The notes below the pieces were generated by a model. That model was not told the DNA's origin. It ran no database searches and worked only from the letters and a program-made list of their open reading frames with translations. A stretch of 40,083 nt of DNA, from the IMG/VR virus record IMGVR_UViG_3300044491_001150, positions 1 to 40,083 of that record; one strand, given 5' to 3'. Shown here piece after piece: positions 1-40,083 of this stretch (positions within the stretch are counted from its first letter, which is position 1; every line of letters starts with the position of its first letter). The DNA comes from a virus. Both the position numbers and the translations under genes were made by a program.

Positions 1-321
1 TTTTCTTTTGAGATTAAGAACTTTAACAGTTTTATCAGCGTAGTCTATACACTGAACGGCATAAGACCATCCACATTTAAGGTCTGGATAATAGTCGCGA
101 ACATGGTCATGTTCTTTGTTGTTAAAGGTTTCAGAATCTCTATCAAATGATAAACACTCCATAGGAATGTTTTTGCCATTTTCTCCTTTAATCCAATAGA
201 CATATCTAGGTAATAAGTCACCAACAAGTCTTACATGATGGTCTTCTTTACCTGCATAGTTATAGGTTTCGATTTTTTCTTTTTGGGCTGAGCCCTTGGT
301 TTGGTTGAATCCAATTGCCAT
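1..321 (-). CDS. gp32-like single-stranded DNA-binding protein, N-terminal part (runs off left edge)
   Basis: The reading frame is open from an ATG at 321 to the window edge (107 codons) and begins MAIGFNQTKGSAQKEK. Downstream it reads RLVGDLLPRYVYW, then a Cys, LSFDRD, a YYP segment, and WSYAVQCIDY followed by KVLNLK. This pattern is what I recognise from the N-terminal OB-fold of T4 gp32-type single-stranded DNA-binding proteins of marine phages. It would coat ssDNA at the replication fork with the polymerase, primase and helicase encoded to the right. The C-terminal half lies outside the window. The start sits 1 bp after the upstream gene. Identification rests on motif memory, not a search. 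Confidence 0.75.
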   Translation of the reverse strand, partial: MAIGFNQTKGSAQKEKIETYNYAGKEDHHVRLVGDLLPRYVYWIKGENGKNIPMECLSFDRDSETFNNKEHDHVRDYYPDLKCGWSYAVQCIDYADKTVKVLNLKRK

Positions 322-322
322 T

Positions 323-688
323 TTATTTCTCCATTGTCTCCTCAAACATAAAGTGTACCCTTCCATCTTTTAGTTCAAGCAGTCTGTTATTATTTATAAT
401 TCCTTCCGATATCGGTGACATCAGAAAGTCTAGTGTGGTGTCTTTTGTATTAACATATTCGTGATAGTTGCGGAATGATGCGACACCTGCATACTCCACA
501 ACCTCTTTATCACTAAATGCCCGTCCGCGTTCTAGTAAATCTTTTGGGTTTAAGATATAGCTAGAACCACCGAACTTATACTTGTAAAACTTAAAAGTTT
601 TATCGTAGTAATTTTTTGGTTGAATCTTGTAAGTTATGATCCTAAGTATCTGAATGATGTCACCAACATTCCCTTTGCTTATTCTCAT
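323..688 (-). CDS. Hypothetical protein upstream of SSB
   Basis: About 121 residues, no family recognised. It begins MRISKGNVGDIIQILR and ends with an acidic FEETMEK. The frame also has an ATG at 715, but the -10 box of the promoter at 718-746 places the transcription start near 711, inside that extension, so 688 is the likelier start. The ribosome site there is weak. It is followed immediately by the SSB gene and so is probably co-transcribed with it. Confidence 0.65.
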   Translation of the reverse strand: MRISKGNVGDIIQILRIITYKIQPKNYYDKTFKFYKYKFGGSSYILNPKDLLERGRAFSDKEVVEYAGVASFRNYHEYVNTKDTTLDFLMSPISEGIINNNRLLELKDGRVHFMFEETMEK

Positions 689-717
689 AATCTTATTCCA
701 GTCAAATAGTAACATAT

Positions 718-746
718 ATTATAACACTTTCCTGAGTTCTTGTCAA
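718..746 (-). promoter_or_regulatory. Sigma-70-type promoter, minus strand
   Basis: On the minus strand: TTGACA (746-741), 17-bp spacer, TATAAT (723-718), preceded by AATAGTTC. It would drive the small hypothetical gene and the SSB gene at the left edge. It is a member of the window-wide promoter family. Confidence 0.85.
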
Positions 747-1660
747 GAACTATTTTTGACCTGCTCTTGATTTTTCCCATCAGCAAGTTTTTTAGCGTAT
801 TCAGGGTCTATAGTTGCATGAACATCTGCTGCAGCCATCTGCACTAAGTTGCCTTGGAATGTGTAAGTTCCAGTATGTAATAGTTCAACCATGGGTAGTG
901 ACCAAACATCTATCCCTATTTTCCTTACATTTTCACAGAACATATAATCTTCACTCAAATATCTATTCTGTTCGTTGATTATACAATCAAAGTATGCCAT
1001 GATTTGCTCTCCCGGTTTAAAGTCTCCTTCCCTAAGGTGGTCTGGAGTGTACTTGTACTGAGGATATGCTTCTTCATATTCTTCAAAAACACTTCTTTCT
1101 ATAATCATAAATCCAGTTCCAGCTTCTCTAACCTTCACAGGTTCAAATACTGGTGCTTGTCCATTTGGATAAGCTTTATGGTCTGGATTAAATACCATAT
1201 CTCCAGCAATCAAAGATAATCTTGATGGGTCATCGTCATACAGTCCGCTTTTCGCAGCCATCATAACTTTTTCCCAAGCAATGGTTTTCTTTGGATACAA
1301 ACCTGTAAATATTCTTAAAGGTTCGTCTGTATCTTGTGCTTCAGCAATTAAATGCAACATATACATTACATCCATTGCTTTCCAAGATATATCACTATCA
1401 ATAAAAAATAAATGTGTTGCGTCTGACTTTAAAAAGTTTGCCACACAATAATTTCTAGCTCTAGTAATTAAGGATTCATTAAATAAATAATAAATCTGTG
1501 ATTGTACACCATGATTCATAAATACTGCTGTCATATCCATCAAACATTTAGTATACAGTCCTGTACACATACCTCCATACATTGGAGTAGCAATATAAGG
1601 TTTCATTTCCCTAATCTTGTCTATGTTCAGTTCTATTTTTCTTCCACCTTCTTCGGTCAT
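743..1660 (-). CDS. Glycosyltransferase-like protein (GT-A fold, phage type)
   Basis: 305 residues. After a short N-terminus it reads KPYIATPMYGGMCTGLY, then RARNYCVANFL, then THLFFIDSDISW, where the D-S-D is a DxD-like metal/nucleotide-sugar motif after a hydrophobic strand. This order is typical of GT2-like glycosyltransferase-fold proteins of unknown acceptor found in large phages. It could glycosylate phage DNA, a phage protein or a surface glycan; the sequence does not say which. It overlaps the helicase gene start by an ATGA junction, implying translational coupling. Confidence 0.65.
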   Translation of the reverse strand: MTEEGGRKIELNIDKIREMKPYIATPMYGGMCTGLYTKCLMDMTAVFMNHGVQSQIYYLFNESLITRARNYCVANFLKSDATHLFFIDSDISWKAMDVMYMLHLIAEAQDTDEPLRIFTGLYPKKTIAWEKVMMAAKSGLYDDDPSRLSLIAGDMVFNPDHKAYPNGQAPVFEPVKVREAGTGFMIIERSVFEEYEEAYPQYKYTPDHLREGDFKPGEQIMAYFDCIINEQNRYLSEDYMFCENVRKIGIDVWSLPMVELLHTGTYTFQGNLVQMAAADVHATIDPEYAKKLADGKNQEQVKNSS

Positions 1661-2937
1661 AATATGTTTACCTCATAATCTTGTTTTATGTAGTAGCCCA
1701 TTCTAGCGTTAGCTTGACGAGCTGCCGTCTTTCCTTTGAGATGAATATCGATAACAACAGGTTGTTGTTTACCTTTTTTATCTCGTATTACTCTACCAAT
1801 AAGCTGCGTGAGTAAAGGCTCATTATTTATTGGTGTACCTAATACTAAACAACTCAATTCATTTAATGATATGCCTTCCGAAAAAATTGACTGTGTACCA
1901 AACAGAATATTCTTATCTTTCTTAATCATATTCATAGTATCTTCTCTTTCTTCAAAACCCATATCTCCTGTTATATGTACTGCTTTATCTCCACAAAGTA
2001 TAGCACACGCTTTTAAAAAAGCGACTCTATCTGAAACTACTAATACCTTATGTCCTTCTGCAGCATATTTTGCAGCAATCATACTCACACTATGGACATA
2101 TTCTTCATTTGTTGCCAAATGATTTATGCGTTCTGCCCAAGGAGTATAAGCGCCATCTAAAAATCTTATATCAGACTGAACAATATCAATCCTAGGTATA
2201 AGATAGTTTTCTTTTGGTGGTTTGAATACATTGTTTCCAAAGTAATCTCTAAACACCACATGACGTCCATCTTTTCGTTCCAATGTTCCTGTCAAACCAA
2301 CCTTATAACGAGCAGGCATTTCGTCTACTATTCGTGTAAAAGTTGGACTACTAACGTGATGCATTTCATCTAAAATCACAGTTCCAAAAACTTGTTTTAT
2401 GTCGTCCATTTTTCTGTATAAACTCTGAATATTCCCGACCACGATAGGAGCATCAATTTTGAAGTCTCCACTACCTATCCTGCCTGGTTCAATTCCAAAG
2501 CATTTTTGTACTTCTTTTTCCCACTGATTTCTTAAGTTAGTTGTGTGGGTAACAACTAATGTTTTCTGACCAAGCTTCGCTGCGATAGCTAAACCTGTAA
2601 ATGTCTTTCCCCAACTTACCCATGCGTTAATTATAGCATTGTCATTTACCTCGTCATGTACTCGTTTCTGGCTTGGTCGTAATTCAAACTTAAACTTTTC
2701 ATGTTCGACTGGCGATGTTACACGCTTATCGATTATCTCGTAATCGGATGGGATTAAATCCTCTCTTCCGATAGGTATAGAAACCAACCCCTCGCGAATA
2801 AATCGTATTGTTTTGAATACGATAGGTGGGTCTGACGGCATGCGAGGGGCTAGTGTGTAAGTCAACTCCTTTTCGATTTTATTATGCGTTTCTGTATTTA
2901 CTTCTAAATATATTCTGTTACTTAGAACTGCTTTCAT
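1657..2937 (-). CDS. Superfamily 2 DNA helicase (UvsW/SSL2-like)
   Basis: 426 residues. Helicase motifs in order: Q-like region LRPSQKRVHDEV, Walker A variant AWVSWGKTFTGLAIA (W-G-K-T), motif Ia LVVTHTTNL, DEAD-box type motif II VILDEMHHVSS (DEMH), motif III VGLTGTLERKDG, and C-terminal motifs QSIFSEGISL and QLIGRVIRDKKGK (motif VI Q..GR..R). This is the layout of UvsW/RadD-type ATP-dependent DNA helicases that remodel recombination and replication-fork intermediates. It overlaps the cytidylyltransferase gene upstream by 20 bp. Family assignment is firm; UvsW equivalence is inference. Confidence 0.9.
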   Translation of the reverse strand: MKAVLSNRIYLEVNTETHNKIEKELTYTLAPRMPSDPPIVFKTIRFIREGLVSIPIGREDLIPSDYEIIDKRVTSPVEHEKFKFELRPSQKRVHDEVNDNAIINAWVSWGKTFTGLAIAAKLGQKTLVVTHTTNLRNQWEKEVQKCFGIEPGRIGSGDFKIDAPIVVGNIQSLYRKMDDIKQVFGTVILDEMHHVSSPTFTRIVDEMPARYKVGLTGTLERKDGRHVVFRDYFGNNVFKPPKENYLIPRIDIVQSDIRFLDGAYTPWAERINHLATNEEYVHSVSMIAAKYAAEGHKVLVVSDRVAFLKACAILCGDKAVHITGDMGFEEREDTMNMIKKDKNILFGTQSIFSEGISLNELSCLVLGTPINNEPLLTQLIGRVIRDKKGKQQPVVIDIHLKGKTAARQANARMGYYIKQDYEVNIL

Positions 2938-3319
2938 TTACCCTATTCCTTAAACCTCTACTAGAAAAAGAGTGTTTTCTATTTGTGTAATGTACAGGTA
3001 TATCTAGTTCTTGTCCTGTAAAATATTTTTCTCTATAATCGTCTCCTACAAATCTAACATCTATTTTAGTTGATAGTAACAGGTCAATTAAACTTTGTTC
3101 TGTGTCGTACGGTATTATCTTATCTATATACTTTACCGCGTTTAGTTGTGTAAATCTTTCATAGACTGATTGTACAGGTTGATTTTTCTCCTGTCTATCA
3201 ATGCTTGGGTCAGTCTGCAACCCAACTATTAAGTAATCACAATTAGCTTTTGCTTCTTTTAGCATTACAATGTGTCCTGCGTGTAGCAAATCAAATGCTC
3301 CACAAGTAAATCCTATCAT
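2918..3319 (-). CDS. Cytidylyltransferase-like nucleotidyltransferase (TagD/HldE type)
   Basis: 133 residues from the ATG at 3319. It opens with IGFTCGAFDLLHAGHIVML, containing the HxGH nucleotide-binding signature of the cytidylyltransferase superfamily, and later has FVGDDYREKYFTG and the C-terminal SFSSRGLR that resembles the family ISTT(S)-x-R-x-R motif. It would transfer a nucleotidyl group onto a sugar or polyol phosphate, making an activated donor. A longer frame starts at 3364, but the ATG at 3319 overlaps the AsnB stop as ATGA, the usual junction here. It may supply activated substrate for the glycosyltransferase-like proteins. Confidence 0.85.
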   Translation of the reverse strand: MIGFTCGAFDLLHAGHIVMLKEAKANCDYLIVGLQTDPSIDRQEKNQPVQSVYERFTQLNAVKYIDKIIPYDTEQSLIDLLLSTKIDVRFVGDDYREKYFTGQELDIPVHYTNRKHSFSSRGLRNRVNESSSK

Positions 3320-4824
3320 TCTTTTTCTATTTCCTGCATATGTGATATATCTTGTTCTACCCAAGGCTGGCTGTACTTAGGTACATTATTATTCCAAGGA
3401 CTAGACCATCCAATTTTTGAGTTTCTATTTCTTACATGAGCGGGCAATCTATGTCCACAAACTTCTCTTAGAAGATATTTTTGAATCATCCAATCTTTTC
3501 CAAACTTTTCATTGTGTGCTAGTTTCCATTTACCAGCGATAGCAAATACATATTTTACAAAGTTTTGTCCAAGAAATACAGGTCTTGACTCTAAGCCAAA
3601 CATTCCACAAGTTTGGTCTGTTGCTAATATATTTTGTTCAGAAGTACAAAACATATCTATAAATAAAGAATTGTTTATAAAGTCATCTCCATAACATTTT
3701 GGTATGTCTGGATTAATTTTTATAGACCAATCTGTATACTTCTTGTCTAATCTTTTATTATGATGTGTATAACCACCAAACATCTCATCTGCACTATCTC
3801 CTGTAAGTATAACTTTACATCCTTTAGCTTTAGCAGCCTGACATAAGGCATATCGAGGAGCTCTTCTGTTATGGTCTGACCATGCAAAATGAGTATTATT
3901 CATCCACATTCTACCGTAGTGTTCTACATAATTATAAGGCAGAGTTACTACATTAATAGGTATATTCCATTCTTTGCAAGTTTGTATTGCCATTTTAGAT
4001 TCGTCTCTCATACCTTGAAAGTCAAACTCAGTTTTTTCTTGACCATATGCACAAGTAAATACTTCTAAGTCTATATCCATATCTTTAACTACAGATAAAA
4101 CCATTGTACTATCTAATCCACCACTTAAAAATAATCCTGTTTTTTGTTTACTTTGTGCAAGTTTTCTAATATTATTTACTAACCTTTCTTCAAAATCTTT
4201 AGGAACTTGCGGATAAAATGTTTGCATTAAATGAATATCCCATAAGTTTTTTGACTTCATTAGTTTTTTTGTAGCAAAATTATACTTAAATATTTCTCCA
4301 GGCATTACCTTTATAATATCTTTATATGGTGACTCTCTTTTAAACCATTGTCTTTGCCTCTTGTACTGTTGAGTATGAGAGTGATTATATTTCTTTTTAG
4401 TAAAACTTTTCAAACTTGTAGAAATAGTAATATCTTCGCCCTTTTTATATATCCATAAAGGTTTAGCACCAAAATGGTCTCTTACTGCGGTAAGCTCTCT
4501 TGTTTCCGTATTATAATGTACGAATGAGCCATGCCAATCAGTAGAAGATAAAAATCTCAGTCCATATGTTTCAAATCCATTTGCTAAAAATAGCGTATCA
4601 TTATCAACATTAGAATCATATGCTTCACCATTAAATACAAACATATTATTATTTTTTGTTTGTATTGGTTGCCAGCCTTGTACTCCTCTTATATCAAGCA
4701 AAGCGTGACCCATAGCAATATCCTTATTTCTAGCATATCTACACCCGTCAGGGCCTCGGAAAGCCTGTCTTTCTGTCATATTCTGTATATTATCTATATC
4801 AGTTGTTACTACAAATCCACACAT
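3316..4824 (-). CDS. asnB: Glutamine-hydrolysing asparagine synthetase
   Basis: 502 residues, close to full AsnB length. The N-terminus MCGFVV carries the catalytic Cys2 of class II glutamine amidotransferases, followed by RGPDG and the FNGEAYD segment. The synthetase half has the PP-loop LFLSGGLDSTMVLSV, then GDSADEMFGGY and the C-terminal KYLLREVCGHRLPAHVRNR. Both active sites look intact, so it should convert Asp and glutamine to Asn, or amidate another carboxylate. Asparagine synthetase-like genes occur in several marine phages. It sits between a radical SAM gene and a cytidylyltransferase, so a role in modifying a glycan or peptide is as possible as free asparagine supply. Confidence 0.93.
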   Translation of the reverse strand: MCGFVVTTDIDNIQNMTERQAFRGPDGCRYARNKDIAMGHALLDIRGVQGWQPIQTKNNNMFVFNGEAYDSNVDNDTLFLANGFETYGLRFLSSTDWHGSFVHYNTETRELTAVRDHFGAKPLWIYKKGEDITISTSLKSFTKKKYNHSHTQQYKRQRQWFKRESPYKDIIKVMPGEIFKYNFATKKLMKSKNLWDIHLMQTFYPQVPKDFEERLVNNIRKLAQSKQKTGLFLSGGLDSTMVLSVVKDMDIDLEVFTCAYGQEKTEFDFQGMRDESKMAIQTCKEWNIPINVVTLPYNYVEHYGRMWMNNTHFAWSDHNRRAPRYALCQAAKAKGCKVILTGDSADEMFGGYTHHNKRLDKKYTDWSIKINPDIPKCYGDDFINNSLFIDMFCTSEQNILATDQTCGMFGLESRPVFLGQNFVKYVFAIAGKWKLAHNEKFGKDWMIQKYLLREVCGHRLPAHVRNRNSKIGWSSPWNNNVPKYSQPWVEQDISHMQEIEKE

Positions 4825-5060
4825 TATTCTACTACCTTATATCCCATAATTGAATCTACTTCTAAATCTTCCCATTTTTGAAACTCCACATCATAGCATA
4901 TAAGTTTATCCCCACTCTGTTTCCTTATATGAATGGGTATATCACAGTGCAAGTCAGAAAGAGTATATTCTCTATCATATACATTATTAGATTTCAGACT
5001 TTGAAATGTAATTAATACTATGTGCTTTTCTAGTTTTTGTTTTAGTTTCTCGATATCCAT
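4824..5060 (-). CDS. Small Sm-like/SH3-fold phage protein (WYL_2-like)
   Basis: 78 residues with the pattern KxxLEKHIVLITFQSLK, YTLSDL and the end CYDVEFQKWEDLEVDSI. This resembles the WYL_2 (formerly DUF2693) family of small phage proteins predicted to have an Sm-like beta-barrel. Function is unknown. It overlaps the radical SAM gene on one side and abuts AsnB on the other. Confidence 0.6.
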   Translation of the reverse strand: MDIEKLKQKLEKHIVLITFQSLKSNNVYDREYTLSDLHCDIPIHIRKQSGDKLICYDVEFQKWEDLEVDSIMGYKVVE

Positions 5061-5818
5061 TTTTTATACCTTCTTTTATCATACTTGTTGTGTGTTCTAT
5101 TACATATAGAACAGACAGTATATTTATATCTATTCCCCTTTATGAGCTCTTGTCTCATTTCATTTAGTACTGGATGATTATTCCAGACTTCAAAGAAGTT
5201 ATCTTCTTTAATATTTCCAAAAATATTTGTATCTGTCCAATCATTACTGCACAGACTTATATCTCCTGTCCAATGTATCCACGCTTTAGTCATGGGTAAA
5301 ATACACGGCTCTTTTAAAGTTTTATCACTTGCTATAACATTATTATATATGTCATTTCTATTCTGAACTTGCAAAGGAGTTACTTCCCATTCTTCGGGTT
5401 CAACAGTTTGATCCCAATACCTATGTTCTTTTGCTGGAAGTATTGCTTTTCTTCTTTCCATTTCTTCTTCACTTTCATAAGTATTTATTACTGCTTTATC
5501 AAATAATGCAAACCAGTGTTTTCTTTTATCAAACTTATACCCATTAGTTAATATTCTAGTTTTATATAGTCTCCAAGGAGTATGCAGTCTGTTTATCATA
5601 TCTTCTGCACGAGGGTGTAAACTATTTTCTCCTCTACCACTCCAACATATCCAACCATTATATTTAATTTTATCTAAATAAGTAATAAAGTTATCAAATA
5701 CTTCATAAGGCATATGTTCATTAATATTTGGATATCCTTTAGACCTTGGGCAATAATTACAAGTCTTATTGCAGAGTCCTGTTACATCTATATTAATTAA
5801 CCAGATAGCTTGCGCCAT
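5042..5818 (-). CDS. Radical SAM enzyme
   Basis: 258 residues. The N-terminal NIDVTGLCNKTCNYCPRS has the CxxxCxxC [4Fe-4S]/SAM motif. A core with WSGRGENSLHP and RILTNGYKF follows, and the C-terminal part has paired cysteines (PCILPMTKAW, ISLCSND and YTVCSICN) spaced like a SPASM/twitch auxiliary cluster domain. SPASM-type radical SAM enzymes typically modify peptides or carbohydrates. The substrate is not evident. Its neighbours (AsnB, oxygenase-like proteins, sulfotransferases) suggest a shared modification pathway, which is inference. Confidence 0.88.
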   Translation of the reverse strand: MAQAIWLINIDVTGLCNKTCNYCPRSKGYPNINEHMPYEVFDNFITYLDKIKYNGWICWSGRGENSLHPRAEDMINRLHTPWRLYKTRILTNGYKFDKRKHWFALFDKAVINTYESEEEMERRKAILPAKEHRYWDQTVEPEEWEVTPLQVQNRNDIYNNVIASDKTLKEPCILPMTKAWIHWTGDISLCSNDWTDTNIFGNIKEDNFFEVWNNHPVLNEMRQELIKGNRYKYTVCSICNRTHNKYDKRRYKKWISRN

Positions 5819-5822
5819 GCTT

Positions 5823-6293
5823 TTAGATTTTCCTCCATGTGTCTTTCTTTTTATCCTCGCAATATTCCCATATTTTCCATGGAATACCTTGTTTATATAA
5901 TACTCCTGCCCAACTAGACCCCGCTATTGGTGGTCTACTCTCAATAAATGGAAAAGGACAATCCTTTAACCAAATTACTGATGCAATATCTTTCTTCTCA
6001 ACTTTTCTTATTTTAAGATATTTTAATTGAGCTGTTGTTGTTTTTTCATCATACCAATAAACTCCATTGGTATCTATAAAATGCTTTCCCCTATGCTTCA
6101 TCATTCCTACTTCGTCATCTATTTGATAACGCAAAGGATATATACTTTTCATTGGTGTTTGCAGCCTTCTTATTCCTATACTACTACCATCCATATTTTT
6201 ATCATCTACTACTTGGTCACCAATAATAACCAGTCCATCTATTTCTTCTGGCTCTTCATTTATGACGTAAATAGGGAATCTAATTTTTTGCAT
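5823..6293 (-). CDS. Conserved phage hypothetical protein
   Basis: 156 residues, no enzyme motif recognised. The second half has PFPFIESRPPIAG, WAGVLYKQGIPW and an end KKKDTWRKI, a pattern I associate with uncharacterised proteins of T4-like marine phages. It lies 4 bp upstream of the radical SAM gene and overlaps the HTD-motif gene by 34 bp. Confidence 0.6.
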   Translation of the reverse strand: MQKIRFPIYVINEEPEEIDGLVIIGDQVVDDKNMDGSSIGIRRLQTPMKSIYPLRYQIDDEVGMMKHRGKHFIDTNGVYWYDEKTTTAQLKYLKIRKVEKKDIASVIWLKDCPFPFIESRPPIAGSSWAGVLYKQGIPWKIWEYCEDKKKDTWRKI

Positions 6294-6655
6294 ATTTCCT
6301 CATAAGTTTCATCAAAAATACTTATCTTTAATATTTTTCTTGGTTTATCATACACTACAGCTCTATGTCTTTTAGTAGTATCAATAACTGCCATTCTATA
6401 CTGAAACTTTTCGGCTTTTTCTCCTATTTCAATATGCCCTGCACTTTCTAAATCATCATTTAGTAAGTAATTTATAGCACATTTAGTGTCCCAGTCAGTA
6501 TGCCAAGGTATAGTTTCAGTTAACTTTATTATTTTCATGTTCCATCTACCGTTAAACTGAACTGGAGGTATTCTAGTAAAAGTATATCCCTCTATAGTTT
6601 CTTTACCGTGATGTTTATATTGCTTCCATTTATAATTATAACTTGTGATACTCAT
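6260..6655 (-). CDS. Small 2OG/Fe(II) oxygenase-like protein
   Basis: 131 residues. A central ETIPWHTDWDTKCAINYLL has an HxD iron-ligand pair followed by a beta strand. Near the C-terminus RHRAVVYDKPRKILKISIF supplies a distal His and an Arg, in the order expected for the double-stranded beta-helix of 2-oxoglutarate dioxygenases. It is shorter than usual and the substrate is unknown. It overlaps both neighbouring genes and is one of at least five HxD-type proteins in the window. Confidence 0.6.
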   Translation of the reverse strand: MSITSYNYKWKQYKHHGKETIEGYTFTRIPPVQFNGRWNMKIIKLTETIPWHTDWDTKCAINYLLNDDLESAGHIEIGEKAEKFQYRMAVIDTTKRHRAVVYDKPRKILKISIFDETYEEICKKLDSLFTS

Positions 6656-7142
6656 CCCATCTCTCTAATACTTTATCAAAAGGTTCATCAAAACTTAATA
6701 CTAAATCTCGTCTCTGTATTCTTGTTATAGTTTTTAAACTATTCATATCTACTAATAGTGGTTTATCAGTCTTTACCTCTAGTCCAACACTCCCTTCATT
6801 GTTTGAGCTTACTATTTTATGTCTAGATTCTTTATCTATATGCGTAACATTCCAAATGATTCCAGTCTGACCCAATACAGGATATTTAGCATAAAAATCT
6901 TCCGGCATAACTTTTACAAAGAAAAGTCTACAATGCATCTTTTTAGAAAAAGGAACTTTATATTGTGCTACTGCATCTAAATACTTGCGGGTAACGTCTG
7001 TATGCCACATATTACCATCAGCGTTTGCGTAATTATTTAGGTCTACTTCCCATTGAAAGTTTGTGCCTTCTCTAATTTCTTTTATCCAATACTCTTTATC
7101 AATCGGATAACGTATTGTTTTCCATAGTTTGTCTAATTTCAT
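6636..7142 (-). CDS. HTD-motif hypothetical protein (oxygenase-like)
   Basis: 168 residues from the ATG at 7142, which follows an AGAGGAT ribosome site; a longer frame reaches 7250 but overlaps the upstream gene by 101 bp. It contains DGNMWHTDVTRKYLDAV with an HxD pair and a later strand-rich stretch (MHCRLFFVKVM, GLEVKTDKPLLVDM), but I see no clear distal His/Arg pair. It may be a divergent cupin or 2OG oxygenase-fold protein. The alternative is an unrelated phage family. Confidence 0.5.
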   Translation of the reverse strand: MKLDKLWKTIRYPIDKEYWIKEIREGTNFQWEVDLNNYANADGNMWHTDVTRKYLDAVAQYKVPFSKKMHCRLFFVKVMPEDFYAKYPVLGQTGIIWNVTHIDKESRHKIVSSNNEGSVGLEVKTDKPLLVDMNSLKTITRIQRRDLVLSFDEPFDKVLERWDEYHKL

Positions 7143-7149
7143 ATCCTCT

Positions 7150-7356
7150 TCACTTGTCTTTCCAAGACCAACCCTCTTCAATAGATGATTGTACTCCTTG
7201 AATAAAATCTCTATCTTCTTCTGATAATATTGACCAAAACTTACTAACATCTAGTGTTTGATCGTATACTTCGTCAGGATTCTTCAAATGAAAATCCTCG
7301 TTCATAAGCATCTCTATTTTGTCTAGTCTAATCTGTATTTTTTCTTTAAGATTCAT
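7150..7356 (-). CDS. Small acidic hypothetical protein
   Basis: 68 residues starting MNLKEKIQIRLDKIEML and ending EEGWSWKDK, mostly helical and acidic. The start at 7356 overlaps the GNAT stop codon by 11 bp. No family recognised. Confidence 0.55.
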   Translation of the reverse strand: MNLKEKIQIRLDKIEMLMNEDFHLKNPDEVYDQTLDVSKFWSILSEEDRDFIQGVQSSIEEGWSWKDK

Positions 7357-7838
7357 AAACAAACACCCAATTTTTTCTACCCGCTGGGTCAATATTAGTT
7401 CCTATTTCTCTACATCCAAAGTCGAGAAAGACTTGTCTGCCCTTCTCATATGTAATCTCTAGCATCATGTTAGGACTACCTAAATTATTTTTGCAAAACT
7501 CACGCCCTGTTGTTAAGTCATAAGTTGATGCACCCCCTTTGTAAGCATCTTCCCATGCTTGTCTACGAAATGCGGGATAACGATACTCTGTACCATCATC
7601 TCCTGTAAATACTTTATTTGTGCACAAAGCATTTACGCCTATCATTAGTTGTGGCTCTATACCTAGAACTGTATCATATGACATCATATAATATTGATTT
7701 TTATCATAATGTGCTTCTAAGTCTTGATAACAGACCTGATTTCTTACTATAAATCCTTGTATTCTCAACTGTATGACTCTATAAAGTTCATCAGTTGTTA
7801 ATTCTTCATAAGGTTTAACTATCGTAACTATTGACATA
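7346..7838 (-). CDS. GNAT-family N-acetyltransferase (ElaA-like)
   Basis: 163 residues from an ATG preceded by CAGGAGAG. The N-terminus LTTDELYRVIQLRIQGFIV followed by NQVCYQDLEAHYD matches the ElaA-like GNAT opening, and the C-terminal GRQVFLDFGCREIG resembles the acetyl-CoA-side helix and strand. The central acetyl-CoA loop is not obvious. It probably transfers an acyl group to an amine on a small molecule or sugar. It overlaps the QueC-like gene and belongs to the same block of modification genes. Confidence 0.6.
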
Positions 7839-8486
7839 ATTAACACTCTCCTGTACTCTTAGTTTAGCTTGTTTAGCTGTTTGTTCTGAAAACCATCTTT
7901 CGGCACACTTTTTACATCTACCACACGTTTTTAAATCATCTGTAGGATTATTACAAGTAAATATTAAATCATATAACTCTTTGTTACTTCTTACAAGTAA
8001 TGATATTATTTCTGCTTTTGTCATCCACTCAAAAGGAAATATATTGACAGGTAGATTCATAACTGAGTTTAAAGATACTTGTGTAACTTCTAAAACATCT
8101 TCGGCATCTACTGCTAGTATTCTATTAGGATATCTTAATTGTACTCTTTGTCTAAAACTATCTTCTGCACTAGAACCCCATACTATATTTTTTACTCTCA
8201 TCTTGTTTCCTTTTATGAGTTGTAATATAGCTGATTGATACTGATATACAGCAAAGAGTCCTGGATTATCTTTAGGAATATCACATACAGTTGTAACTAA
8301 AGGAACTCCTAGTAACTCACATTGTTTTTCAGCAGCTTGTTTAGATGCTTCAAATATTTTATTAGGGTCTGCCTTATCTGCTAAGTGTAGACCTACAACT
8401 TTCATACCTTTATTTACTGCATACAATAAAGCAGCAGTAGATTCAGTGCCACCACTTACGCATACTACAGTATCTTTATTTTTCAT
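7815..8486 (-). CDS. QueC-like 7-cyano-7-deazaguanine synthase / PP-loop ATPase
   Basis: About 223 residues from the ATG at 8486 (a TTG lies 9 bp further up). The N-terminal PP-loop TVVCVSGGTESTAALLYAV and the C-terminal TCNNPTDDLKTCGRCKKC (four-Cys zinc site) are hallmarks of QueC, which converts carboxydeazaguanine to preQ0. FolE, QueD and QueE are not in the window, so the phage would rely on host or distant genes. The family supports preQ0 for tRNA queuosine or deazaguanine DNA modification. An amide or nitrile-forming role on another acid is also possible. Confidence 0.82.
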   Translation of the reverse strand: MKNKDTVVCVSGGTESTAALLYAVNKGMKVVGLHLADKADPNKIFEASKQAAEKQCELLGVPLVTTVCDIPKDNPGLFAVYQYQSAILQLIKGNKMRVKNIVWGSSAEDSFRQRVQLRYPNRILAVDAEDVLEVTQVSLNSVMNLPVNIFPFEWMTKAEIISLLVRSNKELYDLIFTCNNPTDDLKTCGRCKKCAERWFSEQTAKQAKLRVQESVNYVNSYDS

Positions 8487-9114
8487 AATATTCAAAATCT
8501 TTTCTCCACCACTCTTTTACAAAGTTTTCTGCTTTCTCTGACCATATACACTCTTGTGTAGGAGATACATTATCTACTCTTTCAGGAAGATTCAACCACT
8601 TCCATATAGTTCCTTCTTCTAGTTTAAATACTTTTACTTCTTCTCTTATCCAAGTCCATTGAGGTAAAAACAAAATCTCTATTTCACTATTATGGGCATG
8701 AGTTCTATCTAGGTATATATCTATATTATCAAACAGTCTCCAAAACTGACCTTTTGGTAAGTATTGAGAAGCTCTTTCTGTCCACTCTGAGAACTCCGTA
8801 TTTACTAGCTCCAGCTTACACAAGTGCTTATAAACACTTTCCCATCTTGCCATAGGGTATCTAATTTGAGTTATATATTGATAGTCAGGATAGAAAGGTT
8901 TATATCTATCATAAGTAGCGTGCATATTATTTACTTCTACCCACTCGGCTTTATTTGTCTTCCATTTTGAAACTGATTTTAAACCAGAAGTCCATGTTTT
9001 CATTGCCATTTTCTTATCTTTAGGTAAGCGGTATAGCCTATAAGCTGTAGTTACAGAGCTACCACCACACTTTGGTATATGTATAAATATTATTTTATCG
9101 TTTTCAAATATCAT
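8476..9114 (-). CDS. Sulfotransferase-like protein 1
   Basis: About 212 residues from the ATG at 9114. The start reads MIFENDKIIFIHIPKCGGSS, the 5'-phosphosulfate-binding loop of PAPS-dependent sulfotransferases. ITQIRYPMARWESVY follows as the 3'-phosphate motif (R...P..R). It would move sulfate from PAPS to a carbohydrate or lipid. A longer frame reaches 9171, but the shorter start matches the family N-terminus and overlaps the previous stop by 11 bp. It is a tandem paralogue of the next gene. Confidence 0.85.
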   Translation of the reverse strand: MIFENDKIIFIHIPKCGGSSVTTAYRLYRLPKDKKMAMKTWTSGLKSVSKWKTNKAEWVEVNNMHATYDRYKPFYPDYQYITQIRYPMARWESVYKHLCKLELVNTEFSEWTERASQYLPKGQFWRLFDNIDIYLDRTHAHNSEIEILFLPQWTWIREEVKVFKLEEGTIWKWLNLPERVDNVSPTQECIWSEKAENFVKEWWRKDFEYYEK

Positions 9115-9712
9115 ATCCGAACTGCTTAAAATCTCTTTTGTAGTATCTAGTAAATAAACTCTGTGCTTCATCAGACCAGGTTACTTCTTTTCTATTAACT
9201 GCTACATTTCTTTTTCTTTCTTTTATACCTAGTCGTTTCCATATAGTTCCTTCTTCTAATTTATGAACTTCAACTTCTCTATCAATCCAATACCACATAG
9301 GCTTACCCATTATCATATATAAGGACTTTAATTGATCCTTACCCTTTCGATCAAAGTATTTATTCATATTTACAACACCTTGACACTGTACTATTATTGT
9401 TTTTATAGTCCAATTATTAAAATCATATTCAAACTCTTTGTGTCTTTTTAAGTGCCAATACATACTTTCCCATCTATCATAAGGGTTTCTTACTTGAGTT
9501 ATAAACTTGTTATACCCTCTATATTTGTACCAATCTGCATACATATTAAACTGATTATGAAAACAGTTTTGTGTTATACTTCTACCACCAGTCTTTGGAA
9601 TATGTATAAATACAAAATCTCCAACTATTTTACCTGCTAACGCTTCTTTACGTCGCTCTTCTCCCATAACTTTAATATTAAAGCTACGTCCGTCTTCTCT
9701 AGAGAAGTCCAT
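9104..9712 (-). CDS. Sulfotransferase-like protein 2
   Basis: About 202 residues. FVFIHIPKTGGRSITQN is the PAPS 5'-phosphosulfate loop and KFITQVRNPYDRWESMYWH the 3'-phosphate motif. Compared with its tandem paralogue it has a 30-residue N-terminal extension (MDFSREDGRSF). The C-terminal third of both proteins carries a similar VHKLEEGTIWKRLG block, showing recent duplication. It overlaps the DNA polymerase stop by 14 bp. Confidence 0.87.
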   Translation of the reverse strand: MDFSREDGRSFNIKVMGEERRKEALAGKIVGDFVFIHIPKTGGRSITQNCFHNQFNMYADWYKYRGYNKFITQVRNPYDRWESMYWHLKRHKEFEYDFNNWTIKTIIVQCQGVVNMNKYFDRKGKDQLKSLYMIMGKPMWYWIDREVEVHKLEEGTIWKRLGIKERKRNVAVNRKEVTWSDEAQSLFTRYYKRDFKQFGYDI

Positions 9713-11966
9713 ATAATTTTTCAAACTTACCAAGAGAGTAATCGTCTGCAACATCAAAGTCACAACCAACTGGAGCGTCAGGTATTGACAGTCCTCTATC
9801 TTTTTGAATAAACTCTTTCAGTTTCTTACTATATAGTTCTACCTCATCTTCGGGCACTTCTGCTAAAATGGAGTCATGCACTAGAGCAAAGATCTTTGCT
9901 TTCATACCAGTCTTGCGAATATACTTCTGAGTATCGATTGCACCAAGCAGATTGATGTCGGATGATACAGACTGTACTAGTGCATTTACTCCTGACCTAA
10001 CTTCGTGAGCAGCGATTCCCTTGTCTTGTGAAAAGACATTTGGTAATCTTCTCTTTCTTCCGAAATGAGAATAAATAAAACCATTAGCTTGAATAAACTT
10101 CTGCATATTATTTAACCACTCTCGCAGTTTGGGGAACGCTTCAAAGTAATCTTTGATAACCAATTGAGCGTCTTGCATAGTAAACTCACTACCACTATCT
10201 TTAGTAACTTGTTCACTAATCTTTTTCGGGCCTGCTCCATACATAATACCAAATGTAACAGCTTTAGCTTGTTGTCGTTTGTCTCCGTAGAGTTCTGCGA
10301 CTTCTTCAACTTCACATGGAAGTTTGAATACTTGCTTAGCAATTGTACTATGGAAGTTTCCTCCAGACTTAAACACATTCATCAGACCTTTATCATTTGC
10401 TAGCACAGCTGCACAATATACTTCTGCAGTAGTTAAGTCCATGGCAACTATTTTATGACCCGCCTTTGCCTTGATACAACCCTTAACTGTGGGATTGTCT
10501 CGCGGAAGCTGTTGCATATTTAGTTTACCACTACTAGATAGTCGGCCTGATGTAGTACCATGAAGGTTGAAACCAGTGCGCAGTCTGCCATCTCTATCGA
10601 GATTCGGTATAATTTTATCAAGATATGTATTCTTAATTTTAACCTTTTGTCTGATTTCTAAAATGTGTTTAGGTACTTCGTGTTCTTCGGCAAGTTGCCC
10701 AAGAACTTCTGCGTCTGTGCTATGAGCACCAGTACCCGTTTTCTTACCCGTTGGGGCTAAGCCTATGTAATCAAATAGTAACTCACGAAGTTGTACTGTA
10801 CTATTTGGATTAAACATACCTCCTTTGGCTTTTTGATATGCTCTAACCTCAGGGAAGGATTCAAGAGCAGCTACAGCTACATCAATATCTTCCTGCATCC
10901 TTTTCTGTCCAAACTCTAGTCGAGCAAGGTCAAAAGGAACACCGTTAGATTCTACATCTTTAAGGAATCTTACTCCTTCAATAAGAAGATTTTTATATAC
11001 CCAGTATAATTTATCATTTTTCAATATTGCTGCTTCAAACTTTTCAAATAACAAGAAGGTAACTATGGCATCCATTGCAGCATAGTATTTCATTGTTTCA
11101 AATGGAATCATAGAATAACTAAAGTCTGCTTTTAATATTCCTGTTTTCTTCTTGTACTCTTGTATATAGTTATCAAGTTCTGCCTCATAGTCTCCATATG
11201 GAGTATGATTCATGGCTAGTTGTTTTAGTCCATGTGTTCCTGGGTTTTCGTCAAACATATAGTGCATTAGCATTGTATCTTCAAAGTTTGGGAACTTGAA
11301 GTTGAAATGATACTCAAACCATTGTAAATCAAACTTACTGTTATGAAATACAACTCGTTTCTTATCAAATAGTTCTTGCATCATTTGTTCTGCTTTATCG
11401 TCTATACATTCTGTGTCTACATATACACCATGTTCTTTTTTGTATGACATAGAGAAACCAAGCATATAACCATCACGGCAATATAATGCTGATGTCTCAG
11501 AGTCAAGTGCTATGTAATTGTTTGGGTGGTCTAACGCTTCTTGTAAATACTTATGCAGTTCTTCACTGTCTTGTATACCAAAGCATCTGTCTTCGCCTAG
11601 CGTCATTTGTTTTAAATCTCCGCTTATGTACCCCGATATACTCTCAATTGCTTCCTCGAACGACTTCTTTGCTTCTGGTCTGAACTTTATCATAGCAGGG
11701 TTAATTAAACCTAAAAACTTATCATCAACAATTTTTCCATTGTACTCTGTTATTGATGTCTTTCTTGTAAAGTTTTTGAAAGGCTCTGAACCTACTAGAA
11801 TGAGCCAATCGTACGAGTCGATATCGATTTCAATATCAACATCTCTTTTTAATATTTTCTGTTTTGAACTATCTGAACACAGGGCATACCTATCATGCTC
11901 GAAGTCAAAGTACTTATCATAATTAGTACTTGTCATTGTTCTTTCTATTATTGCTACGTTAGCCAT
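9699..11966 (-). CDS. Family A DNA polymerase with 3'-5' exonuclease domain
   Basis: 755 residues. The exonuclease domain has ExoI YIALDSETSAL (DxE), ExoII VFHNSKFDLQW and ExoIII YYAAMDAIVTF. The polymerase domain has motif A VAMDLTTAEVYCAAV, the O-helix RQQAKAVTFGIMYG, with Phe at the position equivalent to E. coli F762, and motif C ALVHDSILAEV. It lacks the 5'-3' exonuclease of bacterial PolA, as is usual for phages. It replicates phage DNA with the primase gene it overlaps by 8 bp. Motif A is divergent from DYSQIELR and motif C reads HDS rather than HDE. Confidence 0.96.
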   Translation of the reverse strand: MANVAIIERTMTSTNYDKYFDFEHDRYALCSDSSKQKILKRDVDIEIDIDSYDWLILVGSEPFKNFTRKTSITEYNGKIVDDKFLGLINPAMIKFRPEAKKSFEEAIESISGYISGDLKQMTLGEDRCFGIQDSEELHKYLQEALDHPNNYIALDSETSALYCRDGYMLGFSMSYKKEHGVYVDTECIDDKAEQMMQELFDKKRVVFHNSKFDLQWFEYHFNFKFPNFEDTMLMHYMFDENPGTHGLKQLAMNHTPYGDYEAELDNYIQEYKKKTGILKADFSYSMIPFETMKYYAAMDAIVTFLLFEKFEAAILKNDKLYWVYKNLLIEGVRFLKDVESNGVPFDLARLEFGQKRMQEDIDVAVAALESFPEVRAYQKAKGGMFNPNSTVQLRELLFDYIGLAPTGKKTGTGAHSTDAEVLGQLAEEHEVPKHILEIRQKVKIKNTYLDKIIPNLDRDGRLRTGFNLHGTTSGRLSSSGKLNMQQLPRDNPTVKGCIKAKAGHKIVAMDLTTAEVYCAAVLANDKGLMNVFKSGGNFHSTIAKQVFKLPCEVEEVAELYGDKRQQAKAVTFGIMYGAGPKKISEQVTKDSGSEFTMQDAQLVIKDYFEAFPKLREWLNNMQKFIQANGFIYSHFGRKRRLPNVFSQDKGIAAHEVRSGVNALVQSVSSDINLLGAIDTQKYIRKTGMKAKIFALVHDSILAEVPEDEVELYSKKLKEFIQKDRGLSIPDAPVGCDFDVADDYSLGKFEKLYGLL

Positions 11967-12798
11967 ATAATTTTTCCTTTAATCTTTCTATTTCTGCTTT
12001 TGTTAAATTGCCAGGGTCTATATTATCTCTTAGTTTTACTACTCTAGCACTCATTTCTAATTGTTCTGCTAAACTTTTTGCTTGTTCAGCAGCTTGTCTA
12101 CCCGCCTCATCCCCGTCAAACATAATATCTAAACCTTGAACGCCTTGTAGCTTTAGTAGACTTAGTTTGACCCAATTCACTTGTTGTGTACCAAATGTGC
12201 ACACTGTATTTTTGAGACCTTTGTCCCAAAGGTTAAGAGCATCAAAGATACCCTCCACCAATATAACTCTGTTTTGAAAAGGTTTTACTTTTGCAGGGCA
12301 AAAGGGCATTTCTGCCCCATTGGGATAGATATAGTACTTATTTATTCCTATATCATTTATTGCTCTGCCGATAAGTGCAACTGTTTTTCCTGTGATGTCA
12401 CGAATAGGGAAGATGATGCGGTTCTCAAACTTGGGAACATTCCAAGTAAAAGCATCCCATATGGCTAAGGTATCTTCGCTTATATTACGAAAACCGCCAC
12501 CTTTCCATGCTAGTCTATCTTTTGGGAGTGATATACCAACGGTTTCTGACCTGACTTTTTGTATTCTTTCTTTGATTCTGTGCGCTCTAACTTCTAATGG
12601 AGAAGCTGGTGCACCATAATATGTAAATAGGTTTCCTTTGAAACCACAGGAAAAACAGTGAAATATCCCTGTAATTCTATCGACGCGCATTGAAGGGTTA
12701 CTATCATCATGCTCAGGATTTAGACAATGAATCTTCGCATCCTTTCCCGAGATGTGGTATTCAATGTGTTTCTGTTGTAAAAGTTCTTCTGCCGTCAT
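11959..12798 (-). CDS. DNA primase (CHC2 zinc finger plus TOPRIM)
   Basis: 279 residues from the ATG at 12798. The N-terminal KIHCLNPEHDDSNPSMRVD and IFHCFSCGFKG give the CHC2-type zinc finger. The TOPRIM domain has NRVILVEGIFDALNLW and LDIMFDGDEAGRQAAEQA (acidic D-x-D). It should make RNA primers with the DnaB-type helicase. A longer frame to 12837 exists, but the promoter at 12809-12837 starts transcription near 12802, leaving only about 4 nt of leader, so 12798 is the real start. No fused helicase domain is present. Confidence 0.92.
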   Translation of the reverse strand: MTAEELLQQKHIEYHISGKDAKIHCLNPEHDDSNPSMRVDRITGIFHCFSCGFKGNLFTYYGAPASPLEVRAHRIKERIQKVRSETVGISLPKDRLAWKGGGFRNISEDTLAIWDAFTWNVPKFENRIIFPIRDITGKTVALIGRAINDIGINKYYIYPNGAEMPFCPAKVKPFQNRVILVEGIFDALNLWDKGLKNTVCTFGTQQVNWVKLSLLKLQGVQGLDIMFDGDEAGRQAAEQAKSLAEQLEMSARVVKLRDNIDPGNLTKAEIERLKEKLYG

Positions 12799-12808
12799 TA
12801 TTGTATAT

Positions 12809-12837
12809 ATTATAACCGATTTTCGGTTGTGTGTCAA
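12809..12837 (-). promoter_or_regulatory. Promoter for primase-polymerase genes (near-leaderless)
   Basis: Minus strand TTGACA (12837-12832), 17-bp spacer containing CCGAAAATCGG, TATAAT (12814-12809), preceded by AATAGTTC. Predicted start near 12802 is only about 4 nt before the primase ATG. The spacer inverted repeat CCGA-AAA-TCGG could be an operator. Confidence 0.85.
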
Positions 12838-12840
12838 GAA

Positions 12841-13317
12841 CTATTTTAGGATATTCTTCTTGTGCTTCCATGGTAGTTCGTCACCTAGCCTTTCATACTC
12901 TCTAAACTTTGGGTCGTCCTCATAATACATAGACTTCCATACTAACTCTGCCATTTGAAACCAAACAGCAACAGCTTTATTCCTAAACTCTTTGTCTCCC
13001 CATAGGTAATAAATTAGCCACCATTCTTTATCAAACCTACATACTCTAACTTCTTGTTCCCATAATTCAGGTAATTCACTAAGAACTCTTAGTCTTTGAC
13101 TTCCTGCAATAGGGTACCAGTTAGGCATACAGAGAAGAGGAGAACGCACTCCTTCTTTTCTTAGTGCTTCTTTTAGCGGTTCGTTTGGTGGAACATTTTT
13201 TATATTTTCTTTGACTTTATCTTGTTCTAACAACCATCCTATTGTTCTTACATACCATGTATGCGGAGGCAAAGGCACTAGCTCTGCTGTTTCTCTACTT
13301 ACTCTATCATCTGCCAT
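12841..13317 (-). CDS. ParB/Srx-fold-like protein 1
   Basis: 158 residues. The central KEEGV-like stretch EALRKEGVRSPLLCMPNW followed by YPIAGSQRLRVLSEL resembles the ParB-nuclease/sulfiredoxin fold: a pair of strands, then G-x-QR-L. A C-terminal HTH partner is not obvious. The opening MADDRVSRETAELVPL precedes a W-rich stretch. Such domains act as CTP- or ATP-dependent DNA-binding or nuclease modules; here the function is unknown. The start overlaps the upstream small gene as TAATG. Confidence 0.6.
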   Translation of the reverse strand: MADDRVSRETAELVPLPPHTWYVRTIGWLLEQDKVKENIKNVPPNEPLKEALRKEGVRSPLLCMPNWYPIAGSQRLRVLSELPELWEQEVRVCRFDKEWWLIYYLWGDKEFRNKAVAVWFQMAELVWKSMYYEDDPKFREYERLGDELPWKHKKNILK

Positions 13318-13484
13318 TATATATTACCATTGTGTATATCTTCTATTGTTTCTTCGTACATAGGTCTAAAATCTTCCAAAGTTGGAAAACTTATATTTAG
13401 TTTCGTTTCTTGGTTAGTATATGCAATCTCTGCACAATGACAATGCCATGCTTCTTCTAATTGGTGTTCTGTGTATAAGACCAT
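13317..13484 (-). CDS. Small hypothetical protein (55 aa)
   Basis: An ATG at 13484 with a GGAGGGCGGGAG ribosome site just upstream opens 55 codons beginning MVLYTEHQLEEAWHCHCAE and ending EDIHNGNI. The stop overlaps the ParB-like start as TAATG, so the two are probably coupled. Unknown function. Confidence 0.65.
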   Translation of the reverse strand: MVLYTEHQLEEAWHCHCAEIAYTNQETKLNISFPTLEDFRPMYEETIEDIHNGNI

Positions 13485-13600
13485 ACTCCCGCCCTCCTAG
13501 CGTCTTCCTTTTGTCCTTGTTTTCTTATTTTTCTACTTCTTTCTGAAATAGGGTTAAGCACCCATAAATATTCATTCTTTACTGTTTTCTTTTGTACCAT
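13457..13600 (-). CDS. Small basic hypothetical protein (47 aa)
   Basis: The frame begins MVQKKTVKNEYLWVLNPIS and continues with a basic RSRKIRKQGQKEDARRAG stretch. It overlaps both flanking genes (22 and 28 bp). It fills the only gap between the ParB-like genes. The ribosome site is weak, so confidence is moderate. Confidence 0.45.
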   Translation of the reverse strand: MVQKKTVKNEYLWVLNPISERSRKIRKQGQKEDARRAGVWSYTQNTN

Positions 13601-14292
13601 ACTTTGTCCCATGTTTTATTTCTATCAAAAAAGCACTTGTAGAACAACTGATATATTCCTCTAACATCAGTTACATCATAATCTTCGACAGGCTTCCCTA
13701 TAGAATAAAATCTTTCATTACCAATCCACAACGTAAAGCCTTTTTCTTTTTGTAGTTGTTTCCATTCTTTATCCCACTCTGGGTTTTCAAGTGGTATTTT
13801 AAAAATCAATTTCTCATTATCAACTCCAAGTTCATATAGATTCCCACACTTTACATATTTTAGTGGGGGTAATCTTCTATCAAACTTCATGTTAATTTTA
13901 TTGTTTCCACCTTTTTTGTTTGGTGTCAACTCTTTAATCTTGTCAAACTTATTCTCTATAAGTTTTGTATCTTGTAGACCTGGAACAATAACTAAACATT
14001 CTAAATTAATTTCAGGGAATAACTTCCACAGCCATAGCCTATTCATTCCATAAGGTACTGTTATATATTTTCCATTTGTCCATACTTGTAAAGGATTTAC
14101 AAATCCTTTATCTAATACATCTCTGATAAAGTGATATAATCTTATATCTATTCTTCCTTGCTGTCCTTGAATCCATGCTCTAGTAGATATAAGAGGGTAT
14201 TCATAGTCTCGTACTTCTTTCATACCTTTATCTAGTATGTTTGTTTGAAATACTAGCATCCTATTAGGTGCCCAGCTAGAATTAAATATCAT
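13579..14292 (-). CDS. ParB/Srx-fold-like protein 2
   Basis: 237 residues. VLDKGFVNPLQVWTNGKYI followed by VPYGMNRLWLWKLFPEI resembles the ParB-like core (strand pair, then G-x-NR). The C-terminal half is W- and K-rich with no recognised domain. It sits between the replicative helicase (overlap 11 bp) and another ParB-like protein, which suggests both act at replication forks or in partition-like processing. That is inference from position. Confidence 0.55.
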   Translation of the reverse strand: MIFNSSWAPNRMLVFQTNILDKGMKEVRDYEYPLISTRAWIQGQQGRIDIRLYHFIRDVLDKGFVNPLQVWTNGKYITVPYGMNRLWLWKLFPEINLECLVIVPGLQDTKLIENKFDKIKELTPNKKGGNNKINMKFDRRLPPLKYVKCGNLYELGVDNEKLIFKIPLENPEWDKEWKQLQKEKGFTLWIGNERFYSIGKPVEDYDVTDVRGIYQLFYKCFFDRNKTWDKVWYKRKQ

Positions 14293-15640
14293 ATGTATCT
14301 TCTCCTGTCATCATTGTTTCTTTTAACTCAGCTTTTTCATCTGGGTCTAGAGCAGTGTGCGGGCCGATTTTTAGTGTGTCCCAATTCATTTCTGAAACGA
14401 ATGGCTCCGCTTTTCCGTTTCTCATCTTATCACATTTTAACTTAATACAAGGTTCTGCGTCTCCCCAATGCTGTATGCTGTAAGCAGCGTCAACAGCATC
14501 CAAGATTCCTTTTGAGAATCTTGCCTCTCCTTTCTCATTAGTCTGGAAAGCGGAGAGAACTAGAACTTTGCTCTCTTGTGCGAGAGATTTGAGACCTTTT
14601 GAGATCTCGATTTGCTCGGTCCAATCGTATTGTCCTGAACGGTTTGGTGCGTTATGGCGTCTAATCTGGTTTAGGTAATCTACTATCACTATTCCAAGGT
14701 CAGGTAATTGCGCTTGTTTCTGTCTCACTACACTTATTATTTTAGCTAGTGTAAGGGAGGGGTCATAATGTACATCTATTTGAGGCTTTTCTGCCAACTT
14801 ATTTCTAGTAAGTTGATAGTGGAACTTATCAAAATCATGATGTTCCTTGTACTCATTAAGACATTCATCTCCACCTTCAAATCGGTCTGCCCACCAAGTC
14901 GCAACTTTCTCCCACTCCATTGGAGCAAGATTCTTAGTTTTTATACGATTAGTAGGCACACCTGTGGAAATAGCGGCAATTCTTTGTAGAATCTGTCTTG
15001 TGTCCATTTCAATAGTGAAATACAAAACAGATTTACCTTTTGCTTGGGCAGCGGTAGCAATATTACAACAAGTAAATGACTTACCTCCACCACGATTACC
15101 ACCAATAACTACCAAGTCTTTGGGAGAGAATGTGTAGTCCAGGTCGTATTCTTGATTGAGACCGAGCGGCAAAAACTTAGATAAATCCTCTGGATTATCG
15201 AACAGTTCTATAGAATCCATACTTTCTGCTTCATCACTGGTTTCAACTCGGTCTTCGACTTGTACTACAATTTCTTGGAGTAAGTCAATGTTTTCACGAG
15301 CATCGCCAATAGCAATATGTTTATCTACATAGTCTTCGATTCGGGATAATATTTCGTTTTGCGTAAACTGGTTTTTTAGATAGTCTAATAATATAATAGA
15401 AGGAACGTCTGTTTCTACAGTTTCTATTGCATAGACTTTTTCTTGAAGTTCTCTTGAACGAACTTCGAGTTTTAAATCTTCAAATGTTGGGAGTGCTTGA
15501 TACTTATGAACGTGCTTGTCTAAGATTTTCCATAGCTTACGGTACTCACCCTCAGGTAAGTAATGCTCTTTAAGACTGTTCCAAGTCTCAAAGTCTCCAT
15601 TCGCAATGATTTGCTTAAGTAATGCACTTTCTAAAGTCAA
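14282..15640 (-). CDS. Replicative DNA helicase, DnaB/gp41-like
   Basis: 452 residues. After an N-terminal helical domain (about residues 1-150) the RecA-type core has Walker A VVIGGNRGGGKSFTCCNIA, then VLYFTIEMDTRQILQRIA, Walker B LGIVIVDYLNQIRR, and the arginine-finger-side region KVLVLSAFQTNEKGEARFS with a following DAAYSIQ. This is the DnaB/T4 gp41 arrangement, a hexameric 5'-3' helicase that moves with the TOPRIM primase. It overlaps the second ParB-like gene by 11 bp. Length suits a phage DnaB. Confidence 0.92.
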   Translation of the reverse strand: MTLESALLKQIIANGDFETWNSLKEHYLPEGEYRKLWKILDKHVHKYQALPTFEDLKLEVRSRELQEKVYAIETVETDVPSIILLDYLKNQFTQNEILSRIEDYVDKHIAIGDARENIDLLQEIVVQVEDRVETSDEAESMDSIELFDNPEDLSKFLPLGLNQEYDLDYTFSPKDLVVIGGNRGGGKSFTCCNIATAAQAKGKSVLYFTIEMDTRQILQRIAAISTGVPTNRIKTKNLAPMEWEKVATWWADRFEGGDECLNEYKEHHDFDKFHYQLTRNKLAEKPQIDVHYDPSLTLAKIISVVRQKQAQLPDLGIVIVDYLNQIRRHNAPNRSGQYDWTEQIEISKGLKSLAQESKVLVLSAFQTNEKGEARFSKGILDAVDAAYSIQHWGDAEPCIKLKCDKMRNGKAEPFVSEMNWDTLKIGPHTALDPDEKAELKETMMTGEDTYDI

Positions 15641-15671
15641 ATTGTCTCTCCCAAAACAAAGATTAAATTAT

Positions 15672-15706
15672 AAAAAAGGCGAGGCAACCCATAAGGGAAG
15701 CTCGCC
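15672..15706 (-). terminator. Rho-independent terminator after the multi-HTH gene
   Basis: On the minus strand GGCGAG (15706-15701) pairs with CTCGCC (15683-15678), with inner CCC/GGG pairing, followed by a run of six T (15677-15672). It lies just after the stop of the gene at 15722, before the helicase gene. Confidence 0.85.
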
Positions 15707-15721
15707 TGAGATGAATAGGTA

Positions 15722-16438
15722 TTAGCCTATTTCTTTTTTAGCAGCTCCGTTATAGTCTGAGCACTGTAGACCTCTTCTAGTAAGCATAGTTTTAACACCT
15801 CTTACTGTTTTGCCAATTTCAGATGCGATATCTTCTACTGACATATCTACTATATTAAGACCATCTAAAGGATCAGCTTTGCTTGAGCCTTTAGTTTCTT
15901 TCTGCTTAGGAATAGCGTTGATTTCACCAGCTCTAAGTAGTGATAATGCTTTTCCTCTGATTGAGTTTACGCTTCTGCCCATAGCTTCTGCGATGTCCTC
16001 AATAAAAGCTCCGTCGTTTACTAATGAAACGAACTGGCTTTCTTCGTCTTCGCTGTAAGTTTTTACAGTTTCAACTTTAGGTGCAGGTTTAACATGTTCT
16101 GTTAACTGCATAGATAAGATTTTACCTTGAATTGATTTTGCACTAAATGCTCCACCTTCAAAGTTAGAAGCGATTTCTGCATAAGTGTAGCCACCTGAGT
16201 TATCTGTTACAAAGTTTTGTAACGTTGCTTCTTGCTCATCTGAAAAAGATTTGCTTTGTGAAGCTGATGCTAATTCAACTTCGTGTCCCATTTTTCTTAG
16301 CTTAGAAGAGACACTTCTTACTGAAGTCTCTAATTCTTCTGCTGCTGAAGCAACAGTTGCTTGAGATATAGGAGTTTCTCCACCGACAAAATCCACTAAA
16401 GCTTGTGTTCTTTCGTCTGTCCATTTTGGTAATGCCAT
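15722..16438 (-). CDS. Multi-repeat helix-turn-helix-like protein
   Basis: 238 residues built from about four related units, each with the pattern of an acidic lead, then I-A-x-x-x, then S-V-x-x-x-x-x-L. Examples are PKWTDERTQALVDF with SVRSVSSKLRKMG, FSDEQEATLQNF with SAKSIQGKILSM, YSEDEESQFVSL with SVNSIRGKALSL, and SVEDIASEIGKTVRGVKTML. Each unit resembles a small HTH/SANT-like domain and the single-unit paralogues at 22333, 33435, 34488 and 39228. Probably a DNA-binding protein or regulator. It has its own terminator and is 2 bp from the ligase C-half gene. Confidence 0.7.
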   Translation of the reverse strand: MALPKWTDERTQALVDFVGGETPISQATVASAAEELETSVRSVSSKLRKMGHEVELASASQSKSFSDEQEATLQNFVTDNSGGYTYAEIASNFEGGAFSAKSIQGKILSMQLTEHVKPAPKVETVKTYSEDEESQFVSLVNDGAFIEDIAEAMGRSVNSIRGKALSLLRAGEINAIPKQKETKGSSKADPLDGLNIVDMSVEDIASEIGKTVRGVKTMLTRRGLQCSDYNGAAKKEIG

Positions 16439-16440
16439 TT

Positions 16441-17199
16441 TTAATTTTCCTTTATTAATTTTTTTAAATTGGTTATTATTACAACACCTCGGTCACGAGC
16501 TGTCTTTGTTTTTGCTGATTCGAGTCCACTCTCATTTATAAGATGAGTGCAGTCTTTTGTCAGACTTGATTTTACAACATACCCAGACTTTTCTAATACC
16601 AAGGTAGCATGTGCTTTTGTTGGGTAGCTTTTTAACTTACCTGATATACAAACGACGCCTGTGACCTCTTTCTTTTCTTTAATCTTGTTGTTCCAATTGA
16701 AGGGAAGGTTGTCAATGTATTTGTTAGGATAAAACTCAGTGTCTAACCACTGTAATAAGCTAGCTGATGCTTTTGGTCCGATACCTGCCTCAGTACAACT
16801 GTTCTCGCTAATATCTTCGATGTGAGATATTCTATCGCATAATTTTTGAGAAGCCGACCGACCAATAAGTGGTATTGAGAAAGCAGGCAGAATATCTACC
16901 AACTTACTACTTTTAGACTTTTGCAATTCGTCATAAAGTTTCTCAGCTAACTTAATACTTCCTAATCTTTGCTGTATTTCATCTACAGTAAGTTCATAAA
17001 GTTCTGGGTAGTCTTGGACTTGCAACTTAACTAGAGTCGCTGGTCCAAGACCTTTTATTTTAAGAGTAGAAGCAAAGCTTTCCAACTTCTTGCTCCATTG
17101 TGCAGAACAGTATTGGTTACGGCAAAATAATTGCTCATTGACCAATTCTAATTCACTATCACAACAAGGGCAGTTGGTTGGTGCTATAATCACATTCAC
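16441..17199 (-). CDS. ligA: NAD+-dependent DNA ligase, C-terminal half as a separate protein (Zn finger, HhH, BRCT)
   Basis: 252 residues from a GTG start at 17199. Residues 10-31 hold a four-cysteine zinc finger (C10, C13, C26, C31) ending in SAQW, the LigA signature. Residues 47-150 carry helix-hairpin-helix units (KIKGLGPATLVKL, IPLIGRSASQKL, EAGIGPKASASLL). The last 75 residues (EVTGVVCISGKLKS, KAHATLVLEKSGY) form a BRCT domain. There is no adenylation domain. The missing half is the separate gene at 20668-21606, so the phage ligase is split at the OB/zinc-finger boundary. It should work as a two-subunit ligase, which is inference. Confidence 0.9.
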   Translation of the reverse strand: MNVIIAPTNCPCCDSELELVNEQLFCRNQYCSAQWSKKLESFASTLKIKGLGPATLVKLQVQDYPELYELTVDEIQQRLGSIKLAEKLYDELQKSKSSKLVDILPAFSIPLIGRSASQKLCDRISHIEDISENSCTEAGIGPKASASLLQWLDTEFYPNKYIDNLPFNWNNKIKEKKEVTGVVCISGKLKSYPTKAHATLVLEKSGYVVKSSLTKDCTHLINESGLESAKTKTARDRGVVIITNLKKLIKEN

Positions 17200-17227
17200 T
17201 TAGCTTCTCTCTCCTAAATATACATAT

Positions 17228-17256
17228 ATTATACAAAAAGTTTAAGCATCTGTCAA
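17228..17256 (-). promoter_or_regulatory. Promoter for ligase C-half and multi-HTH genes
   Basis: Minus strand TTGACA (17256-17251), 17-bp spacer, TATAAT (17233-17228). Predicted start near 17221, followed by TTTAGGAGAGAGAAG as ribosome site for the GTG start at 17199. Confidence 0.85.
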
Positions 17257-17300
17257 GAACTTTTTTTCGGATGCTTGACTTATAAGCGTGAATCAATTTT

Positions 17301-17405
17301 TTAATCGTCCTCGTAAATGTGGGTATCTTCTACATAATCATTTCTATGTTTCCAGTGAAACCAAACTGCTTGAATCTTTTTAATTAAACTCTTTATTAAA
17401 TCCAT
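17301..17405 (-). CDS. Tiny acidic-tailed protein (34 aa)
   Basis: The frame begins MDLIKSLIKKIQAVWFHW and ends in an acidic YEDD tail. It starts inside the end of the SGNH gene (25-bp overlap) and ends 45 bp before the next promoter. Amphipathic N-terminal helix. Unknown function; included because it fills the gap with a sensible overlap. Confidence 0.45.
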   Translation of the reverse strand: MDLIKSLIKKIQAVWFHWKHRNDYVEDTHIYEDD

Positions 17406-18147
17406 ATTTCTTTATATCCTTTACTATTCTATCATGCATTAGTGCATGTCCTTCTTCTAACGGATGGTCTTTTTCTCCAAAGGGTACTCCCGCCTTTTTA
17501 CACATATCATACATACCTTCTTCTTTTAGAAAAGGCAACCTTTTAAACCATTCCTTCTTACCTATTTGGGGAGTTTCCCATACAAAGTTTGCTCCCTCTC
17601 TAAATGTATGTTCTAAGTAGTCTGGTAAATGTACATAGGGAGTATTCGACATAGTATAATTCAAAACATTAATTCCTATTGACTTTAAGTAAATATTAGT
17701 TGTATACATATAATGTAAGTTATATATTAAATTAAATGGCATATTTCTTACATGCACCATATAATCCTGTAAAGATTTCTTAATAACACCTGGTACAGGA
17801 TTTTTAGTTATATAACTATTTTCTTTATCCACAAATCCAGTTTTAGGATTCCAGTTAAAGTTTGCCCAATTAGCTGCTCTCCATATAAACTCATGATTAT
17901 TTAGAGGTGCCCACTCTAAATACTCCATTCTATTAATTCCAGACCACATAATTACTACAAGTTTGGGTTGAAAGAATTGAGGCACATCATTTATAGTTGT
18001 CCTCCATATTCTATCATTACTTCCTCCAACCTTTCCATGATTTATACACTCTTGATTAAACTCTTCTGAAACAGACCAAGCAAACTTATGCTTCTTCTTT
18101 CCAACTTCCATTCCTCTAACAAAACTACATCCATTCCAATATATCAT
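17380..18147 (-). CDS. SGNH/GDSL-type hydrolase-like protein
   Basis: 255 residues. YWNGCSFVRGMEVG gives block I (GCSF in place of GDS), HGKVGGSNDRIWR the Gly/Asn blocks, VVIMWSGINRMEY the block III-like segment, and KDHPLEEGHALMHDR the C-terminal DxxH/His region. This is the SGNH hydrolase layout, where Ser, Asp and His cleave or transfer acyl groups on sugars or lipids. The gene overlaps the carbamoyltransferase by 4 bp, suggesting both decorate the same molecule. The substrate is unknown. Confidence 0.7.
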   Translation of the reverse strand: MIYWNGCSFVRGMEVGKKKHKFAWSVSEEFNQECINHGKVGGSNDRIWRTTINDVPQFFQPKLVVIMWSGINRMEYLEWAPLNNHEFIWRAANWANFNWNPKTGFVDKENSYITKNPVPGVIKKSLQDYMVHVRNMPFNLIYNLHYMYTTNIYLKSIGINVLNYTMSNTPYVHLPDYLEHTFREGANFVWETPQIGKKEWFKRLPFLKEEGMYDMCKKAGVPFGEKDHPLEEGHALMHDRIVKDIKKYGFNKEFN

Positions 18148-19481
18148 AGTACATCTACTCCATATTTTGTTTCAAATTGTTTTGCATCTTCCCAAGTGTT
18201 CACAATAGGTTGTCCTTTTATATTCAAACTTGTATTAAGTAACATAGGAACTTTAGTTACTTCATAATAATATTCTAGTATTTCTCTAAGATTACTTCCA
18301 TCATTCTTTACTACTTGTACTCTTGCTGTTCCATCTACATGAGTTACGCTAGTGTAGTCGTGTTTTGCCTTAGATACAAACTGCATATATTCATTTGCAT
18401 ATCCTTCAAAGTATTCGTCATAGAACTCCTCTAGTATTGCTGGTGCAAATGGTCTAAACTTTTGTCTTCGTTTTATATCATTTACAGTATCTTTTACATC
18501 AGTTCTAACGTCTGCTAGTAAAGACCTATTACCCAAAGCTCTTGGACCAAACTCTGCTTGTCCATTTGCTACTCCACATACTCTTTTGTATACAAGTTTC
18601 TTTACTATTTTATTAACCTTTAAGTCTCTAAAAATGTTTTCTCCCCAAAAAGTGTGAGGATAATCTAATCGTTTCTTTGTGTGTGCTAATATACAACCAA
18701 GCGCGCTTCCTGCATCGCCTGGATTAGGAAATATCCACATATCATCAAACATAGGACGAATCTTACTATTTGCTACACAGTTTAAGGCAACTCCACCACC
18801 ATATACTAGCTTAGAGCCATGCTTTCTTGCTTCACGCATAATTTTTAGTATTTCTTGTTCTATTGTATACTGCGCACTTGCGGCTATATCGTATGGGTGT
18901 TTCCAAAACCATTTTGTTAAAGGAAATCCATGACTACAATCAGACTGTACTTCTTCTGACATATCTATTTCTGCATCACCATATGCCGCCATACCCATTG
19001 TTATATACTCATCTTCGTTTGGTTTGAGTCCTATTCTTTTCGTAATAGCACTATAAAACATTCCCAAAGACCAAGGGTATTGCTTACTCCATATCTTTTT
19101 TCCATCTTTCCATATAGTTGCTGTGTCATACTCGCCTACTGCGTCTATAACTACACATACAACATCATCAGTAAATGGAGCAGTATAATATCCTGCCGCC
19201 ATGTGACTCTCGTGATGAAAGATTGTTTTTATATCGTAATCTCTTTTTAGCTCGATTCGAGACTGACCATAATGCTCTCGTCTTGCTCTTTTAAACTCTG
19301 TGTTTTCATAATAAATAACTTGGTCTCCTTTCTCTTTTTGTACCAAGTTATCGGGCAACCATCTATCATTTTTAACTCTTGTATATCTTTCGGCTTGGGT
19401 TGCAAATTGTAATTGATTATACTCATCTACCACAGCTATCGCTGCATCATGGAAGCCTTCACTAATTCCTATAAACTTCAT
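18144..19481 (-). CDS. NodU/CmcH-family carbamoyltransferase
   Basis: 445 residues. The N-terminal MKFIGISEGFHDAAIAVVDE is the GxxxxHDA(S/A) start of the family. HHESHMAAGYYT, VVCVVIDAVGEYDTATIW, MGMAAYGD and LVYGGGVALNCVANSKI follow. The YrdC-like C-terminal part has QAEFGPRALGNRSLLADVR and RPFAPAIL. It transfers carbamoyl from carbamoyl phosphate via carbamoyl-AMP to a hydroxyl on a sugar, antibiotic or hydroxymethylated base. Related phage enzymes are known. No hydroxymethylase is in the window, so a surface glycan is as likely a target as DNA. Confidence 0.92.
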   Translation of the reverse strand: MKFIGISEGFHDAAIAVVDEYNQLQFATQAERYTRVKNDRWLPDNLVQKEKGDQVIYYENTEFKRARREHYGQSRIELKRDYDIKTIFHHESHMAAGYYTAPFTDDVVCVVIDAVGEYDTATIWKDGKKIWSKQYPWSLGMFYSAITKRIGLKPNEDEYITMGMAAYGDAEIDMSEEVQSDCSHGFPLTKWFWKHPYDIAASAQYTIEQEILKIMREARKHGSKLVYGGGVALNCVANSKIRPMFDDMWIFPNPGDAGSALGCILAHTKKRLDYPHTFWGENIFRDLKVNKIVKKLVYKRVCGVANGQAEFGPRALGNRSLLADVRTDVKDTVNDIKRRQKFRPFAPAILEEFYDEYFEGYANEYMQFVSKAKHDYTSVTHVDGTARVQVVKNDGSNLREILEYYYEVTKVPMLLNTSLNIKGQPIVNTWEDAKQFETKYGVDVL

Positions 19482-20017
19482 AATTCAAACTTTCCGTAGG
19501 CAAATATATTTTGACTGTATCTCATTCCTTTTGTAATTGTGGTGACTTCGTGTGATGATAGCGAGTGGAATAAAATCATTGTTCCTTGTTCAACAGGTGC
19601 TGAATATCCTTTTACAATTAGTCTACCCCCTTCGTACTCGCTGGGGTCTGACAGCTGAATAGCTGCAGAGATTTTTCTACATTCTCTTTTCTTGTCATAT
19701 AAAGTATCGTCCAATATCATATCATAGTGTAATTTAAAATATTGTCCAACTCCATATCTATTGATAGCTGCTTCAATATGTCCATTTAAGTGTAAGTTAT
19801 AATGTTGTTTATTGAAAGTTTTAAATGCTTCTACGACTTCCTTTCTTTTAATAGGTAAACGATAAGTTATGTCTGCATTTCTGTACCCACCAGTTGTGAC
19901 TTTTCCATCTATGCCCCTGGCACTTGCGGTTATCCATTCATTATCGGGGTGATTTCTGAGTGAATCACATTCTTCCTTAGTATAAAAGTTTTCAATTATT
20001 GCTATCATATTCTTCAT
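19478..20017 (-). CDS. 2OG-Fe(II) oxygenase (prolyl-4-hydroxylase type)
   Basis: 179 residues. FKLHYDMILDD carries the HxD pair, AAIQLSDPSEYEGGRLIV the strand that follows, and MILFHSLSSHEVTTITKGMRYSQNIF the distal His and the Arg that binds 2-oxoglutarate. The full P4H-like core is present, so it should hydroxylate a protein or small molecule. An internal ATG at 20008 is an equally plausible start. It overlaps the carbamoyltransferase by 4 bp. A paralogue with the same PSEYEGG segment lies at 29052-29717. Confidence 0.88.
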   Translation of the reverse strand: MKNMIAIIENFYTKEECDSLRNHPDNEWITASARGIDGKVTTGGYRNADITYRLPIKRKEVVEAFKTFNKQHYNLHLNGHIEAAINRYGVGQYFKLHYDMILDDTLYDKKRECRKISAAIQLSDPSEYEGGRLIVKGYSAPVEQGTMILFHSLSSHEVTTITKGMRYSQNIFAYGKFEL

Positions 20018-20378
20018 TCTTTTTTGGAAATGCCTCTAATATTTTAGACTCCATGCTGAAACATTCCGTGTGTCCACCAAACTTGTGTTGTGTTTTATGT
20101 CTATCTTTCTGAAACTGGTTGTGTAGCTTTTGCTCGAATCTCCAACAATCGTATATCGTCCCGCTCCACAAACGCTGAATCCGAATATCGTAGTTGGTGA
20201 ATCCACGCCCTCTTCGAACTGCGTCTTTGAAGGTTCTTCCTTTTGCGATGCCGACTTTTATAGTTTCTCGTTCCCATGTTTTCATATTAACCAGTACTAT
20301 GCCATATAGTATTCCCTCCCTGTCTTTTTCTTCAGGGTAGTTGCGAAAATACGTTTCGTTGTATATACCTCCTGCCAT
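19992..20378 (-). CDS. GIY-YIG-like (T5orf172-type) nuclease domain protein
   Basis: 128 residues. EGILYGIVLVNMKTWERETIKVGIAKGRTF is a GIY...YIG-like strand pair in which the second motif reads KVGIAK. Arg-rich RRGRGF and a distal EQKLHNQFQKDRH with the catalytic Glu position follow, and the protein ends near FGGHTECFS. These features match the T5orf172/MUG113 branch of GIY-YIG nucleases. It could be a homing-type or DNA-processing nuclease. Catalysis is not certain from the motifs alone. Confidence 0.65.
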   Translation of the reverse strand: MAGGIYNETYFRNYPEEKDREGILYGIVLVNMKTWERETIKVGIAKGRTFKDAVRRGRGFTNYDIRIQRLWSGTIYDCWRFEQKLHNQFQKDRHKTQHKFGGHTECFSMESKILEAFPKKNEEYDSNN

Positions 20379-20671
20379 TAGACAGTAAATAATTTAGTTA
20401 AAAGTCCTGTTAATAATATAAAACAAGCAATAGCATTTAGAATAATTAAGGCTCTATCTTTCCAGATAAAAGCAACAAATAACCAACCTAAACACCCAAA
20501 GAAAGATAATACTGTATCAGCAGTGTTCGATATTCCTGTTGACCTAATAACCATAGCTGCAAGAAGGATAACACTAGCAGTCCATTTAACATACCAATCA
20601 AGGGTAAGTTTTGGTGTAGCACTTTTAAATATCCTGTTGCTGTTTTCCAGCTCTTCTTTTGCATACTTCAT
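20378..20671 (-). CDS. Small membrane protein
   Basis: 97 residues with about three hydrophobic segments (WTASVILLAAMVI, TVLSFFGCLGWLFVAFI, ALIILNAIACFILLTGLL). No signal peptide cleavage site is apparent. Role unknown; it could be a holin-like or superinfection protein. It abuts the nuclease gene and overlaps the ligase N-half stop. Confidence 0.6.
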   Translation of the reverse strand: MKYAKEELENSNRIFKSATPKLTLDWYVKWTASVILLAAMVIRSTGISNTADTVLSFFGCLGWLFVAFIWKDRALIILNAIACFILLTGLLTKLFTV

Positions 20672-21606
20672 ACTCTTTTTACAACGCGAGGTATTATTTC
20701 CCCACTTCTAATAACTTCTACATCACAACCTATTTCTAGGTTTAACGCTTCTATGTAACCAATATTATGTAGAGTTGCTCTACTAATAGTAGCTTCGCCA
20801 ATCACACACGGCTCTAAGATTGCAACAGGTGAGACAGCACCAGACTTACCGACATTCCATTCAACATCAAGTAATCGAGTAACTACTCCTGCCTGTCTAG
20901 TTTTTAGAGCGAAGGCTCCTCTTGGGTGGTGTGAAGTGTGGCCTAATGTTTTAAAATATATATTAGAGTCGACCCTTACAACTTTACCATCCTGAGGATA
21001 CTGGCTATAATCACTATGTGTGACAGTTAAGAATCCCATGTCTTTTATCATAGCCATATCTTCAGTCCAACTATCACATATTGCTGGTTGGATTCCATAA
21101 GCTATAAAAGTTATATCACGAGATTCAAACTCTTTTAAGTCCTTTAGATTCAAAGCACCACTTGCATAATTTCTAGCATTTGGTATTTCTTTTGGTGCAA
21201 CAACTTCTCCAGTAATCTGTTTCAGTCCTTTGCTCCATATTTTATTTGGCACTAAAGTCTTAATTTTATCTGTAATATCTAGCCCTGCTTTTCCATCTCC
21301 ACGAGTCAACGCCTGTGTCAGTACACCTTCTATATAAGTTATAGACACGGCTGCACCGTCTAACTTGGCAGTCATTATGTGTGCTTCTTTGGAATCCCAA
21401 TCTGGTTCTTTATCTTCTCCGACAAAGACTTTCTGTAATGAATACATTGGGTAGGGATGTTGGAATCTTTCTTCACTAGAATCATACCCAACTTTATTTT
21501 CAAGTTCAGTATTCTCTACAAGTCTATCATACACATCATCAGGCAATATTGGGTCGCCCTCAGCGTACTTTTGATTACACAACTCTAGGTATTCTGTTTT
21601 ATTCAT
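20668..21606 (-). CDS. ligA: NAD+-dependent DNA ligase, N-terminal half as a separate protein (adenylation and OB domains)
   Basis: 312 residues. A reduced Ia-like segment (DPILPDDVYDRLV, then FQHPYPMYSLQKVF) precedes the nucleotidyltransferase motif TAKLDGAAVSITY, where Lys81 is the AMP-accepting lysine. LTRGDGKAGLDIT and ARNYASGALNLKD follow. The OB fold (WNVGKSGAVSPVAILEP, ATLHNIGYIEAL, GCDVEVIRSGEIIPRV) closes the protein. It stops exactly where the LigA zinc finger should begin; that part is encoded at 16441-17199. It may adenylate alone but need the other half for nick binding. The predicted transcript begins at its ATG. Confidence 0.93.
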   Translation of the reverse strand: MNKTEYLELCNQKYAEGDPILPDDVYDRLVENTELENKVGYDSSEERFQHPYPMYSLQKVFVGEDKEPDWDSKEAHIMTAKLDGAAVSITYIEGVLTQALTRGDGKAGLDITDKIKTLVPNKIWSKGLKQITGEVVAPKEIPNARNYASGALNLKDLKEFESRDITFIAYGIQPAICDSWTEDMAMIKDMGFLTVTHSDYSQYPQDGKVVRVDSNIYFKTLGHTSHHPRGAFALKTRQAGVVTRLLDVEWNVGKSGAVSPVAILEPCVIGEATISRATLHNIGYIEALNLEIGCDVEVIRSGEIIPRVVKRV

Positions 21607-21612
21607 ATGTAT

Positions 21613-21641
21613 ATTATACAGAATATTTGAGGTTTTGTCAA
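21613..21641 (-). promoter_or_regulatory. Promoter giving a leaderless ligase N-half mRNA
   Basis: Minus strand TTGACA (21641-21636), 17-bp spacer, TATAAT (21618-21613), preceded by AATAGTTC. The base 7 nt past the -10 box is 21606, the A of the ligase ATG, so the message should be leaderless. Confidence 0.85.
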
Positions 21642-21650
21642 GAACTATTT

Positions 21651-21956
21651 TTAAGGTTGATAGATTTTATCTATTGTTTCTTTAAAATGAGTTTCTAAAA
21701 CTCCTTTGACTTCGGATATAGAAAGAATCTCCACTAATGAATCAAAAAGCTCTCTAGTATTATCGAAATCTATAGGTAGCGCAATGCCATCCCTTGTAGG
21801 CTTCCATGTTTCATCAAAGTCTTGATAGTATTTTCGTATGTGTAAATATTCCGTTTCACGAAAAGTATTTACCATTACATATACTTTCTCACTTTTTTCT
21901 TCGTTATAGTGTATACATTTTTCATACACTGCTGGGGCTTCATGTAGTTCTATCAT
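21651..21956 (-). CDS. Hypothetical protein
   Basis: 101 residues, beginning MIELHEAPAVYEKCIHYNE and ending in FKETIDKIYQP. It has alternating strands and a helix (LFDSLVEILSI). No family recognised. It overlaps the next gene by 17 bp. Confidence 0.6.
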   Translation of the reverse strand: MIELHEAPAVYEKCIHYNEEKSEKVYVMVNTFRETEYLHIRKYYQDFDETWKPTRDGIALPIDFDNTRELFDSLVEILSISEVKGVLETHFKETIDKIYQP

Positions 21957-22212
21957 TTCTCAGTATCTTTGCTAAAGGCACGATAGAAGTCACATTATCT
22001 GGAGCTAACAGTCTGTAAGAGTCGGTATCCCAGCAAAACAATAGAACTTGTTTTTGATTAGGTTTTGCTCGATTCTTTTTTGATTGTATATACTTATTAT
22101 CAAAATCCATAGTGCAAACATTATATTTCAATCTGCGACTATTTTGACTTCGATATGTTACTATTGCATCACCTGCAGTGGTAACTCTTTTAATAAAGTC
22201 ATCTTTCTTCAT
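21940..22212 (-). CDS. WYL_2/Sm-like small phage protein
   Basis: 90 residues. DAIVTYRSQNSRRLKYNVCT followed by LLFCWDTDSYRLLAPDNVTSIVPL resembles the Sm-like WYL_2 (DUF2693) phage proteins, in which a strand, a W-D-x-D and an N-V-x-x-I-x-PL end are typical. Function unknown. It shares its transcript with the gene at 21651. Confidence 0.5.
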   Translation of the reverse strand: MKKDDFIKRVTTAGDAIVTYRSQNSRRLKYNVCTMDFDNKYIQSKKNRAKPNQKQVLLFCWDTDSYRLLAPDNVTSIVPLAKILRNDRTT

Positions 22213-22285
22213 CTGTTCCTTGTGGGTGGTTAATATCTATTAGCGTCCCATCAATGGTTATGTGTTACAAGGTCTTTATTAAAGG

Positions 22286-22315
22286 TACAAAAATACACAG
22301 GGAGGTTGCCCTCCC
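22286..22315 (-). terminator. Probable terminator after the HTH gene at 22333
   Basis: Minus strand GGGAGG (22315-22310), loop GCAA, CCTCCC (22305-22300), followed after several bases by a short T-run. Positioned just after the stop of the HTH gene. The T-run is weak. Confidence 0.5.
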
Positions 22316-22332
22316 CATGTTTTCAGGGGTAA

Positions 22333-22803
22333 TTAATCGTTTAGTTTATTAATTAGAGTAGCGAAATACATAGCAGCTTTCCCTGTGAGCTTGCTTATGA
22401 TAGCTGCATCGGCTTCTTCGCCCATGTCACTAATCGCTTTAGTCAGTTCGTCTTGAGCTGCGGCAACATTTACTCTGCCACCACCAGTTCCACCACTGCT
22501 TGACTTAACAGCTGGAGTTTTCTTTACATATACTCCTGCTTTAGTAAGAATCATTCTGACACCATTTGGGCTCTCGCCTAATTCTTCAGCAATCATCTTA
22601 ACAACTTCCATACTGTTTTCTGGAGTTGGTTCTTCTACAGTATACATCTCTACTGCCTGAGCTTTAGCTTCGTCTGTCCACGCCATAGTTCTTTTCCTTT
22701 TTAATGTGTAGTTTTTAGTGTATTCGGCAAGAGTATAAGTATTACGATACCCTGGACACCAACCTGTGGTATCTAGCATTTGTTGGTAAAACCTGTCACT
22801 CAT
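22333..22803 (-). CDS. HTH-like DNA-binding protein (single unit)
   Basis: 156 residues. The N-terminal MSDRFYQQMLDTTGWCPGYR precedes a domain starting MAWTDEAKAQAVEMY with VVKMIAEELGESPNGVRMIL and KAGVYVKK, matching the HTH units of the paralogues at 15722, 34488 and 39228. The C-terminal part is Ser/Gly-rich and then helical. A second start at 22686 with AAGGAAAAG upstream could yield a short form. It has its own promoter (22828-22856) and terminator, consistent with a regulator. Confidence 0.65.
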   Translation of the reverse strand: MSDRFYQQMLDTTGWCPGYRNTYTLAEYTKNYTLKRKRTMAWTDEAKAQAVEMYTVEEPTPENSMEVVKMIAEELGESPNGVRMILTKAGVYVKKTPAVKSSSGGTGGGRVNVAAAQDELTKAISDMGEEADAAIISKLTGKAAMYFATLINKLND

Positions 22804-22827
22804 TGCTTATTTCCTTAATATAAATAT

Positions 22828-22856
22828 ATTATACAAGAAGTTTGGGCATGAGTCAA
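22828..22856 (-). promoter_or_regulatory. Promoter for HTH gene at 22333
   Basis: Minus strand TTGACT (22856-22851), 17-bp spacer, TATAAT (22833-22828), preceded by AATAGTTC. Start near 22821, then AAGGAAAT as ribosome site for ATG 22803. Confidence 0.85.
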
Positions 22857-22866
22857 GAACTATTTT

Positions 22867-23214
22867 TTAATAGCTATACCCGTAGGTAATAATATCATTG
22901 TGATACAGCTCAGCAACATGACTACGAGTATTTAATGTATACCATCCTTTCCAATCGTACATTTCTATTGACTTCTCTACTTCTGATTTATCTATCACTT
23001 CTACTTCTAAATCTAATAGTTCCTGTTCCCAGTTTTCAAATCTTATTAAGTAATCGCAGCTTGCAAATTGTTCTGTTTGCATTATTGGTTTATGCTTATC
23101 AATCCATTTATCTAAACCAATGTAATCTAAACTTAGCATATATAGAGATACTACTCTCTCATATGGATTTCTTGTGACACCAATGGTCTTATTACTTGTT
23201 GTTGTTAATATCAA
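22867..23214 (-). CDS. Truncated sulfotransferase-like protein
   Basis: 115 residues from a TTG start at 23214 with AAGGTG 7 bp upstream. It begins at the 3'-phosphate motif (TIGVTRNPYERVVSLYML) and ends YHNDIITYGYSY. The N-terminal HIPKTGG loop that binds the 5'-phosphosulfate of PAPS is absent, so it is unlikely to be an active PAPS enzyme by itself. It could be a decayed gene or a partner subunit. The reading frame has no internal stop. Confidence 0.65.
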   Translation of the reverse strand: MILTTTSNKTIGVTRNPYERVVSLYMLSLDYIGLDKWIDKHKPIMQTEQFASCDYLIRFENWEQELLDLEVEVIDKSEVEKSIEMYDWKGWYTLNTRSHVAELYHNDIITYGYSY

Positions 23215-23368
23215 TTTTATTCACCTTATATTCTTGTTTTAATTCTCTAGCTAATTCTTTTGCATTATCTAGTTTATAAGGCAATGTTTCTTTATTAAAT
23301 CTATCTATTCTTTCGACAGCATCTAATAATGCTATTAATTTTTGAGTACATTGTTGTATATCATGCAT
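23192..23368 (-). CDS. Small helical hypothetical protein (58 aa)
   Basis: The frame opens MHDIQQCTQKLIALLDAVE and ends KVNKIDINNNK, mostly helical. It overlaps the gene upstream at an ATGCATGA junction (8 bp) and the truncated sulfotransferase start downstream (23 bp). The tight coupling supports translation. Unknown function. Confidence 0.6.
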   Translation of the reverse strand: MHDIQQCTQKLIALLDAVERIDRFNKETLPYKLDNAKELARELKQEYKVNKIDINNNK

Positions 23369-23573
23369 TTTTGATTAAATCCTTAAGAGAGCTTAATTTA
23401 TCTTGTGCTTCGGCAAGTTTGCCTAATTGTTTATCAAACTCATCAATTAAGTCTGAATGTTCTCCTATACCAACTGAGTTGGTAAAATATGTTTTTAGTA
23501 CTGCCTTTGCTTCTAATATTTCAGCTTGATATTTAGCTATCAATGCTTCATAATATGGGTTTCCTCTATGCAT
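23361..23573 (-). CDS. Coiled-coil hypothetical protein
   Basis: 70 residues. HRGNPYYEALIAKYQAEI is followed by a long charged helix (LIDEFDKQLGKLAEAQDKL). Unknown function. It overlaps both neighbouring small genes. Confidence 0.55.
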   Translation of the reverse strand: MHRGNPYYEALIAKYQAEILEAKAVLKTYFTNSVGIGEHSDLIDEFDKQLGKLAEAQDKLSSLKDLIKNA

Positions 23574-23832
23574 TTTTATCTCCTAAAATCCCTGCTGTAA
23601 AAGATATAATAAATCTTTCTTTAGCATTATCATCAATCAATATTTTAAATAATGGTATACACGCTATAAATAACATTACCGCATACGCAATTCCACCAAT
23701 AACTCGGTACTTATATACTATTGAGTTAGGTGCTACTTCTTTTATTGTTCTCATACTTGCTGGGAATGTTCTTAAAAACATCAATGCCCAAGCTGCGAGA
23801 TAAAATGCAATAAGCCATTGAATTGCATCCAT
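23566..23832 (-). CDS. Small membrane protein
   Basis: 88 residues. Hydrophobic segments WLIAFYLAAWALMFL and GGIAYAVMLFIACIPLFKIL, with a basic loop between them. Two or more membrane spans. Role unknown. Overlap of 8 bp with the coiled-coil gene. Confidence 0.55.
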   Translation of the reverse strand: MDAIQWLIAFYLAAWALMFLRTFPASMRTIKEVAPNSIVYKYRVIGGIAYAVMLFIACIPLFKILIDDNAKERFIISFTAGILGDKNA

Positions 23833-23844
23833 TTGTTTTTCCTT

Positions 23845-24504
23845 TTACATATACTCTTGTAAATGTCTTAGACTGCCCATATCATAAGCTGCTAATGCAT
23901 GGTTCTTACCTGCAAAACTTAAGTGTGGGAAGTACGTTTTTTCTAAGTCCTCTTGTTGTGCTTCAATTGTATATACTAGATATAGCTTGTAGCCTCGCTC
24001 CTCTGCTTTTTCGGGCTGAAGTTCTCTTTGCACTAACGCTGGATAGTTCTGTTTTATTGCCCAAATCTTTTCACCAACTTCGAACTCCTCTGCTACGCAT
24101 TGTTCTGGCAGCATAGCTTCTCTTCTACTTTCATAGTCGGTCATTGCCAATTTTTGTGGTACTCCGATTCTATCGATAATACCTTTGACAAATGCTGGAG
24201 ACCTGTATAATGCTTTCGCAATATCACTTACATTGTCTCCATCAAGATATCTTTTTATTGTATCTTTTATTTCTGCTGCTGTTGCAGCCTTGCCTCTGTT
24301 CTGTGCTTTTCTTTTTGCACGGAACTCCATCGTTTCTAGATGGTCTGTAATAATGTTGCCTAATCTTGTTGTGTTGTAAGCTATGTTTAGTATACCACAT
24401 GCTTCTTTCTTGGTGATTGGCTTACTACCATCAGTAGGGTTTAATAACTCAATTACCTTGGTTATATTTGCTTGTGTAAGATTTTCGTGTTTCTTTGTTC
24501 TCAT
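23845..24504 (-). CDS. HTH-containing phage protein
   Basis: 219 residues. The N-terminal half has two HTH-like stretches, ITKKEACGILNIAYNTTRLG and DGDNVSDIAKALYRSPAFVK (I-A-x-x-L then S-x-x-x-V), in a basic context (FRAKRKAQNRGKA). The C-terminal half is KIWAIKQNYPAL, EERGYKLYLVYTIEA and a DMGSLRHLQEY end. Proteins of this pattern occur in T4-like marine phages. It is probably a DNA-binding protein or transcription factor. Confidence 0.6.
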   Translation of the reverse strand: MRTKKHENLTQANITKVIELLNPTDGSKPITKKEACGILNIAYNTTRLGNIITDHLETMEFRAKRKAQNRGKAATAAEIKDTIKRYLDGDNVSDIAKALYRSPAFVKGIIDRIGVPQKLAMTDYESRREAMLPEQCVAEEFEVGEKIWAIKQNYPALVQRELQPEKAEERGYKLYLVYTIEAQQEDLEKTYFPHLSFAGKNHALAAYDMGSLRHLQEYM

Positions 24505-24766
24505 TTTCTACCCCTAGTAAAATTATTGCATAATGTAAAATCTTGAGTAAATCATCAAGATTTCGTCCATCTTTCTTTCCAAATCTCTGAGCATACTTAA
24601 TTATATTTCCTAGACAGAAGCCATCTCCATGTCCTGCATCAAATATAAACTCAGTTGATTGTATTTTATTCATACTATAGTGCTTTCCATATGTGGAATC
24701 AATATAGTCAGAAAGCAACTTTATTGCTTCCTTTTCGTTAAATCTGTTATCTGTATAATCACTCAT
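24449..24766 (-). CDS. DUF3310-like phage protein
   Basis: 105 residues. The central GFCLGNIIKYAQRFGKKDGR with NLDDLLKILHYAIILLG is the core motif of DUF3310, a short phage family known from many T7- and lambda-like phages. The molecular function is unknown, although nucleotide-kinase-type roles have been suggested for relatives. It overlaps both neighbouring genes. Confidence 0.75.
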   Translation of the reverse strand: MSDYTDNRFNEKEAIKLLSDYIDSTYGKHYSMNKIQSTEFIFDAGHGDGFCLGNIIKYAQRFGKKDGRNLDDLLKILHYAIILLGVENENKETRKSYTSKYNQGN

Positions 24767-25373
24767 CTGATACTACCATAAATAAGTTCATAATTAGTCT
24801 TGCGTTGTTCTTTTTAGTACCAAAACCACTTTTCATTGGAGCGTGCCAATAGTTTGCTGGATACAATACTAATCTATTATATCTATTATCTACTATTGTA
24901 TGCGCACTCTCATATATGTTATCTAGCATTTCATTTTTTGAAGATGATACCATTTTTACTCCTTGTGAGTGTATTTCGTTATCAACTTCAAATAATGCTG
25001 TTCCAGAGTGTTTAGGAGGATTGGGAGTTAAGTATAATACACCTGCCCATGCTTTTCCTCCAATTGCTTCTTGTTGTTTTTGTACTCTGTTAGCAACATC
25101 ATGGTGTACCCAGTTGAGTTTTTCTGAGGCTTCAAACCCCATAGTAAAAGCATGACTTCCTGATGTAGTACTAGAAACCCATACTTTTTTGTTTATTGCT
25201 TTTTCAACTAGATTTATTACTCTAATTCTAAGCTCTTGGTCTTGTGTGGAATATTTAGTACGCATCCCTGGATAACTTACTTTTTTAATATTTCCCCAAA
25301 AGAATAATCTATCAAGTGCATTAGCACGCACTTCATCAGGATTAGGTAAAAAATTGTCTATTATTGTAATCAT
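24759..25373 (-). CDS. DUF6445-like / 2OG oxygenase-fold protein
   Basis: 204 residues. It begins MITIIDNFLPNPDEVRANAL, then SSTTSGSHAFTMGFEASEKL and LNWVHHDVANRVQ (an HxD pair), AWAGVLYLTPNPPKHSGTAL, and YNRLVLYPANYWHAPMKSGF with the distal His and an Arg in NNARLIMNLF. This is the double-stranded beta-helix layout, matching the uncharacterised DUF6445 family. Probably a dioxygenase of unknown substrate. It starts 3 bp inside the neighbouring gene. Confidence 0.7.
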   Translation of the reverse strand: MITIIDNFLPNPDEVRANALDRLFFWGNIKKVSYPGMRTKYSTQDQELRIRVINLVEKAINKKVWVSSTTSGSHAFTMGFEASEKLNWVHHDVANRVQKQQEAIGGKAWAGVLYLTPNPPKHSGTALFEVDNEIHSQGVKMVSSSKNEMLDNIYESAHTIVDNRYNRLVLYPANYWHAPMKSGFGTKKNNARLIMNLFMVVSDE

Positions 25374-25579
25374 TTAGATAGTTCATCTAATACATCTATC
25401 CCGCCATCAATTTTGGCAAGATATTCTTTCTTATCATCTAACTGACCTTGTAATAAACTTATTTCTGCTACTAAAGACTCTCTTTGTTTATTTAGATTTT
25501 GTCTAATCATCTCTCTATGAGATAATGTTGTCACAGGCTCTTTGTTTATTCCAAAGAGTTCATTAATGTCTTTGTCCAT
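25370..25579 (-). CDS. Coiled-coil hypothetical protein
   Basis: 69 residues from the ATG at 25579, MDKDINELFGINKEPVTTL, then a long helix with heptad-like spacing (LNKQRESLVAEISLLQGQL). A longer frame reaches 25594. Unknown function. Confidence 0.55.
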   Translation of the reverse strand: MDKDINELFGINKEPVTTLSHREMIRQNLNKQRESLVAEISLLQGQLDDKKEYLAKIDGGIDVLDELSK

Positions 25580-25763
25580 GCATCCGTACTCCATTTAATA
25601 ATTTATACTCATCCCCATTACTTTTTCTAACTACTATAGGTCTTTTACTAAAGTAAAGATTATTTAATCTTTTTTGTATTGCTTTATGTAGTTCTTCTTC
25701 TGTTATGTCTTTTGGGAATACCATAGACATACCATTGACTTCGTACTTAACTAGTTCTGTCAT
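25563..25763 (-). CDS. Small hypothetical protein
   Basis: 66 residues beginning MTELVKYEVNGMSMVFPKD, with a basic middle (YFSKRPIVVRKSNGD). Overlaps both neighbours by a few bases. No family recognised. Confidence 0.5.
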   Translation of the reverse strand: MTELVKYEVNGMSMVFPKDITEEELHKAIQKRLNNLYFSKRPIVVRKSNGDEYKLLNGVRMHGQRH

Positions 25764-26359
25764 TTTGCTGTAATCCTTTCGTCATACCATGCTAGACCTT
25801 CATCCCACCAATGGGGCTTGTCTCGGTGTGACCACTTGGCAAATGTTGCCTTGTCTGTGTGATAATAAAGTCGATAACTGCCTACCACGTCACTCTCATC
25901 TTTGAGGTCGTCTGGCATAGCCATACCAAATGGAGTCTGTCCTAGACGCTCCATATTCTTTGGCTCAGGCAGTTTGTTTACTACTTCTGCTATCGACTTA
26001 TGTTGCTTACCATAACGATAATGATACTCGTCATTCAATGCATTTGCATAACAATGAGTCCATTCAAAGTTGTCAAGAGATGACCTAGTCCATATCGTAC
26101 AAGGATGGTTGTACATCATTGGTAAGTATGGGGTCAATGGTCTTTCTTCCATTGGTAAGTCTTTAATTTTTGCCTTCTCCTCATTGAGGATTTTACTTTC
26201 TTCTTTGTTCAAGGCACGAGGAACAAAGCCAAGTACATGGTCTACCCAGATAGCTGTGCACAAAAGCTGTGCTGCTTCGAGTGGCATCTTCACTATGTGT
26301 TTATCCACATGGTATTCAGCACACTTGTCCATATCTTCATCTAGATAAAATAAGTTCAT
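25760..26359 (-). CDS. Conserved phage protein (DKHIVKM family)
   Basis: 199 residues. The opening MNLFYLDEDMDKCAEYHVD with DKHIVKMPLEAAQLLCTA, plus the later NHPCTIWTRSSLDNFEWTH and YRYGKQHKSI, match a conserved phage and giant-virus family. Members are sometimes labelled pyrimidine dimer DNA glycosylase, a label I cannot confirm. The His/Asp/Lys cluster suggests a catalytic or metal-binding site. It overlaps the neighbouring gene as ATGA. Confidence 0.65.
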   Translation of the reverse strand: MNLFYLDEDMDKCAEYHVDKHIVKMPLEAAQLLCTAIWVDHVLGFVPRALNKEESKILNEEKAKIKDLPMEERPLTPYLPMMYNHPCTIWTRSSLDNFEWTHCYANALNDEYHYRYGKQHKSIAEVVNKLPEPKNMERLGQTPFGMAMPDDLKDESDVVGSYRLYYHTDKATFAKWSHRDKPHWWDEGLAWYDERITAK

Positions 26360-26360
26360 A

Positions 26361-26516
26361 TTATATCCAGCACTTGTATTCTTTACACTCGCCAGTCAAT
26401 GCGTCTACAGATTTACCGCAGACTTCACACGCTCCAATATGCCATGTTTCAAATGACTGTGTTGCAGAGTTCCACATCTGACAAGTTTTGTGTTCTTGTT
26501 GTTCGTTATTTTTCAT
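26361..26516 (-). CDS. Small cysteine-rich protein (leaderless mRNA)
   Basis: 51 residues. MKNNEQQEHKTCQMWNSAT opens it, and GACEVCGKSVDALTGECKE followed by a last Cys makes a zinc-ribbon-like four-Cys set. The ATG at 26516 is exactly the predicted transcription start of the promoter at 26523-26551, so translation would be leaderless. Function unknown. Confidence 0.65.
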   Translation of the reverse strand: MKNNEQQEHKTCQMWNSATQSFETWHIGACEVCGKSVDALTGECKEYKCWI

Positions 26517-26522
26517 ATGTAT

Positions 26523-26551
26523 ATTATACTAAAAATTATAGATGATGTCAA
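26523..26551 (-). promoter_or_regulatory. Promoter giving a leaderless mRNA for the Cys-rich protein
   Basis: Minus strand TTGACA (26551-26546), 17-bp spacer, TATAAT (26528-26523), preceded by AATAGTTC. Predicted start 26516 equals the A of the ATG. Confidence 0.85.
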
Positions 26552-26554
26552 GAA

Positions 26555-26644
26555 CTATTTTTCTGACTTATGGCAGTATGGACATTTCTGCCCAAAGACA
26601 ACGAAAACAATTTGCTTCCTAACTTTGCAGAAGTGTTTCCACAT
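26555..26644 (-). CDS. Tiny zinc-ribbon-like protein (29 aa)
   Basis: The frame begins MWKHFCKVRKQIVFVVFGQ and ends with KCPYCHKSEK, a CxxC knuckle. AGAGGCG lies about 8 bp upstream. An in-frame ATG at 26668 gives 37 residues. It ends inside the upstream sequence of the next promoter. Small size limits confidence. Confidence 0.4.
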   Translation of the reverse strand: MWKHFCKVRKQIVFVVFGQKCPYCHKSEK

Positions 26645-26670
26645 AGTTTCGCCTCTGAGCAGATACATCA

Positions 26671-27047
26671 CTATTTTCCAAATGCTCTGCCTGCTTCGCT
26701 TATACCAAATGCTCCAAGTGTCACTACAACTAATGAGGTATAGATTGTGTCAGAAAACAACAAATCTTGTCCCATAAATGCAGTAATTAAATCACAAGTA
26801 GCAAAAATTATCATGAAGCCGAAAGAGATAAAACCAATAATGGCTTTTTCATTTACATCATTATCATCTAGAAACAAATCCATGAACTTCCGTTTAGGTG
26901 GTGCAAGCCTTTTCTTTGCAGCTTGGGCTTCCATCTTCATTTCTTTGATAGTATCTTCAGACTTATCTAGCTTCTCAATGAGAGCCATATACTTATCTAA
27001 ATCTATCTCAACTTCGTTTCGTGAATTATCACTTCCTTCTGCCATAG
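26671..27047 (-). CDS. Two-span membrane protein, holin-like
   Basis: 125 residues from the ATG at 27047 behind GGAGATACT. A soluble helical N-terminus (IDLDKYMALIEKLDKSEDT) and basic RLAPPKRKFMDLF are followed by two membrane segments, IIGFISFGFMIIFATCDLI and TIYTSLVVVTLGAFGISEA. Two hairpin spans after a cytoplasmic domain suit a holin or pinholin, but it lies 4 kb from the endolysin, so another membrane role is possible. Confidence 0.55.
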
Positions 27048-27053
27048 TATCTC

Positions 27054-27755
27054 CTACGGTCTCCAGTCTAGCCACTCCTCCCTTTTCTTATGGAACCCAT
27101 TAGGTTCATGAAAGTGAAAGGATATGGATATCCTTGGACTTAGAGTTTCTGTGTTATGATACATACCTTTTGGTATATAAAGTAAGTCGCCTGGACTTAA
27201 CACAAAACTCTCTCTTAGAGTAAACTCCCCTTTATGAGGACTCCACTCATTATACATATTCCACTTAACTTGTCCTTCTACATGAAGTAGAAAGTTATCG
27301 GTTGAATCTGCATGAATTGTAAATACGTCTGCATCTTTTTTCCCTGAACAGTACAAGTTTGCCTGTCCTCTACCATAAACTTTTTCAAACTCCTCACACT
27401 GATTCCACATTTCTTTGTTTAAAAACTCGCTGAGAGCTAGAATGAAGGAGTGCCCATTTTTCCAAGCTAGATATCCACTTCTTGCTTGATATTTTGGGTC
27501 TTCTGTTTTACTGTATATATACTTAGGTGCGTCTTTTTTCTTACACCATTTGCCTTTGTCTTCTACTACTTGTAGTTGTGGCATCCTATCATGTCCACCA
27601 ATTCCCCAACTATTACAATACTCATCAAACTGTTTCCAATCAAATAGATAATCAAATATAGGTCTTTCCGAGCGAATAGTAAAATGTTTCTTACCTTTGT
27701 ATTCTTTTAAAAACTGTTCTCTCGTTAGTGGGCTAATAATCTCATCGAAGGTCAT
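27054..27755 (-). CDS. JmjC/cupin-fold oxygenase-like protein (RoxA type)
   Basis: 233 residues. The N-terminal LTREQFLKEYKGKKHFTIR resembles the start of JmjC ribosomal oxygenases. The core FTIHADSTDNFLLHVEGQVKWNMY supplies HxD, and GDLLYIPKGMYHNTETL supplies the distal His. SISFHFHEPNG follows. It would be a 2OG/Fe(II) hydroxylase, with RoxA-like enzymes acting on ribosomal proteins as the best-known relatives. The target is unknown. Interesting beside a phage that also encodes bS21. Confidence 0.75.
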   Translation of the reverse strand: MTFDEIISPLTREQFLKEYKGKKHFTIRSERPIFDYLFDWKQFDEYCNSWGIGGHDRMPQLQVVEDKGKWCKKKDAPKYIYSKTEDPKYQARSGYLAWKNGHSFILALSEFLNKEMWNQCEEFEKVYGRGQANLYCSGKKDADVFTIHADSTDNFLLHVEGQVKWNMYNEWSPHKGEFTLRESFVLSPGDLLYIPKGMYHNTETLSPRISISFHFHEPNGFHKKREEWLDWRP

Positions 27756-28557
27756 AATTCGGTTTCTCCATCATTTTTACTTTCTTAACATAATCCCAAT
27801 AAATCTCCATTAGGTCTTGTCTGGGATGTGTGGAATACCCCCAACTTGTGTAGCGAGGATGCCAAGGTTGTGTACTTAATCCAGTCATATGTAATTGCCA
27901 TATATCTTCTATTGGTCTTTGTGGTCTTTTTGCTATATTCTCATTATCTTTTATCCAAAAATAATCTTTATTGAAATGTCCTTGTGCTAGTTCTTTATAG
28001 TCTGTGACTTGTCCATCGTAAGAGTTCCATCTTGAATCTAAAGTATGGTATAAGTTTTTCTTTGCCCACTCTACATCAGGAGAGTTAGCGTGTATTTGCA
28101 TCCAGTGTTTTTTATAATTACCTTCCCAATTTTTCATTTCATCTATTGGGTCTACAAAATCTTTCATCTTTTCACAATCAAACAGAAGTACACTATCTGC
28201 CCACCAACCATCATCTCTAGTTACTGTATTATCACATAGAAAGTCCCATGCACTTGCCATAGGTTTACCTTCGAGGTCAGTTTCCCACAAGTCTTTAATA
28301 TCTCTAAAATTAATCATATCTACATCTGTATAGATTGCTCTACCTTTAAAGTTGCATAGCTCTGGTACTGCGTATCGAAAACTAGTAAAAGGTGTCCCCC
28401 AATTATTTCGAGTCCATCCCATCTTCTTTGGTCGCATGAAAGTTATGTCTAACTCTGCATCAGTATTCTTAAATAAAGAGAATAGATATACTTGTTCTAT
28501 TATCTTATCTTGTGAATCGCTAGTCCCAATAAATATTTTAATTGCCGTATTCGACAT
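27742..28557 (-). CDS. GT8-like glycosyltransferase
   Basis: 271 residues. IKIFIGTSDSQDKIIEQVYL starts the nucleotide-sugar-binding fold, and FKGRAIYTDVDMINFRDIK contains the DxD motif (D-V-D). A later WQLHMTGLSTQPWHP may complete the donor site. This is the GT-A layout closest to GT8-type enzymes. It overlaps the oxygenase by 14 bp. Sugar and acceptor are unknown. Confidence 0.75.
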   Translation of the reverse strand: MSNTAIKIFIGTSDSQDKIIEQVYLFSLFKNTDAELDITFMRPKKMGWTRNNWGTPFTSFRYAVPELCNFKGRAIYTDVDMINFRDIKDLWETDLEGKPMASAWDFLCDNTVTRDDGWWADSVLLFDCEKMKDFVDPIDEMKNWEGNYKKHWMQIHANSPDVEWAKKNLYHTLDSRWNSYDGQVTDYKELAQGHFNKDYFWIKDNENIAKRPQRPIEDIWQLHMTGLSTQPWHPRYTSWGYSTHPRQDLMEIYWDYVKKVKMMEKPNYDLR

Positions 28558-29062
28558 AAGCTACTAACCCTCCTATTGATTCTGGTATATAAATATGCGA
28601 CCATTTCTTAGAAAATGATTTTTGATGATTTAATTCTAACTTGAGTCTTGTCCACTCTCTTGAATCCCAAGCAAAGGTGTCTAAGTCCTCCACACCCGCT
28701 GCTTTTTGTAATGTCCAATGCTGTTCTGTTTCTTTTACAATTATATTTCCTTTACCTTTTAACTGAATATACGAAGCATTTACTCCTGTTTTCGGTATAT
28801 GAAAGGTTTTAGAAGAACATTTAATTATTTTAAAAGAGTTAATAAAAGAACAGTCTGGAAACTTACTGTTAGCGTGTATCCACTCAAATATACTATCTCT
28901 TTCTTCTCTCCATACAGGAAAAGAATCATTATATACCCATCTAGCTCTATTATACAATACCCAAGCCTCTGCCTTCATAAAGTCAGTATCTCTTACAGGA
29001 TTGTAGTATGCTTGTAAATGTTTTATTAACTTATTTAAACTTTCAGGTTGTTCAATAACCAC
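28538..29062 (-). CDS. Hypothetical protein with a sulfotransferase-like IPKTG loop
   Basis: 174 residues. KTFHIPKTGVNASYIQLK resembles the HIPKTGG phosphosulfate loop of the sulfotransferases at 8476 and 9104 but lacks the second Gly and any 3'-phosphate motif. The remainder (EWIHANSKFPDCSF, SHIYIPESIGGLV) is unrecognised. The resemblance may be chance. It overlaps both flanking genes and sits within the glycosyltransferase/oxygenase cluster. Confidence 0.55.
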   Translation of the reverse strand: MVIEQPESLNKLIKHLQAYYNPVRDTDFMKAEAWVLYNRARWVYNDSFPVWREERDSIFEWIHANSKFPDCSFINSFKIIKCSSKTFHIPKTGVNASYIQLKGKGNIIVKETEQHWTLQKAAGVEDLDTFAWDSREWTRLKLELNHQKSFSKKWSHIYIPESIGGLVAYVEYGN

Positions 29063-29717
29063 TTGATTCTCCTCGTATAAATACTACCACCACATCTCTT
29101 GCTCCAGAGACTAGTGGTGTAGATTCGTGTTCGTGTATTGATGTAAACATAGTAATACTTCCACACTTTTTAATTGTATTAAAGTTGTGTCTAAACTTTT
29201 CCCTGTGTTTAATCCACTTAGGAGGATTACTACTATCCATATAAACGTCTGGATGAGTAAAAGTTTCTGCTACCTTTAAATCTCCTCCCTCATATTCTGA
29301 AGGATGAGTTAATTGTATACTACAACTTATTTTTCTAACTGATTCTTTGTTTAGGAAATTAGACAGACAAGGTCTATGGTCACGATGTGCGGTAAAGAAC
29401 ATACCTTTTTTATCGTATCTTACCCAATTAATTTCGTGTTGATTACGATTTGGGTATAAATGTAAATTATATGACTTTTTATTGTATAATGATACTGCAT
29501 CATATAGTCTATCATAAAATGGAAAAAGTATTTGACTGAGTTTCTTACTATATCTAACAGACAGGTCTCCTTTAGACCACTTAGTACCTGCCATTTTCCA
29601 TTCTCTATTATAGTTTAGTTTTTTAACTTGATTTACTTCTTCTTCAGACAAAAAATCAGGTATGTGACCAACTATGTCAGAGTTTCGTACGCTCAATTGC
29701 AGCTGTAAGTTTTTCAA
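29052..29717 (-). CDS. 2OG-Fe(II) oxygenase, prolyl-4-hydroxylase type
   Basis: 221 residues. KGMFFTAHRDHRPCLSNFL contains HxD, ISCSIQLTHPSEYEGGDLKV the following strand, and GSITMFTSIHEHESTPLVSGARDVVVV the distal His and Arg. It shares the PSEYEGG element with the protein at 19478-20017, so the two are paralogues. It should hydroxylate an unknown acceptor. It overlaps two small genes. Confidence 0.85.
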   Translation of the reverse strand: MKNLQLQLSVRNSDIVGHIPDFLSEEEVNQVKKLNYNREWKMAGTKWSKGDLSVRYSKKLSQILFPFYDRLYDAVSLYNKKSYNLHLYPNRNQHEINWVRYDKKGMFFTAHRDHRPCLSNFLNKESVRKISCSIQLTHPSEYEGGDLKVAETFTHPDVYMDSSNPPKWIKHREKFRHNFNTIKKCGSITMFTSIHEHESTPLVSGARDVVVVFIRGESSGY

Positions 29718-29871
29718 TTTTTTCCTCTAAAATAACTAATCTATCTTCTAATTCTTCTAACCAATCTTCGTTTTCTTCAAATCTTGCTTGTGCTGGTTCA
29801 TTATTATCAAACCAATCTGAGTGTTTTTGCATAGCACTTTTCCAAAATAGCAATCTAAATAGATTAGTCAT
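29677..29871 (-). CDS. Coiled-coil hypothetical protein
   Basis: 64 residues. MTNLFRLLFWKSAMQKHSDW precedes a long charged helix rich in Glu (EENEDWLEELEDRLVILEEK) with heptad spacing. Function unknown. Confidence 0.55.
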   Translation of the reverse strand: MTNLFRLLFWKSAMQKHSDWFDNNEPAQARFEENEDWLEELEDRLVILEEKIEKLTAAIERTKL

Positions 29872-30478
29872 TATGTGATTGGATTATATCTAATGCTTGT
29901 TGAAACTCTTTCCCATACTTCTGTTGAATACTCATGTCAAACATTAAACAAGGTTTGTCTCCTGTATTTTTAACAGCAACCATTGTACTTTCGTCCATAA
30001 GTCCTGCTATACAAGTCCAAGACTTTTGTCCTGATGGATATTGTTTGTGTTTAATTTGTTGAATATGATGTCCTTTGTTCCAAAGAAACGAACCATTACC
30101 ACTATTCCAAATAAATCTTATAGATAGTCTAGGGTCTCCAACTGAATTATGCCAACCTAAGTTTCCCCACTCTGCTGGTAATATGTGGCAAGACTTCCAT
30201 TGAAATAGTTTACCTACTTCCACTTTAAATGAATCTAGTACTAAGTTGCTGGTGTTAAACCACTCGGTAGTCATATATCTTCCAGCGTAGTCTACTCCAT
30301 TAGTTTCTCCCACTCCACTATGATTTTCATCATTCATAGCATTTAACAGACCTCTTAAATCTGCTTTTGGAATTGGGTTTTTCTTAAATGTGTGAGGTAA
30401 TCTAAACATTGCCTCTGCCATAACATCTATTTTAGCTAATACGCCCTTATTTCTTATCTGTATTTCCTTGTGATACAT
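29864..30478 (-). CDS. Hypothetical protein, possible cupin fold
   Basis: 204 residues. AEWGNLGWHNSVGDPRLSI, RFIWNSGNGSFLWNKGH, WTCIAGLMDESTMVAV and DKPCLMFDMSIQQK give a strand-rich core with a lone WH-N-S in place of HxD. It could be a double-stranded beta-helix protein that has lost or altered its metal site. It overlaps the spanin-like gene by 32 bp. Confidence 0.5.
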   Translation of the reverse strand: MYHKEIQIRNKGVLAKIDVMAEAMFRLPHTFKKNPIPKADLRGLLNAMNDENHSGVGETNGVDYAGRYMTTEWFNTSNLVLDSFKVEVGKLFQWKSCHILPAEWGNLGWHNSVGDPRLSIRFIWNSGNGSFLWNKGHHIQQIKHKQYPSGQKSWTCIAGLMDESTMVAVKNTGDKPCLMFDMSIQQKYGKEFQQALDIIQSHND

Positions 30479-30830
30479 TCTCTGTTGTTACCTTGCGATA
30501 GTAAATTACTACCTCTTTGAGTTCACGAATATATCGTTTTAACTCTTGCGTGTTATATGCCATTAATTCATAGTCTGGCACACTCATGGCAAAGAAAACT
30601 ACTTGCCCCTGTTCTTTTTTTACTCTTTCTAAAAACTCGTCTAAGTTTTTATCACTGACTACATACCAATGAGGCTCTTTCAAGTCTATTTCTCTTGGTA
30701 ATACTGGCTGTGCTATCTGCCTTTCTATTGGTTTAGCACTAACCTCTAATGTCTTGGTTGGTAGTAGGCTGCACGACGATACCATCATCAGCAGCGTCAA
30801 TATCCCGACTGTCTTGTTCGATTCCATCAA
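30447..30830 (-). CDS. Lipoprotein, probable outer-membrane spanin subunit
   Basis: 127 residues starting MMESNKTVGILTLLMMVSSC; the VSSC is a lipobox for signal peptidase II. The mature part is helical with KRYIRELKEVVIYYRK. Its start is embedded in the end of the Rz-like gene in another frame, the classic Rz/Rz1 arrangement. It would sit in the outer membrane and fuse it with the inner membrane at lysis. It is longer than most Rz1 proteins and not proline-rich, so an unrelated lipoprotein is possible. Confidence 0.6.
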   Translation of the reverse strand: MMESNKTVGILTLLMMVSSCSLLPTKTLEVSAKPIERQIAQPVLPREIDLKEPHWYVVSDKNLDEFLERVKKEQGQVVFFAMSVPDYELMAYNTQELKRYIRELKEVVIYYRKVTTENVSQGNTDKK

Positions 30831-31149
30831 ATACCTCTTTTGTTGCTTTGTTTGCTCTAGTCTCTATGAGTCCAGGCTTTGCTGCGGCTAACTTAGTTAA
30901 GTTATGCCTTTTAAATATATCAAGATAGCGATTCATTTCTTTCTGTGCTTCTTGACTTTTTTGTTGTAAATCTGTTAATGATTTTGTTTGTAATGCAAAA
31001 TCGTTTTGTAAAGTGCTAATTGCTTCTTCTTGCATTTGTACTGCACTTTCTAACTTAATGTTATTTGCTTTTAGTGTCTGGTTTTCATTCCACAAGAAAT
31101 AACTGCCTAGACCTAATACTAAAATGATTGCTAAAAAGAACTGTTGCAT
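30739..31149 (-). CDS. Rz-like inner-membrane spanin subunit
   Basis: 136 residues. The N-terminus MQQFFLAIILVLGLGSYFLW is a single membrane anchor, followed by a long coiled coil (NIKLESAVQMQEEAISTLQ, DLQQKSQEAQKEMNRYLDI) facing the periplasm. It overlaps the lipoprotein gene by 92 bp and lies two genes from the endolysin, which fits an i-spanin. Confidence 0.75.
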   Translation of the reverse strand: MQQFFLAIILVLGLGSYFLWNENQTLKANNIKLESAVQMQEEAISTLQNDFALQTKSLTDLQQKSQEAQKEMNRYLDIFKRHNLTKLAAAKPGLIETRANKATKEVFDGIEQDSRDIDAADDGIVVQPTTNQDIRG

Positions 31150-31373
31150 TATAACTCCTCTATCTTGTAGTTCAATCCTTCTGCTCCTCGAATCTCTACT
31201 ACCTCTTTGGTTTCAGTTTGAAACTTCAAGTATTTATCTTGTTTATTGAAAAACTTGCGAACTATATAAGTTGCATCATCACCGTCTCCGTATGTGCTGT
31301 TATAACTAACAGTTAACTTATATCTTGTCGAGAAATAACTCAGTATTTTTAACCAAAGTTCTTTCACTTCCAA
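31149..31373 (-). CDS. Hypothetical protein in lysis cassette
   Basis: 74 residues. MEVKELWLKILSYFSTRYKL is followed by strands (DATYIVRKFF, TETKEVVEIRGAEG). No signal or domain recognised. It lies between the endolysin (10-bp overlap) and the Rz-like gene. Confidence 0.55.
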   Translation of the reverse strand: MEVKELWLKILSYFSTRYKLTVSYNSTYGDGDDATYIVRKFFNKQDKYLKFQTETKEVVEIRGAEGLNYKIEEL

Positions 31374-31801
31374 TCCTTTCCTTCGAATAAGTTCGCCTCT
31401 GCTTCTCTACGGCGAATAAGTCCTTCAAGAACTTTACCACCAGCTTTATTCCATCTTTTGATTTGAGCAGGAACGCCCTCGAAGTCACCTGAGTTTACTA
31501 CTTTTAACATAGTTGAGGCATTTAGATTACCATTGCCTAGATTGAATGTCCAACTGACTAATGCGTCAAATTGATACTGTTCTAGTGGTACTGTGACGGC
31601 TGCTTTTACATAGTCTTCGTACTCTACTATTTCTTCTACTAGTAATTCGTCTGCTTCTTCTTGAGTAATTACTTTACCTTCTTCTGCAGTTTTAATATGA
31701 CCATATCCAATAGTCCATACTCCTGCTGCGCATTTATATGCTCCTAATCCACACCCTTCAAAGTGTTTAATTAATTCTAATCCATTTTCTGATATTTTCA
31801 T
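31364..31801 (-). CDS. Endolysin, T4-type lysozyme (GH24)
   Basis: 145 residues from the ATG at 31801 behind GGAGAAGC. ISENGLELIKHFEGCGLGAY supplies the catalytic Glu of the E-8aa-D/C-T triad, and GVWTIGYGHIKTAEEG has the conserved TIGYGH. The remaining helices (FDALVSWTFNLGNGNL) match family GH24 muramidase. It cleaves peptidoglycan between MurNAc and GlcNAc. It has no signal sequence and so depends on a holin. A longer frame reaches 31861. Confidence 0.92.
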   Translation of the reverse strand: MKISENGLELIKHFEGCGLGAYKCAAGVWTIGYGHIKTAEEGKVITQEEADELLVEEIVEYEDYVKAAVTVPLEQYQFDALVSWTFNLGNGNLNASTMLKVVNSGDFEGVPAQIKRWNKAGGKVLEGLIRRREAEANLFEGKDWK

Positions 31802-31853
31802 TTGCTTCTCCAAGCAGGGGAGAGACCGAAGCCTCTCCCACATCGTTGACATT

Positions 31854-31985
31854 CTATACAAGATAGGATAAGTTTACACCTATGATACTTGCACCAAAAC
31901 TGATTAAACAGATTTGGCTTACAGTTTCACAGAACTCTCCATTCTCACATATTGTATCACGAACTTTGATAGCGATTGCTCTCAT
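31854..31985 (-). CDS. Small membrane protein upstream of endolysin, holin candidate
   Basis: 43 residues. MRAIAIKVRDTICENGEFC is followed by a single hydrophobic stretch ICLISFGASIIGVNLSYLV. Its ATG at 31985 lies just downstream of the Hsp20 stop. A one-span protein next to the endolysin is a reasonable class III holin or antiholin candidate, with little direct evidence. Confidence 0.5.
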   Translation of the reverse strand: MRAIAIKVRDTICENGEFCETVSQICLISFGASIIGVNLSYLV

Positions 31986-31986
31986 T

Positions 31987-32367
31987 TTAGTTTATCTCCA
32001 AGACTTTCCTCTTAGAATCTGGAGTTCGTGATAAGTGGATTGTCAGTAATCCGTCTTGTAGATTTATTTTATCTACTAATAGGTCAGCGTTCAGAATAAA
32101 TCTTCGTTCAAAAGATTTTAGACTAAGACCTTGATGAACGAACTGCTCATCATCACCTAGTTTGTGTTCCTTTTTACCCTTGATTTGAAGTTCTTTGTTA
32201 TCAAAAACAATCTCCAATTCATCTTTCTTCCAACCGGGCACTGCGATTTCTATACGATAATCGTTGTTCCCTGCTATTAAGTTATATCTAGGATAGCTAC
32301 TCTCCGTATAAGACGGGAGGTTAGGCATATCCAATCCAAGCCAAAACTTACTTAAATCTATACTCAT
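31987..32367 (-). CDS. Small heat-shock protein (Hsp20/alpha-crystallin)
   Basis: 126 residues from the ATG at 32367 behind GGAGAT. Core: DYRIEIAVPGWKKDELEIVF, LQIKGKKEH, SLKSFERRFILNADLLVDK and GLLTIHLSRTPDSKRKVLEI, the full alpha-crystallin domain with the terminal I-x-I-like motif. It prevents aggregation of unfolded protein. Hsp20 genes are common in T4-like cyanophages. It is driven by the promoter at 32459-32487. Confidence 0.92.
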   Translation of the reverse strand: MSIDLSKFWLGLDMPNLPSYTESSYPRYNLIAGNNDYRIEIAVPGWKKDELEIVFDNKELQIKGKKEHKLGDDEQFVHQGLSLKSFERRFILNADLLVDKINLQDGLLTIHLSRTPDSKRKVLEIN

Positions 32368-32458
32368 TTTTATCTCCATAATTCCTTTTCAGTAAATATT
32401 CACATCTCCTTTCGGTAGATGCACCAATACGTAAGTGAAACCTATCACTTACAAAATA

Positions 32459-32487
32459 ATTATATCAAAAATTAACCTTGATGTCAA
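32459..32487 (-). promoter_or_regulatory. Promoter for Hsp20 and lysis genes
   Basis: Minus strand TTGACA (32487-32482), 17-bp spacer, TATAAT (32464-32459), preceded by AATAGTTC. Predicted start near 32452. Confidence 0.85.
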
Positions 32488-32490
32488 GAA

Positions 32491-32631
32491 CTATTTTTCA
32501 TCATCAAAAGACAGAAGTCCTTTTTCCTCTAAAAAATCAATTGTTCCTCTTATGCCAATCTGTTTTCCAAAGTAGTATGCACCTACTGTAAACCAAATTA
32601 ACACTATTATATTGCTTATATCATTATTCAT
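32491..32631 (-). CDS. Small membrane protein (46 aa, leaderless mRNA)
   Basis: The frame begins MNNDISNIIVLIWFTVGAY and ends FLEEKGLLSFDDEK. One membrane span is followed by an acidic helical tail, a pattern common in small phage proteins. Its ATG is one base from the predicted transcription start of the promoter at 32639-32667. Its stop lies just upstream of the Hsp20 promoter. Confidence 0.65.
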   Translation of the reverse strand: MNNDISNIIVLIWFTVGAYYFGKQIGIRGTIDFLEEKGLLSFDDEK

Positions 32632-32638
32632 AGATAAT

Positions 32639-32667
32639 ATTATAACAACTTTGTGGGCTTGAGTCAA
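32639..32667 (-). promoter_or_regulatory. Promoter for the 46-aa membrane protein, leaderless
   Basis: Minus strand TTGACT (32667-32662), 17-bp spacer, TATAAT (32644-32639). Back-to-back with the plus-strand promoter at 32699, so the two are divergent with 31 bp between their -35 boxes. Confidence 0.85.
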
Positions 32668-32698
32668 GACAAATATTTAACATATCTTAAAATAGTTC

Positions 32699-32727
32699 TT
32701 GACAAACCCTCTCAAAGTCGGTATAAT
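32699..32727 (+). promoter_or_regulatory. Promoter of the nuclease-bS21 operon
   Basis: Plus strand TTGACA (32699-32704), 17-bp spacer containing CTCTCAAAG, TATAAT (32722-32727), preceded by AATAGTTC. The 32 bases from 32699 to 32730 recur exactly on the minus strand at 39028-38997. Predicted start near 32734. Confidence 0.9.
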
Positions 32728-32779
32728 ATATTTATAAAAAAATAAATACAATGGTGTGTTTATTAAGCAAGGAGAAAGA

Positions 32780-33442
32780 ATGAGTAATACTACTACATTG
32801 CGTCAAACACATTCTGATTTCGGTGGAGGTCAAACCATCTTTAGTAAAGGTGCAAGAGACATAGAAGCGAATCTGAATAGTGTAGTTCCACTCGTAATGG
32901 AACAATTAAAAGAGGACTACCCTCATTACACTATAGAACATCATAAAAATATTCGTAAGGATAGCAGTTTCTATGATTTAATGGGATATGAACTTCACAA
33001 CCCCAATGCTAACATCAAACCTGATGGTGGCATGATTACAGTAAATGGTTATCCTGTGTTCTTTGGCGAAGTCAAAAATCAGGGTACGAATCACCTAAGA
33101 AAACGAGAAGGATTACCTCGTCAAAGTATGGGTAATGGCATTGAGCGTATCTACAAAAACATTGTAGAGATTTCACACATTATGAAAAACTACGACTGTG
33201 TGCCTTATGTTATCTTTGTGCAAGGTTCTGACTTTCATCAAGGCAGTTCAATCATTGATAGACTTTCAATGCTCTCGCCCTTCAATCAACTGAAAACAAC
33301 AGAAACAAGTGTGTTCATTAAAATCAACGATAACTGGGATGATGAACCAAAGACATTCTCTGCTGCAGAAATGTATGATATTACGCTAGAGAGATGCAAG
33401 GAGTCTCTAGTTTACTACAAAGCGAGGTCACTCAATGTCTAA
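32780..33442 (+). CDS. EcoRI-like type II restriction endonuclease, no methyltransferase seen
   Basis: 220 residues from the ATG at 32780 behind AAGGAG. IKPDGGMITVNGYPVFFGEV carries Asp82 and Glu97, and KNQG Lys99: the EcoRI PD...ExK set (D91, E111, K113). QSMGNGIERIYKN contains Asn119, Glu122 and Arg123, matching EcoRI N141, E144 and R145, but EcoRI A142 is Gly, A138 aligns with Ser and M137 with Gln. PYVIFVQGSDF matches EcoRI PYVLFLEGSNF. The protein should bind as a dimer and cut an AATT-centred site. There is no methyltransferase beside it, and RAATTY is absent from the whole window. A ten-codon frame at 32751-32783 overlaps the start as ATGA. Family assignment is firm; RAATTY specificity is inferred. 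Confidence 0.95.
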   Translation: MSNTTTLRQTHSDFGGGQTIFSKGARDIEANLNSVVPLVMEQLKEDYPHYTIEHHKNIRKDSSFYDLMGYELHNPNANIKPDGGMITVNGYPVFFGEVKNQGTNHLRKREGLPRQSMGNGIERIYKNIVEISHIMKNYDCVPYVIFVQGSDFHQGSSIIDRLSMLSPFNQLKTTETSVFIKINDNWDDEPKTFSAAEMYDITLERCKESLVYYKARSLNV

Positions 33443-33605
33443 TTGGACACAAGAGCAAAAGGACTTTCTTAAAAGGCACTACGGAAGTTTGCCTATTGAA
33501 GAACTTGCAAGTAAACTTCAGAAGAGTCAAGACGCTATCTATTCAAAAGTATACTACTTGAGAAGGCGTGGTTGGACATTTGGAGGTGACAATGCCAAGC
33601 GTTAA
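33435..33605 (+). CDS. Small HTH-like protein in the nuclease operon (56 aa)
   Basis: It begins MSNWTQEQKDFLKRHYGSL and has IEELASKLQKSQDAIYSKV then YYLRRRGW, matching a single unit of the HTH-like family at 15722, 22333, 34488 and 39228 (I/A-x-x-L ... S-x-x-x-I). It overlaps the nuclease stop by 8 bp and bS21 by 14 bp, so the three genes are translationally coupled. Plausibly a controller of the operon, like a C protein of restriction systems, but that is inference. Confidence 0.75.
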   Translation: MSNWTQEQKDFLKRHYGSLPIEELASKLQKSQDAIYSKVYYLRRRGWTFGGDNAKR

Positions 33606-33819
33606 TCTAAAAGGAATGAGCTTTGAAAAAGGACTTCGAATCTTTCGCAAGAAAGTAATGAACGCTGGTATCAAAGAGGAAGTGAGAGAACGTAAGTACT
33701 ACACTAAACCTAATGATACTAGAAATCAAAAGAATAATTATAGGAAGCGAACACGAGAACTCGAGAAGCGAAAGTCATACGAACTCGAAAGAAGACGAAG
33801 AATCACATCAAATCGTTAA
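33592..33819 (+). CDS. rpsU: Ribosomal protein bS21
   Basis: 75 residues from the ATG at 33592, directly behind GGAGGTGA. Key stretch: FEKGLRIFRKKVMNAGIKEE, then VRERKYYTKPNDTRNQK and a basic Arg/Lys-rich tail, which aligns with bacterial bS21 (F-x-x-A/G-L-R-x-F-x-x-x, then E-V-R-x-R-x-x-Y-x-K-P). The bacterial protein is about 71 residues. bS21 helps the 30S subunit bind mRNA near the ribosome site, and phage copies are known in marine phages. It may replace host bS21 to favour phage messages. A frame beginning at 33568 lacks a ribosome site. Confidence 0.93.
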   Translation: MPSVNLKGMSFEKGLRIFRKKVMNAGIKEEVRERKYYTKPNDTRNQKNNYRKRTRELEKRKSYELERRRRITSNR

Positions 33820-33831
33820 AAGCAAACATAA

Positions 33832-33865
33832 ATAGTCGAATTGAAAAACACTTCAGTTCGACTAT
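33832..33865 (+). terminator. Hairpin after bS21, possible terminator
   Basis: ATAGTCGAA (33832-33840) pairs perfectly with TTCGACTAT (33857-33865), and the T-rich ATATTTTTTC follows about 24 bp later. Likely the end of the plus-strand operon; the distance to the T-run lowers confidence. Confidence 0.5.
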
Positions 33866-33943
33866 CTTCGATAGAATAAAATATTTTTTCGATACCACAA
33901 CTCACCCGAACACACAAAATCATACCCCTTCGAAAAACACTTC

Positions 33944-33972
33944 TTGATTTCTGTTGAAAAGTATGATAAAAT
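33944..33972 (+). promoter_or_regulatory. Plus-strand promoter in the convergent intergenic region
   Basis: TTGATT (33944-33949), 17-bp spacer, TAAAAT (33967-33972). It points at a stretch with no open reading frame (33978-34250). Confidence 0.6.
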
Positions 33973-33977
33973 AAATA

Positions 33978-34250
33978 CATAATTTGATATACAGTCAATA
34001 CAAACTACCAATTACACTCGTTAGTCCTAACTGATGAATGACGCTAGAACGAAGCGTAAGCGAGAGTGATAGCGGAACATCTAATCTTGGACAATGATAG
34101 AGTGTAGATTGTATAATCCAATCAACAAGATACAACCAAGTATCGACTAAACTCAACTCAAGAGTTTAATAAAACCCACATTAACCACTAATTACTACAA
34201 AACTCTTTCAAGTAAACACAACTTCCGCCAACCGAAATTATTTTAAGCAA
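33978..34250 (+). ncRNA. Possible noncoding RNA between convergent operons
   Basis: A stretch of about 270 bp with no gene on either strand, behind a promoter-like sequence. It contains potential hairpins (GTTA/TAAC at 34019-34030, ACGCT/AGCGT near 34053-34069, AAACTC/GAGTTT near 34151-34168). A CTGATGA occurs but no hammerhead core. An RNA gene is possible; an origin or spacer is the alternative. Confidence 0.35.
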
Positions 34251-34274
34251 TAAAAAAGGGACGTAAAGCCCCTT
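34251..34274 (-). terminator. Rho-independent terminator of the 34.3-37.6 kb operon
   Basis: Minus strand AAGGGGC / loop TTTAC / GTCCCTT (one G-T pair) at 34274-34256, followed by a T-rich run to 34251. It lies just after the last gene of the operon. Confidence 0.8.
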
Positions 34275-34296
34275 AATTACCGATAATTCCCTCTAG

Positions 34297-34497
34297 TTAA
34301 AACCAACCATCTCTAGACCGAGGTACGTTCTCGTTTTGAACTATTCTTATTCTCTGTACTGGTATTGTATCTCTATGACCATCTCCGAATCTTAGTCTCG
34401 CTTTCATACCCGTTGGGGATTCAATCAGTCCCATGACTTCTGCATAGATTCCATGTGTTGCTAGTTTATCGTCCTTACTTATTTTTGCTATACGCAT
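34297..34497 (-). CDS. Small hypothetical protein
   Basis: 66 residues: MRIAKISKDDKLATHGIYAE, then KARLRFGDGHRDTIPVQRIR. Beta-rich and basic, possibly a small SH3/KOW-like fold. Last gene before the terminator; overlaps the HTH gene by 10 bp. Confidence 0.55.
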   Translation of the reverse strand: MRIAKISKDDKLATHGIYAEVMGLIESPTGMKARLRFGDGHRDTIPVQRIRIVQNENVPRSRDGWF

Positions 34498-34796
34498 CTT
34501 GCTAACTCCTTCAGTGCCTGTTTAGGTGCTTTTTCTAACCCCGCTAGGGCTGTGATAGGTAGTTCTAGTCTCTCTGCGAGTTCTTGAACTAACTCTAGTT
34601 TCGTGACTGGTTTCTCACCCGTTTTGGTTAGGTATTCAGTCTTTCTATAGACTCCTTCTCTACTTAACTTACCTATAATAGATTTCACACTCTTGTCTAA
34701 CTCATCTGCTAGTCTTTCAACTGTTTCTCTACTTGGGTCTAGTCTGTATTGATTGGTCATCATTTCTACTTGGTCTTCAGTGTAGTTTACTGCCAT
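34488..34796 (-). CDS. HTH-like DNA-binding protein (single unit)
   Basis: 102 residues from the ATG at 34796 behind GGGAG. NYTEDQVEMMTNQYRLDPS, then ERLADELDKSVKSIIGKL and SREGVYRK make the HTH-like unit. The C-terminal LVQELAERLELPITALAGLE is a helical tail. It is a close paralogue of the protein at 39228-39539 (both have SREGVY and a TKSGE/TKTGE-like linker). Probable regulator. Confidence 0.75.
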   Translation of the reverse strand: MAVNYTEDQVEMMTNQYRLDPSRETVERLADELDKSVKSIIGKLSREGVYRKTEYLTKTGEKPVTKLELVQELAERLELPITALAGLEKAPKQALKELARCV

Positions 34797-34945
34797 AATC
34801 GATTCTCCCATTTTTTAATTAATCTTTCCACTGTATATCTAGACATACCCCATTCTTCTGCACAAGTGAGTATTGCATCTTCTCTACCGAGTTTTGCTTC
34901 CCAGTCATAGAACTCATACTCCATGTCATCTTCAGGTATAGACAT
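34787..34945 (-). CDS. Small acidic hypothetical protein with HTH-like end
   Basis: 52 residues from the ATG at 34945 behind GGAGTAATT. MSIPEDDMEYEFYDWEAKLG opens it, and AEEWGMSRYTVERLIKKW is HTH-like. It overlaps the HTH gene by 10 bp. Unknown function. Confidence 0.55.
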   Translation of the reverse strand: MSIPEDDMEYEFYDWEAKLGREDAILTCAEEWGMSRYTVERLIKKWENRLWQ

Positions 34946-35231
34946 AATTACTCCTATTATCTGCTTCGTGTGCTTCCCACTCACGAATTAAAGCGTCTCC
35001 TCTTAGTCTTTGACCAAAATATATCACTTTTCCACTACTTAGTTTTCTCTCAATAAGTCCACCATTGTACTCAATATCTAGGACTGATTTACCTTCTGCT
35101 GTATCTTCAGGTCTGTTATCATACCACATCGAGTTTAAACTATGTGCATGCACACCTTTAACTCCTTTAGACCATTCTTCTGCTTGTATGAGTTTTCTTT
35201 GTCTCTCTACTATATCATCAAACTGTCCCAT
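34932..35231 (-). CDS. Hypothetical protein
   Basis: 99 residues from the ATG at 35231 behind AGGAGA. GQFDDIVERQRKLIQAEEW precedes LDIEYNGGLIERKLSSGKVI and a basic end. No family recognised. Confidence 0.55.
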   Translation of the reverse strand: MGQFDDIVERQRKLIQAEEWSKGVKGVHAHSLNSMWYDNRPEDTAEGKSVLDIEYNGGLIERKLSSGKVIYFGQRLRGDALIREWEAHEADNRSNYVYT

Positions 35232-35865
35232 TGAGTTCTCCTGTCTCAAAAAAGTTATAAACAAGTTCATCTGTCCACTCCGCTGGAACTATACCAGTGT
35301 CTTTGTATTCTTCAAACCACTCGAAGTCGTCATCTTTTAAATCGCACTGCAACTTTTCTTCTAGCAGAGTATTTAACTCACCACCATCAATGTATTCCTC
35401 ATCAGAAGAACAATAGTATTCGCCTTCTTCGTGGTATGTTTCAAAGAAGTCTCTACCTATAAAGTTTCTGAACTCATCTTCATATGTCATTTTTGCACTT
35501 AGTTCGATATTGAACTTATTACTAGCAAACTCTAACATATTGCATACCATTTGATGTGGTGTAGACCACGCACTATAACCATTCATATAACCGTGATTTT
35601 CCCATTCTTCAATGTTTACCCACTTAGCACCACAGTTATCACAATACCACTGGTATGACTGTTTTATCCAACCATCTTCATCATACTCTCTAGCAATATT
35701 ACTCATAAAAGGTTGCTCGTGTAAGTCTATCAACTCCTTATACTTTATAGGAGGTTCGCCCTCATTCCAATGTGGTCTTTCGTGTTCTTCACTTTTGAAC
35801 AGAGAATCCCATTGTTCGTCAGTTAAACCTTCTACGCTTAAATTAAAATAAACATGATTTGCCAT
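35218..35865 (-). CDS. Api92/DUF1281-like phage protein
   Basis: 215 residues. MANHVYFNLSVEGLTDEQW opens it, and WYCDNCGAKWVNIEEW with STPHQMVCNMLEFA resembles the DUF1281 (Api92-like) family, where a conserved W-x-x-x-N-W-G-T-K-W is replaced here by WYCDNCGAKW. The CxxC may bind metal. The C-terminal third is very acidic. Unknown function. Confidence 0.55.
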   Translation of the reverse strand: MANHVYFNLSVEGLTDEQWDSLFKSEEHERPHWNEGEPPIKYKELIDLHEQPFMSNIAREYDEDGWIKQSYQWYCDNCGAKWVNIEEWENHGYMNGYSAWSTPHQMVCNMLEFASNKFNIELSAKMTYEDEFRNFIGRDFFETYHEEGEYYCSSDEEYIDGGELNTLLEEKLQCDLKDDDFEWFEEYKDTGIVPAEWTDELVYNFFETGELNGTV

Positions 35866-36299
35866 TATATATCTCCCTCTTTTCTTACTTCACTTCTTAT
35901 TACTTCAAAACCATTAGGATAACGCTTTTCTAACTTCCTAATGTTTTCATCCATTACTTCATCAGGGGTAAAACCTAATGCTTTACAACCCTGCACCCAA
36001 TACCAGAGAACATCTCCTAGTTCTCTTTTCATGTGGAAAATCTCATCATTTGAGAACTTACTATCTGCCTGAAATACTTTCTTTTTAACTACTTCAGCAA
36101 ACTCTCCACTTTCTGCCATCATACCTATCAATGCAGTCATTAGTCTTGCCATATCTATTTCTTGCTCAACTACTTCACCATCTACTGTTGAGTGATTTCC
36201 TCGTAGGTATTCTACTCTATCACACATTTTGGTAGTATCTTTACTTACTGCTGAGGTACAACTATCTACAAATATAGCATAATCATTTATCTTACTCAC
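35865..36299 (-). CDS. MazG-like nucleotide pyrophosphohydrolase
   Basis: 144 residues. MMAESGEFAEVVKKKVFQ with the E-x-x-E motif, then MKRELGDVLWYWVQGCKALG with E-x-x-D, and MDENIRKLEKRYPNGF at the end form the MazG core. It hydrolyses NTPs or ppGpp-type nucleotides to monophosphates and is a common marine phage gene. Short single-domain form. It overlaps a small gene by 4 bp. Confidence 0.88.
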   Translation of the reverse strand: MSKINDYAIFVDSCTSAVSKDTTKMCDRVEYLRGNHSTVDGEVVEQEIDMARLMTALIGMMAESGEFAEVVKKKVFQADSKFSNDEIFHMKRELGDVLWYWVQGCKALGFTPDEVMDENIRKLEKRYPNGFEVIRSEVRKEGDI

Positions 36300-36553
36300 G
36301 CTACACCTCCTGATATATCAGATATGAACTTCTCCATCTTTTGAATTGCTTCCATATCTTTTTTGAGTATGAGTTCATCATCTCTTATTATATTGCCGTC
36401 CTCTAACTCTATCCACATATGTTTACAGTTTCTTGTTGGTGACTCCCAATGTGGAAACTTACGTTTAGTGTCTAAAGGGTAGTTAATGGACTTTATCTTA
36501 CTACCATTTGCTTCCATGCCTACTGCATAGTGTCTATTATATTTATTTGCCAA
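36296..36553 (-). CDS. Hypothetical protein
   Basis: 85 residues. MANKYNRHYAVGMEANGSKI, then CKHMWIELEDGNIIRDDEL. No family recognised. Overlaps MazG by an ATGA-like junction and the next gene by 11 bp. Confidence 0.55.
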   Translation of the reverse strand: MANKYNRHYAVGMEANGSKIKSINYPLDTKRKFPHWESPTRNCKHMWIELEDGNIIRDDELILKKDMEAIQKMEKFISDISGGVA

Positions 36554-36824
36554 TGTCTTTCACTTCTCCTTTAGGTATCACTTGATATGCACCCTTGTTA
36601 TAAGCAATCGATACCGTGTACTGCTTACTGATGTCTGCTTTGAATGAGTTATCCTTAGGCACAGTATATTCTCCAACTGCTGCACTTGGATATGTTTTCT
36701 CATCACTTTTAAACTGTTTGTTTGCGACTTTATTAAAATTAGGTGTCGCTTTTTTACTTGTATAAAGGTGTTTTACCTTTCTTTTACGACCAAATTGGTC
36801 ATACATCATACTACCTTTTTTCAC
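36543..36824 (-). CDS. Basic hypothetical protein
   Basis: 93 residues from a GTG at 36824 with AGGAGAAGATA upstream; an ATG at 36809 with AAGGTAG upstream is the alternative. MMYDQFGRKRKVKHLYTSKK is basic, and VGEYTVPKDNSFKADISKQ follows. No family recognised. Confidence 0.55.
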   Translation of the reverse strand: MKKGSMMYDQFGRKRKVKHLYTSKKATPNFNKVANKQFKSDEKTYPSAAVGEYTVPKDNSFKADISKQYTVSIAYNKGAYQVIPKGEVKDIGK

Positions 36825-37029
36825 TATCTTCTCCTAAATTGATGTTCACACCGTAGAGTATACCTAATCTATGTAGCATTTGCTCATACTCAAAGGTCAA
36901 CTCTACTATGTGACTGTTTATTGCTTCCAAGTCGTCTAAACACAACTTGATTTCTTCCTCGTGCCTCTGCAGTTCCTCTTTGAGGTTGTCTGCTTCGGTC
37001 TTTGTTGGGAAAGGAATTACTTTACCCAC
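36811..37029 (-). CDS. Coiled-coil hypothetical protein
   Basis: 72 residues from a GTG at 37029. GKVIPFPTKTEADNLKEEL starts a long helix (RHEEEIKLCLDDLEAINSHI). Unknown function. Its start overlaps the stop of the tiny membrane protein gene. Confidence 0.6.
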   Translation of the reverse strand: MGKVIPFPTKTEADNLKEELQRHEEEIKLCLDDLEAINSHIVELTFEYEQMLHRLGILYGVNINLGEDSEKR

Positions 37030-37102
37030 GCCAGTCGTCCTTGTTATTAAAGTACATATATACTAAGAACATTGCGACTAGAATTAATACTGTTAAGTCC
37101 AT
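37022..37102 (-). CDS. Tiny membrane peptide (26 aa)
   Basis: MDLTVLILVAMFLVYMYFN then NKDDWRG. A single span with a charged tail. It overlaps the 40-aa protein by 10 bp and the GTG start by 8 bp. Small size limits certainty. Confidence 0.4.
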   Translation of the reverse strand: MDLTVLILVAMFLVYMYFNNKDDWRG

Positions 37103-37215
37103 ATCGCCCCCACTAGCATTATAATTAATGCTGTATAACCGAACAGTAGTAGGAACCAATCTACAGAGTCAGAACTATCGAATGGTTCCCAAATTGCATC
37201 AAGTACTTTCCTCAT
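37093..37215 (-). CDS. Small membrane protein (40 aa)
   Basis: MRKVLDAIWEPFDSSDSVD then WFLLLFGYTALIIMLVGAI. One span near the C-terminus. Its ATG overlaps the stop of the basic 45-aa gene (ATGA), supporting coupled translation. Confidence 0.55.
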   Translation of the reverse strand: MRKVLDAIWEPFDSSDSVDWFLLLFGYTALIIMLVGAIWT

Positions 37216-37349
37216 CTCCCCTGTCCTCTGTACTTCTTGAACGAACGCTTCTTGTTCTTGTTCATATTAAGACTGATGTGTCTGTGTGAGTCGCCTTGTG
37301 CTGTTTTCTTTACATGACTCTGATGTACTGCTTTACCACCCCACCTCAT
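37212..37349 (-). CDS. Small basic protein (45 aa)
   Basis: MRWGGKAVHQSHVKKTAQG opens it and NMNKNKKRSFKKYRGQGR ends it, strongly basic. Its ATG overlaps the upstream stop as ATGA and its stop overlaps the next start the same way. Likely nucleic-acid-binding. Confidence 0.6.
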   Translation of the reverse strand: MRWGGKAVHQSHVKKTAQGDSHRHISLNMNKNKKRSFKKYRGQGR

Positions 37350-37573
37350 GACTGCACCTCAGGACTTACCCACTCTATTTTGATACCTCTACGGACTAGT
37401 TCGTTTAGACACTTCTGTCTTACTTTAGGTTTCATATTTGAACCTCTGTCGTTGATGTACTCAAACAACTCTTGTTTTGGTGTGTTTTTGAGGTAGAAAT
37501 GCTCCGTAGGTAATTTACTTGCTGGAACTCCTCTGATATATTTTTTTGCACTTGCTTTAAACTTTGCTGGCAT
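37346..37573 (-). CDS. Hypothetical protein, first gene of operon
   Basis: 75 residues from the ATG at 37573 behind AGGAGTACATT. PAKFKASAKKYIRGVPASKL, then TPKQELFEYINDRGSNMKP and LNELVRRGIKIEW. Basic and helical. It resembles small conserved marine phage proteins that I cannot name. Driven by the promoter at 37697-37725. Confidence 0.65.
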   Translation of the reverse strand: MPAKFKASAKKYIRGVPASKLPTEHFYLKNTPKQELFEYINDRGSNMKPKVRQKCLNELVRRGIKIEWVSPEVQS

Positions 37574-37696
37574 AATGTACTCCTGTATTAAATTGTTAAA
37601 CTTGGGGCAGTCCACAACTCTGCCGTGTATGTTCAGACATAACCTCCACACTCATTCAGTTAGGAAAATGTGGTTTCCTTTTCTTTTCATACATAT

Positions 37697-37725
37697 ATTA
37701 TACTCACTTTTTTACCATCTGTCAA
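37697..37725 (-). promoter_or_regulatory. Promoter of the 34.3-37.6 kb operon
   Basis: Minus strand TTGACA (37725-37720), 17-bp spacer, TATAAT (37702-37697), preceded by AATAGTTC. Shares AAAAGTGAGTATAATATAT with the promoter at 38759. Confidence 0.85.
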
Positions 37726-37773
37726 GAACTATTTTTAAATAGGTAGAAAAGTTTGATGTTAACTTTTGTAAGA

Positions 37774-37802
37774 CAAAAAAATGGGACGCCGAAGCATCCC
37801 AT
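37774..37802 (-). terminator. Rho-independent terminator of the large ncRNA
   Basis: Minus strand ATGGGATGC, TTCG tetraloop, GCGTCCCAT (37802-37781, nine pairs with one G-T), then six T. A textbook terminator. Confidence 0.92.
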
Positions 37803-38752
37803 CCAAACTGTTTGTTTTTTAAAGTGGTCGTGTCGGAATTAATCACAAACCTATCCACTGCGTAGCTAGAGGTGATGGATATTACAAACTTCAATCGAAG
37901 GTGCACTGCTTATTTCGCATCACTTATCTACTAAGTTGCTCTATTTTAAAGTCTTTGAGATTGACTATTGTGTCGACTAATCGAGTGCGAACTTCTTCAG
38001 TATATCTACTGAGTGACAGAGCGACTTCCGTTCTCGTTCCATTCTCTTTCCTATCTAAAGGTTGCGACAAATCTGGGTAAACTGCCCCTCGTCCCGCAGT
38101 ATACATTGGAATCACACTCTTGATTCCTTACTCTCACTCGGCACACTATGTGCACCAGCATATGTATCTGCTTACTTCCGTGACATCTTGCGATGGCAGA
38201 TAACGTGGTTTACTTCTTGGTTTTATCCAACTTTCCCGAAGGCGTGGAATAAACTCAGCGTGGTTTCCTCACTCTACAATGATTGTTTGGTCGTAATCGT
38301 TGCGTCCTATTACCTCTGCTTTAGTAAACCCGAAGGTGGTAACGCCCATTAAAGCAGTAAAACAAATCGATTTTATACTCTCGATAGAGTGCCGAGTTAT
38401 TTTGGTTCGTTATGCTCCGCTTACACCCTTAATCTACTCCAAGCAAAATGTTGGAGAGTATGGAATTACTGGAAGTATCCCCTCAAACCATTGTCGCATC
38501 AGTTCATGCGGTTATGACTCTATCTCCTTGCTGCGGAAGGTATGTCTCATAACGACTATCAAAAGCGGAGATTATTCACAATTAACGCACTCTCAAAATC
38601 CCAAAAGAGCATACGGCAGTGTTTAACGACTCGCCAGTCAAGTAGAAAACAACTCTCGATTATTTATTCGCTACCATTTTCTCTAAGAGTCTCTATGGGT
38701 CACTGCTAAATCATTTATTTTTTCGATTTATTGTTGTTTTCTTTGTTTCTGA
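37774..38752 (-). ncRNA. Large structured noncoding RNA (GOLLD-like candidate)
   Basis: About 980 nt with no credible gene on either strand, its own promoter (38759-38787) and a strong terminator. It is richer in G+C than its surroundings and full of hairpins on the minus strand. One is a helix ATCTGC/GCAGAT (38166-38201) enclosing CATC-GCAA-GATG with a GNRA tetraloop. Others are GGAATCA/TGATTCC (38108-38127), CTGCTTTA/TAAAGCAG (38316-38357), CGCAT/ATGCG (near 38503-38518) and TCCAA/TTGGA (near 38440-38457). Size, phage context and a nearby tRNA-like gene recall GOLLD RNAs, but I cannot match a consensus by eye. ROOL or a new class is possible. Confidence 0.75.
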
Positions 38753-38758
38753 ATATAT

Positions 38759-38787
38759 ATTATACTCACTTTTTAACCTCTTGTCAA
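38759..38787 (-). promoter_or_regulatory. Promoter of the large ncRNA
   Basis: Minus strand TTGACA (38787-38782), 17-bp spacer, TATAAT (38764-38759). Predicted start near 38752. Confidence 0.88.
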
Positions 38788-38799
38788 GAAAAATATTGA

Positions 38800-38993
38800 T
38801 TTTTTTCTCGAAAGGTGGTCTGGGCAAGCAGTTTAATTTTAAGTGTTGCTACCAAGTAATTGGTCTGTTATCACTTTCTGATGCCCAGTCCCAGCGTGTT
38901 CGGAGGTTCTGCGTTGCTTTCCCACTCAGTATGTCGGTGGTTCTGTTAGTTGCTTTCCACTCTCGGTTTCGCTTTCTCTTTCTCTCAAAAGAT
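38800..38993 (-). ncRNA. Short transcribed unit with a tandem repeat, possible small RNA
   Basis: Between the promoter at 39000-39028 and the next promoter lies about 200 bp with no ATG-initiated gene near the transcription start. It contains two imperfect direct copies of about 31 bp (plus-strand coordinates 38897-38927 and 38931-38962) sharing GGTTCTG and GTTGCTTTCC. A frame spans part of it but lacks a ribosome site. Confidence 0.4.
38897..38962. repeat. Two-copy imperfect tandem repeat of about 31 bp
   Basis: Copies at 38897-38927 and 38931-38962 share CGG(A/T)GGTTCTG, GTTGCTTTCC and ACTC in the same order. Confidence 0.7.
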
Positions 38994-38999
38994 ACATAT

Positions 39000-39028
39000 A
39001 TTATACCGACTTTGAGAGGGTTTGTCAA
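39000..39028 (-). promoter_or_regulatory. Promoter, exact copy of the nuclease-operon promoter
   Basis: Minus strand TTGACA (39028-39023), 17-bp spacer, TATAAT (39005-39000). The 32-base core matches the plus-strand promoter at 32699 base for base. Confidence 0.88.
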
Positions 39029-39057
39029 TAGAAACATTACTGTTTTTACTGAAACTT

Positions 39058-39198
39058 TACTTTGAACAGGGGGGTGTATTTGACCCACCAAAAGCGAGGG
39101 GTGAGGGAGTCGAACCCCCGACTGTCACTAAAGTATCTTATTAGTGCCGTGCTTCCGTAGACACCTACCCCTCTAAACTTCTTACCCTGTTCAAAGTA
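39058..39198. repeat. 14-bp inverted repeat flanking the tRNA-like gene
   Basis: TACTTTGAACAGGG (39058-39071) and CCCTGTTCAAAGTA (39185-39198) are perfect inverted copies that enclose the tRNA-like sequence and could pair in the precursor RNA. Confidence 0.8.
39096..39173 (-). tRNA. tRNA-like gene with enlarged anticodon arm
   Basis: 78 nt on the minus strand. Acceptor stem GAGGGGT/ACCCCTC (7 pairs), D-arm GTGT...GCAC with GG in the loop, and a T-arm GGGGG-TTCGACT-CCCTC. Between them CACTAA/TTAGTG forms a six-pair stem with a nine-base loop (TAAGATACT), larger than a normal anticodon arm, so I cannot assign an anticodon or amino acid. No CCA is encoded. It could be a degenerate tRNA, a frameshift-type tRNA or a tRNA mimic. 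Confidence 0.65.
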
Positions 39199-39227
39199 GA
39201 TTACTTAGGGTAATCAATCCTTGACAC

Positions 39228-39539
39228 TTATTGTGAGATTGCGTCAACTAATCTTTGTAGGTCTTGCTTGCCTGCTTTGACTAAAGTCGGAACTTCAATT
39301 CCAAAGTGGTCAGCAATTTGAGCAACTAATTCTGCTTTTGCCACTACTGGTTCACCAGATTTGGTTGTTCTAGGTTGTGCTACATACACTCCCTCTCTGC
39401 TTAGTTTAGCAATGACACTTCTTGTAGTCTTGCCGAACTGTTCTGCTAGTGCATCTACAGTATCTCTACTTGGATTTTCTGTGTATGCTTCAGTCATTTG
39501 ATTGACCATTTCTTCTGTGTAATTTTTTGCGTTTGCCAT
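39228..39539 (-). CDS. HTH-like DNA-binding protein (single unit)
   Basis: 103 residues from the ATG at 39539 behind GGGAGAAAT. NYTEEMVNQMTEAYTENPS, then ALAEQFGKTTRSVIAKL and SREGVYVAQPRTTKSGE are the HTH-like unit, closely matching 34488-34796. C-terminal helices VAQIADHFGIEVPTLVKAG. A 32-residue in-frame extension begins at 39635 with its own GAGGGAAAG ribosome site downstream of a second promoter (39663-39691), so two forms may be made. Likely a regulator. Confidence 0.78.
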   Translation of the reverse strand: MANAKNYTEEMVNQMTEAYTENPSRDTVDALAEQFGKTTRSVIAKLSREGVYVAQPRTTKSGEPVVAKAELVAQIADHFGIEVPTLVKAGKQDLQRLVDAISQ

Positions 39540-39569
39540 ATCGTATTTCTCCCAATTATTTATAAGTCT

Positions 39570-39598
39570 ATTATAGTAAATATTTTCACACTTGTCAA
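39570..39598 (-). promoter_or_regulatory. Inner promoter of the HTH gene at 39228
   Basis: Minus strand TTGACA (39598-39593), 17-bp spacer, TATAAT (39575-39570). It lies inside the longer frame and would express the short form. Confidence 0.8.
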
Positions 39599-39662
39599 GG
39601 ATTTTCTGAAAAAAGTTTGATTTTTTGTTTTTCATTTTCTTTCCCTCTCAAAATATACATAT

Positions 39663-39691
39663 ATTATACGCGCTTTGTATTCCCTTGTCAA
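39663..39691 (-). promoter_or_regulatory. Outer promoter of the HTH gene at 39228
   Basis: Minus strand TTGACA (39691-39686), 17-bp spacer, TATAAT (39668-39663). Predicted start near 39656, upstream of the ATG at 39635. Confidence 0.85.
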
Positions 39692-39808
39692 TAGAAAATG
39701 CACATTTATTTATAAAATATCGCAGTCTAACTTCGGGGGGCGGGACGCGAAACCACCTCGCTTCGCTCGAATCAACGCCAAAAAAGGGCAAAATTGTGAT
39801 AATTCCCC

Positions 39809-39837
39809 TTGACACCCGCGCAAATCTGTGCTAAAAT
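39809..39837 (+). promoter_or_regulatory. Plus-strand promoter
   Basis: TTGACA (39809-39814), 17-bp spacer, TAAAAT (39832-39837). Divergent from the promoter at 39663. Confidence 0.75.
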
Positions 39838-39843
39838 AAGAAA

Positions 39844-40020
39844 GACTTCCTATATCCCCGCGCAGCGCTGCATCGCTTTTACACTTCACTTTAGCACTTA
39901 TCGGTTTCGCACTCTGGCGCAGGCGACGCTTTGCCGAAAGCCTTTGTTTATGCGGGGTTATGCCCGACCGCTGTGAGAGACTGCTCAAATTAAAATAATT
40001 AGATAAAAATTAAAGAAATC
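39844..40020 (+). ncRNA. GC-rich leader or small RNA, no gene
   Basis: About 175 bp richer in G+C than its surroundings and without a convincing gene. CCCCGC (39856-39861) can pair with GCGGGG (39952-39957), enclosing GC-rich inner segments. It could be an RNA or a structured leader for genes beyond the window. Confidence 0.35.
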
Positions 40021-40021
40021 C

Positions 40022-40050
40022 TTGACAAACCCGTCAAAGTGTGATAAAAT
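40022..40050 (+). promoter_or_regulatory. Plus-strand promoter at the right edge
   Basis: TTGACA (40022-40027), 17-bp spacer, TAAAAT (40045-40050). The -35 and spacer start (TTGACAAACCC) match the promoter at 32699. Points out of the window. Confidence 0.75.
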
Positions 40051-40083
40051 CGGCGCGGAGCGCTTTGGCTAAAAATAATTCAT

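Follow-up and report, generated by a model that had tools for sequence, protein, structure and literature searches.

A solitary EcoRI-family nuclease gene in an uncultured T5-like phage coincides with total loss of its predicted recognition word

An EcoRI-family nuclease gene in a T5-like phage genome

The window, that is, the whole 40,083-nucleotide stretch of viral DNA analysed here, contains at positions 32780–33442 (+) a gene for a 220-residue protein, which runs from an ATG at 32780 to a stop codon ending at 33442 and is preceded by a ribosome-binding-like AGGAGA (32770–32775, +), read directly from the sequence. The original prediction, made from the letters alone, held that this gene encodes an EcoRI-like endonuclease retaining both the catalytic residues and the recognition segment of EcoRI, and all three points are borne out. 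The protein scores 66.4 bits against the Pfam EcoRI family (PF02963; E 2.8e-18), above the curated cut-off of 22 bits, and EcoRI itself is its top PDB relative by sequence (E ~5e-12). Structural comparison with EcoRI, proposed along with the prediction, gave the same answer: the first five PDB matches of an AlphaFold model built from 37 relatives (pLDDT 78, with the N-terminal 25 residues poorly predicted) are EcoRI chains (E 1.4e-11 to 7e-10, TM 0.60–0.66). The codons of D82, E97 and K99, the PD...ExK core, lie at 33023–33076 (+); these residues align with D91, E111 and K113 of EcoRI and are present in 37 of 37 aligned sequences, placing the protein among the PD-(D/E)xK nucleases. The recognition segment Q115-S-M-G-N-G-I-E-R123 (33122–33148, +) corresponds in the alignments to M137–R145 of EcoRI (EcoRI numbering verified against L150), and within its GN-x-IER motif G118, N119 and E122 are invariant in the 37 sequences, with I121 and R123 conserved in at least 90%. 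A search of 50,697 records of isolated phages returned no homologue of this nuclease.

Upstream of the gene lies a putative consensus sigma-70-type promoter, TTGACA-N17-TATAAT (32699–32727, +), the sole match of this pattern on the plus strand of the window; a comparable promoter precedes the nuclease gene in L002 and L005–L008. The 29-base promoter sequence TTGACAAACCCTCTCAAAGTCGGTATAAT is present twice in the window, on opposite strands (32699–32727, +, and 38999–39028, -), and since the slot promoters of the other gene-bearing contigs examined have a different spacer, the window copy may reflect a recent duplication or conversion. The nuclease gene occupies a slot bordered on one side by an Hsp20-family gene (31987–32379, -; PF00011, E 5.9e-15) and on the other by a small HTH-like gene that overlaps its end (33435–33605, +; a weak Sigma70_r4_2 match, below cut-off), paired with a gene for an S21-like small protein (33592–33819, +; PF01165, E 7.2e-11). 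The positions of all three bordering genes are conserved in relatives.

The window is part of a ~105-kb T5-like genome of an uncultured phage. It encodes a T5-like gene set (split NAD ligase, D5-like regulator, primase, DnaB-like helicase, DNA polymerase, spanins and endolysin), its polymerase is 45–46% identical to those of T5-like isolates, and it has a collinear relative, G030, a complete-looking genome of 105,272 bp with a 77-bp end overlap; the T5-type replication genes and this collinearity place it with the T5-like phages (Demerecviridae). As read from the relatives of the phage, its bacterial hosts are probably marine. A contig (G005) that matches 12.4 kb of the window at 98.3% identity extends ~20 kb beyond the left end of the window, and together with G032, L281 and L286 these sequences cover, by alignment, 72.8 kb of the 105-kb G030, with ~30 kb of the genome of this lineage lying outside the sampled contigs. 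L281 and L286 have no link to the nuclease gene, so the late region is assigned less firmly; the lookup of the structural region used a variable protein as query and returned only near-copies of G030. Many contigs are near-copies of one another, and the independent evidence amounts to two lineages. The window also carries sulfotransferase, asparagine-synthase, QueC-like, radical SAM, carbamoyltransferase and 2OG-Fe(II) oxygenase genes (1660–9769, 18147–20017 and 29055–29717, all -), a set possibly devoted to DNA or surface modification.

Absence of RAATTY and the predicted specificity of the nuclease

The word RAATTY is entirely missing from positions 1–40083. Its four forms AAATTT, AAATTC, GAATTT and GAATTC each occur 0 times, whereas each of the other 12 NAATTN contexts occurs 8 to 35 times. 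Markov models predict 21–52 RAATTY sites in the window, and synonymous-codon shuffles, which preserve all proteins and codon usage, predict 91±6 in its coding sequence; under the same shuffles the control word YAATTR shows no deficit (68 observed, 66 expected). The codon shuffles and control words thus rule out chance or base composition as the cause. In a 127-kb pool of the lineages, which is partly redundant, RAATTY is again absent, against 180 sites expected, and among all degenerate palindromes of 4–6 bases the only missing words with an appreciable expectation are RAATTY and the words contained in it; at a lower threshold TGATCA joins them (0 against 5.1).

EcoRI uses Arg200 to read the outer G; its Gln115, Gly140 and Ala142 touch the inner T methyls, and Met137 is located near the outer bases (PMC3806743). 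On specificity DETERMINANTS, alignment shows EcoRI Q115, G140, N141, E144, R145 and R200 retained in the phage nuclease, and M137, A138, A139, A142 and R203 replaced by Q, S, M, G and M, respectively. Retention of inner contacts combined with change of outer ones would suit recognition of a central AATT with less strict reading of the outer pair. From genome composition, the total absence of RAATTY leads to a predicted specificity of R^AATTY, not EcoRI's GAATTC.

Methylase candidates accompany other homologues but none was found here

The original prediction had also noted that no protein of the 40 kb shows a DNA methyltransferase motif, and searches by profile, motif and homology uphold this. 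Among the Pfam matches listed for the 52 window proteins (25 of 38 families) there is no DNA methyltransferase family; the motifs [NDS]PP[YFW], GPPC and PCQ are absent from open reading frames of at least 80 codons in the window and in the 20-kb extension provided by G005; and tblastn with six cognate methylases gave no match in the window, this extension or G030, where the sole methylase-motif match is a chance-like SPPF. Because the window is a genome fragment, the absence of a methylase there cannot by itself settle its absence in the phage; the search beyond the window that had been suggested as a check returned none in the ~20 kb of G005 or in G030. A cognate methyltransferase encoded with the nuclease, the mark of a type II restriction-modification system, was thus found in none of the three, and a hidden methylase was rejected on these grounds. 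NPPY/NPPF motifs in L281 and L286 were discarded as well, as they lie in short proteins that by eye do not resemble methyltransferases.

Other members of the family are differently equipped. A DPPY-type open reading frame lies at most 1.5 kb from 77 of 80 bacterial homologues, mostly directly upstream, and two of the remaining three are no more than a few hundred bases from the end of their contig. Likewise, among 32 more distant viral homologues (28–42% identical), a DPPY/NPPF methylase candidate adjoins all those with enough flanking sequence, the three without one being on short or end-truncated stretches; the candidate of L231 is a DNA methyltransferase by profile (phrog_799, E 3.7e-40), and the others were identified by motif. 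The viruses in which a methylase candidate neighbours the nuclease retain RAATTY. On two viral contigs (L232:660–1928 and L233:9983–11251), an EcoRI-like domain and an NPPF methylase motif fall within one open frame, a possible nuclease-methylase fusion judging from the sequence.

Loss of RAATTY accompanies the nuclease gene in two lineages

A solitary nuclease had been taken to imply some other means of self-protection, and one is apparent in the total absence of RAATTY, which the window shares with its close gene-bearing relatives and not with gene-less ones. All close gene-bearing contigs (L002–L008) are at zero, among them G032 over all of its 19.5 kb (32 expected), whereas 15 contigs with another gene in the same slot hold 193 RAATTY sites against 216 expected. 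Of 80 polymerase relatives, zero counts are confined to six that are at least 98% identical and two at 85% (L037 and L085); L037 overlaps the gene-bearing G032 at 92% DNA identity and comes from the same sample as the gene-bearing L008. At the terminase locus, two of 80 sequences have zero RAATTY, one of them from the L037/L008 sample, and the other 78 contain 1352 sites against 1454 expected. These zero-count polymerase and terminase contigs do not include the gene itself and are tied to it by identity, overlap or sample. Within a single sample (3300031974), L006 and L012 have no RAATTY, and L100 and L026 have 15 and 14 sites, respectively. Family-wide avoidance imposed by hosts was rejected as the cause of the loss, given that relatives retain the word.

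Alignment with a gene-less relative, G009, illustrates how the sites disappeared. None of its 40 RAATTY sites aligned to the window is retained there. At 26 of them a single base change separates the two sequences, often GAATTT to GAGTTT or AAATTT to AAGTTT; other AATT words of G009 are retained at 17–26%. In the polymerase tree, phages without RAATTY form two clades with normal-count phages in between, and a single clade is rejected (lnL difference 78.7, AU p 4.6e-5), the p-value serving as a guide since the zero-RAATTY label comes from the same loci as the tree. The two lineages are ~76% identical in DNA, at least as distant from each other as the window is from G009, yet their nuclease genes are 90–92% identical. 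Most likely, therefore, RAATTY was erased twice, and gene transfer coupled to a second purge would be the simplest reading of these sequence relationships; the alternative history is one ancestral purge followed by gene loss and regained sites elsewhere. A further EcoRI-like homologue, 68% identical, lies on L009 (3677–4101, +), a 4.1-kb contig that keeps 18 RAATTY sites (AAATTT 8, AAATTC 5, GAATTT 5, GAATTC 0); this contig stops within the gene, and a neighbouring methylase could therefore be missing from view; alternatively, the specificity of this homologue may be narrower.

The nuclease slot is variable among relatives

In many relatives, the slot is occupied, in the same orientation, by a gene for an unrelated 150-residue protein, here called B, with an invariant D48...E57-x-K59 (L100, L101, L103, L106, L107, L109, L111–L114, L116, L117, L119 and L133; e.g., L111:1849–2295, -). 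The model of B (pLDDT 87) has PvuII as its best match (E 2.8e-5, TM 0.62), and its Pfam match to PvuII is weak (E 0.09). The remaining relatives have a small methyltransferase-like protein or another protein pair in the slot, or leave it empty. A consensus promoter also precedes most B genes, where the ATG mostly lies a few bases past the -10 hexamer (L111:2295, L106:2657 and others; TATAATATCTGTATG), suggesting leaderless transcripts.

No methylase was found in the 105-kb G030, which carries B, by tblastn or by motif apart from the chance-like match mentioned above, nor does this genome have an erased palindrome of 4–6 bases; CAGCTG is near expectation (31 against 25). GGTCC and GGWWCC, though scarce in one subgroup, are depleted elsewhere too and were not assigned to B. 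Foldseek lists the methyl-dependent NhoI/Eco15I domains for B, and one possibility is accordingly that it may be a modification-dependent nuclease with no need of self-avoidance. With no erased palindrome assignable to B, the evidence that phages exchange nuclease genes at this locus is suggestive.

A second word, GATC, is strongly depleted across the whole phage family and wholly absent in G031 (L127, L140–L142; 0 against 140 expected), L065, L066, L069, L070 and L047. No GATC-cutting gene was identified, and the nuclease slot of G031 is empty; the loss could be due to host restriction or to another phage-borne nuclease.

Discussion

In the present study, we describe a phage that very probably carries a solitary RAATTY nuclease, is safe from it through erasure of the target, and uses it to cut unmodified non-self DNA. 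The EcoRI-fold nuclease would be active, would recognise RAATTY and would be produced in infected cells from the consensus sigma-70 promoter; point mutations would have removed RAATTY from the phage genome, and it is because the word is gone that the enzyme could work without a methylase. Its substrates would then be any unmodified DNA other than the phage's own, namely the host chromosome, co-infecting phages and plasmids, and its gene would sit in a slot that related phages leave empty or fill with a different nuclease-like gene. From the patterns described above we infer the activity of the nuclease, its exact specificity, the timing of its expression and the non-self target under selection. 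As for its role, destruction of host DNA and exclusion of rival phages appear about equally probable. The former is favoured by the lack of a recognisable homologue of the T5 pre-early A1 protein, none having been detected by tblastn in G030 and the lineage contigs, where a divergent copy could escape; in favour of the latter are the slot's turnover and the many RAATTY sites in close relatives. On balance, we lean towards a broader reading as well, in which self is marked by erasing the cut word, the gene moved between lineages with each recipient purged, and the slot serves as a polymorphic weapon locus with EcoRI-fold and PvuII-fold variants.

The order of events could also have been the reverse, with a host RAATTY restriction-modification system driving site loss first and the phages then taking the host's nuclease gene alone; the lone nuclease would be free of cost and would exclude rival phages, the host DNA staying methylated. 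Avoidance of host restriction sites is widespread among phages (PMC6286503), this family avoids GATC (8 against 99), and our data give no order of gene gain and site loss. We nevertheless consider this history unlikely, as relatives from the same sample keep RAATTY and as the GATC avoidance of the family is for the most part incomplete and, in contrast to that of RAATTY, does not go with the gene.

Far less credible is the idea that the gene is a decaying, inactive restriction-modification remnant and that RAATTY was lost for another reason. Solitary restriction genes of bacteria are indeed often truncated or near a broken methylase (PMC3488263), and the phage protein is, at 220 residues, shorter than the 277-residue EcoRI; yet its reading frame is open, its catalytic residues are invariant in all copies, a consensus promoter stands before it, and a single word, an exact fit to an EcoRI-type core, has been fully lost in two lineages. 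An undetected methylase elsewhere, or hypermodified bases, would protect the phage and make the missing word incidental, an explanation that we hold to be just as improbable. The unsampled part of the genome leaves room for such a gene, and the QueC-like, carbamoyltransferase and 2OG-Fe(II) oxygenase proteins of the window belong to families that act in DNA-modification pathways among other roles. However, a modified genome needs no site loss, and the distant viral homologues with a methylase candidate do keep their sites; no methylase turned up in 60 kb of the species or in G030, and a deficit of the size seen in the codon shuffles is not incidental.

The phage nuclease resembles the type II enzymes EcoRI and RsrI in family (PF02963), predicted fold, and catalytic and inner-AATT contact residues, and differs from them in being phage-borne, in lacking a methylase partner, and in its changed outer contacts, with RAATTY rather than GAATTC as the predicted site. 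ApoI, known as a bacterial enzyme, has the specificity R^AATTY, identical to the word predicted for the phage nuclease. The endonucleases of T4 act on host DNA, and T4 marks its own DNA by cytosine modification. Host-DNA destruction by a lytic phage is a possible common role of these enzymes, T5 A1 and the phage nuclease, which is unrelated to them in protein and belongs to a phage that marks self by word loss. PacI recognises a rare 8-base site and belongs to a bacterium, whereas the word lost from the phage is frequent, degenerate and 6 bases long. The likeness is that of a solitary enzyme tolerated through an absent recognition word: PacI of Pseudomonas alcaligenes is cited as tolerated because the genome lacks its site (PMC3488263), and if the phage specificity is RAATTY, the same holds for the window and its gene-bearing relatives. 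The restriction enzymes of chloroviruses and marseilleviruses are likewise viral and act on non-self DNA but are paired with a methylase (PMC7253447), which was not found for the phage nuclease. The intron homing endonuclease of PhiPA3 likewise belongs to a phage and interferes with another that infects the same cell (PMC11620839); it has a rare target, whereas the nuclease described here would cut often, each rival genome offering it dozens of sites. Phages seldom encode solitary restriction enzymes (12 in 831 genomes; PMC4176335). In the open-access library searched, we came upon no account of a phage from which a frequent word has been eradicated in association with a gene, nor a phage precedent for the target-absence principle known from the bacterial PacI.

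Collectively, these results point to another way for a virus to tolerate a restriction enzyme, namely the removal of every target word without a methylase. They also pose a puzzle, in that an expected 50–90 sites per 40 kb fell to zero, apparently twice, though each leftover site should be lethal under an active enzyme. Where erasure of a word goes with a gene, it is also a sign of that gene's activity in nature. Genome composition gives a direct and cheap prediction of enzyme specificity. The same erasure test could reveal other solitary phage nucleases together with their specificities.

Follow-up and report, generated by a model that had tools for sequence, protein, structure and literature searches.

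The window, i.e. the whole stretch of DNA analysed here, is a virus record of 40,083 bases. T5-like replication genes are present, and the DNA polymerase is nearest to those of T5-type phages (approximately 45% identity). For positions 20001-40083 no near match was found in the phage collection. Near the right end, on the minus strand, a large RNA of approximately 975 nt is predicted to be transcribed from 38752 to 37774. A preliminary description of this DNA had placed here a structured noncoding RNA of about 980 nt with its own promoter and terminator, a proposal that is supported, at the level of sequence, by covariation among homologues and by the lack of a conserved reading frame. Promoter, terminator, conserved interval and covariation together point to this span; its predicted start lies approximately 7 nt past the -10 box and its predicted end is the T run of the terminator. 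The boundaries first proposed were correct to within a few bases.

Control signals and neighbouring genes

The RNA is predicted to be driven by a perfect sigma-70 promoter on the minus strand (38787-38759; TTGACA-17-TATAAT), which matches the consensus at 12 of 12 positions as had been described, and homologues carry a promoter of the same kind ahead of the interval. On the same strand, the expected intrinsic terminator is found at 37804-37779 as a hairpin with a UUCG tetraloop (GGATGGGATGC-TTCG-GCGTCCCATTTTTTT) followed by a T run. Its stem varies in sequence among homologues while pairing is kept; a strictly perfect stem is present in 21 of 38 loci tested, and the misses include imperfect stems, e.g. 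that of L007. A second perfect promoter (39000-39028, minus strand), found in many homologues as well, reads through a short stretch towards the promoter of the RNA. The G+C content of the RNA region, 0.413, does exceed that of its neighbours, but modestly: the 1-kb flanks have 0.381 and 0.385, and the remaining window to the left has 0.353.

Its position immediately before a gene block on the same strand, and the intrinsic terminator at its end, would also suit a very long cis-acting, riboswitch-like leader or attenuator, in which the terminator acts as a switch for the small genes downstream. We consider this unlikely because the next genes own a promoter. It is perfect, lies just past the terminator (37725-37697, minus strand) and sets the RNA apart from the downstream genes, whereas in a riboswitch or leader no promoter separates the element from the gene it controls. 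In the homologues, too, a promoter comes after the interval. Moreover, the form of the RNA is kept in one contig (L106) beside other genes, and the leaders known to us are far shorter than 975 nt.

The constant neighbour of the RNA is the gene of a D5-like DNA-binding protein upstream (39635-39228, minus strand; PHROG 323 and 1725), for which the phage collection gave no cultured-phage match at E<=1e-5. A second, more distant D5-like paralogue (approximately 42-49% identity) is encoded a few kb downstream of the RNA in L087, L093, L095, L096, L100, L101 and L103. Phage T5 resembles the window in its D5 region, with a D5-like gene, a related DNA polymerase and annotated promoters and terminators, but neither T5 nor phage GreteKellenberger has such an interval beside D5, and the R2 model found no match at E<=10 in the stretches of these two phages.

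Between the D5-like gene and the large RNA, and outside the latter, lies a degenerate tRNA-like element (39173-39095, minus strand), which occurs in this place also in L007, L014, L016, L017, L025, L029, L033 and others. The proximity to tRNAs first pointed out applies only loosely: this element scores 26.5 bits with the Rfam tRNA model, for which the gathering score is 29, and no tRNA is detected in the window by ARAGORN. True tRNA-Glu (ttc) genes were seen, among 37 loci scanned, in L006 (471-545) and L017 (577-651), between the tRNA-like element and the promoters of the large RNA. The element contains a D-arm-like part, GTGTCTACGGAAGCAC, and a T-arm with a TTCGA or TTCAA loop, all inside a longer stem. 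In most homologues the anticodon arm is shrunken, e.g. CCAAATGG. The D-arm motif is found, with at most three mismatches, in 29 of 59 loci, 16 of which were aligned. Possibly the element is a separate small tRNA-mimic RNA. With a reading as Y RNA in view, a gene for the partner protein Ro60 (TROVE) was looked for and found in none of 11 records.

Relatives of the interval and its coding potential

With the D5-like protein as query, 114 relatives were detected in IMG/VR; the best 80 of these, loci that adjoin the same D5-like gene, were retained. The set comprised 85 sequences (84 loci and the window), including repeated fetches of the same contig. Downstream of the D5-like gene, a promoter-to-promoter interval of the expected kind is present in 81 of the 85 sequences, counting L064, whose contig ends within the interval; 59 are unique at <96% identity. 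Their length is mostly approximately 0.8 to 1.3 kb, with shorter forms of 612 to 678 nt in L044, L059 and L066. Large parts beyond the two modules described below, the core and PK-A, are unalignable across clades. In L033 and its kin the 5' 172 nt match the window at 83% and little else does at that threshold; such patchy local similarity suggests that modules have been exchanged.

The view that the region holds no convincing gene is borne out by shuffling and by the relatives. The longest open frame in the interval of the window has 109 codons as compared to a mean of 84 in shuffled sequences, 10% of 40 shuffles having one equally long, and the frames of the window are mostly broken across seven relatives. 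Nevertheless, in 10 of the 59 unique intervals the longest frame is equalled by at most 3% of 40 shuffles, which exceeds expectation at that level, and five of seven close relatives keep open a frame of 42 codons on the opposite strand. These are the observations that could speak for an unrecognised protein or small-peptide gene. This explanation is extremely improbable in our judgement: the relatives have different frames, of the six frames in the window that have 40 codons or more, the other five are interrupted in four or more of seven relatives, large indels are frequent among the intervals, and compensatory changes of base pairs predominate. No reading frame was found to recur among the 59 unique intervals, nor does a conserved one run through the region.

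Covarying modules of the predicted RNA

Absence of covariation among homologues would have spoken against a structured RNA; covariation is in fact strong in two local modules and in a consensus fold of close relatives. The PK-A module (38495-38563, minus strand) has a 3-bp stem, GUC/GAC in the window, whose 7-nt loop (38553-38547) pairs with a downstream segment (38517-38511) to form a pseudoknot; two hairpins (38540-38537/38529-38526 and 38510-38506/38499-38495) are part of it. The 3-bp stem occurs as GUC/GAC, CUC/GAG and CUU/AAG. Full complementarity of the 7-bp pseudoknot helix is found in 25 of 26 sequences, which display 14 different heptamers, and L081 pairs at six of seven positions. 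In the MAFFT alignment, in which approximately four rows are out of register, 91.5% of the cells pair as compared to 69.3 +/- 1.3 in shuffles, and 108 cells show double changes as compared to 33.2 +/- 5.2; none of 500 shuffles reached either value. Sliding the partner by 1-3 columns lowers pairing to 35 to 47%. Rows were picked by a pattern that partly fixes the 3-bp stem, so that pairing of this stem is partly selected, whereas the 7-bp helix is free of such selection.

The most widespread part is the core module (38273-38318, minus strand), a GAU/AUC hairpin in which an upstream GGU pairs with the loop ACC as a pseudoknot. Among the relatives the triplets of this pseudoknot vary (GGU/ACC, AGU/ACU, CGC/GCG and others). 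Over 52 sequences, 51 of them distinct, 86.0% of the cells are paired as compared to 67.8 in shuffles, and there are 74 double-change cells as compared to 30.8, a result matched by none of 500 shuffles. The alignment omitted 7 of the 59 rows as misaligned or truncated (L044, L053, L060, L061, L064, L065 and L074); in L044, L053 and L074 the core was later detected by the core model. The shuffles used for these modules ignore the relatedness of the sequences, yet the slid controls, which preserve it, also fall far below the observed values.

The helix 38602-38597/38573-38568 (minus strand) has compensatory changes at four pairs, and the hairpin AGUGAGGAAACCACGCU (38257-38273, minus strand) is kept in the close relatives of the window. 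The consensus fold of eight close relatives reaches -290.8 kcal/mol with 76 compensatory pairs, as compared to -188 to -206 kcal/mol and 22 to 37 pairs in 12 column shuffles. A helix scan gave 15 helices with at least two doubly changed pairs against 10 in a non-pairing mock, and 8 against 2 with at least three; only the strongest helices were therefore used. A global alignment of the 59 intervals proved too uneven for testing covariation over all pairs, as controls run in parallel orientation scored no lower than antiparallel runs; the module alignments were used instead.

Sequence composition agrees with selection for RNA structure. Over the 59 intervals, CTTCGG occurs 61 times as compared to 6.0 in shuffles, i.e. 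cUUCGg tetraloops are enriched approximately tenfold, and AGTA shows a strong strand bias across the family (676 as compared to 184 TACT), both as expected if the RNA is selected for its structure. In the RNA of the window itself AGTA is not enriched (8 as compared to 5.9).

It is the relatives that supply the evidence for the predicted structure, that of the single sequence being weak. Its fold energy (z = -1.82) separates weakly from shuffles and was set aside as evidence, as was the count of perfect hairpins, which separates from them no more clearly. The many perfect hairpins remarked upon earlier are not unusual: there are 10 of at least 5 bp as compared to 6.2 +/- 2.7 in dinucleotide shuffles, and 26 of 200 shuffles had as many. 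Nor could the described GNRA-capped hairpin be recovered, as none of the perfect hairpins of at least 5 bp on the transcribed strand has a GNRA loop; by inspection, a GAAA loop would require a stem that is short or mismatched (GGAAAC near 38269-38264). From the comparison of relatives we conclude that the locus almost certainly encodes a real, conserved, structured noncoding RNA.

The core model matches once in each of 74 of the 81 sources (the window and L002-L081), most of which were used to build it. It misses L051, L060, L061, L064, L065, L077 and L079; among these, L051, L064 and L077 are truncated. Eleven long records (40 to 105 kb), which were selected for holding loci of the RNA family, likewise have a single match each. 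Scans with the core pattern and the PK-A pattern found 18 and 5 stretches, respectively. Ten of the loci found by pattern were checked: the D5-like gene lies approximately 0.3 to 0.8 kb upstream of the core in eight, one is cut off and L106 is without the gene. Core matches outside the rows of the model, in sequences unselected by the core pattern, comprise L044, L053, L074, L106 and L112 together with near-duplicates of model rows.

L106 is a contig of 2,954 nt (1-2954) on which the RNA cassette follows a frame that by eye resembles a phage lysozyme, and small genes, with no D5-like gene. Over the RNA it is 90% identical to L067, and the shared segment starts within the tRNA-like element. Because this contig carries the RNA beside other genes, the D5-like neighbour appears dispensable and the RNA is probably an autonomous cassette that moves by itself, provided that L106 is no artefact of a chimeric assembly, which is possible for this contig. 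In L112 the core is found at 3712-3753. This contig of 4.45 kb was assigned by binning to a Flavobacteriaceae MAG, which hints weakly at a host; as this is a binned contig of that size, we do not claim a host assignment.

With its pseudoknotted core and, in the contig L106, a second genomic location, the cassette might also be taken for a mobile catalytic RNA or its remnant, such as a group I or II intron or a retron-like RNA. Rfam includes models for group I and II introns, and no Rfam match, to these introns or otherwise, was obtained for the large RNA in the window or in the homologous loci searched. The interval contains no enzyme frame, and it has its own promoter and terminator and is placed between genes rather than inside one. 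A catalytic origin is therefore very unlikely.

Comparison with large phage RNAs and proposed role

To our knowledge, few families of large structured phage RNAs have been described, and GOLLD and ROOL have no established role. The GOLLD and ROOL models gave no match at E<=10 in window positions 37000-40083, none at the gathering score in 15 homologous loci and none at E<=2 in 6 homologous loci. Rightly, the preliminary description had allowed for a class other than GOLLD. Since Rfam gives no match to GOLLD, ROOL or another family, we read the RNA as representing a new family among the large "ornate" phage RNAs, one that matches no catalogued family. It falls into the group of large ornate phage RNAs, a term that is descriptive and denotes no family, being longer than 600 nt and noncoding, with a conserved elaborate fold and pseudoknots. 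By blast against cultured phages, the RNA had only a chance-level match of 28 nt, in Shigella phage SH6 (E = 0.3), and literature searches with incomplete journal coverage found no description of it.

Size class, phage home and ornate folding are shared with GOLLD and ROOL, but no detectable sequence is. As described in parts of PMC12286853, GOLLD is phage-borne, longer than 800 nt and rich in helices and pseudoknots, has conserved and variable parts and lies near tRNAs or tRNA-like elements. In GOLLD it is the 3' region that is universally conserved; in the present RNA, by contrast, a small core at the centre is the module that occurs most widely. The window, moreover, has no true tRNA. ROOL (Rumen-Originating, Ornate, Large) is, in those parts of the same source, a large RNA of phages and prophages that forms multiple pseudoknots, reaches high abundance in one strain and has no protein partner known (PMC12286853). 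It differs in neighbourhood and, with 659 nt for the solved RNA (PMC12286853), in length. Both GOLLD and ROOL form hollow RNA homo-oligomers, according to the same sections of PMC12286853.

Gene-free phage transcripts of approximately 0.6 to 1.2 kb are a further likeness, namely the lncRNA of ICP1 between gp139 and gp140 and lnc001 and lnc002 of phage K. As far as the relevant excerpts report, a phage lncRNA of similar size is the most abundant ICP1 transcript (PMC7567579), a phage K lncRNA has the highest read number among the noncoding transcripts of that phage, and lnc001 has its own early promoter (PMC9241854). Two covariance models found no match in the ICP1 lncRNA interval and recognised neither T5 nor phage GreteKellenberger, and their sole match in the phage K lncRNAs, inside lnc001, was not significant (E = 3.6).

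Comparison of the loci shows the predicted RNA to be noncoding, structured, conserved, single-copy and bounded by promoter and terminator. Early and high expression, action in trans, formation of a particle and a binding partner are what we infer beyond this. Given its consensus promoter, its terminator and a fold that is both elaborate and conserved, the RNA may well be made by the host polymerase and act in trans as a folded molecule. Host sigma-70 RNA polymerase would make the RNA early from its consensus promoter and stop at the RNA's own terminator. The fold would be built round the pseudoknot core, which is small and widespread, and the hairpin modules at its periphery would be exchangeable. 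By analogy with the homo-oligomers of GOLLD and ROOL and with the abundant phage lncRNAs of similar size, a folded RNA particle appears most likely; it would act in trans, alone or as a homo-oligomer, and may hold or titrate a macromolecule of host or phage as the cell is taken over.

A regulatory or sponge RNA acting in trans, whose many exposed loops bind a host RNA-binding protein or pair with mRNAs, would agree with the strong promoter and with short motifs that recur across the family (AGTAGTA, GTAGTAA and GGCAGTA). We regard this alternative as possible but doubtful, as conservation resides in paired and pseudoknotted elements, not in long unpaired antisense stretches. The reading as a whole, a new family of large, independently transcribed, pseudoknotted noncoding RNA in uncultured, putatively aquatic tailed phages with T5-like replication genes that acts in trans as a folded particle titrating or holding a macromolecule, is one we favour with moderate confidence. 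A relative of 105 kb encodes the terminase, portal, major head and major tail proteins of tailed phages. The phages may be marine or aquatic, to judge from relatives such as this one, which also encodes a protein of 594 aa. For this protein, the phage collection gave best matches in pelagiphage HTVC008M and Methylophilales phages, where the annotation reads adenylate/guanylate cyclase.

More speculatively, the family might represent a further, unrelated lineage of self-assembling RNA particles. It would then be an autonomous, transplantable RNA-cage cassette with a widespread pseudoknot core and a swappable periphery, expressed at the start of infection in widespread marine-type phages, with the tRNA-like RNA next to it or host ribosomes perhaps as cargo. 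As an unrelated family with deep sequence diversity, it would provide an independent case beside GOLLD and ROOL. It displays which parts are constant (promoter, terminator, central pseudoknot core and single copy) and which are free (peripheral hairpins). The alignment is ready for structure determination, and whether RNA cages are a recurrent phage strategy becomes a testable question. Noncoding intervals of approximately 1 kb in phage contigs should not be dismissed as empty.

GATC is strongly avoided, with 8 sites in the whole window as compared to 108 expected and a single site in the 59 RNA intervals as compared to 153, which suggests pressure from a GATC-cutting restriction system. A restriction endonuclease domain of the EcoRI type (PF02963, E = 3.2e-18) is found in a protein encoded at 32756-33442 of the window. 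Its gene is on the plus strand, unlike most genes, and a perfect promoter (32699-32727) lies just upstream.
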